Shown: piece after piece, positions 1 to 32,808 of the stretch
Layout: each line of letters opens with the position of its first letter
How positions within the stretch are numbered: the stretch's first letter is position 1
DNA from: Puniceicoccus vermicola
GTDB lineage: Bacteria > Verrucomicrobiota > Verrucomicrobiia > Opitutales > Puniceicoccaceae
Direction of reading: 5' to 3'
Assembly (NCBI RefSeq): GCF_014230055.1
Contig: NZ_JACHVA010000107.1
Span: 1 to 32,808 of the forward strand
Length of the DNA: 32,808 nt
Program-made: the position numbers and the translations under genes
The notes under the pieces: generated by a model
What the model was told of the DNA's origin: nothing
Seen by the model: the letters and a program-made list of their open reading frames with translations, nothing else
Databases searched by the model: none

Positions 1-1224
1 CTGGTTTCGCTCGGGCAGTTGCAGCATGCAAACGCCGGACGCTTTAGTTACGAGCCGTCTTATATTGTCGGCAACTCGTACCCGAATCCCCGGATCAAGC
101 CACTGGATCAATGGCGGGCGAGCGTGACCGATCAGTTTAGCGGTTTCGATACGGGTCTGGACGAGGATGAAAACTGGGGAATCAGTGGATCGTTCAATCT
201 CTATGACGCGTCGTATCTGGTCAATGAACACCTTTGGGATAGCTTCATCTTTACGACGATCCCGCAGGTCGCCGACAACTACGGTGAGACGGGAATCGAG
301 CCGTCCTTCGAAGAGTTGCTGAGCGGCGAGGCCTCTTTGCCCAATCCCCGTTTTAAGCCCTACACTCCGGGCGATTCCCAATTCACTGCGGAGGTGCTCC
401 AGGATGTTGGCGACGAGGAGTCCGGAAGCTTCTTTCACAACGCGGGTCATCTCATGGTTGAAGGGATGTTCAATGTGAACTCGACCTCGGTCGATGCGTG
501 GGAAGCTTTTCTTTCCGGCACGCACAAACTGCCGGTCCAGAAGCTCACCGAGAATGGTCAGATCGCCGATTTTTGGTCTTCAAGCGAAATCGAGGGAGTG
601 CGGTTCCCCCGGGTGCAGATGGTAATGGATAATACCAGCCCGGAGAGTCCGGCAGGGGAGGGGAACGATAGTTTCTGGATCGGCTTCCGCACGCTGAAGC
701 AGGAAGAGGTGCGGCGCTTGGCCGAAGAGATCGTCGTGGAAGTCCGCAAGCGGGGTCCATTTCTGAGCTTGGGCGACTTCGTCAATCGGAAGTTGGAGGA
801 CGGCGAGCTGGGAGAGGCGGGTGCGCTACAGGCGGCGATTGATCGGACGATCAACATCAGCATAGACGGGGATATCGCTGAGGAGGCCACGAATCCCTCC
901 GTCCCCGGGCAAATGTCGCAGGCCGCCGGTTTTCCCGGCTATCTGCAGCAAGGAGATATCCTGCAGGCGCTGTCCCCGTATATGACGGTGCGCTCGGACA
1001 CGTTCACGGTAAGAGTCTACGGTGATAGGGTGTCGCCCGTGACCGGTGAAGTGGTCTCACGCGCGTGGTGCGAGGCGACGGTGCAGCGGTTCCCTGACCC
1101 GGTGCTGACCGAGGAGGCGGCGAGCGAAGAGGACTACCGGGCGGAACTCGTGGATCCTACGAGTCCATTCGGTCGCCAGTTTCGCATTACGAGGTTTCGC
1201 TGGTTGAATCCCGACGAGGTTTGA
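1..1224 (+). CDS. Verru_Chthon cassette protein A-like (GspK-like) protein, 3' part
   Basis: The frame is open from base 1, so this is the C-terminal 407 residues of a gene that begins outside the window. It aligns along its length with the C-terminal third of the complete gene at 18774-22565. Shared landmarks are LVSLGQLQHxxxxR/LLSLGQLQHVPWAR at the left edge, GMFNVNSTS/GAFNINSTS, RGPFLSLGDFVNRKL/RGPFLSLADFVNRPL, and SDTFTVRVYG...RAWCEATVQR near the end, finishing in LNPDEV. The family (Verru_Chthon cassette protein A) is a large prepilin-like protein typical of Verrucomicrobia. The NxNSTS and FLSLxDFVN motifs recall the NxNTA and helix-hairpin region of the type II secretion minor pseudopilin GspK; this comparison is an inference. 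A small secreted protein gene follows after 29 bases, as in the second copy. The N-terminal pilin helix cannot be checked here. Confidence 0.8.
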   Translation: MVSLGQLQHANAGRFSYEPSYIVGNSYPNPRIKPLDQWRASVTDQFSGFDTGLDEDENWGISGSFNLYDASYLVNEHLWDSFIFTTIPQVADNYGETGIEPSFEELLSGEASLPNPRFKPYTPGDSQFTAEVLQDVGDEESGSFFHNAGHLMVEGMFNVNSTSVDAWEAFLSGTHKLPVQKLTENGQIADFWSSSEIEGVRFPRVQMVMDNTSPESPAGEGNDSFWIGFRTLKQEEVRRLAEEIVVEVRKRGPFLSLGDFVNRKLEDGELGEAGALQAAIDRTINISIDGDIAEEATNPSVPGQMSQAAGFPGYLQQGDILQALSPYMTVRSDTFTVRVYGDRVSPVTGEVVSRAWCEATVQRFPDPVLTEEAASEEDYRAELVDPTSPFGRQFRITRFRWLNPDEV

Positions 1225-1253
1225 AATTCTTTAGCTACTGATACTGATTCCTA

Positions 1254-1910
1254 ATGAAATCTTTCTATTTGATCTTGGTCGCCTGTGCTGCGTTGGTTCA
1301 GGTTTCCGCACAGGAACAAACAATTGAAGTGCGATCCTTGGCGTTGAGCCGGAATGATCAGTTGCCTGAGGTGTTTCTTCGAGAGGATGCCGAGTTTCAT
1401 CCAATCTCGTTTTCCCACTATCAACCGTCCAAACCCGTGACAGTGAGCGCGACCAGTCCATTGCCTTTGTTCAAGCGCCTGCCAATGGCAAATGAGGGTC
1501 TCCCTCCCGTGGTTGCCAGGGTGCCTTTGCCGAAGGATGCCGAGGACATTTTGTTGCTCGGCTGGATGAATGGGGAACGTCCCCGGTATGTAGCCCTGGC
1601 GAATAATCTCACTTCGGCAAGCGCGCGGGATTGGTTGCTAATCAATACCACAAACAGGAGAGTCGCTTTCCGTTTGGGAAAAGACTCGAAACCGGTTCTG
1701 GTCGATTCAGGGCAAACATTACGCTATGAAATCGACGTCGACCTGAACAAGGGAGCCGCGGCGCTTGCGGTTGCCGAGACGGAGACCGATGGTTGGCAGA
1801 TTTTCTACTCAACCTATTTGCCAGTGTTTGAGGGCTCTCGGACGATGTTGTTGTTCGTTCAAGATGACGAGAAAATCCGGGTTCGGGAAATTACGAGCCA
1901 GGTTGAGTGA
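1254..1910 (+). CDS. Small secreted partner protein of the Verru_Chthon A-like gene
   Basis: This is a 218-residue protein with a clear signal peptide (hydrophobic residues 4-17, likely cleavage VSA|Q after residue 19). I recognise no named domain. It starts 29 bases after the Verru_Chthon A-like gene and is probably co-transcribed with it. The product of 22567-23325, in the same position behind the second copy, resembles it in layout. Both have a signal peptide and then a segment of the type SKPVTVSATSPLPLFKRLP / SRPLAIPPNGELVLFRKIP. Both have a central NNLTSxSARDWLLIN / CLIANLSSFPNVAA block and a final hydrophobic strand (SRTMLLFVQDDE / RGYFLILPYMED) near the C terminus. The pairing suggests a periplasmic or cell-surface role linked to the pseudopilin-like protein. 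The function is unknown. No ribosome binding site is obvious; the start rests on the signal peptide. Confidence 0.75.
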   Translation: MKSFYLILVACAALVQVSAQEQTIEVRSLALSRNDQLPEVFLREDAEFHPISFSHYQPSKPVTVSATSPLPLFKRLPMANEGLPPVVARVPLPKDAEDILLLGWMNGERPRYVALANNLTSASARDWLLINTTNRRVAFRLGKDSKPVLVDSGQTLRYEIDVDLNKGAAALAVAETETDGWQIFYSTYLPVFEGSRTMLLFVQDDEKIRVREITSQVE

Positions 1911-2285
1911 GGGGATTCAATCGAGAAATGGTGTCCAGCTTCTCATCGAATCGAGTGATTTGTTCGTTTCTGGAAAGGGTGGGCGATTCCTTCAGCCCAA
2001 ATGGGGGGATGATTGGATCGGTCAAGAAGGCAAGGTCGTGGATACAGGCTTTTGCGAGGACTGAAGTGACCATAGCTTTGTTTGGGGGAAAGGCATCTAA
2101 GCCCAGTTGAACAAATTTTCGCCATTATTGCGCCTATCCCAAAGAGATATCCGGTGCTCGAAGTTCCCTTCAGATTATATGAGTATTTGAAGAGAGAGCG
2201 TCATACAAAAACGGGAAGGTAAATTTTATTTGCAACCGGTATTAAAGTGGTATTTTTCTTCTGGGAGCGATAAATATGTAGATTT
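1911..2285. other. Intergenic region, no gene recognised
   Basis: These 375 bases separate the secreted-protein gene from the GH31 gene. Short open frames exist on both strands but none resembles a known family or shows a ribosome binding site. The last 120 bases are AT-rich and likely hold the promoter of the GH31-GH1 pair, but I cannot identify a convincing -35/-10 pair. The GTAAnGnTTAC operator seen elsewhere in the window is absent here. Confidence 0.5.
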
Positions 2286-4613
2286 ATGAAAGGTTTCGAA
2301 AACGCACGTTTCTCCTGTATTAGTTCCGGGCTGGTCCGGATGGAATACGATCCGGAGGGTCGTTTTGAAGATCGCAAGAGTGTCCGAGCGTTAGCGCGGC
2401 CCGAGGCGATCCCTTTTTTGGAGGAGGAAGTGCGTGATGACGGAACGCTGCTTCTGCGAACGGAAAAGCTCGAAATTCATTACAAACCTGACGGGAGGCC
2501 CTTTCACTCCGGCAATTTGAAAGTGCATCATCCGCATAGCGGCGACCTGATTTGGACGCCTGGACAAGTCGATGAGGAGAATCTGGGAGGGGCCCATATG
2601 TCGATGGATGCCGTTCAACGAGGCATAATCGCCGAAGGGGTTCATCCCGCTACGGATGCCTATCATGTAAACGATCACATGTTCTGTTTGTGGGCCTATA
2701 AAGGCTGGGGCATCGAAGCGGCGAACTATGATGCGAGCGGCAGTCTCGAGCAGGTGATTGCGGAGAACAAAGACGAAGATCTGCCGGCCGGTATTCTCAA
2801 ATTGCTTCAGGAACGGAGAAAATATCCCCCGGGTATCCTCAGTCGCGCTGGCTATTTCCTCTATAACGATAGTGAGCAGCCGGTAATCGATCCGGAAACC
2901 AACTGGTTGACGCCGCGCGGAGCCGGGGACGAGGCATTGGACCTTTACCTTTTTGTCTATGGAAATGACTTCAAGGAGGCTCTTGCCGACTACATTGCAC
3001 TCTTCGGCCCCGCTCCCATGCCTCCCCGGTACAGCTTAGGGCTTTGGTACTCGCGGTACCCGACCTTCAATCGAGAGGGTCTTGAAGAGTTGATTTCCGA
3101 GTTCTCAAAGCGTGATTTGCCGCTGGACGTGTTGGTGTTGGATCTCGAATGGCATCAACACGGCTGGATTGGCTGGGACTGGGACGAGAGCCATATCCCC
3201 AACCCGAAACAGTTTCTCGATGAACTTCACGCTCAAAGTATTTACACAACGCTCAATCTCCACCCCAAAGGCGTCCCGATCGCGGACAGTCGTTACCAGG
3301 ATTTTATCGATGCGGCGGGAATCGATCCTGTTGTAGAGGAACGTCCGGACGGAGTGAAATTTGCCGGAAACTATGAGTTGACCGAGGAACGACACGCTGC
3401 GGCATTTATGGATGTACTGCACAAACCCATTCAGGAGGATGGTGTCGACTTCTGGTGGATTGACGGACCGGGGCCCGGGGATGAGGATCTCATCTGCCCT
3501 CAGTTCTGGACCAATGAGGTCTTTTTTCGGCATATAAAAGAGAATTCACCCGAGAGGCGTCCGATGATCTATTCTCGGAGTGCGGGATTGGGGTCACACC
3601 GCTATCCGTTCTACTTTACCGGCGATACCTTGTGCCAGTTCGAGGTGCTCGAGAGTCAGGTGGAGTATACCCTGCGGGCCGGTCACATCGGGCAATCGAT
3701 GATGACCCATGATATCGGGGGGCATAAATCCTCGGGATATTACCTCGATCTCGAGCTCTACCTGCGGTGGTTGCAGTGGGGGGTCATGAGTCCGGTTTGT
3801 CGATTGCATTCCAGTTACGGTGGCGAGCGCCGCCCCTGGAAGTATGAAAGCGAACTCTGCGAAATCGCCTTCGCCAAAGCGATTCGCTGGCGCATGGAAC
3901 TGCTGCCTTACTTTTACACCCTCACGTGGGAGAGTTCGCAGACAGGACTTCCGCTTTGTCGAAGTAATCCCTTGGAGGCGCCTGACTGGGAGGAGGGCTA
4001 TTCGATTTGGGATAGTTATTTCCTAGGTGACCGTATTTACTGTGCGCCCATCGTTACCCCCGGTAGCTGGCGCGATCTACACCTGCCCCCGGGCGAGTGG
4101 GTACACATGCTTACAGGCGAATCCTTCACTGGCGACCAGCCTCGGCGCCTTATTTGTGAATTGGACATCTTCCCGGTCTTTGTTCGCAAGGGCAGTATCG
4201 TTGTCAAACAAGACTACAGCTTGCGCGCGGGCTTTCTGCCACGCACCCTCTGCGTCGAGCTTCATCCCGCCGGTCCGGGGCATCGTGATACGTTCACACT
4301 CTACTTGGACGACGGGATAAGCTGCCGCCATGAGCAAGGGCATTACAACCTCATCGAATTCAGATCCGAGGAAACTGAACAGGGCGTTGCGGTGAATTGG
4401 AAATGCGTTCACCGATCTACTGACGTCCCGATGCCCGAACAGATTGTCATCAAAGTCCACGGGGAGTCTCTGAGCCTTGCCGGGGTCGAAGGGGGGCAAT
4501 CGCTGGATGTAGCCGACGAATCGACAGCAGATGAGAGTGTTTTCCGAATCGAGATGAATGAAATTAGCGAAGCAGAGTCCGTTATAACAATGGCTCGCGG
4601 ACAGAAGGGATAG
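2286..4613 (+). CDS. Glycoside hydrolase family 31 (alpha-glucosidase/alpha-xylosidase type)
   Basis: This 775-residue protein has the GH31 layout: N-terminal beta-sandwich (about 1-245), a (beta/alpha)8 barrel beginning near PPRYSLGLWYSRYP, and C-terminal beta domains. The barrel carries LVLDLEWHQHGWIGWDWD, the likely nucleophile Asp393 in DFWWIDG, and the likely acid/base Asp447 in YFTGDT. MMTHDIGGH and LRWLQWGVMSPVCRLHSS follow, as is usual in GH31. Known members release alpha-linked glucose or xylose, and a few act on other alpha-glycosides. The QQRRER sulfoquinovosidase signature is not seen. There is no signal peptide, so it probably acts in the cytoplasm on imported oligosaccharides. 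The GH1 gene starts 5 bases after the stop, indicating an operon. The exact substrate is undetermined. Confidence 0.9.
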   Translation: MKGFENARFSCISSGLVRMEYDPEGRFEDRKSVRALARPEAIPFLEEEVRDDGTLLLRTEKLEIHYKPDGRPFHSGNLKVHHPHSGDLIWTPGQVDEENLGGAHMSMDAVQRGIIAEGVHPATDAYHVNDHMFCLWAYKGWGIEAANYDASGSLEQVIAENKDEDLPAGILKLLQERRKYPPGILSRAGYFLYNDSEQPVIDPETNWLTPRGAGDEALDLYLFVYGNDFKEALADYIALFGPAPMPPRYSLGLWYSRYPTFNREGLEELISEFSKRDLPLDVLVLDLEWHQHGWIGWDWDESHIPNPKQFLDELHAQSIYTTLNLHPKGVPIADSRYQDFIDAAGIDPVVEERPDGVKFAGNYELTEERHAAAFMDVLHKPIQEDGVDFWWIDGPGPGDEDLICPQFWTNEVFFRHIKENSPERRPMIYSRSAGLGSHRYPFYFTGDTLCQFEVLESQVEYTLRAGHIGQSMMTHDIGGHKSSGYYLDLELYLRWLQWGVMSPVCRLHSSYGGERRPWKYESELCEIAFAKAIRWRMELLPYFYTLTWESSQTGLPLCRSNPLEAPDWEEGYSIWDSYFLGDRIYCAPIVTPGSWRDLHLPPGEWVHMLTGESFTGDQPRRLICELDIFPVFVRKGSIVVKQDYSLRAGFLPRTLCVELHPAGPGHRDTFTLYLDDGISCRHEQGHYNLIEFRSEETEQGVAVNWKCVHRSTDVPMPEQIVIKVHGESLSLAGVEGGQSLDVADESTADESVFRIEMNEISEAESVITMARGQKG

Positions 4614-4618
4614 AGCCA

Positions 4619-5971
4619 ATGAAGAAATTTCCGAAAGATTTTATCTGGGGCGTTGCCGCCGCCAGCTATCAGATCGAGGGCGGCGTCAATGTAGACGACC
4701 GTGGTGAAAGTGTGTGGGATGCCTTTTGCCGATGGGAAGGGAAAGTGGATAACGGAGACACGGGTGAGATCGCTTGTGATCACTACAACCGGTATTCCGA
4801 CGATGTGAAAATCATAAGGCAAATCGGAGCCCAGGCCTATCGCCTGTCGATCTCCTGGCCGCGGATTCTTCCGGAGGGCACGGGTCGGCTAAACCAGAAG
4901 GGGATCGATTTTTACGATAAGGTGATCGATGCCTGCCTTGCCGCCAATATAACGCCATGGGTCACGTTGTTCCATTGGGATTATCCGTTGGAACTCTATT
5001 ACCGGGGCGGTTGGTTGAACCGTGAAAGCGTTAACTGGTTTGCGGACTATACGGAAGTGATTGTCGATCGATTTTCGGATCGAGTTCAGAGTTGGATGAC
5101 CCTGAATGAGCCGCAGTGTTTCATTTGGCTGGGACATGGAACCGGTACTCATGCCCCCGGCCTTCAACTCGATATTTCGGATCAATTGCGGGTGACTCAC
5201 CATGCGCTGATGGCACACGGGAAGGCCACGCAGGTGATTCGGGCCAAGGCAAAGACCACGCCTTCCGTCGGCTGGGCTCCTGTTGGGGTGGTTCGTTATC
5301 CGGCTACCGAAGCACCTGAGGATATCGAAGCGGCACGCCGCGCCATGTTCGGTATGTCGGGGACCCATCTGTGGACAAACGCCTGGTTTGGCGACCCGGT
5401 TATCCTCGGACATTACCCTGAAGATGGGCTGAGACAGTTCGGGAAGGCAATGCCTCGGTATCACGACGCTGATTTGGAAGTAATGAATCAGCCATTAGAC
5501 TTCTATGGGGCCAATATCTACAACGGACTGACGGTTCGGGCGAGTGAGGACGCTCCTTTCGAGGAAATGAAGCGCAAGCCTGGCTTTCCTCTGACGATGT
5601 ATGAGTGGCCAGTCGAGCCTCAGTCTCTCTATTGGGGGCCCAAATTGCTACAGGAACGTTATCAGTTGCCGATTGTGATTACGGAGAACGGTCTAGCCTC
5701 AATGGACTGGGTCTGCGAAGACGGGAAGGTTCATGACCCGCAGCGCATCGATTTCCTGTCGCGCTATCTCAAGCAACTTCATCGCGCCATCGAAGATGGT
5801 GTCGATGTGCGGGCCTATTTTCAGTGGTCTTTTCTGGATAACCTTGAATGGAACTTCGGCTATAAATATCGACTTGGATTGACCTATGTTGACTATGCGA
5901 CGCAGGAGCGGACCCTGAAGGATTCTGCGTTCTGGTATCAAAATGTGATCCGCTCGAATGGGCTGATATAG
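4619..5971 (+). CDS. Glycoside hydrolase family 1 beta-glucosidase
   Basis: The 450-residue product has the normal GH1 length and all main signatures. It starts KFPKDFIWGVAAASYQIEG with the N-terminal active-site motif. The acid/base Glu164 lies in TLNEPQ and the nucleophile Glu356 in ITENG. The C-terminal part has YFQWSFLDNLEWNFGYKYRLGL, which lines the glycone pocket. Characterised relatives hydrolyse beta-glucosides, beta-galactosides or beta-fucosides in the cytoplasm; no 6-phospho-glycosidase context (PTS genes) is visible. It lacks a signal peptide. The start lies 5 bases after the GH31 stop, so the two are almost certainly translated from one transcript. It converges with the sulfatase gene, leaving 48 bases between stops, in which I see no clear terminator hairpin. 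Confidence 0.95.
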   Translation: MKKFPKDFIWGVAAASYQIEGGVNVDDRGESVWDAFCRWEGKVDNGDTGEIACDHYNRYSDDVKIIRQIGAQAYRLSISWPRILPEGTGRLNQKGIDFYDKVIDACLAANITPWVTLFHWDYPLELYYRGGWLNRESVNWFADYTEVIVDRFSDRVQSWMTLNEPQCFIWLGHGTGTHAPGLQLDISDQLRVTHHALMAHGKATQVIRAKAKTTPSVGWAPVGVVRYPATEAPEDIEAARRAMFGMSGTHLWTNAWFGDPVILGHYPEDGLRQFGKAMPRYHDADLEVMNQPLDFYGANIYNGLTVRASEDAPFEEMKRKPGFPLTMYEWPVEPQSLYWGPKLLQERYQLPIVITENGLASMDWVCEDGKVHDPQRIDFLSRYLKQLHRAIEDGVDVRAYFQWSFLDNLEWNFGYKYRLGLTYVDYATQERTLKDSAFWYQNVIRSNGLI

Positions 5972-6019
5972 CGGAAGCCTTCACCGATGGATAAATTTGG
6001 GGCAGAACCGTATCCAGAA

Positions 6020-7411
6020 TCAGGCGAAAGGATCACTCCACTGCTGCTGAACCGTCGAATTTACTTCTTTGTAGTGGGTGAGTCCCGCCCGTTCAAGGTA
6101 GGTCCATCCCGTCAGAAACTCGTCGCCCATTTCGTCTAATCGTGCCTGGAGACGCTTCTCCATCTTGGCCTGGAGAGCGGCGTGCTCCGGTGAGCCGATC
6201 AGGTTGTTCATTTGGTAGGGATCGATTTGGTTGTCGTAGAGCAACCAAGGGCCGTCGCTGTTACGAACGTAGGTGTTGCGAGATGAGCGTAGTCCGCGAT
6301 AGGCTTTCATGCCGTTGTGTAGAATTTCGGTAAACTCGGCCGTGATAGTGAGGAAAGCTGCCTCATCGCCGGTGGGCTGTTCTTCGCCGCGGATGAAAGG
6401 CGACCAGTCTCTGCCTTCAACGCTTTCTGGGATCGGCAGGTCGCATAGTCCCAGCAGAGTGGGCATGATATCGGGTGCATCGATGGGTACGGATAGCTCC
6501 GATCCCTTCGTTTGTGGCTGGTCTGGCCACCGCAATAGGAAGGGAACACGCACCGACTCATCCCAGGGGAAGAGCTTGGTCTTCAGACCCTGACTCTGGC
6601 GCATGTCGCCGTGGTCTGCGGCGAATACGAAAATGGTGTTGTCCGCGATATCGGACTTGTCGATAGCATCCCTTACGGTGGCGAAAGCATCGTCCAGGGC
6701 GGCGATGTGGGCATAGTAGCCGCGAAGCTCCGCCTCGGCTTTTTCGCGGAGATGGGACGGAACATTCGGGCGCAGTACGATTTCCCGATTCTTGTAATAG
6801 TCTCGATACTTCTCCGGGGCGGTGTGCAGCGGGAAGTGAGGAGGTCCCCACGAAAGCATGAGCAGAAAGGGTTGGTCGTCTTGGGCATGATCAGCGATGT
6901 AGTTGGCGGCGTCTTGACTCTGGGCAAACGCGTCATAGCCCTCCCATCGCCGAGGAGTCGGGTCTTCGTTGAAGAAGTAAGGGGAATCGTTGTAGTCGTG
7001 GTTGCATTCGAAGCCTTTCCAATACTCAAAGCCCAATTGGTATTCTCGTGGAACGCGCACCTCTCGTCTCCCCAAATGGCCGTCCGGGCTGCCGTAGACG
7101 TGCCACTTGCCGATATAGGCAGTTTGGTAGCCGCCGTCGTTGAAGGCCCGGGCTATCGAATAAGCGTTTGGATCCAGTTCGACGTCATTGATGATCACGC
7201 CGTGGGTAAGCGGATACTGTCCAGTAAGGAGGCTTGCCCGGTATGGGCAACAGACAGGGCAACCGGCAGTTGCGTTTGTGAAGTTGATCGATTCAGCCGC
7301 AAAGCGATCAAGATGGGGGGTGCGGCAGTTGGGGTCGCCGGCATAGCCGGTTGCCTGGCCGCGCCATTCGTCGGCGAAGATGAAAACAATATTTGGTCGT
7401 TCGTCGGTCAT
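6020..7411 (-). CDS. S1-family sulfatase (formylglycine-dependent)
   Basis: This family cleaves sulfate esters from glycans after a Cys is converted to formylglycine. With the chosen start the protein has 463 residues and opens with RPNIVFIFADEWRGQ, whose Asp14 is a metal ligand. The formylglycine motif is CCPYRASLLTG, i.e. C-x-P-x-R with Cys54 modified and Tyr instead of the commoner Ser at the fourth position. GKWH and AADHGDM...WDESVRVPF, ligands and sulfate-binding residues of the S1 fold, follow. The C terminus has the usual LLYDNQIDPYQMNNL element. Longer in-frame starts exist at 7456 (ATG) and 7513 (GTG), but the added residues look unlike any signal peptide or domain. A cytoplasmic location is therefore inferred. 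It is divergent from the GH78-like gene and convergent with GH1. Confidence 0.9.
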   Translation of the reverse strand: MTDERPNIVFIFADEWRGQATGYAGDPNCRTPHLDRFAAESINFTNATAGCPVCCPYRASLLTGQYPLTHGVIINDVELDPNAYSIARAFNDGGYQTAYIGKWHVYGSPDGHLGRREVRVPREYQLGFEYWKGFECNHDYNDSPYFFNEDPTPRRWEGYDAFAQSQDAANYIADHAQDDQPFLLMLSWGPPHFPLHTAPEKYRDYYKNREIVLRPNVPSHLREKAEAELRGYYAHIAALDDAFATVRDAIDKSDIADNTIFVFAADHGDMRQSQGLKTKLFPWDESVRVPFLLRWPDQPQTKGSELSVPIDAPDIMPTLLGLCDLPIPESVEGRDWSPFIRGEEQPTGDEAAFLTITAEFTEILHNGMKAYRGLRSSRNTYVRNSDGPWLLYDNQIDPYQMNNLIGSPEHAALQAKMEKRLQARLDEMGDEFLTGWTYLERAGLTHYKEVNSTVQQQWSDPFA

Positions 7412-7851
7412 AGATTGTAGATCGGTTGCCTTTGTGTCGGGAGCAGAAAAATGCATGTAAATGGGACGTTCGGAATCTTTTTGAAACTCTCTGCGGGCTT
7501 TCCGCTCGAGCACCCGCTTTTAGTGGCTTGATTCTCTCGATCCTCCATCTCAGGAGAAAATGTATCGGAGTGCTGTCATTTGAGGAGTGCGTCTCATCGT
7601 GTTTGACAAATGCGAATTAAGATATGAAAGTGATATATTATCGCCCTGTCCATTGAGAATTTCGACAAATGACTTCAATAGATCACCTGCCGTTAGCCCG
7701 AAGAAACCTGTAAAGATGGAGCGTGAGAGAAGAAAGTTCAGCGCCGTTGAGGAAATCGTATGATGGATGGTCCAAATTCGAATCATTTTCCGGTCATATC
7801 GTTTTTGCGTAGATGAAATCCATAGAGTTCAGAAGAGGAAGCTGGCTGAAA
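7412..7851. other. Divergent intergenic region between sulfatase and GH78-like genes
   Basis: About 440 bases separate the sulfatase start at 7411 from the GH78-like start at 7852 (or about 100 and 40 fewer with the alternative starts at 7513 and 7813). It must hold the promoters of both genes. A TTGACA hexamer lies at 7603-7608 on the plus strand, but no -10 hexamer sits at proper spacing, so I do not call a promoter. No operator of the GTAAnGnTTAC type and no convincing gene was found. Confidence 0.5.
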
Positions 7852-9372
7852 ATGGCGGAAGACAGTAAGCCGAAATTATTTCACAAGGAATTGGAGCCTA
7901 AGGCGATCGTTCGCCCTGTTGAAATTTCCACTGCGTTTCAGGGATGTAAGATGGAGGTGGTTGAGATCTTCCGGTCGGGAGAATTGGATATTTGCCTCGG
8001 TTTGGATGATGAGGTGATCGTCGATTTTGGTCATCATTTGGTCGGTTACGTGGAATTCTCTTTTCACGTGAACGATCAGCCGACGGATTCCCCGTACGGA
8101 ATTCAATTTGTTTTTGGTGAAGTTCCTTCGGAAGTAGCCGGTGATTTGGAGGATTACCAGGGGAGTCTTAGTCGCACCTGGATGCAGGAAGAGCGATGCA
8201 CCATCGACTATCCCTCGGGAAAATTTCAGTTACCCCGCCGGTACGCATTTCGCTATCTTAAAATCAGAAGAATTGCGGGTCCAAAATGGCATCCTTTGTA
8301 TGTTTCAGCGATTCGCTGTCGCACGGTTACTAGTGCGGATTTTTCAAGAGTGTTCCCTCTGAGAGGTGACGATTCGGAACTTTTGAATCTCGATCAAGTT
8401 AGTTTGAGAACGTTGGGAAATTGCATGCAGACTGTTTTCGAGGACGGCCCTAAGCGTGACCGACGCTTGTGGATCGGGGATCTACGGTTGCAGGCATTGA
8501 GCAATTACATGACCTTTGGGCAGAACCATTTGGTGAAGCGTTGCCTTTATCTGTTCGCAGCTGTGGTCAATGACAGAGGGCAAGTTCCGTCTAGTCTTTT
8601 TGAGTTTCCCACGCCTCATGCCAGCAATGATTATATTGTCGATTACACCGCCCTTTATCCGGTCATCTTATCGGAATATTTCGATGCGACGGGCGATAAG
8701 GAAACCGTTCGTGATCTGCAAGAAATCGCCTTTTACCAGCTAGATGTCGTTTTGAATCATGTAGACGAAGAGGGACTCGTTCACTTGCCGGAGAACCAAT
8801 GGTCCTTTATCGATTGGTGCGACGGTCTGCATAAGCAGGCCGCCATGCAGGGCCTCTTTATTTTTGCGTTGAATTCATGTCTGCGATTTGCCGGTAAATT
8901 GCGGTTGTCGGAGCGTGTGAATCAGTTGGAATTGATTCGTGATAAAATGATCAGCGCGGCGGTAAAGCATTTCTATGGCAAAGAGAAGACGCTTTGGTTG
9001 AGCGGTCCAGAGGGACAGGTGTCTTTCGCCAGTTGGGCATGGATGACCTTGGCGGGGGTATTGCCTCCGGAACAATCCGCTTTATCGTACAAGGCTCTTT
9101 GGGTGGAAGAGGGGGTCGTTCGCCCGAAAGGTCCGTATTTGTACCATTATGTTGTGGATGCTCTCTTTCAGTGCGGCTTGGAAAACGAGGCTCTTCTGTT
9201 ATTGAAAGAATATTGGGGTGGGATGCTAGCGAAAGATGCGACTACTTTCTGGGAAGTTTATTCTCCCGAGGACGACAAGCTTTCACCCTATAAAGACTAT
9301 CGTGTCAATAGCTACTGTCATGCCTGGAGCTGCACCCCGTCTTATTTTATTCGCCGCGATGCGGTTCGTTGA
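7852..9372 (+). CDS. GH78-like six-hairpin glycosidase (alpha-L-rhamnosidase type), compact
   Basis: This 506-residue protein has a beta-sandwich-like N-terminal part (about 1-170, with VIVDFGHHLVGYVEFSF) followed by an (alpha/alpha)6 barrel. The motif DGPKRDRRLWIGD matches the GH78 signature: acidic residues at positions 0, +5 and +12 (Asp198, Asp203, Asp210) correspond to the catalytic cluster. The C-terminal FWE (Glu468) is the usual site of the general base, followed by CHAWSCTPSYF. GH78 enzymes remove alpha-L-rhamnose. This protein is much shorter than typical members (roughly 900-1000 residues), lacking extra beta domains. It has no signal peptide. ATG 7852 is preferred because GAGGA lies 12 bases upstream; ATG 7813 in the same frame adds 13 residues. 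It is likely co-transcribed with the GH13 gene. Rhamnosidase activity is probable but unproven. Confidence 0.75.
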   Translation: MAEDSKPKLFHKELEPKAIVRPVEISTAFQGCKMEVVEIFRSGELDICLGLDDEVIVDFGHHLVGYVEFSFHVNDQPTDSPYGIQFVFGEVPSEVAGDLEDYQGSLSRTWMQEERCTIDYPSGKFQLPRRYAFRYLKIRRIAGPKWHPLYVSAIRCRTVTSADFSRVFPLRGDDSELLNLDQVSLRTLGNCMQTVFEDGPKRDRRLWIGDLRLQALSNYMTFGQNHLVKRCLYLFAAVVNDRGQVPSSLFEFPTPHASNDYIVDYTALYPVILSEYFDATGDKETVRDLQEIAFYQLDVVLNHVDEEGLVHLPENQWSFIDWCDGLHKQAAMQGLFIFALNSCLRFAGKLRLSERVNQLELIRDKMISAAVKHFYGKEKTLWLSGPEGQVSFASWAWMTLAGVLPPEQSALSYKALWVEEGVVRPKGPYLYHYVVDALFQCGLENEALLLLKEYWGGMLAKDATTFWEVYSPEDDKLSPYKDYRVNSYCHAWSCTPSYFIRRDAVR

Positions 9373-9458
9373 CAGGGCTCTGCCCAGAGGACCGTTTCTA
9401 GTGGTTCATCGCACTCTTGCTGTCTCCTTTTCCCAGCGTTGATGAGTGCTGTATCTTT

Positions 9459-11165
9459 ATGAATACAAGCGACCTGAAAGTTGATAGCGCTCCTGACGGA
9501 AAATGGTGGAAAGATGTAGTCGTCTACCAAATTTACCCTCGTAGCTTTATGGATAGTAATGGCGATGGGATCGGTGATTTGCCCGGTATTACCTCCCGCC
9601 TTGATTACCTCCGTGATTTGGGCGTCGACGTACTCTGGCTCTCGCCTGTCTACGATTCACCCAACGTAGACAACGGATATGATATCGCTGATTATCGGGC
9701 GATTATGAAAGAGTTTGGCACAATGGAGGATTTTGATGCCATGCTTGATTCGATCCATTCCCGCGGGATGAGGCTCATCATGGATCTGGTAGTGAATCAC
9801 ACCAGTGATCAACACCGCTGGTTCCAGGAAGCTCGATCCTCTCGGGACAATCCCTTCCGAGACTATTATATTTGGCGCGACCCGGCTCCCGATGGCGCGC
9901 CCCCGAATAACTGGAAGGCGGAATTTGAAGGGCCTGCCTGGACTCTGGATGAGAAGACTGGACAATACTACCTCCACCTTTTTGCCCCTCAGCAGCCCGA
10001 CCTGAATTGGGAGAATGCCGCGCTTCGTCGAGAGGTGTTCGATATGATGCGATGGTGGTTCGAGAAAGGAATCGACGGATTTCGTATGGACGTCATCAAT
10101 CGTATTGCCAAGGCACCGGGATTGCCGAATGCGCCTCTTCCGGAGGATAGCGTTCCCGGAACTTTGGTTCGCCCCGGTGCGTTGGCCATAGGGCATGAGA
10201 ACGTGCATCCATTCTTGCAGGAAATGCGTCGAGAGGTTCTCGACCATTTTGATGTTTTAACCGTAGGAGAGTGTCACAGGGTCGACCATGAAACCGGTCC
10301 CCTGTACGTGAATCGAGACCGTCGAGAACTGGATAGCATATTTCAGTTCGATATCATGTGGTATTTTCAGAATGGCTACATAGGGGAGGGCTTTCGTCGT
10401 ATTGAAGCCTGGTATGAGAATTGTGGTGAATGCGGTTGGACAACCATAACCTTTAATAATCACGATTCACGTCGTCAGGTATCCGCACTGGGCGATGATG
10501 GAGCCTGGCGAAAGGAGAGTGCAACTTGTATAGCAGCCCTTCTTCTCTGCGCCCCGGGAACGCCTTACATGCTTCAGGGTGAGGAAATTGGAATGACCGA
10601 TGTGCGTTTTTCATCGATTGATGATTACAACGATATCTCAACGGTAAACCGATATAAAGAGCTCCGTGCGAGTGGCTTACCGCCATCCGACGCCCTGAGA
10701 GAGGTGCAGACGACGAGTCGTGATAACGGACGGACGCCTATGCAATGGGACAGTGTTCCGGGTGGCGGTTTCGCGACCGGCGTGCCCTGGCTCAAGCTCA
10801 ATCCGAACCATACCACGATCAACGTAAAGGAGGCCCTCAGTGATCCCGGGTCGGTGTTGAATTGGTATCGAAAGTTGTTGGCTTTGCGCCGCCAAATCCC
10901 GGCACTTCGCCGCGGTCACTTTCGGTTGTTGGAAACGGGAGTAGAAAATGTGTACGCGTTTCGTCGGAAGCTTGAGGACACTTCGGTTGCCGTTCTTTTC
11001 AATTGGAAGGGGACCGAAACCATACTGCCCTCAGAAGCGTTCAGGATTCTCTCATCGGAATCTTTCGTATCGAATGTCGTTGGTGGCGACACAGGCAAGC
11101 TTCTCCCTTGGGAGGTTCGAATCTATCTGGAAAAGGGCACTGATCGGGGTTGCTTTTCTTCGTAA
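9459..11165 (+). CDS. GH13 alpha-glucosidase, oligo-1,6-glucosidase type
   Basis: This 568-residue protein begins with WWKDVVVYQIYPRSFMDSNG, typical of GH13 subfamily 31 and its relatives. The four conserved regions are present: DLVVNH; GFRMDVIN with nucleophile Asp211; VGECH with acid/base Glu271; and NNHDSRR with the third acid Asp336. The residue after the nucleophile is Val212. In characterised enzymes Val here goes with alpha-1,6 (isomaltose, panose) preference and Thr with alpha-1,4 (maltose); trehalose-6-phosphate hydrolases remain an alternative. There is no signal peptide, so it is probably cytoplasmic. ATG 9459 is chosen over the upstream TTG at 9417 because the 14 extra residues are not conserved-looking. 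It lies 86 bases after the GH78-like gene and converges with the regulator, 28 bases apart. Confidence 0.92.
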   Translation: MNTSDLKVDSAPDGKWWKDVVVYQIYPRSFMDSNGDGIGDLPGITSRLDYLRDLGVDVLWLSPVYDSPNVDNGYDIADYRAIMKEFGTMEDFDAMLDSIHSRGMRLIMDLVVNHTSDQHRWFQEARSSRDNPFRDYYIWRDPAPDGAPPNNWKAEFEGPAWTLDEKTGQYYLHLFAPQQPDLNWENAALRREVFDMMRWWFEKGIDGFRMDVINRIAKAPGLPNAPLPEDSVPGTLVRPGALAIGHENVHPFLQEMRREVLDHFDVLTVGECHRVDHETGPLYVNRDRRELDSIFQFDIMWYFQNGYIGEGFRRIEAWYENCGECGWTTITFNNHDSRRQVSALGDDGAWRKESATCIAALLLCAPGTPYMLQGEEIGMTDVRFSSIDDYNDISTVNRYKELRASGLPPSDALREVQTTSRDNGRTPMQWDSVPGGGFATGVPWLKLNPNHTTINVKEALSDPGSVLNWYRKLLALRRQIPALRRGHFRLLETGVENVYAFRRKLEDTSVAVLFNWKGTETILPSEAFRILSSESFVSNVVGGDTGKLLPWEVRIYLEKGTDRGCFSS

Positions 11166-11193
11166 GCATCAAACGAAAGCGTCCACGAATGCT

Positions 11194-12273
11194 TCAATAG
11201 TCACCGGTTCTTAGTATCATGGGGATTCTGACGTTTGTGACGGATTCACCCGCATGCTGTTGATCAAGTTTGGCGATGAGTTCACGGGCGAGCTCTTCGC
11301 CGTTGAATACAACGGAATCGACCGGAATCGGGCAGAGTAGGCCAACCCCTTTGTTGCGATGGATGACGATTTTGAGTTCTTCCGGGACGTCGATCTGCAA
11401 CTCTTTGATCGCCATGCATACTCCGGGCACCATGTTGTCGGGAAATATGAGGATACCTTCGGGTTTGCGGGGCTGTTTCCACAATCGGTGGAATGCGTGG
11501 TATCCGATTTCATCACGAGGGCCTTGTAGGTATTGTTCGTCCTCGATTGAGGCAGGTGTAATGGGTTCGAGATCAAGGGAGCGAGCGATTTTATCGAAGG
11601 ACTCGTTTACCGACGAAGTGGACTCTAGAGGACCGGGGAGATTTGCGACGGTATGAGCACCTCTCTTCTTAAGTTGTTGAAGAGCTTGCCTGCACAAGTC
11701 GTCAAAATCGAAGTGAACGGCCTGGGTGTGGTCTTTTGGCGTCATCATTGACGTGGGCACTCCGAGTTGAGGGAGCCAGCTGATATGGTCAGAAGATAGC
11801 ATGGCTCCGATTACCGCTTGAATCTCGTTGTTCTGAATGGCCCGGACCAGTTTTGGGAAAGGCTTGCTTTGTTCGCTGCGGTGTCGGTTGTCCATAATCA
11901 GATGGACTTCGATTCCTCGACTCTCGAGTTGTTGGTACAATTGGGTGCAGAGAGCCTGGAAAAACGCACCACCTGTGGAAAGGAGAGTGCCGAAATACAG
12001 GCCGACGGAGGTGAGTCGGATTTTGTTGCCGAGGACGAAGGTCCCCCGCCAGGGAATCCGCTCGATCAGGCCCTCCCTTGCGAGTGGCGCAAGGGCTTCC
12101 TGAATCGAAAAGACGCTTGTGCCGATATCGTTGGCCAAGTCGCGCACTGCCGGGAGTCGGGAACCAACGGGAAGGTCTCCGGATAGAATGAGGCCGCGAA
12201 CCTGCTCGGTGACTTGGCGGTAGGTCGGCTCATTGGCATCGATTTTGATTTTGCTGGCCGGATGGTCTTTCAT
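11194..12273 (-). CDS. GntR-type transcriptional regulator with LacI-like sugar-sensing domain
   Basis: This 359-residue protein has a GntR winged helix at about residues 15-85 (PTYRQVTEQVRGLILSG, SRLPAVRDLANDIG, LAREGLIERIPWRGTF). A LacI/periplasmic-binding-type effector domain follows from about 95 to the end (VGLYFG, AVIGAML, EGILIFPDNMVPG, IDVPEELKIVIH). This arrangement is that of AraR-like regulators, which bind a sugar and leave their operator. It is divergent from the Gfo/Idh/MocA gene across 234 bases that contain two palindromes of the same form, one 28 bases from its own start, so autoregulation plus control of the neighbour is likely. A decayed paralogue lies at 16965-17113. The inducer is not known; position suggests a sugar or breakdown product handled by the flanking enzymes. 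Confidence 0.9.
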   Translation of the reverse strand: MKDHPASKIKIDANEPTYRQVTEQVRGLILSGDLPVGSRLPAVRDLANDIGTSVFSIQEALAPLAREGLIERIPWRGTFVLGNKIRLTSVGLYFGTLLSTGGAFFQALCTQLYQQLESRGIEVHLIMDNRHRSEQSKPFPKLVRAIQNNEIQAVIGAMLSSDHISWLPQLGVPTSMMTPKDHTQAVHFDFDDLCRQALQQLKKRGAHTVANLPGPLESTSSVNESFDKIARSLDLEPITPASIEDEQYLQGPRDEIGYHAFHRLWKQPRKPEGILIFPDNMVPGVCMAIKELQIDVPEELKIVIHRNKGVGLLCPIPVDSVVFNGEELARELIAKLDQQHAGESVTNVRIPMILRTGDY

Positions 12274-12301
12274 TGATTCTGGTGACAGTAGTTTTTAGGC
12301 A

Positions 12302-12312
12302 GTAATGATTAC
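12302..12312. promoter_or_regulatory. Predicted operator 1a (GTAATGATTAC)
   Basis: This is a perfect 11-base palindrome around a central G, extended by A and T to 13 bases (12301-12313). It lies 28 bases upstream of the regulator start. The same 11 bases occur at 17141-17151 in front of the regulator remnant. It shares the pattern GTAA-N-G-N-TTAC with the site at 12464-12474. It is inferred to be the autoregulatory site of the GntR/LacI-type protein. Confidence 0.6.
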
Positions 12313-12463
12313 TATGCCAGAAAAAATTCTTCGATTGGAGCGATTCGGTAGAATAAAAAATCTATAAAATACTGAAAACTAGAAAGATAATCATAATATG
12401 GATGAGAGTATGTTTCGTTCGAAGATAATGTGAGAATTGGTCTTTACAGGATCCGCGCAAACT

Positions 12464-12474
12464 GTAAGGCTTAC
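12464..12474. promoter_or_regulatory. Predicted operator 1b (GTAAGGCTTAC)
   Basis: This 11-base palindrome lies 33 bases before the oxidoreductase start. It overlaps a second symmetry: TTACA at 12444-12448 and TGTAA at 12463-12467 form an inverted repeat with a 14-base spacer. Both elements recur with identical spacing at 17277-17307. The close fit to GTAA-N-G-N-TTAC suggests that the same regulator binds here. Confidence 0.6.
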
Positions 12475-12481
12475 TATGCGT

Positions 12482-12497
12482 TGGAGGTTTTGCTCCA
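12482..12497 (+). other. Small leader hairpin after operator 1b
   Basis: TGGAG (12482-12486) can pair with CTCCA (12493-12497) around a six-base loop, starting 8 bases after the operator and ending 10 bases before the oxidoreductase start. A different sequence at 17316-17331 makes a hairpin in the same place behind operator 2b. The stem is short, so this may be chance. Confidence 0.3.
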
Positions 12498-12507
12498 GCT
12501 GTAACGT

Positions 12508-13590
12508 ATGAAAAATTTTCTCTTCAGCGATAACTCCATAGCCCATTTATCCCTGATAAATGGTTCTCGCACCATCGATCCGGTTCGCGTCGTGCAGGTT
12601 GGGGTGGAGAATTTTGGCCGACATCGCAGGAACACGCTCCGAGAGAGTGGACTGTTTCGGCTGGAAGCCGTCTATGATTGGGATCAGGAGGCTTGCCGTT
12701 TGGCAGGTCGGGAAGAGGGTTGTTCGGTTGCTAATAGCTATGAGGAGCTGTTGGAGACGGCTGGAGTCGAGGCAGTCGTGATTTCAACAGGTGCTTTGCA
12801 TCACGCGGCTCAAATTGAGTCGGCTGCACGCAAAGGGCTACATGTTTTCGTGGAGAAGCCGGTCTGTGCCACTCCGGAAGAAGCGGATGGGTTGCTCCAA
12901 CTGGAGAAAGAAACTGGAGTGATTATCGGTGTGGGTCATGTCGCTCACTATTCGAGTGAGATGTCATTGGTCACGAAGAGAATGATCGAATCGGGTGAGT
13001 TGGGCACGATTGCATCCTTCCAGAAAACGACCGCTGACCATGGAGGGCTTACGATTCGACCGGGCGACTGGAGAGGGGATCCAGAGAAGAATCCAGGAGG
13101 CATTTTGTTTCAATGCGGCGTCCATGGATTTCATGAATTGATGTTCTATTTTGGACCTGTGCGTGAAGTCTATGCAACGATGCGGTACGATGTACATACG
13201 ACACAAACCGCCGATGTAGCCATCTGCCATCTGAAGTTTGAATCCGGGCTGGTAGGAACTCTGAGTGCCTTTCATGTTACCCCTTACAAGCATTCCCTTC
13301 AGATTTACGGCACGGGTGCCAATCTCTATCGGGAGGACCGCTTTTTCGATGAAGGCTCTGTTTTGCAAATGCAGAAGGCACGGATGGATGGAGGCAAGGA
13401 ACCCGTTGAAGAAGTATCGGTGCCGGCCGGCAGCGAGGTGTCGGGCAATTTAGTAAATTTTTTCCGAGCAATTCGGGAATCCACGCCGGTTTACCCCTCT
13501 CTGCGGGATGGTTTGAGCGCACTGCGGATCGTATTCGCCGCCGAGCAATCCGCGCGTACCGGTATGCCGGTGGTTCTCGGAGATGGATGA
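12508..13590 (+). CDS. Gfo/Idh/MocA family oxidoreductase
   Basis: This is a 360-residue NAD(P)-dependent sugar or cyclitol dehydrogenase-type protein. The N-terminal Rossmann fold begins VRVVQVGVENFG, where the glycine pattern is looser than the usual GxGxxG. EKP (116-118) carries the conserved Lys117. GGILFQCGVHGFHEL supplies the conserved His206/His209 region of the substrate domain. The family oxidises or reduces hydroxyl groups of sugars, inositols and their derivatives; the substrate cannot be predicted. There is no signal peptide. It starts 33 bases after operator 1b and is divergent from the regulator, so it is the prime candidate target. No Shine-Dalgarno sequence is visible. The secreted propeller gene follows after 86 bases and may share the transcript. 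Confidence 0.9.
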   Translation: MKNFLFSDNSIAHLSLINGSRTIDPVRVVQVGVENFGRHRRNTLRESGLFRLEAVYDWDQEACRLAGREEGCSVANSYEELLETAGVEAVVISTGALHHAAQIESAARKGLHVFVEKPVCATPEEADGLLQLEKETGVIIGVGHVAHYSSEMSLVTKRMIESGELGTIASFQKTTADHGGLTIRPGDWRGDPEKNPGGILFQCGVHGFHELMFYFGPVREVYATMRYDVHTTQTADVAICHLKFESGLVGTLSAFHVTPYKHSLQIYGTGANLYREDRFFDEGSVLQMQKARMDGGKEPVEEVSVPAGSEVSGNLVNFFRAIRESTPVYPSLRDGLSALRIVFAAEQSARTGMPVVLGDG

Positions 13591-13676
13591 CTCAGAACCT
13601 TTCATCGACCTCCGCCTAGCCCAGTTAAAAGAAGCCATCCAGGACATCCACAATCAAAATCCCACTCCATCATCTC

Positions 13677-16600
13677 ATGCTTTTCCGATTCCTCACTTCG
13701 TTGTCTCTCTGTCTCACGCTCACTCCGGCTTTTGCCCAGTTAACGATCCCTTATTTTCTCGAAAAGGACAGCCGGGTGTCCCTGGCGATCTACGACTCTG
13801 AGGGAAAAATGGTGCGCACTCTGCGGAATGCGGACCCGCAACCAGCCGGCGCGAACACCGTTTTCTGGGATGGGCTCGACCCCGATGGCCACGCCGTCCC
13901 GGCGGGCGACTACACTTGGAAACTCCTTTCCACCCAGGGCATGAAGGCCGAGTTCCTCGTAAATCTCGGCGTCAGCACCGGAATCGATTTCTGGGTCGGC
14001 CAGCACGGCGGTCCCGCCTGTCTCGCCGTCGATGGAGATTCTTTCTACGTCGCCGGGAAACCGGAAGGCGTCCCGATGCTGATCAAAGCAAAATTGTCCG
14101 GCGGCAGTGAATACTTCATCGACCAGTTAGAAACCACGGCTCCCGAAGCAATCTGCGTCGATAACGGCAAAGTCCACGCCCTGCTCTCCAGCGGCATGCT
14201 CTACACGCTCGATGCCGCCACAGGTGAGAAGATCCTGCGAAAAGGCCTGCCTTATCCTGGAGGCGCTCCTCTCGTCCTGCCCGTCCGTGAACTCGAACCC
14301 ATCCCTCCGACGGTTGGAGAAAAATCGGTACGGATTCCCGCAGGCCCCGGACGTTATCTGCTCAGCCTAAAAATCGGACAAGCCAACGCCGACAACGCAC
14401 CCTTTACAATGGATGGAGATTTTCGGAAAAACCAGTTTCCAACCACTCTCGCCGGTGAATTCGAAACGATCGTCTCGCCTCCTCAATACCGAACCTTTAA
14501 CCCTCTCCCCACTCCTGAAAGCGGCGTGTTTGAACAAACGTTCCGCTCATTGTCCAAAAATTCTCAACCTTGGGCTGTCGCCGACATGAAACTGCTCACG
14601 GTCCCTGACTTCATCGACGCCCGTTTTGGCGAGCTGATTGCCTGCTACCCAGCCTTGGGTACCGTCGCTTGGATCGACCCGGTCAGCGCAGATATTCTCG
14701 CAACCGCCCAACTGCCTGAAGGCAAAACGGGCCGTGCTGTCTTGGTTGCCCCCGGAACGGCTCTCGTCGCCAGCGGCAACGAGTTGATTTCCCTCACCCG
14801 GGATGGCCAAAGCGAAGTCAAGGCCACTGGACTGACCGACGTGACCGCCCTCGCCTTCGATCCCTCGAATGGCGGATTTTGGGTCGCCGACGGCGGTACC
14901 AGCCAGCAGGTCAAATTTTTTGATTCCGACTTCAAGCTCCAAAAAACTTTCGGCCGCGAAGGCGGTCGCCAAACGGGAATTTATCATCCGGAGAATTTCC
15001 TCCAGATCTCCGCCATTGCAGCCGATGGAAAGGGAGGGTTTCTCATCACCGAATCCAAGTCCGCGCCCCGCCGCACAGTCCATTTCAGCGCCGACGGGGA
15101 AATCCTCAGGGAATGGCTGGGGGGTCAACAGTTCTACACTTTTGCCGCACCCGACCCTGAAAACCCCGACATTCTCTGGATGGATTCCTCTTGGGGCTGG
15201 ATCATGCAGGTCCAGGTAGACTGGGACCAACGCACTTGGAAAGTTCTCGCTACCTATGAATGGGGCGAAGGCTATTCTTCCGATTTTGTGAACCCTCGAA
15301 AGATGGCTCAGCGTCACACCGTCAAACGGCTCGACCTCGATCATGACGGCAAGAACGAGACCTATCTCTACGGCGGAAACATGGGCTTGCTCAAAGTGGA
15401 CGAAGCCGCCGGGAAACTTCGCCTAGTCAGCGTGCTCGACATCGTCCGTCCCACCGAAAACCTCGAGGAGTGGCGGAAGACGTCCGTCGAAGATCTTCCC
15501 AAACCATGGCTGGAGGCCATCGCGCTGGCGGGGGATGATCCCGAGACCAACTTTTCGCTCTATCGCAGCTACGGATGGGCCGATGCCAATGGCGACTACG
15601 AAATGCAAGCGAACGAATTCCGGCTCGCCAGACGGAAGAAAGACGAGCGGGATCAGCGAGGCAGCTTCGGTATTCTTGACGACTTGAGCGTGCTCAAACG
15701 CGGCTCCCGTACCCAAAATCGCAATGAACCGACTCCGTTTTGGACCCGTTATCCGCTGCAGGGCTACACCGCCAGCGGCTCTCCGATCTGGGATTGGGCT
15801 ATCTCCGAGCCCCTTTTGCCCCCGACCGCGTCAACCGACATTGAGCGCGCCCGCGCTGTTTTCGTCGCTCCTTCAGGCGATATCTATCAACTCATCCAAG
15901 GTCTCGGTGATGGGTATTATTCCATCGGCACCTACAATCTCGGACACGGCAGTTTCTGGCCCGCCAACAAGTCCTCTGCGGTTGGCGTACAAAAATGGAA
16001 CCCCGAAGGTGAACTCCTCTGGCAAGTCGCCCCCCTCGCTTCCCGCCAAGAAAGGGTGCCGGGCAAAATGCAACACCCGCTCCGCTTTGCCGGCATGGTC
16101 AATGGTACCATCGGTGTCTGCGATAAGGTGGTGAACCCTGTCGAATTCTGGACCGAGGACGGACTCTATGCCGGAGGACTTTTTGATCGGCGTGCCGACG
16201 ATGGATTGCCCATTCGGGTGTATTCGTGGTGGATCGGCGGAACCAGAGGTTACGAAGCCGATACCGGTCAGGCGTTGCTTCAATACGACATGAATCTTGG
16301 CGGCTCCCTGATCGAACGGGAAAATGGGGAGGTGATCTTTGTGGGGTCAGGCTGGAACAGTTGCCCGGCCTACCGCGTCACGGGCTGGGACAACTTTGAA
16401 CGTCAGGAAGGCACTCTGAAAATCTCCGCTCCGGCCGGTCAGCTCGCCGCTCAAGACGGGATCGGACTCCGCGCGGAATTTTTTGCCAGTGAAACCGGAA
16501 ATGAGCAGCCCGTGCTGGAAACCGTCTCTCCGCGCCTCTGGTTTGAACCCAACCGGGCTGAGAAAAGGAGGATGCCGGAAGTGCTTTGGCCGGAAAAACT

Positions 16601-16928
16601 CACTGCCTCGATTCCCCAGAACGAGGATTTTACCGCCCGCTGGAGCGGATATCTCGAACCTCGATTTACGGAAGACTACACTCTCGCCCTCTATAAGAAG
16701 GAGGGCATCGCTCGCGTCTGGATCGACGGCGAACTCGTAGTGGAGACCACTGACTCACCGAGGGATAAAAAAGCGTTTTCCCAACCCATCCCGTTCCGAG
16801 CCGGAAAAAAGGTTCCGATACGAGTGGAATGGAAAGGCACCCCCGCCGACGAGCTGCACCTGAGCTGGGAAAGCCTCAGCCAACCCATCGAGCACGTTCC
16901 CTCCAGCGCTCTCTATACTGAAAAGTAG
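13677..16928 (+). CDS. Secreted FlgD-Ig / beta-propeller / PA14 protein
   Basis: This 1083-residue protein has a signal peptide (cleavage AFA|Q after residue 20). A FlgD-type Ig domain follows (about 22-95; VSLAIYDSEGKMVRTL, FWDGLDPDGHAVPAGDYTW). Next is a long NHL/beta-propeller-like region with repeated blades (for example AFDPSNGGFWVADGG and AADGKGGFLITES). A PA14-type domain (about 928-1080) ends the protein: GLRAEFFASE, FTARWSGYLEPRFTEDYTLAL, ARVWIDGELV. PA14 domains often bind carbohydrate. Residues 636-647 (DANGDYEMQANE) fit an EF-hand-type calcium loop. The protein at 23417-27211 is a paralogue in its central part. A surface glycan-binding role is inferred; no catalytic motif was recognised. 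Codons end in C far more often than in the neighbouring genes, by eye. Confidence 0.85.
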   Translation: MLFRFLTSLSLCLTLTPAFAQLTIPYFLEKDSRVSLAIYDSEGKMVRTLRNADPQPAGANTVFWDGLDPDGHAVPAGDYTWKLLSTQGMKAEFLVNLGVSTGIDFWVGQHGGPACLAVDGDSFYVAGKPEGVPMLIKAKLSGGSEYFIDQLETTAPEAICVDNGKVHALLSSGMLYTLDAATGEKILRKGLPYPGGAPLVLPVRELEPIPPTVGEKSVRIPAGPGRYLLSLKIGQANADNAPFTMDGDFRKNQFPTTLAGEFETIVSPPQYRTFNPLPTPESGVFEQTFRSLSKNSQPWAVADMKLLTVPDFIDARFGELIACYPALGTVAWIDPVSADILATAQLPEGKTGRAVLVAPGTALVASGNELISLTRDGQSEVKATGLTDVTALAFDPSNGGFWVADGGTSQQVKFFDSDFKLQKTFGREGGRQTGIYHPENFLQISAIAADGKGGFLITESKSAPRRTVHFSADGEILREWLGGQQFYTFAAPDPENPDILWMDSSWGWIMQVQVDWDQRTWKVLATYEWGEGYSSDFVNPRKMAQRHTVKRLDLDHDGKNETYLYGGNMGLLKVDEAAGKLRLVSVLDIVRPTENLEEWRKTSVEDLPKPWLEAIALAGDDPETNFSLYRSYGWADANGDYEMQANEFRLARRKKDERDQRGSFGILDDLSVLKRGSRTQNRNEPTPFWTRYPLQGYTASGSPIWDWAISEPLLPPTASTDIERARAVFVAPSGDIYQLIQGLGDGYYSIGTYNLGHGSFWPANKSSAVGVQKWNPEGELLWQVAPLASRQERVPGKMQHPLRFAGMVNGTIGVCDKVVNPVEFWTEDGLYAGGLFDRRADDGLPIRVYSWWIGGTRGYEADTGQALLQYDMNLGGSLIERENGEVIFVGSGWNSCPAYRVTGWDNFERQEGTLKISAPAGQLAAQDGIGLRAEFFASETGNEQPVLETVSPRLWFEPNRAEKRRMPEVLWPEKLTASIPQNEDFTARWSGYLEPRFTEDYTLALYKKEGIARVWIDGELVVETTDSPRDKKAFSQPIPFRAGKKVPIRVEWKGTPADELHLSWESLSQPIEHVPSSALYTEK

Positions 16929-16964
16929 AGTAGCACAGCGAGATCTCGATCTGAACCACTCGCT

Positions 16965-17113
16965 TCAGTAGTCTCCGATTCTTAGGATCATGGGGATTCT
17001 GACGTTCCTGGCAGATTTGCGGCGGTAGGGAAGCCTCTTTTTTAAGATGTTGAAGCGCTTGCCAGCACAAGTCGTCGAGGTTGAAGTAAACGGTCTTTGT
17101 GAGGGTCTTTCAT
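16965..17113 (-). pseudogene. Collapsed remnant of a second GntR/LacI-type regulator gene
   Basis: The two ends of a regulator gene survive with one middle block. Bases 16965-17006 match the 3' end of the intact regulator (11194-11235), with a 20-base exact run at 16987-17006. Bases 17012-17098 match 11638-11730, encoding LDDLCWQALQHLKK against FDDLCRQALQQLKK. Bases 17104-17113 match its start (12264-12273), and the similarity continues into the promoter. About 400 and 530 bases are missing internally. The second gap joins two copies of GGTCTTT (11730-11736 and 12264-12270 in the intact gene), as expected of a microhomology deletion. Only 23 codons can be read from the old start before a stop. 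No functional protein can be made. Confidence 0.88.
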
Positions 17114-17140
17114 GGGTTCTGATAACCAAGTTTCAGGATA

Positions 17141-17151
17141 GTAATGATTAC
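17141..17151. promoter_or_regulatory. Predicted operator 2a (GTAATGATTAC)
   Basis: This is identical over 11 bases to operator 1a and lies 27 bases upstream of the old start of the regulator remnant. The operator pair is retained although the adjacent regulator is destroyed. The flanks have diverged substantially. Confidence 0.55.
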
Positions 17152-17296
17152 AATGTGTGACGAAAAATTTGTTTTTGGCGCTGTTCTTTGGCAATTGATA
17201 AAAACCTGAATAATAGATATATATATAAATATATATGGGAGATGTTTCAGTTTTGAGAGGAGGTGAGAATTAAGCTTTACAGGATTTGGTTAAAAT

Positions 17297-17307
17297 GTAA
17301 GGCTTAC
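17297..17307. promoter_or_regulatory. Predicted operator 2b (GTAAGGCTTAC)
   Basis: This is identical to operator 1b, with the upstream TTACA half-site (17277-17281) kept at the same 14-base spacing from TGTAA although the spacer differs at most positions. The distance from operator 2a (156 bases) is close to that between 1a and 1b (162 bases). It is inferred to place the downstream repeat-protein gene under the surviving regulator at 11194-12273. Confidence 0.58.
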
Positions 17308-17315
17308 AGATTGCC

Positions 17316-17331
17316 GAGAGATATTTCTCTC
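17316..17331 (+). other. Small leader hairpin after operator 2b
   Basis: GAGAGA (17316-17321) pairs with TCTCTC (17326-17331) around a TATT loop, 8 bases after operator 2b. Position matches the hairpin at 12482-12497 but the sequence does not. The role, if any, is unknown. Confidence 0.3.
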
Positions 17332-17441
17332 CTCAGATCGACCTTTTCGGACACCCTCTATCTCTTTACCGAATACAATTGATCGCTTCTAAACACTCCT
17401 TCGTTCCCGTGACCCCAAAGATCAAACCCCAGATAACTACT

Positions 17442-18692
17442 ATGAGACTGACCTATATCTGCCTCCGCGTCTCTCTTGTCTCCCTTTTCATTCCCCGGTC
17501 CACAATCAAGGCGGCCGACCGCATATTTGATGGAGAGGCAGGTGCGCCTTACAATTGGACAGACGAAGTAAACTGGGATGGTAACACCGCCATTGCCGAT
17601 GGAGACAATCTCAGCTTCGGCACATTGATACAAAGCATATCTATGACGAACGATACCGTCGGGCTTTCGCTCGGGTCGCTTACGTTTAACGGAGGAGCCA
17701 ATGCAATTCTAAATGCTGTCGGTGAAGACAACAACGCACTTTCTTTCAGCGGCGGGATATTCCTGGTGAGTAGTGGGAATACCACCATTGAATCCAGTCT
17801 CATTTTGACCGCTGACCAAACTTTTTCCAATACGCTGGCAAACGATAGAGTTCTGACCTTCGGACCGTTGAATGCGAATGCAGCCAATATTTCGATGGGA
17901 GTCTACAATCTGGAGCTTCATTCGACCAGTTCTGGTGCCGGTGCTGCCGATATTCGTTTTGGTTTTGGCGGAGCTCTGACGGGTTCGGGCGATATCACTA
18001 AGACTGGGGCTGGCAGGGCTACGTTTCGGGGGGACGGATCGGGGTTTTCTGGAGATATTTTTGTGAACGAGGGCGCGTTGATTGCACAGAGTCAACTCGG
18101 CAGTGCTTTGGGCAACACGACTGGGAGCACGACCGTGGCATCTGGTGCCACTCTCGTGTTTGAGAATAATCCCAGTAATGGCGAGCAAATCACTGTGGGT
18201 GGGCAGGGTGCGGATTGCAGCGCCTTCGCTCCCAACCAGCGCGGTGCCATCGCTTTCACCGGCACCCTCACCAGCCAAACCACGGTTTTCACTTTATCCT
18301 CGGACACCACCATCGGATTCAAGGACGCCAACAGGAAGGTTAGCCTGACTGGAGGCATCGACGAATCCACGGGCGGCAGCGGTCTCGAAAAAGTGGGATA
18401 CTGGGCGGATCCGAACGCCGGGTTCCTCGTCCTCACCGAAACCGATAGCACCTACACCGGCACCACCACGGTTAAAGGCGGCGGCCTGGTGACGCGACAG
18501 TGGAAGTACGCTGTTTACGAAGATGGGGCGGAACTGCTCTTCAATCTGGAGCGTGATCCATACGAGATGAATAATCTGGCCGACGATCCGGATTACGTAG
18601 AGCGAAAGTGTGGACTGCGTCGGCAGTTGCGTGACGAATGCATCCGAACGGATGTTGGCACTTGGCCGTTTCTATTGGCGCGGATGGCTTAA
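17442..18692 (+). CDS. Chimera: autotransporter-associated beta-strand-repeat protein fused to sulfatase C-terminus
   Basis: The 416-residue frame has a signal peptide (likely KAA|D after residue 25). About 320 residues follow of the G/T/N/S-rich repeat type called autotransporter-associated beta-strand repeat (LTGSGDITKTGAGRATFRG, SDTTIGFKD, TYTGTTTVKGGG). At about residue 348 (base 18483-18491) the character changes abruptly. The last 68 residues, TRQWKYAVYEDGAELLFNL then RDPYEMNNLADDP, are the C-terminal end of an S1 sulfatase. The intact sulfatase at 6020-7411 has the matching LLYDNQIDPYQMNNL. The normal C terminus of the repeat protein is gone. The frame stays open across the junction, so a chimeric protein may be made, but it has no sulfatase active site. 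ATG 17442 is chosen over TTG 17379 because it places the signal peptide at the N terminus. Confidence 0.8.
   Translation: MRLTYICLRVSLVSLFIPRSTIKAADRIFDGEAGAPYNWTDEVNWDGNTAIADGDNLSFGTLIQSISMTNDTVGLSLGSLTFNGGANAILNAVGEDNNALSFSGGIFLVSSGNTTIESSLILTADQTFSNTLANDRVLTFGPLNANAANISMGVYNLELHSTSSGAGAADIRFGFGGALTGSGDITKTGAGRATFRGDGSGFSGDIFVNEGALIAQSQLGSALGNTTGSTTVASGATLVFENNPSNGEQITVGGQGADCSAFAPNQRGAIAFTGTLTSQTTVFTLSSDTTIGFKDANRKVSLTGGIDESTGGSGLEKVGYWADPNAGFLVLTETDSTYTGTTTVKGGGLVTRQWKYAVYEDGAELLFNLERDPYEMNNLADDPDYVERKCGLRRQLRDECIRTDVGTWPFLLARMA
18486..18692 (+). pseudogene. Sulfatase 3' fragment inside the chimeric gene
   Basis: This segment encodes only the C-terminal strand and helix of an S1 sulfatase (WKYAVYEDG, NLERDPYEMNNL, LRRQLRDECIRTDVG). 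The formylglycine site and the whole catalytic domain are absent. It is read in its native frame as the tail of the repeat protein. It differs clearly from the sulfatase at 6020-7411, so it comes from another sulfatase gene that is no longer present here. Confidence 0.78.
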
Positions 18693-18704
18693 TAGGTGTA
18701 TAAT
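18675..18704 (+). promoter_or_regulatory. Possible sigma70-type promoter for the Verru_Chthon A-like gene
   Basis: TTGGCG (18675-18680) and a perfect TATAAT (18699-18704) are 18 bases apart, in the last bases of the chimeric gene and about 70 bases before the next start. Spacing and the -10 hexamer are good, the -35 is weak. It is the best promoter match I noticed in the window by eye. Confidence 0.35.
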
Positions 18705-18712
18705 ATGGGAGG

Positions 18713-18724
18713 TATCCATGGATA
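18713..18724. repeat. 12-base perfect palindrome TATCCATGGATA
   Basis: This perfect dyad lies just downstream of the possible promoter, about where transcription would start, and 49 bases before the Verru_Chthon A-like start. It could be an operator or chance. It does not fit the GTAAnGnTTAC pattern. Confidence 0.35.
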
Positions 18725-18773
18725 GATCTGTAAGAACTCTCGAGCTGAAAATTCAGTTTTGGAAGCCGGGTTT

Positions 18774-21700
18774 ATGTTGAAAAAATCTGAGTGTCGTCGG
18801 CCCAGGCATAAGCGCGGATTTGCCCTCATCATCGCTCTTGCCCTTATGGCTTTTATGCTGCTCCTACTGCTCGCTTTGGGAGGGATGTTGAGGGTCGAAT
18901 CATCCACGCTGCAGCGAGATCAGGAGAAGTTACTGGCTCGGGCGAATACCCAATTGGGTTTGGCGCTCGCCGTAGGAGATCTCCAACGATTGGCCGGCCC
19001 GGACCAGCGAATTACGGCCCCGGCCGATCTGGTTGCTGACATCGATTCCGAGGGGGTCGCAACATCCTCTCCGAATGGGATCAATGTTCAGCCCGGGACG
19101 CGCTATTGGACCGGTGTCTGGGGAAACCGGAATCCGGATATCAGCTATGCCTTAACTCCGGATCAGATCGATGCCGATGACACCGAGCCAGCTCTTTTGA
19201 ACTGGTTGGTGAGTGGAAACGAGTCGACCCGTTATGAGCAGTTGCTCGGAGGGGGCGTCGTTCCCGATACTGCCAGTCGTTTTTCTCCGGCCACGACCGT
19301 TCAGGGTTTTGGAGCGAGCAGTGATGCGTTCTCCCGACCTGGCTTCTCATCGGGAAGTGGGGTAGTGGAGGGCGTCGTACTCGTTGGATCCAATACCGTT
19401 TCGAGCGGGAGTCCCGCGCATGCTCAGGAAAGCTTTGATCGGGGAAATTACGTGGTGGCTCCTCTGGTTGATTTGGAAGCCGACGGTCAGGTGAGAGGCC
19501 GCTACGCATGGTGGGTGGGAGACGAGGGCGTCAAGGCCCGCATCGACCTACAGAACGGCTATCAACTGACTGGGGAATCCAACGATCAGATTAACAGTTT
19601 CATCACTTCCCAGCGCTCCGGGGTTGAATTCATGGATCAGGATATTGCCGGCACCGCGCAGCTCACTGGCTACGCCCCCGAGTCCCCCTTACTCGGTAAG
19701 GTTCTCACCCAGGACCAACTCCCCCTGGTGGGGGCGGACGCGGCCGCACAGGCCAACCTCGCCGCCGGACTGCCAAACCGCTTCCACGACATCACCACCT
19801 ATTCCTACGGCATCCTGTCCGACACCTATGCCGGTGGCTTGAAAAAGGACCTCACTGCCGACCTCGCCGACACCTCCACCAACTTCGACTACCGACCGGC
19901 GGACAGTGACCCGGTATTTCCCCCGGTCAACCCCGGCGAACAAAATCTTCCTACCTGGGGGCAGCTCCGCGCCTGGGCCCGCACGAACCCCGACCCGGAT
20001 TCCGATGTCGTCGACACTAGCACTGTGCAGGCGCACACCGCCGGCATTGCCCCGGTCATCCAGTTCGCGGCGGTGGGTATGAATTATATGCTCAGCGAAG
20101 ACAACGGCAGCGGCGACCGCGAGGTCACCTTTGCCCTGTACCCGATGGTAGTGCTTTTCAACCCCTATTCCTATCCCATCAAGGCCGCCGACTATGATGT
20201 GGGGATCCGCTTCGGGAAATACAGCGGCGCAACCGATGCCCGCAACACCTTCCAGATCCGAGTCAAGGATATCGACATCGCCACCTACGACCCCGACGAA
20301 GACGAAGACCGTAATGACAGTTACGACACGGTGGGCTACATCGACCTGAATGCCATGCGCATCTACCCGGACTCGGAAGCCTCCCAGTCGCAACCCGATA
20401 CGTTCCTGAGGCTTCGGATCAGCGCAGAGGATCAACACGGAACGGAACAGGACATTCTACCTGGGCAGCGCTTTGCCTACATGCTGACCTCCTTCGCGGT
20501 GAACGAATACAGCCATGCCAATCCACCCGAACTTCACCGGGTCGACAGCATCCAGGATGAGATCACCAACTACTTCACACTCCCCCCCCGGAATTTTCCC
20601 GGAGTGTTCGCCGACCCGAACGACCACATCATACTCTACGGAAATGAAGGAGCCGCCAACAATCCCCACAACAATCCCACCAGTCTGAGATACATGGAAT
20701 CCTCGATTACCCTCGCTGATGCAGGGGACCTGTCCTCCACCGACTGGGCCACCAACTTCCCCCGGTTCCGCAGCGCCGCATATAATATTATGACCATGGT
20801 CGTTCAGGGGGTCAAATACCAGAGGTTTTGCGTGAATGAGGCGGAATCCATCCCCCAGTCCATTTATGACCGGGTGATGGATGAATCACCCCAGGCCAAA
20901 ACCGCCTGGAGGTACGCGGCGTTGAACGAAAAAGGTGGCTATTGGGCCAAATCCCCCCTGGCCGGGCAGGCCTGGGGCAAAACAATCCGTTACCTCGCGG
21001 ACGCCAACCTGCGTGCTCCCCACATTATGGGAACTGCGTACGAAAACGACAATGCCCTAAGTCTTGGCGATTCAGGTCCGCGGTATGCCGCGAGGCCCTT
21101 CGGAGCCGTAATTAGTGGCGGAAGGCCCGAGGTTAACAGTCCCCCATACCCCGGTATTTTGTTAGACAGTCCCCATTACAGTTTTGGCTTTCAAAACCCG
21201 GGCTCCATGAAGAATCTGCGCGCTGTTCTCTTTGATCTGCTCCCCTCGCCCGACCGCCTGTTATCCCTGGGACAGCTCCAGCATGTTCCCTGGGCGCGTT
21301 ACAGTTTCCACGGCATCAATCCCTTCGCGAATTCCTATGCTCCGTTGCGGATCGCCCGGGACAGCACCTATCGGGAAAATGGGGTTCGTCGCCCCGGAGA
21401 TTTGGTCACCAACGGGGTCATCACCCCCGCGAGCGATCCGTTTTACGACCTACCCTGGTTGTTGAACCGGGCCATGTGGGATCGCTATTTTGTCTCCGGG
21501 ATTCCAGCTGCCCTGAATACCGTCCGGGACGTCCTGCCCAATTCCAGAATGACCGTGGTATACGAGGACACCACACCAGAGGAGGTGCGCTATTCCGGTT
21601 CCGGCAACAACCAGGCTTACGACAAGGCCTCCGCCAACTTGATGGTGCAGGGGGCCTTTAATATCAACTCGACCTCCGAGCAGGCTTGGCGTGCGATTCT

Positions 21701-22565
21701 GGCTGGCCCCAGCGGGTTGCCCCAGAATAGTGACTATGCCGAATCCGACGATAACGTCGAAACCTCGATCCCATATCCCCGGTTCAGCAGGAACCTGACT
21801 GCACTGGCCGTGGACGATGGCCCCTACAGCGGATTCACCAGCACCATGACCTTACCAAGCGAAGGGGGGGGCGATATCCGGGCCATGATACAAATGGCCA
21901 ACCGAGGGCTGTACCTCAACACGCCAGACCTTCCCGGGAACAGCTCCCCGCAGGCCGTCGTGAATGAACTCGCCCGCTCCATTGTCAATGAGATTCGTCT
22001 CCGGGGCCCATTCCTTTCCCTCGCTGATTTCGTCAACCGCCCCCTCTCTGATCCGAGTGAACCCGCCGGAATCAAGGGCACTCTCCAGGCCGGACTCGAC
22101 AACATGGATCCCGCAGTGGCCCAGGTGAACCCCGACTTCCTGATCGACGAATTGGGCGGCAAGGTCACGTCCTTCGATTCGTCGAGCTACTATGCCGCCG
22201 ACTACCTATGGGACAGTGATCATTTCATGGGTGGAACTGAAACGGGACGGGGAGAGATCAGTAAAGCCCCTTGGGCCATGAGCCCCCTCCAATTAACGCA
22301 GGCGGATCTCCTGTCTTCGCTTGGCCCTCTGTTGAGCGCCCGGTCCGATACCTTCACCATCCGCACCTACGGGGAGAAACAAAATCCGGCTACCGGCGTA
22401 GTCGAAGGCCGGGCGTGGTGCGAGGCCGTGGTTCAGCGCATGCCGGGATACATCGGTAATGAGCCCTCCGAGGCTCCTATATCCTCGCTGGGGCCACTCA
22501 GCGCCTCATTCGGACGCCGGTTCGAGATCATCTCTTTCCGCTATCTCAACCCCTCGGAGATCTGA
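18774..22565 (+). CDS. Verru_Chthon cassette protein A-like, GspK-like giant pseudopilin
   Basis: This 1263-residue protein begins with a basic leader and a type IV pilin-like helix, RGFALIIALALMAFMLLLLL, with probable prepilin peptidase cleavage between Gly15 and Phe16. The +5 residue is Ile20, not Glu; GspK-type minor pseudopilins also lack Glu5. GAFNINST (960-967) resembles the GspK NxNTA element and RGPFLSLADFVNRPL its downstream domain. The length and C-terminal motifs (RAWCEAVVQR, FGRRFEIISFRYLNPSEI) fit Verru_Chthon cassette protein A. ATG 18774 is chosen because GGAAG lies at 18761-18765 and it leaves a normal leader. Cassette partners B, C and D are not in the window. Codon use shifts from mixed to strongly C-ending near 19620. 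The role, perhaps in protein export or surface assembly, is inferred. Confidence 0.85.
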   Translation: MLKKSECRRPRHKRGFALIIALALMAFMLLLLLALGGMLRVESSTLQRDQEKLLARANTQLGLALAVGDLQRLAGPDQRITAPADLVADIDSEGVATSSPNGINVQPGTRYWTGVWGNRNPDISYALTPDQIDADDTEPALLNWLVSGNESTRYEQLLGGGVVPDTASRFSPATTVQGFGASSDAFSRPGFSSGSGVVEGVVLVGSNTVSSGSPAHAQESFDRGNYVVAPLVDLEADGQVRGRYAWWVGDEGVKARIDLQNGYQLTGESNDQINSFITSQRSGVEFMDQDIAGTAQLTGYAPESPLLGKVLTQDQLPLVGADAAAQANLAAGLPNRFHDITTYSYGILSDTYAGGLKKDLTADLADTSTNFDYRPADSDPVFPPVNPGEQNLPTWGQLRAWARTNPDPDSDVVDTSTVQAHTAGIAPVIQFAAVGMNYMLSEDNGSGDREVTFALYPMVVLFNPYSYPIKAADYDVGIRFGKYSGATDARNTFQIRVKDIDIATYDPDEDEDRNDSYDTVGYIDLNAMRIYPDSEASQSQPDTFLRLRISAEDQHGTEQDILPGQRFAYMLTSFAVNEYSHANPPELHRVDSIQDEITNYFTLPPRNFPGVFADPNDHIILYGNEGAANNPHNNPTSLRYMESSITLADAGDLSSTDWATNFPRFRSAAYNIMTMVVQGVKYQRFCVNEAESIPQSIYDRVMDESPQAKTAWRYAALNEKGGYWAKSPLAGQAWGKTIRYLADANLRAPHIMGTAYENDNALSLGDSGPRYAARPFGAVISGGRPEVNSPPYPGILLDSPHYSFGFQNPGSMKNLRAVLFDLLPSPDRLLSLGQLQHVPWARYSFHGINPFANSYAPLRIARDSTYRENGVRRPGDLVTNGVITPASDPFYDLPWLLNRAMWDRYFVSGIPAALNTVRDVLPNSRMTVVYEDTTPEEVRYSGSGNNQAYDKASANLMVQGAFNINSTSEQAWRAILAGPSGLPQNSDYAESDDNVETSIPYPRFSRNLTALAVDDGPYSGFTSTMTLPSEGGGDIRAMIQMANRGLYLNTPDLPGNSSPQAVVNELARSIVNEIRLRGPFLSLADFVNRPLSDPSEPAGIKGTLQAGLDNMDPAVAQVNPDFLIDELGGKVTSFDSSSYYAADYLWDSDHFMGGTETGRGEISKAPWAMSPLQLTQADLLSSLGPLLSARSDTFTIRTYGEKQNPATGVVEGRAWCEAVVQRMPGYIGNEPSEAPISSLGPLSASFGRRFEIISFRYLNPSEI

Positions 22566-22566
22566 T

Positions 22567-23325
22567 ATGACTCCAAGTACACCCTCTCATTTCCTCAAGG
22601 CACTTGCCATCGGTATGTTCGCCTTTTGTCTATCCCAGCAAAGTTCTGCTGTCGGTTCGGCGACTCCTCAAGAGGACCCGCCCCCCACGTTTCAGATTAT
22701 GTCTATCGTGGGCAGCTATACCGGGCTGTACTACCAGACCGGATCCGACACTTCGTCGGTCAGGTCGATCCGCGTCGGCCGCGGCTTGTCCCGGCCCTTG
22801 GCCATCCCTCCCAACGGGGAACTCGTACTGTTCCGCAAAATCCCTCCGCCTCCCGACGCGCCGGAGGGAACGCCGCCGATCCGGGTGCCCGTACTCAGCG
22901 CCGAGCTCGAAGGGGATTCCCCGGGATACATAGTGGTGGCACGGCCTCTTGAACCGAAAGAGGCCGACACTCGGTTTTCTTCTGTGGTGGTGCCACTTCC
23001 GGACGATTTTGGAGCGGGTACCTGCCTGATCGCCAACCTCAGCTCCTTTCCCAATGTCGCTGCCTCCTTCCATGATGACATTTACAAGATCGCGGCCGGA
23101 ACCACCCAACTGGTTTCCATTAGGTCGGGCCACAACATGGTCCGTACCGCAGTGCGCGTAAGTGACGACTGGAAGTTGGCCGGCAGCGACACATGGCGAC
23201 TGAACGAGACCCTTCGTGGATACTTTCTGATCCTGCCCTACATGGAAGATCCGGATTACCCCCCACCATTGGATCCCCCGCCTGTATTGACGCGCATCCA
23301 TTTCCAAAAAGCTCCATCGCCATGA
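22567..23325 (+). CDS. Small secreted partner protein, second copy
   Basis: The start lies immediately after the TGA of the pseudopilin-like gene, with GGAG at 22556-22559 seven bases upstream, indicating translational coupling. The 252-residue protein has a signal peptide (hydrophobic 9-22, likely cleavage SSA|V after residue 28). It is rich in proline and beta-strand-like segments and is not a known named domain. It resembles the product of 1254-1910 in order of segments (SRPLAIPPNGELVLFRKIP, CLIANLSSFPNVAAS, RGYFLILPYMED) and in genomic position. The C-terminal part is longer and proline-rich (DYPPPLDPPP). An upstream in-frame start at 22459 would overlap the pseudopilin gene by 107 bases and is rejected. 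A helper or substrate of the pseudopilin-like protein is a reasonable guess. Confidence 0.8.
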   Translation: MTPSTPSHFLKALAIGMFAFCLSQQSSAVGSATPQEDPPPTFQIMSIVGSYTGLYYQTGSDTSSVRSIRVGRGLSRPLAIPPNGELVLFRKIPPPPDAPEGTPPIRVPVLSAELEGDSPGYIVVARPLEPKEADTRFSSVVVPLPDDFGAGTCLIANLSSFPNVAASFHDDIYKIAAGTTQLVSIRSGHNMVRTAVRVSDDWKLAGSDTWRLNETLRGYFLILPYMEDPDYPPPLDPPPVLTRIHFQKAPSP

Positions 23326-23416
23326 TGGCCGTTTCATCGGGCAGAGACGCCAACTTTAATAGAGATTAATAACAGTAGTAATGAGGTATTCACCTTTTTT
23401 GATAAGAGAGAAACAT

Positions 23417-26400
23417 ATGAAAAAACGTATTGGAATGTATAGAATAGTGGCCTTTATCTGTTTGGCACTGATGGTTTCCACTGCTTCCGGCCGAGGGCGT
23501 AACAAGCAACTTTATGCGGTTCCTGCTCAAGGCAAGATAACCATTGATGGCAAGCTTGATGACTGGGACCTTTCCGGTCAGATTCTCTCTTACGTCGTGC
23601 CGGAAACGCAGGACATGCAGTCGGCCCGTACGGCTATGATGTACGACGACGAAGCACTCTACATCAGCGGCATTGTACGCGATACAAGCCCCATGATGAA
23701 CCGTCATGACCCCAATACGAATCCAGAGAAAGCCTGGGACGCCGACGTATGTCAGCTCTTTTTCAGTCTCGATCCGGATGAAGATCTCCCCCTGAAATAT
23801 AGCCAGTTCAAGAGACAGCATGACCAGTCCCCGGTCGGTTCCTTGATGATGTGGTATTTCACGGATCGCAAGGAAGCTTGCCTTGCCATGTTCCAGGGCA
23901 TGAAGTTTAACAAGCCTCTTCGACCTGACCTGCGGGAAAACGGCGTCATACCCCATGAGTATTACAGTGGGGCCTACAGGGAGCAGGAAGATGGCGGCGG
24001 CTATACATTCGAGTATCGTATTCCCTGGGAAACGTTCAATTTGAAGCGTGTTCCCAAGGCCGATGATATTCTCGCCATGAGCATGGCCGTCTTCTGGAGC
24101 CGTCCGGATGGGCTCAAGACGGCTGGGGGGGCCGCTTGGGCATATGACGTAATGAGTGGCCCGGGATTTTCTTTCCAGAGCAGTGCTGTCTGGGGCAAGC
24201 TGGTCTTCTGGCCGGAAAACAATATCGACGAGAGTATGATAACCGCCGGTATGCCTCCGGAGAAACCTCTCCCTTTGAAATTCAGTTATGATGTGCCGGA
24301 GGACAGTGAGATTTCGGTGCAGCTCTATAGCGAAGAGGGCGAGATTGTCCGCATGCTGGTGCCGCAGCAATATCGTCGGGCTGGAAAAAATACCGAGATG
24401 TGGGACGGTCTTGATGATCAGGGACTTCCGCTCCCCGCTGGCAAGTATATATGGAAAGGTATCTATCACGAACCGATAAAAGCCGAGTGGCGTCTGTCGG
24501 TAAATAACAGCGGTACTCCTCCATACCCCACGGATGATAACAAAGGGGGCTGGGGTGGTGACCATGGCCGACCGAGTACGGTCTGTTCAACTCCTGACGG
24601 AATGCTTCTGGCCTGGAGTGCATGCGAATATGGCTGGGGCATTATCCGCGTTGATCTTGACGGCAAGAAGATGTGGGGCTCCAAGCACAGCGCGACTTAC
24701 GTTTCTGCAGATGACAAGCACATCTTTCTGGCCGGGGGGCATGGATTTAACAGCGATCCGAGCGTGCAGATTCTGGATCTCAAGGATTCACGACCCATGA
24801 GTCTGGAGAATGGCAAGCCCACCTTTATTGCACCAGAAGGGGGCACTGATGAGACGAATGAAGTCACCGGTCTTGATTGCGCCAACGGCAAGCTCTATGT
24901 TTCTTATGCTCAACGAAATCTTATCGGTGTCTTTGACATCAGGGATGGCAGTATCAGTAAAACCCTGGCAGTTCCTTCCCCGGAGCGCTTGGCCGTAGCC
25001 AAAGATGGTACGGTGCTGGTCATCAGCGAAGGCAAGATCGTCGCCATAAAAGAAGGGAAGTCTGTTGACTTGATTACAACGAATCTTGATTCGCCCAGCG
25101 GTGTTGATGTTGCGGAAGACGGTACCATCTATGTCGCGAACAGAGGTGAACTGCAGAATATCAGCGTCTTTGATCCTTCCGGTAAGTATCTGAAGAGCAT
25201 CGGCAAGGATGGCGGTCGCCCTGCCAAGGGTCGCTACGATCGTTCCGGTATGTATATGTCTGGTGGTATGGAGCTCGACAGCGAGGGACGCTTGTGGGTT
25301 GCCGAAACGACCGATGGCCCCAAGCGGATAAGTGTATGGGATACCGAGAGCGGTGAAAATGTAGACGAGTTCTTTGGTGCCTCTGCTTACTTTGGTTATG
25401 GTTACATCGATCCAGACCAGCCAGACATGATGTTTGCTCACTATGTCCTCTGGAAGCTCGATTGGGAGAATCTCAAAGGCTATCCCTACACCACGATCTG
25501 GCGCAAGACAGAGCCTACCATGATGGTGCCACCCGGACCCTCCGGGTATTCCAGTGTCACCAGATTTATTACTGCTGAGAATGGCCGTCAATACGCCTGG
25601 GGCACAAACCGTCCGTTTTCCGTTTTGAGCTACCGCGATGGGGATCTATTCAAACCCTGCGCCGCTTTCTTTTCTATTAAACGCGAGAAAGGGCAGGAGG
25701 AATATCAGGGGACTGAGATTCCCTTTATTGATAGTGATGCGGAAACCTATCCCAACGGTTCTTATTTCTGGCAGGATAAGAATAATGATCAATGCCTACA
25801 ACCTGACGAAGTGTTGCCATTTCCCGGTAAGTTCAATCACACAAAGTTTGCCTGGTTGCAGAAGGATCTCGGTCTCTGGTTGGGCAATAATACCTTTGTT
25901 ATGCCCACGGAAATCACCGAGACGGGTCAGCCTGTCTATGACGTGCTAAAGGCTCAGGAGACTGTTTTCTCTGGCAACGTGCAAGGTGGCAATGTGCGCC
26001 ATGGTTACTTTGCCCGCGATGAGGAAGGCAACCTTTACTCCTTCAACCGTGGTATGCTGGGCAAGTGGAATCCTGACGGTAAGAGAGAATGGTATTATGA
26101 CGATATTGTTAATTGGCATAAGGCATTGAATATGCCGATTACCGGCCCTGGCCGTTTGTGGGGTATGTCCGGTATTATGGGCGGAGTGAGCGATAGGTAT
26201 TTTGGTACCATGACCTATTTCGGCCCCAACCATATCTTCCGGGATGATGGCATGTATGTCGCCGCTGTTCTAAAGGATGGACGGGTCGGAGGACGCGCCG
26301 ACAAGAAGGGAACTCAGGAAGGTCAGCCAGAGGGGCAAAATGGTCAGTTCGTTATGCTCAATATTGATGGCGAAGATCGATTTTTCATCATTCATGGTGG

Positions 26401-27211
26401 ACAGGACAGCCGTGTCTGGGAGGTCTTGAATCTCGATACAGTAAAGGATCTAGAAGGGGGTATCTACCATCATAGCAATGAACAGGTCGAACTGGCTGCA
26501 GCAGCGATGGAAGAATATAATGCCTTCATCGCCGATACCAAACGCCTGATCATTGTGCGTGGTAAGAGTGCTTTGGAAACATCACAACCTGTGGGCCGTT
26601 CGGTGGACAGCAATCGTGGCTTCAAAGCTCGTGTGGCGTATGATGCGGAAAATATGTACTTCAAGTTTGACGTGGATACTCCCTTTGAGCTGACCAACGC
26701 CGAGCCGGAGAGTAAGCTTATCTTCCGGGGAGGGAATATCATTGATATCCAGCTCGCTACTGATCTCAAGGCGGATCCCGCGCGCAAGACGCCCGCTCCG
26801 GGCGATATCCGTATTCTGATTACCCGTAAGAATGGCAAGCCGTTCGCCATGCTTTATGAAACCAAGGTCAAGGATTTCGAGGGTGAGCCGATTGTTTTCG
26901 AATCGCCGACCGGCAGCGAGACCTTCGACCGGATAGAAGTTTTTGAAGATTTTGAACTTACTTATCACAAGACCTTAGGTGGTTTTGAGGCTTTGGTTAC
27001 CATTCCCCTTGAGGCCTTGGGTATTACCGAGCTCAAGCCGGGCGAGAAGATCAAGATGGATCTTGGTTATATCTTTGGTAACAACCAGGGGACCCGAACT
27101 GCGGCCCGTTCTCATGCCCGGAACAATAGCTTTACCGCTAATGTAACCAACGACATTCCCCATGAGAGTCGTTTGGAGCCTGCCGAGTGGGGTGAAGCAA
27201 CGGTGGAATAA
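23417..27211 (+). CDS. Secreted CBM9-like / FlgD-Ig / beta-propeller / CBM9-like protein
   Basis: This 1264-residue protein has a signal peptide (cleavage near STASG|R). A CBM9-like domain follows (about 35-270; KITIDGKLDDW, MMYDDEALYISGIVRD, YRIPWETF). A FlgD-type Ig domain comes next (about 290-365; ISVQLYSEEGEIVRML, MWDGLDDQGLPLPAGKYIW). A long NHL-like propeller occupies the middle. A second CBM9-like region closes it (about 1050-1264; KARVAYDAENMYFKF, ALVTIPLEALGI). Residues 787-798 (DKNNDQCLQPDE) fit an EF-hand calcium loop. The Ig and propeller parts are paralogous to 13677-16928. ATG 23417 is preferred over 23381 because it starts a clean signal peptide and has AAGAGAG upstream. A surface sugar-binding function is inferred; catalysis is not excluded. 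Its T-rich third-codon use differs from the C-rich gene before it. Confidence 0.83.
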   Translation: MKKRIGMYRIVAFICLALMVSTASGRGRNKQLYAVPAQGKITIDGKLDDWDLSGQILSYVVPETQDMQSARTAMMYDDEALYISGIVRDTSPMMNRHDPNTNPEKAWDADVCQLFFSLDPDEDLPLKYSQFKRQHDQSPVGSLMMWYFTDRKEACLAMFQGMKFNKPLRPDLRENGVIPHEYYSGAYREQEDGGGYTFEYRIPWETFNLKRVPKADDILAMSMAVFWSRPDGLKTAGGAAWAYDVMSGPGFSFQSSAVWGKLVFWPENNIDESMITAGMPPEKPLPLKFSYDVPEDSEISVQLYSEEGEIVRMLVPQQYRRAGKNTEMWDGLDDQGLPLPAGKYIWKGIYHEPIKAEWRLSVNNSGTPPYPTDDNKGGWGGDHGRPSTVCSTPDGMLLAWSACEYGWGIIRVDLDGKKMWGSKHSATYVSADDKHIFLAGGHGFNSDPSVQILDLKDSRPMSLENGKPTFIAPEGGTDETNEVTGLDCANGKLYVSYAQRNLIGVFDIRDGSISKTLAVPSPERLAVAKDGTVLVISEGKIVAIKEGKSVDLITTNLDSPSGVDVAEDGTIYVANRGELQNISVFDPSGKYLKSIGKDGGRPAKGRYDRSGMYMSGGMELDSEGRLWVAETTDGPKRISVWDTESGENVDEFFGASAYFGYGYIDPDQPDMMFAHYVLWKLDWENLKGYPYTTIWRKTEPTMMVPPGPSGYSSVTRFITAENGRQYAWGTNRPFSVLSYRDGDLFKPCAAFFSIKREKGQEEYQGTEIPFIDSDAETYPNGSYFWQDKNNDQCLQPDEVLPFPGKFNHTKFAWLQKDLGLWLGNNTFVMPTEITETGQPVYDVLKAQETVFSGNVQGGNVRHGYFARDEEGNLYSFNRGMLGKWNPDGKREWYYDDIVNWHKALNMPITGPGRLWGMSGIMGGVSDRYFGTMTYFGPNHIFRDDGMYVAAVLKDGRVGGRADKKGTQEGQPEGQNGQFVMLNIDGEDRFFIIHGGQDSRVWEVLNLDTVKDLEGGIYHHSNEQVELAAAAMEEYNAFIADTKRLIIVRGKSALETSQPVGRSVDSNRGFKARVAYDAENMYFKFDVDTPFELTNAEPESKLIFRGGNIIDIQLATDLKADPARKTPAPGDIRILITRKNGKPFAMLYETKVKDFEGEPIVFESPTGSETFDRIEVFEDFELTYHKTLGGFEALVTIPLEALGITELKPGEKIKMDLGYIFGNNQGTRTAARSHARNNSFTANVTNDIPHESRLEPAEWGEATVE

Positions 27212-27259
27212 CTTCTATTGTAAGTATGGTTTTAAAGCAAACCGTTCAAAGACTTCCTA

Positions 27260-30200
27260 ATGAGAGAGAAAACGCCCCAGCGGACTTTTCGCTGGAGCGC
27301 ACCCCTTTTTACGGATTGGAGCGCCCAGTACATTAACCTTTTCCTTCCTGAAACCAGGGTAGGGACGGCGCTGCTTCTGCATATTGATGGCGAACTTCAC
27401 GATTTTCAATATACAGGAGTCGAAAGTTCGCGTGGCGCGCAGATCGTATTGAAACTGGGTTTCGAGGCCGGGGAGGAAAAGAAACTGGTTTTTTCGGATG
27501 CCGAACACTACGCGGGGTCGTTGGAAAAGCGGGAGTTGGAATTCGAAACCAATACGCCAATCGGTCACGGTGCGGCTTGTTTGGAAGTGGGGGCAAATTT
27601 TCCCTTTCTACGCTTTGGAAATCAAAGGATGGAGGGAGAAATTTGGGGAATTTCGGCACCCTTACGCAGTTCCTTGGTTTGCGAGGGAGAGGGCCCGCTT
27701 TTTACCGACTATCATCTTGAGTACACGGACGAGCGAGACGGAGTGTATCGATTAACTTTTCGGTGCTTTAAGCATGAGGATAGGATCGAAGTAACGGAAA
27801 CCTTTTCACTCGAAATGGGGACGGAAATTCGATGGCGCCTCAATCCTGAAAAGGGTTGGACGCGAATCTTGAGCTGGGATGACTTTCACGCAGAGAAAGA
27901 GCCGACGATCGAACCCATCGAAGCTGAGCAACTGGACGGACTCTTGTGTCGGTTGCAAATGCCGGTGCTGACAGAATATTTTATCCCGAATAACCGGGGC
28001 TGGTTTGCGTTTTTTGACGACCGGCAGCCATCGGAAGGGATGTTGGGGATTCTGGGACTGGAGGGAGCTTCGTGGGAGGAAGCGCCGGACGGAATGCCGG
28101 AGATTTATGCGGCCGAGGGGAAGGTGGAATGGCGAGCCTCTCTGGTGTCTGGACGGCGGAAGTGGTTGTTGGTGAAGGCCCCGCTGGAAGTCGAGAGTTC
28201 ACCCGAACGGAGGTTTCTCTTTCATCGATTGCATGCCGAATGGAACGCTCTGCGATTGGATCAGGCCTTGGAGGATTCCCGTACTTTGGAGGCAGGGAAG
28301 GGAAGCGAGCGCCGACGGAGTTTTTTTCCGGAAGGCGAGGGTCTGCATCCCTTCGTGACCAAGCAAATCGACGCACATCCCACCCTGCAAAATTATCGCG
28401 ACACCGTCCTCGCCAAGCCGCTGGCGGATTGTTCAATCGCGGAGACGCTTTTTGTCGCCATGATTCGGACCCAGCCGAAAGTGACGGAGGAGCTCAAAAC
28501 AAAACTATTTGCGAGATTCGAGAGGTGGGTGAGACAATTTCAGGGCTGGCGACAGGGGGAGTTTGACTACAGTAAGTGCGTCATTGGCTTCAGCCGGATG
28601 GTTCGCGGTATCCTCATTGCATTTGATTGGCTACAATCAGTGGACGCCTTGAGCCGGGAGGAGAGAATACGATTTGAACATTACTTTGTCTTCGCGGCTC
28701 GACGGATTCTGGACGAGGGCCGTTGGCCGCATTCGCGGACCTGGAAGCATCCGAATCATCCGGAGTCCGTTCGAGATTTCTATACCTACGGTGGGGAGCA
28801 TCGTCCCGATCGATTGGTCTGGACGAATTCGTTGCCGAATTTTCAATCGGACCCGATGTGTGCCTTGATTCATCTGGCCGTTGTGCTGCCGGAGCATCCC
28901 GAGGCGGCGGAGTGGCTGCGGGTGGGGCGTGAGGATATCGAGAGGCAGCTCGATGCGTATTGCGGTAAAAGTGGCGCATGGGCGGAGTCGATCAACTACG
29001 CGCTTTATACCTTATCGTATTTTGTCATCACTTTCCACGTGTTGAAGAAACAATATGGCATCAACTACTTTCAAGACGCTCGTGTCCGAGGGATGGTGAG
29101 TTGGTTGTGCCGCTTCTTTGGCCCTTACGATAAACGTTTTGAAACCTATACGTGGCCGGCGGTGGGTAATTCGATCCTACCGCAAATTCAAGCCCAGTAT
29201 CTGCTGGCTTACGCGTCCGGGCTAGATGCGGACGATGCGTTGAGGAGAGAGATCTTTGGGATTTATAAGCGGGTTGAGCAGAAGATTCTACTCAAAGAGC
29301 ACTATGGAACGGTATTGGCAGTGCTAGCCCCGCAAATGCCGGATGAGGTGCCTCCATTGACACAGCTAACGAGTGAAACCATGGATGAGGTTGGTGTATC
29401 GATGCGTCACCAACATACCTTCCCGAAGGAGAGCTATTTGTTCCAGAAGATCGGATTCGCCAAAGATCATTACGAAGGGGATGAGACGGCCTTCAACTGG
29501 TATGCGAAAGGAGATCCATTTTGCATGGATTATGGCACATACACACCTGAAGCAACAACCGGGGGTGCCCATAATCTGGTGGAAATTGCCGAAATGGATG
29601 CACCTTGCCGGGGCTATTTGGCTGATCATTTATTCACTCTCAATGTGGATTATACGCGGTGTGAGGTTCCGGTGACGCAAAAGCTTCTCTGGGGGCATCC
29701 GCGATCATTTGAAGAAATTGATCAAATTGACGGGGTGATTGATCGGAAGAAGACCCCCTATTTTTACATAGGCGATAGGAATCCAGTCGGTCCGAAAATT
29801 TGGAAAGTTCGACAAATGCTTTACGTCAAGCCGGACTATCTGGTGCTATTCGATCGAGTCATCGGGAAAGCCTCCCATCGTTGGAATCTCCACTTTACGG
29901 GAGGTCCAGTCCACCGGCAGGGAAACCAGCTTTGGGCGGACGGACGTTTTACTTTGGATTTGATGGTAACCTTTTCACACCCACTGGATTTTCAACTGGA
30001 GACGGGAGAGATGATTCCGAACGCTCAGAAGGAAGAGGATCGCCCCAAGCACGCTCAGCATTTTTGCAGGGTGACCAACAAAACAGACGGTTGCTACCGC
30101 GCCCTCGTTTTTGCCAAAGAAAAAGATCGGGAAGTGACGGTGACGTCTGCCGGAAAGAATGGTTTCAAGGTCGAGGCGTCGACCTACACGGATTACGTAT

Positions 30201-30442
30201 TTCTTTCCGATGAATTTATCCGTGAGCATTCCGCGGAATTCGAATTCTCGGGGCGGGCCGGGTGGATTCGGCGTCATGCCGATGGCTCTATTGAGGCCGT
30301 GATGGCTGATGGCGACTTGATCGGCGCTTTTGGTAAATGTCTAACCGGTTCAGGGCCATGGCATCTCAATCGTGGAAATCAATGCCCAACCGGGGAAGGG
30401 AGCCCGCCGGGGAGGGAAGTAGTAGTGAAGTCGCGCAATTAA
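27260..30442 (+). CDS. Heparinase II/III-like protein (putative polysaccharide lyase)
   Basis: This 1060-residue protein has the overall layout of heparinase II/III-fold lyases. After an N-terminal beta-rich part (about 1-370) comes a helical toroid (about 380-690; GAWAESINYALYTLSYFV, YTWPAVGNSILPQIQAQYLLAY). A C-terminal beta-sandwich follows (about 740-1000; TTGGAHNLVEIAEMD, VRQMLYVKPDYLVLFDRVIGKASHRW split by a short linker). The family cleaves uronate-containing glycans by beta-elimination or has unproven activity. The long N-terminal region is unusual. No signal peptide is present, so a cytoplasmic site is implied unless the start is wrong; the first residues (MREKTPQRTFRW) do not suggest one. 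It lies 48 bases after the propeller gene, same strand. An IS66 element begins 113 bases after its stop. Confidence 0.7.
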   Translation: MREKTPQRTFRWSAPLFTDWSAQYINLFLPETRVGTALLLHIDGELHDFQYTGVESSRGAQIVLKLGFEAGEEKKLVFSDAEHYAGSLEKRELEFETNTPIGHGAACLEVGANFPFLRFGNQRMEGEIWGISAPLRSSLVCEGEGPLFTDYHLEYTDERDGVYRLTFRCFKHEDRIEVTETFSLEMGTEIRWRLNPEKGWTRILSWDDFHAEKEPTIEPIEAEQLDGLLCRLQMPVLTEYFIPNNRGWFAFFDDRQPSEGMLGILGLEGASWEEAPDGMPEIYAAEGKVEWRASLVSGRRKWLLVKAPLEVESSPERRFLFHRLHAEWNALRLDQALEDSRTLEAGKGSERRRSFFPEGEGLHPFVTKQIDAHPTLQNYRDTVLAKPLADCSIAETLFVAMIRTQPKVTEELKTKLFARFERWVRQFQGWRQGEFDYSKCVIGFSRMVRGILIAFDWLQSVDALSREERIRFEHYFVFAARRILDEGRWPHSRTWKHPNHPESVRDFYTYGGEHRPDRLVWTNSLPNFQSDPMCALIHLAVVLPEHPEAAEWLRVGREDIERQLDAYCGKSGAWAESINYALYTLSYFVITFHVLKKQYGINYFQDARVRGMVSWLCRFFGPYDKRFETYTWPAVGNSILPQIQAQYLLAYASGLDADDALRREIFGIYKRVEQKILLKEHYGTVLAVLAPQMPDEVPPLTQLTSETMDEVGVSMRHQHTFPKESYLFQKIGFAKDHYEGDETAFNWYAKGDPFCMDYGTYTPEATTGGAHNLVEIAEMDAPCRGYLADHLFTLNVDYTRCEVPVTQKLLWGHPRSFEEIDQIDGVIDRKKTPYFYIGDRNPVGPKIWKVRQMLYVKPDYLVLFDRVIGKASHRWNLHFTGGPVHRQGNQLWADGRFTLDLMVTFSHPLDFQLETGEMIPNAQKEEDRPKHAQHFCRVTNKTDGCYRALVFAKEKDREVTVTSAGKNGFKVEASTYTDYVFLSDEFIREHSAEFEFSGRAGWIRRHADGSIEAVMADGDLIGAFGKCLTGSGPWHLNRGNQCPTGEGSPPGREVVVKSRN

Positions 30443-30590
30443 TAGCGATATTTGCAACCCGGATAGCCGTTGATTCTCAAAAGCCCTCACTTTTGAAGAG
30501 TCTTTCGTAGGCCAGTCAAATGCCCTTCTGTCTTTGGCCTGACCCCCAAAAACTGTAAGCGTCCGACATTCATCCCCCTCCACGAGTATT

Positions 30591-30648
30591 GATGGTGACG
30601 ACTTCTAAACCAATATGGTCACCATTGCTACATGCAGATGGTGACGAC
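30591..30648. repeat. Direct and inverted repeats inside the IS66 end
   Basis: GATGGTGACGAC occurs at 30591-30602 and 30637-30648. GTCACCAT at 30618-30625, the reverse complement of ATGGTGAC, lies between them. Each ATGGTGAC copy can therefore pair with the same central arm, giving two mutually exclusive hairpins. They are between the IS terminus and the tnpC stop. A transposase-binding or transcription-stopping role is possible. Confidence 0.6.
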
Positions 30649-30655
30649 ATCTATA

Positions 30656-32101
30656 TCATTGCTGCCAGTTATGAGGCAGGAGTTTGATTTGCTCTTTCTT
30701 TTCGGGCGTCTTGGGAGCCTTGGTGAGGACATCGGGCAGCCATGCATGGGGATCGACCCCGTGGATCTCGCAGGTCAGGAGCATGGAGTAGATGACGGCG
30801 GTTCGCTCTCCGGCGTCGGGAGAGCCGATAAAGAGCCAGTTTTTCTTTCCGATGGCCGAGGGACGGATTTTGTTTTCGACGAGGTTGTTGTCGATCTCGG
30901 CTTCGCCGTGATGGAGGTAGCGGCACAGGCATTTCCAGCGCGCCAGAGCGTAAGAGCAGGCCTTTCCGAGGTTGGACTGGGACAGGCAACGATTTTGGGA
31001 GATGGTGATCGCGATTTTGAGCCACTTGAGGATGCGCGCCTGGTCCACTTTCCGCTGCCGGGCTCTCTCGACCGGAGAGAGTCCCTGCTTGCGGTATCGT
31101 TCTTCAAAGTCGTAGAGCCTGCCGATGAGGCCGAGGATCAGGCTGGCTTCCCTCGGATGGTCGGACCGGGCGTTGAAAAAGCCCCGGCGGGCATGGGCCC
31201 AGCAACCCAGATGGATGATGGCTTCAGCGTTCTTGACCAGAGCGTTGTAGGCCTCGTAGCCGTCGGTCTGCAAAAGGCCCGTAAATCCTTCGAGCAAACG
31301 GGTTGCTTCAACGTGCCGACGGGACAGCCGCCAGTCGAAGACCACGCCGAGGCCGGGACTGTGGACGACCCACAGGAAGCCTTGGGAGGTTTTGCCTTTT
31401 TTGTTGTCGGGATCCTGGAACCGGACGGGAGTCTCGTCGGCTTGGACGTAGCCGCTTTCGAGCAGCTCCTGTCGCATGTGGTTGTAGAGGGGCTTGAGCC
31501 AGAAGGCTACCGTTTGCACCCAGTCGGCCATGCTCTGGCGGGAGATCTTCGCACCCCAGCGCTCGAACATCTTTTGCTGCCGGTAAAGGGGAAGATGGTC
31601 GATATACTTGCCCAGCACCACCCAGCCGACCAGCCCCGCGGAGGCGTAACTGCCTTGGACGGGCCTTTCGAGGGCCGGAACCACTACCGGAGGGAGGCTT
31701 CGCTCGATGCGGTGGCGGAACTTCAGCCTGCGGATGAGGCGCTTGAAGATCTTCGGCGGGGTGATATCGATCTCGAAGGTTTCTTCGGCCCCTATTTGCT
31801 CGTAGAGGTCCGGGTCGGCTTTCACCTCCTCGGGGACGATCTCCACGGTCTCGGCAACCGGCACCTTCTCGAAGCGCTCGATGGCACCCTTGGAACGTTG
31901 CCGGGCTTTCGAGCGGATATAAGAGACCTCCTGTCGTTCCATTTGCTTTTGCCGGGTCTCCATCTCCTCCAGGGCGAGCAACGCCTGGTCCCGGTCGATT
32001 CTTTCGCTTTTGCCTCCCCCGAAGAGCTGACGCTTGAACCAGGCGATCTGCTGCTTGAGCAGGTCGTTCTCCCGTCGAAGCTCGTCGTAGGTAGGCGGCA
32101 T
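30656..32101 (-). CDS. tnpC: IS66 family transposase (TnpC)
   Basis: This 481-residue protein is the DDE transposase of the element. An N-terminal coiled-coil-like leucine-rich part (LRRENDLLKQQIAWFKRQLFGGGKSE split near FKR) is typical of IS66. The catalytic acids are Asp222 in QADETPVRF, Asp280 in LQTDGYEAY and Glu409 in NNLVENKIRPSAIGKKNWLF. CWAHARRGF follows the second Asp, as in the family. Full length and no internal stop suggest it is intact. The start at ATG 32101 is preferred; a TTG at 32140 overlaps the tnpB stop (TTGA) and would allow coupling, adding 13 residues. A 490-codon open frame on the opposite strand is a compositional shadow. Confidence 0.95.
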   Translation of the reverse strand: MPPTYDELRRENDLLKQQIAWFKRQLFGGGKSERIDRDQALLALEEMETRQKQMERQEVSYIRSKARQRSKGAIERFEKVPVAETVEIVPEEVKADPDLYEQIGAEETFEIDITPPKIFKRLIRRLKFRHRIERSLPPVVVPALERPVQGSYASAGLVGWVVLGKYIDHLPLYRQQKMFERWGAKISRQSMADWVQTVAFWLKPLYNHMRQELLESGYVQADETPVRFQDPDNKKGKTSQGFLWVVHSPGLGVVFDWRLSRRHVEATRLLEGFTGLLQTDGYEAYNALVKNAEAIIHLGCWAHARRGFFNARSDHPREASLILGLIGRLYDFEERYRKQGLSPVERARQRKVDQARILKWLKIAITISQNRCLSQSNLGKACSYALARWKCLCRYLHHGEAEIDNNLVENKIRPSAIGKKNWLFIGSPDAGERTAVIYSMLLTCEIHGVDPHAWLPDVLTKAPKTPEKKEQIKLLPHNWQQ

Positions 32102-32136
32102 TGAGTATCCATACAGTGGATACTTAGATCGGACGG

Positions 32137-32490
32137 TCAATCCCTTTTTCGCTCATACCAGGCTTTTTCGCATCCTTTTTGCAGATCGATTCCGTTCAAG
32201 AGCATGGTCACCGCTTCCGGCTTGAGGCTGAGCTTCTTGCCGTCACTGCCCAAAGGCCAACTGAATCGGCCCTTCTCCAGGCGCTTGGCAAAAACCCAGG
32301 CCCCGGTCCCATCCCAATAAAGAGCCTTCAGCCGGTTGCGCGCCTTGTTCGTGAACAGGTAAAGCTTCCCCTCCATGGGATCTTCGAAAAGATGCTGCTC
32401 GACCACTGCCCACAGTCCATTGAAGCTTTTGCGCATATCGGTCGGCTCTACCGCCAGCACCACCCGCAGCGAATGAGGTAACGAGAGCAC
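32137..32490 (-). CDS. tnpB: IS66 accessory protein TnpB
   Basis: The 117-residue product has the standard IS66 TnpB length and motifs: RVVLAVEPTDMRKSFNGL, GKLYLFTNKARNRLKALYWDG, and RLEKGRFSWP near the C terminus. It is needed with TnpA for efficient transposition in studied IS66 elements, though its biochemistry is poorly defined. It starts with GTG, three bases after the tnpA stop, with a GGGGGTGA stretch just upstream, so it is probably coupled to tnpA translation. It is intact. Confidence 0.95.
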   Translation of the reverse strand: MLSLPHSLRVVLAVEPTDMRKSFNGLWAVVEQHLFEDPMEGKLYLFTNKARNRLKALYWDGTGAWVFAKRLEKGRFSWPLGSDGKKLSLKPEAVTMLLNGIDLQKGCEKAWYERKRD

Positions 32491-32493
32491 CGC

Positions 32494-32808
32494 TCACCCC
32501 CGGATTCGTTCGATTAACCTCCACAGAGCGTCCTCGTCGCCGGTTCGCACCACGAGCCCTCCACCAAGATCGAGCTCGAAACCGCTCTCCGATGCCGATC
32601 CGAAGGGAACGACCATCTCCACAAAGTCGCTCCGGTGCGAAGGTCCATTGCGGTCCCTGCTTTTGCGTCTCTGACCCAGCCAGGAAACGAAGGTGTGGTA
32701 GTTCACCCCTTCGCGCCGACAAAACTCCTTCTGCGTCAGTCCGCAGCCCTCGTAGGCCTCCAGCAAACGCTCACGTTCGCCATCGGACAGAACCTTACGG
32801 CCCCGTGA
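32494..32808 (-). CDS. tnpA: IS66 TnpA (helix-turn-helix), 5' end missing
   Basis: The frame is open to the right edge of the window, so 104 residues of a longer protein are visible. The start codon lies beyond 32808; the TTG at 32766 is not needed. LLEAYEGCGLTQKEFCRREG then NYHTFVSWLGQRR forms a helix-turn-helix of the IS66 TnpA/IS3-like type, followed by a variable linker and a short conserved C-terminal part ending LIERIRG. It probably binds the IS ends. Sequence in the window shows no frameshift. Confidence 0.88.
   Translation of the reverse strand, partial: SRGRKVLSDGERERLLEAYEGCGLTQKEFCRREGVNYHTFVSWLGQRRKSRDRNGPSHRSDFVEMVVPFGSASESGFELDLGGGLVVRTGDEDALWRLIERIRG

Follow-up and report, generated by a model that had tools for sequence, protein, structure and literature searches.

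The window, a stretch of 32,808 nucleotides from Puniceicoccus vermicola, carries the gene of a GntR/LacI-type regulator and, divergently oriented, a gene encoding a Gfo/Idh/MocA oxidoreductase. The regulator combines an N-terminal GntR winged helix (residues 16-79) with a C-terminal LacI/GalR-type sensor, and CcpA structures match its residues 121-322. Two short palindromes, O1 and O2, are located between the two genes (copy A) and recur further right in the window (copy B); a third pair was found elsewhere in the genome, on contig C99 (copy C). The features are given below, with the palindromes listed as putative operators.

11194..12273, minus strand: GntR/LacI-type regulator, 359 aa, helix TSVFSIQ (PF00392, 1.6e-16; PF13377, 1.3e-9)
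12302..12312, unstranded: putative operator O1 of copy A, GTAATGATTAC; distance to the regulator start codon 28 bp
12464..12474, unstranded: putative operator O2 of copy A, GTAAGGCTTAC; distance to the called oxidoreductase start codon 33 bp
12482..12497, plus strand: small hairpin after O2 of copy A, suggestive
12508..13590, plus strand: Gfo/Idh/MocA oxidoreductase (PF01408, PF02894, PF22725), divergent from the regulator
16962..17017, minus strand: 3' end of a second regulator gene (copy B), a remnant that retains the stop codon
17010..17113, minus strand: remnant of the middle of the second regulator gene joined to the start codon, GGTCTTT-repeat junction
17141..17151, unstranded: putative operator O1 of copy B, GTAATGATTAC
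17297..17307, unstranded: putative operator O2 of copy B, GTAAGGCTTAC
17316..17331, plus strand: small hairpin after O2 of copy B, suggestive
17442..18692, plus strand: frame of a PATR repeat protein (autotransporter repeat, 4.1e-8) with a sulfatase-like fragment at its end (arylsulfatase, 7e-5)
C99:15140: putative operator O1 of copy C, GTAATCATTAC
C99:15294: putative operator O2 of copy C, GTAAGGCTTAC
C99:15312-15326: small hairpin after O2 of copy C

Copy A shows the layout of a two-site divergon, with O1 28 bp and O2 33 bp away from the start codon of the respective divergent gene, and is the only one of the three copies in which the gene directly following O2 is undamaged. Glycoside hydrolases of families 31 and 78 and an alpha-glucosidase-like enzyme were identified in its surroundings, and a GH1 enzyme and a sulfatase, both assigned by reading only, are also found nearby; these gene surroundings are a sugar-utilisation cluster. 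At the left end of the window, the product of the first gene (19-1224) shares 30% identity with the C-terminal portion of the product of gene 18759-22565, for which no family was detected in Pfam or NCBIfam, and an IS66-family transposase occupies the right end (30656-32137). An Rfam search of the window at gathering thresholds gave no match. Scans of named genomes revealed no relative of the regulator; in the corresponding search with the oxidoreductase, 80 of 200 relatives were kept, and the best-scoring one was 31% identical.

On both strands of the window, the motif GTAANGNTTAC was matched at just four starts (12302, 12464, 17141 and 17297), which are the positions named in the earlier note, compared to a mean of 0.05 and a maximum of 1 in 100 dinucleotide-preserving shuffles. 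The near-equal internal distance of the two pairs was also confirmed, with start-to-start spacings of 162 in copy A and 156 in copy B; in copy C the spacing is 154. A half-site arrangement TTACA-N14-TGTAA, with TTACA 14 bp before the TGTAA of O2, had been described as kept as well; it is present in both window copies but missing from copy C and is therefore not a constant part. A small hairpin follows O2 by 7-8 nt in all three copies, with stem letters differing between them, and its shared position, at a chance of about 0.07 for each of three sequences, is only suggestive. Promoter-like sites numbered two in copy A, none in copy B and one in copy C, compared to 0.7 to 1.1 in shuffles, so that consensus promoters showed no useful excess in the three copies, and terminators were not detected in scans of them.

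The distribution of the pair was analysed with the pattern GTAANSNTTAC-N130-160-GTAANSNTTAC in 372 genomes of the order that had been drawn from a larger group. The long-spaced pair was detected in three places, all of them in the source genome (G000) and beside the regulator or its remnants; the reversed control of the pattern gave no place in this genome and eight places in six others. A genome-wide regulon visible from single sites was rejected. Single GTAANGNTTAC sites have 20 matches in the source genome, six of them in the three pairs, compared to 43 for the reversed control, and 12 of the 14 matches outside the pairs fall within mechanical ORFs of 100 aa or more. A 13-bp consensus, WGTAAKNMTTACW, was derived from the six operators and occurs at seven genome places, namely the six and C126:72096, compared to eight for its reversed control, so that the seventh place is unremarkable by count; among 166 loci it was found in 12, all from the source genome. 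The genome scan that the earlier note had proposed thus revealed no wide regulon, with counts below the control for both motifs.

The similarity between copies A and B extends beyond the palindromes into the flanks, which the earlier note had missed. The stretch 17010-17109 resembles an internal piece of the regulator and is followed directly by the start codon (17111-17113), the leader and O1. The edges of the two copy B remnants overlap by a few bases, and their left junction is not sharp. The part missing from copy B lies between two GGTCTTT repeats of copy A (11730-11736 and 12264-12270), which are 534 bp, or 178 codons, apart. Because of these remnants the two window pairs are related by descent, and the second pair is, judged from this comparison, the leftover of a duplicated and since decayed regulator gene with its divergent promoter. 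Two independently matching promoters, as originally proposed, are consequently not supported. The repeat-protein gene, which had been named as a target of the second pair, could at most be a damaged target: the PATR match of frame 17442-18692 reaches 26.8 bits, just under the cutoff of 27, and the frame ends like a sulfatase C-terminus and is a fusion scar. The other named target, the oxidoreductase, is likely to be one.

A protein search of the genome detected the third copy as a regulator fragment with two stops (C99:14982-15107; 76% identity over 42 residues), and when copy B was searched against the genome DNA with an E threshold of 10, only copies A and C were convincing relatives. The right-hand deletion junction of copy C is the same as that of copy B, the left-hand ends are different, and the edge at GGTCTTT possibly arose more than once independently. 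Left of copy C, directly following the truncated regulator, a GH2-family gene begins at a distance of 182 bp from O1 and may have been captured by the promoter of that regulator. Right of O2 lies a short relic that matches the product encoded at 27260-30442 of the window (41 residues, 49% identity; E 7e-4, computed against this single stretch). A few kb from copy C, a truncated relative (L013:3155-3742, C99) of the window CBM9 protein 23381-27211 was noticed, with 42% identity over about 190 residues, which is a second sign of cluster duplication and decay.

Site patterns in the regulator remnant numbered 11 for AB|C, 10 for AC|B and 9 for BC|A. Differences at codon positions 1, 2 and 3 of the remnant amounted to 5/3/16 for A-C (40 sites each) and 9/5/13 for A-B (39, 39 and 38 sites), and in the block used for the site patterns to 5/3/13 for A-C, 7/4/9 for A-B and 10/5/7 for B-C. 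The coding signal is clear for A-C alone, and B-C shows no position bias. Due to the bias in A-C, copy C looks like a regulator that worked as a gene for most of its separate history. Taken at the level of sequence, the common descent of the three copies and the decay of two regulator genes are demonstrated.

Regulator matches, the source genome included, were obtained in 2 of 87 relatives at E 1e-20, in 12 of 387 genomes of the phylum and 8 of 372 of the order at 1e-30, and in 13 of 374 of the class at 1e-45, these sets overlapping one another. The best identity of any homologue was 38%, and the lack of any orthologue found above this value precluded footprinting of the complete palindrome. 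Three homologues (L146, L147 and L152) have the helix TSVF[ST]IQ in common with the window regulator, their helix domains being 52-60% and their sensors 30-32% identical to it. We counted WGTAAK, the consensus of all 12 half-sites in the three copies, within 200 bp upstream of each start codon, leaving out L003 and L059 (start unresolved in both), L052 (the same gene as L042) and L011. Upstream of the three helix-sharing homologues (3 × 200 bp) WGTAAK occurs 11 times compared to 2.0 expected, a count reached in none of 300 shuffles. Upstream of 39 entries with other helices, which contain one gene twice (L149/L158, both zero) and the near-identical pairs L044/L045 and L150/L151, 13 occurrences compare with 12.05 expected, and 123 of 300 shuffles reach this count. 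Taken one by one, L147 and L152 are conspicuous; L146 is not significant (p 0.20). Among all 256 four-base cores, GTAA ranks first in the same three flanks (10 compared to 2.03, z 5.2; runner-up z 3.2), the count being 10 instead of 11 as letters of the start codon were excluded. These counts demonstrate that in other genomes the half-site goes with the helix type.

The full palindrome was absent from homologous loci (0 of 34 other entries and 0 of 10 in another set), so that the spacing of the half-sites is not conserved. The comparison of homologous upstream regions that had been suggested as a check consequently bears out the half-site, together with the same helix, but not the complete palindrome. 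Perfect 7+7 palindromes were found near 3 of 31 homologue starts compared to 1 of 30 positions farther away, which is no clear excess. For this reason a perfect 21-bp palindrome (TGAATAAAATCATTTTATTCA) located 33 to 13 bp before the start of the L040 regulator (G434), whose helix differs, is no more than noted here. Two inverted half-site pairs were observed before the L163 regulator (G766) at 10188 and 10288, one of them, TGTAAGGCTATAAGTGATTACA, with pieces of both O1 and O2. A PATR gene follows the L163 regulator, and the divergent gene at L164 encodes a PATR repeat protein of the kind also found beyond copy B; ATTACA precedes the likely start of this L164 gene by 46 bp. When viral contigs were scanned once with the L146 regulator as the query, no relative was obtained.

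The seventh WGTAAKNMTTACW place bears on the question of which protein binds the palindromes. At C126:72096 the site reads TGTAAGAATTACA, and TGTAAACTTTACA follows 52 bp away at 72148, 12 bp before a haem-NO-binding (HNOB) gene; both palindromes (72096-72160; L026:5097-5161) lie in the gap before this gene, which is followed by a sensor kinase gene, and no GntR gene adjoins. In 171 kb of own-genome stretches, a sample to which the window does not belong, GTAAN3TTAC pairs within 200 bp were found just here and in copy C. This arrangement counts in favour of the palindromes being sites of another DNA-binding protein acting on these promoters rather than of the adjacent regulator. However, all three long-spaced pairs travel with the regulator gene or a remnant of it, and in other genomes the half-site tracks the helix type of the adjacent regulator, which makes another protein unlikely. 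The C126 pair itself is a possible fourth target of the regulator, or else represents sites of another factor.

Alternatively, the identity of the pairs might reflect nothing but the shared ancestry of a duplicated segment, with palindromes free of function, as the segments are homologous throughout and two of the copies hold broken genes. In the comparison of copies A and B, 22 of 22 positions inside the palindromes are identical compared to 91 of 144 between them, in agreement with the earlier statement that the intervening bases are more diverged. The three-copy alignment extends this result, with 21 of 22 columns invariant in the palindromes and 62 of 153 in between (Fisher p 6.5e-7). The palindromes are its two best 11-column windows, their sole change among the copies concerns the centre of O1, and the difference between O1 and O2 in the fifth base (GTAAT-ATTAC versus GTAAG-CTTAC) is kept in all three copies. 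Together with the enrichment of the half-site in other genomes, this conservation argues against ancestry alone, which we regard as very unlikely. That the unit is a mobile or REP-like element with the palindromes as its ends, as its three dispersed copies and the deletion junction common to two of them might suggest, is hardly credible, since the similarity runs past the palindromes on both sides, the identity between copies (58-79% by segment, 31-41% downstream of O2) is too low for the copies to have moved recently, copy A is an ordinary divergon and the genome search with copy B yielded no convincing relatives other than A and C.

We therefore favour, with a probability of roughly 0.75, the reading in which GTAAK-S-MTTAC, with the half-site WGTAAK, is the operator of the regulator, mediating repression of its own gene and of the oxidoreductase gene, and in which the divergon was duplicated at least twice. 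The operator part of the earlier proposal is well supported, as the palindromes are the best-conserved stretches of the promoters, the pair occurs only beside the regulator or its remnants and the half-site follows the helix type; what is not supported is that two unrelated promoters share the sites, the second promoter being a decayed duplicate of the first. The mirrored pairs are most likely landing sites of one sugar-sensing regulator. One dimer would bind each palindrome, most likely repressing the regulator's own gene from O1 and the oxidoreductase gene from O2, and a sugar-like ligand bound by the LacI-type sensor would release the regulator from the DNA. After at least two duplications of the whole divergon within the genome, the regulator genes of copies B and C were lost by internal deletion and the operators retained. 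As a consequence, the surviving regulator could serve three promoters, and we tentatively consider that a regulon, perhaps with C126 as a fourth member, arose in this way by loss of regulators.

Compared with known systems, the regulator is of a familiar kind and its putative operator is new; duplication and decay of the unit can be traced clearly. At the positions that we take to be R41 and R45 of AraR, the window helix carries V and Q. Of the two features of AraR orthology, neither the recognition-helix arginine contacting G nor the GT-N4-AC box is present. In the available parts of the literature, the AraR subfamily (B. subtilis AraR) resembles the window regulator in its GntR winged helix, LacI/GalR-type sensor, palindromic operators and two-site promoters (PMC4494728, PMC4218819). 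The AraR box, however, is of the GT-N4-AC type (ATTTGTACGTACAAAT), whereas GTAAKSMTTAC represents GT-N7-AC, and AraR pairs are in phase and loop (PMC4494728, PMC4218819). The spacings of 162, 156 and 154 are out of phase, and looping between O1 and O2 is not indicated because they differ by 6 and 8 bp.

In the two-site divergons of FadR- and HutC-subfamily regulators (PMC4494728), regulator and target are likewise divergent, and the intergenic region holds two sites, each located close to the gene that it serves. Their subfamilies are different ones, and the present genome keeps two additional copies that lack a regulator gene. A parallel is offered by duplicated LacI-family regulons, for example ThuR, or GntR and IdnR, in that regulator and target were duplicated together, and recent paralogues can recognise each other's sites (PMC4052901). 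In the present case, the duplicated regulator genes decayed and the operators stayed, an outcome not described in the available part of that source.

In the open-licence literature we found no described operator for the helix type TSVF[ST]IQ, for which GTAAK-S-MTTAC now provides a concrete candidate among GntR/LacI-type regulators. The switch itself is of an ordinary kind, but its history is unusually readable, as one genome presents the regulatory cassette in an intact form and in two decayed states. This series helps to show how a shared regulon can form from local sugar regulators.
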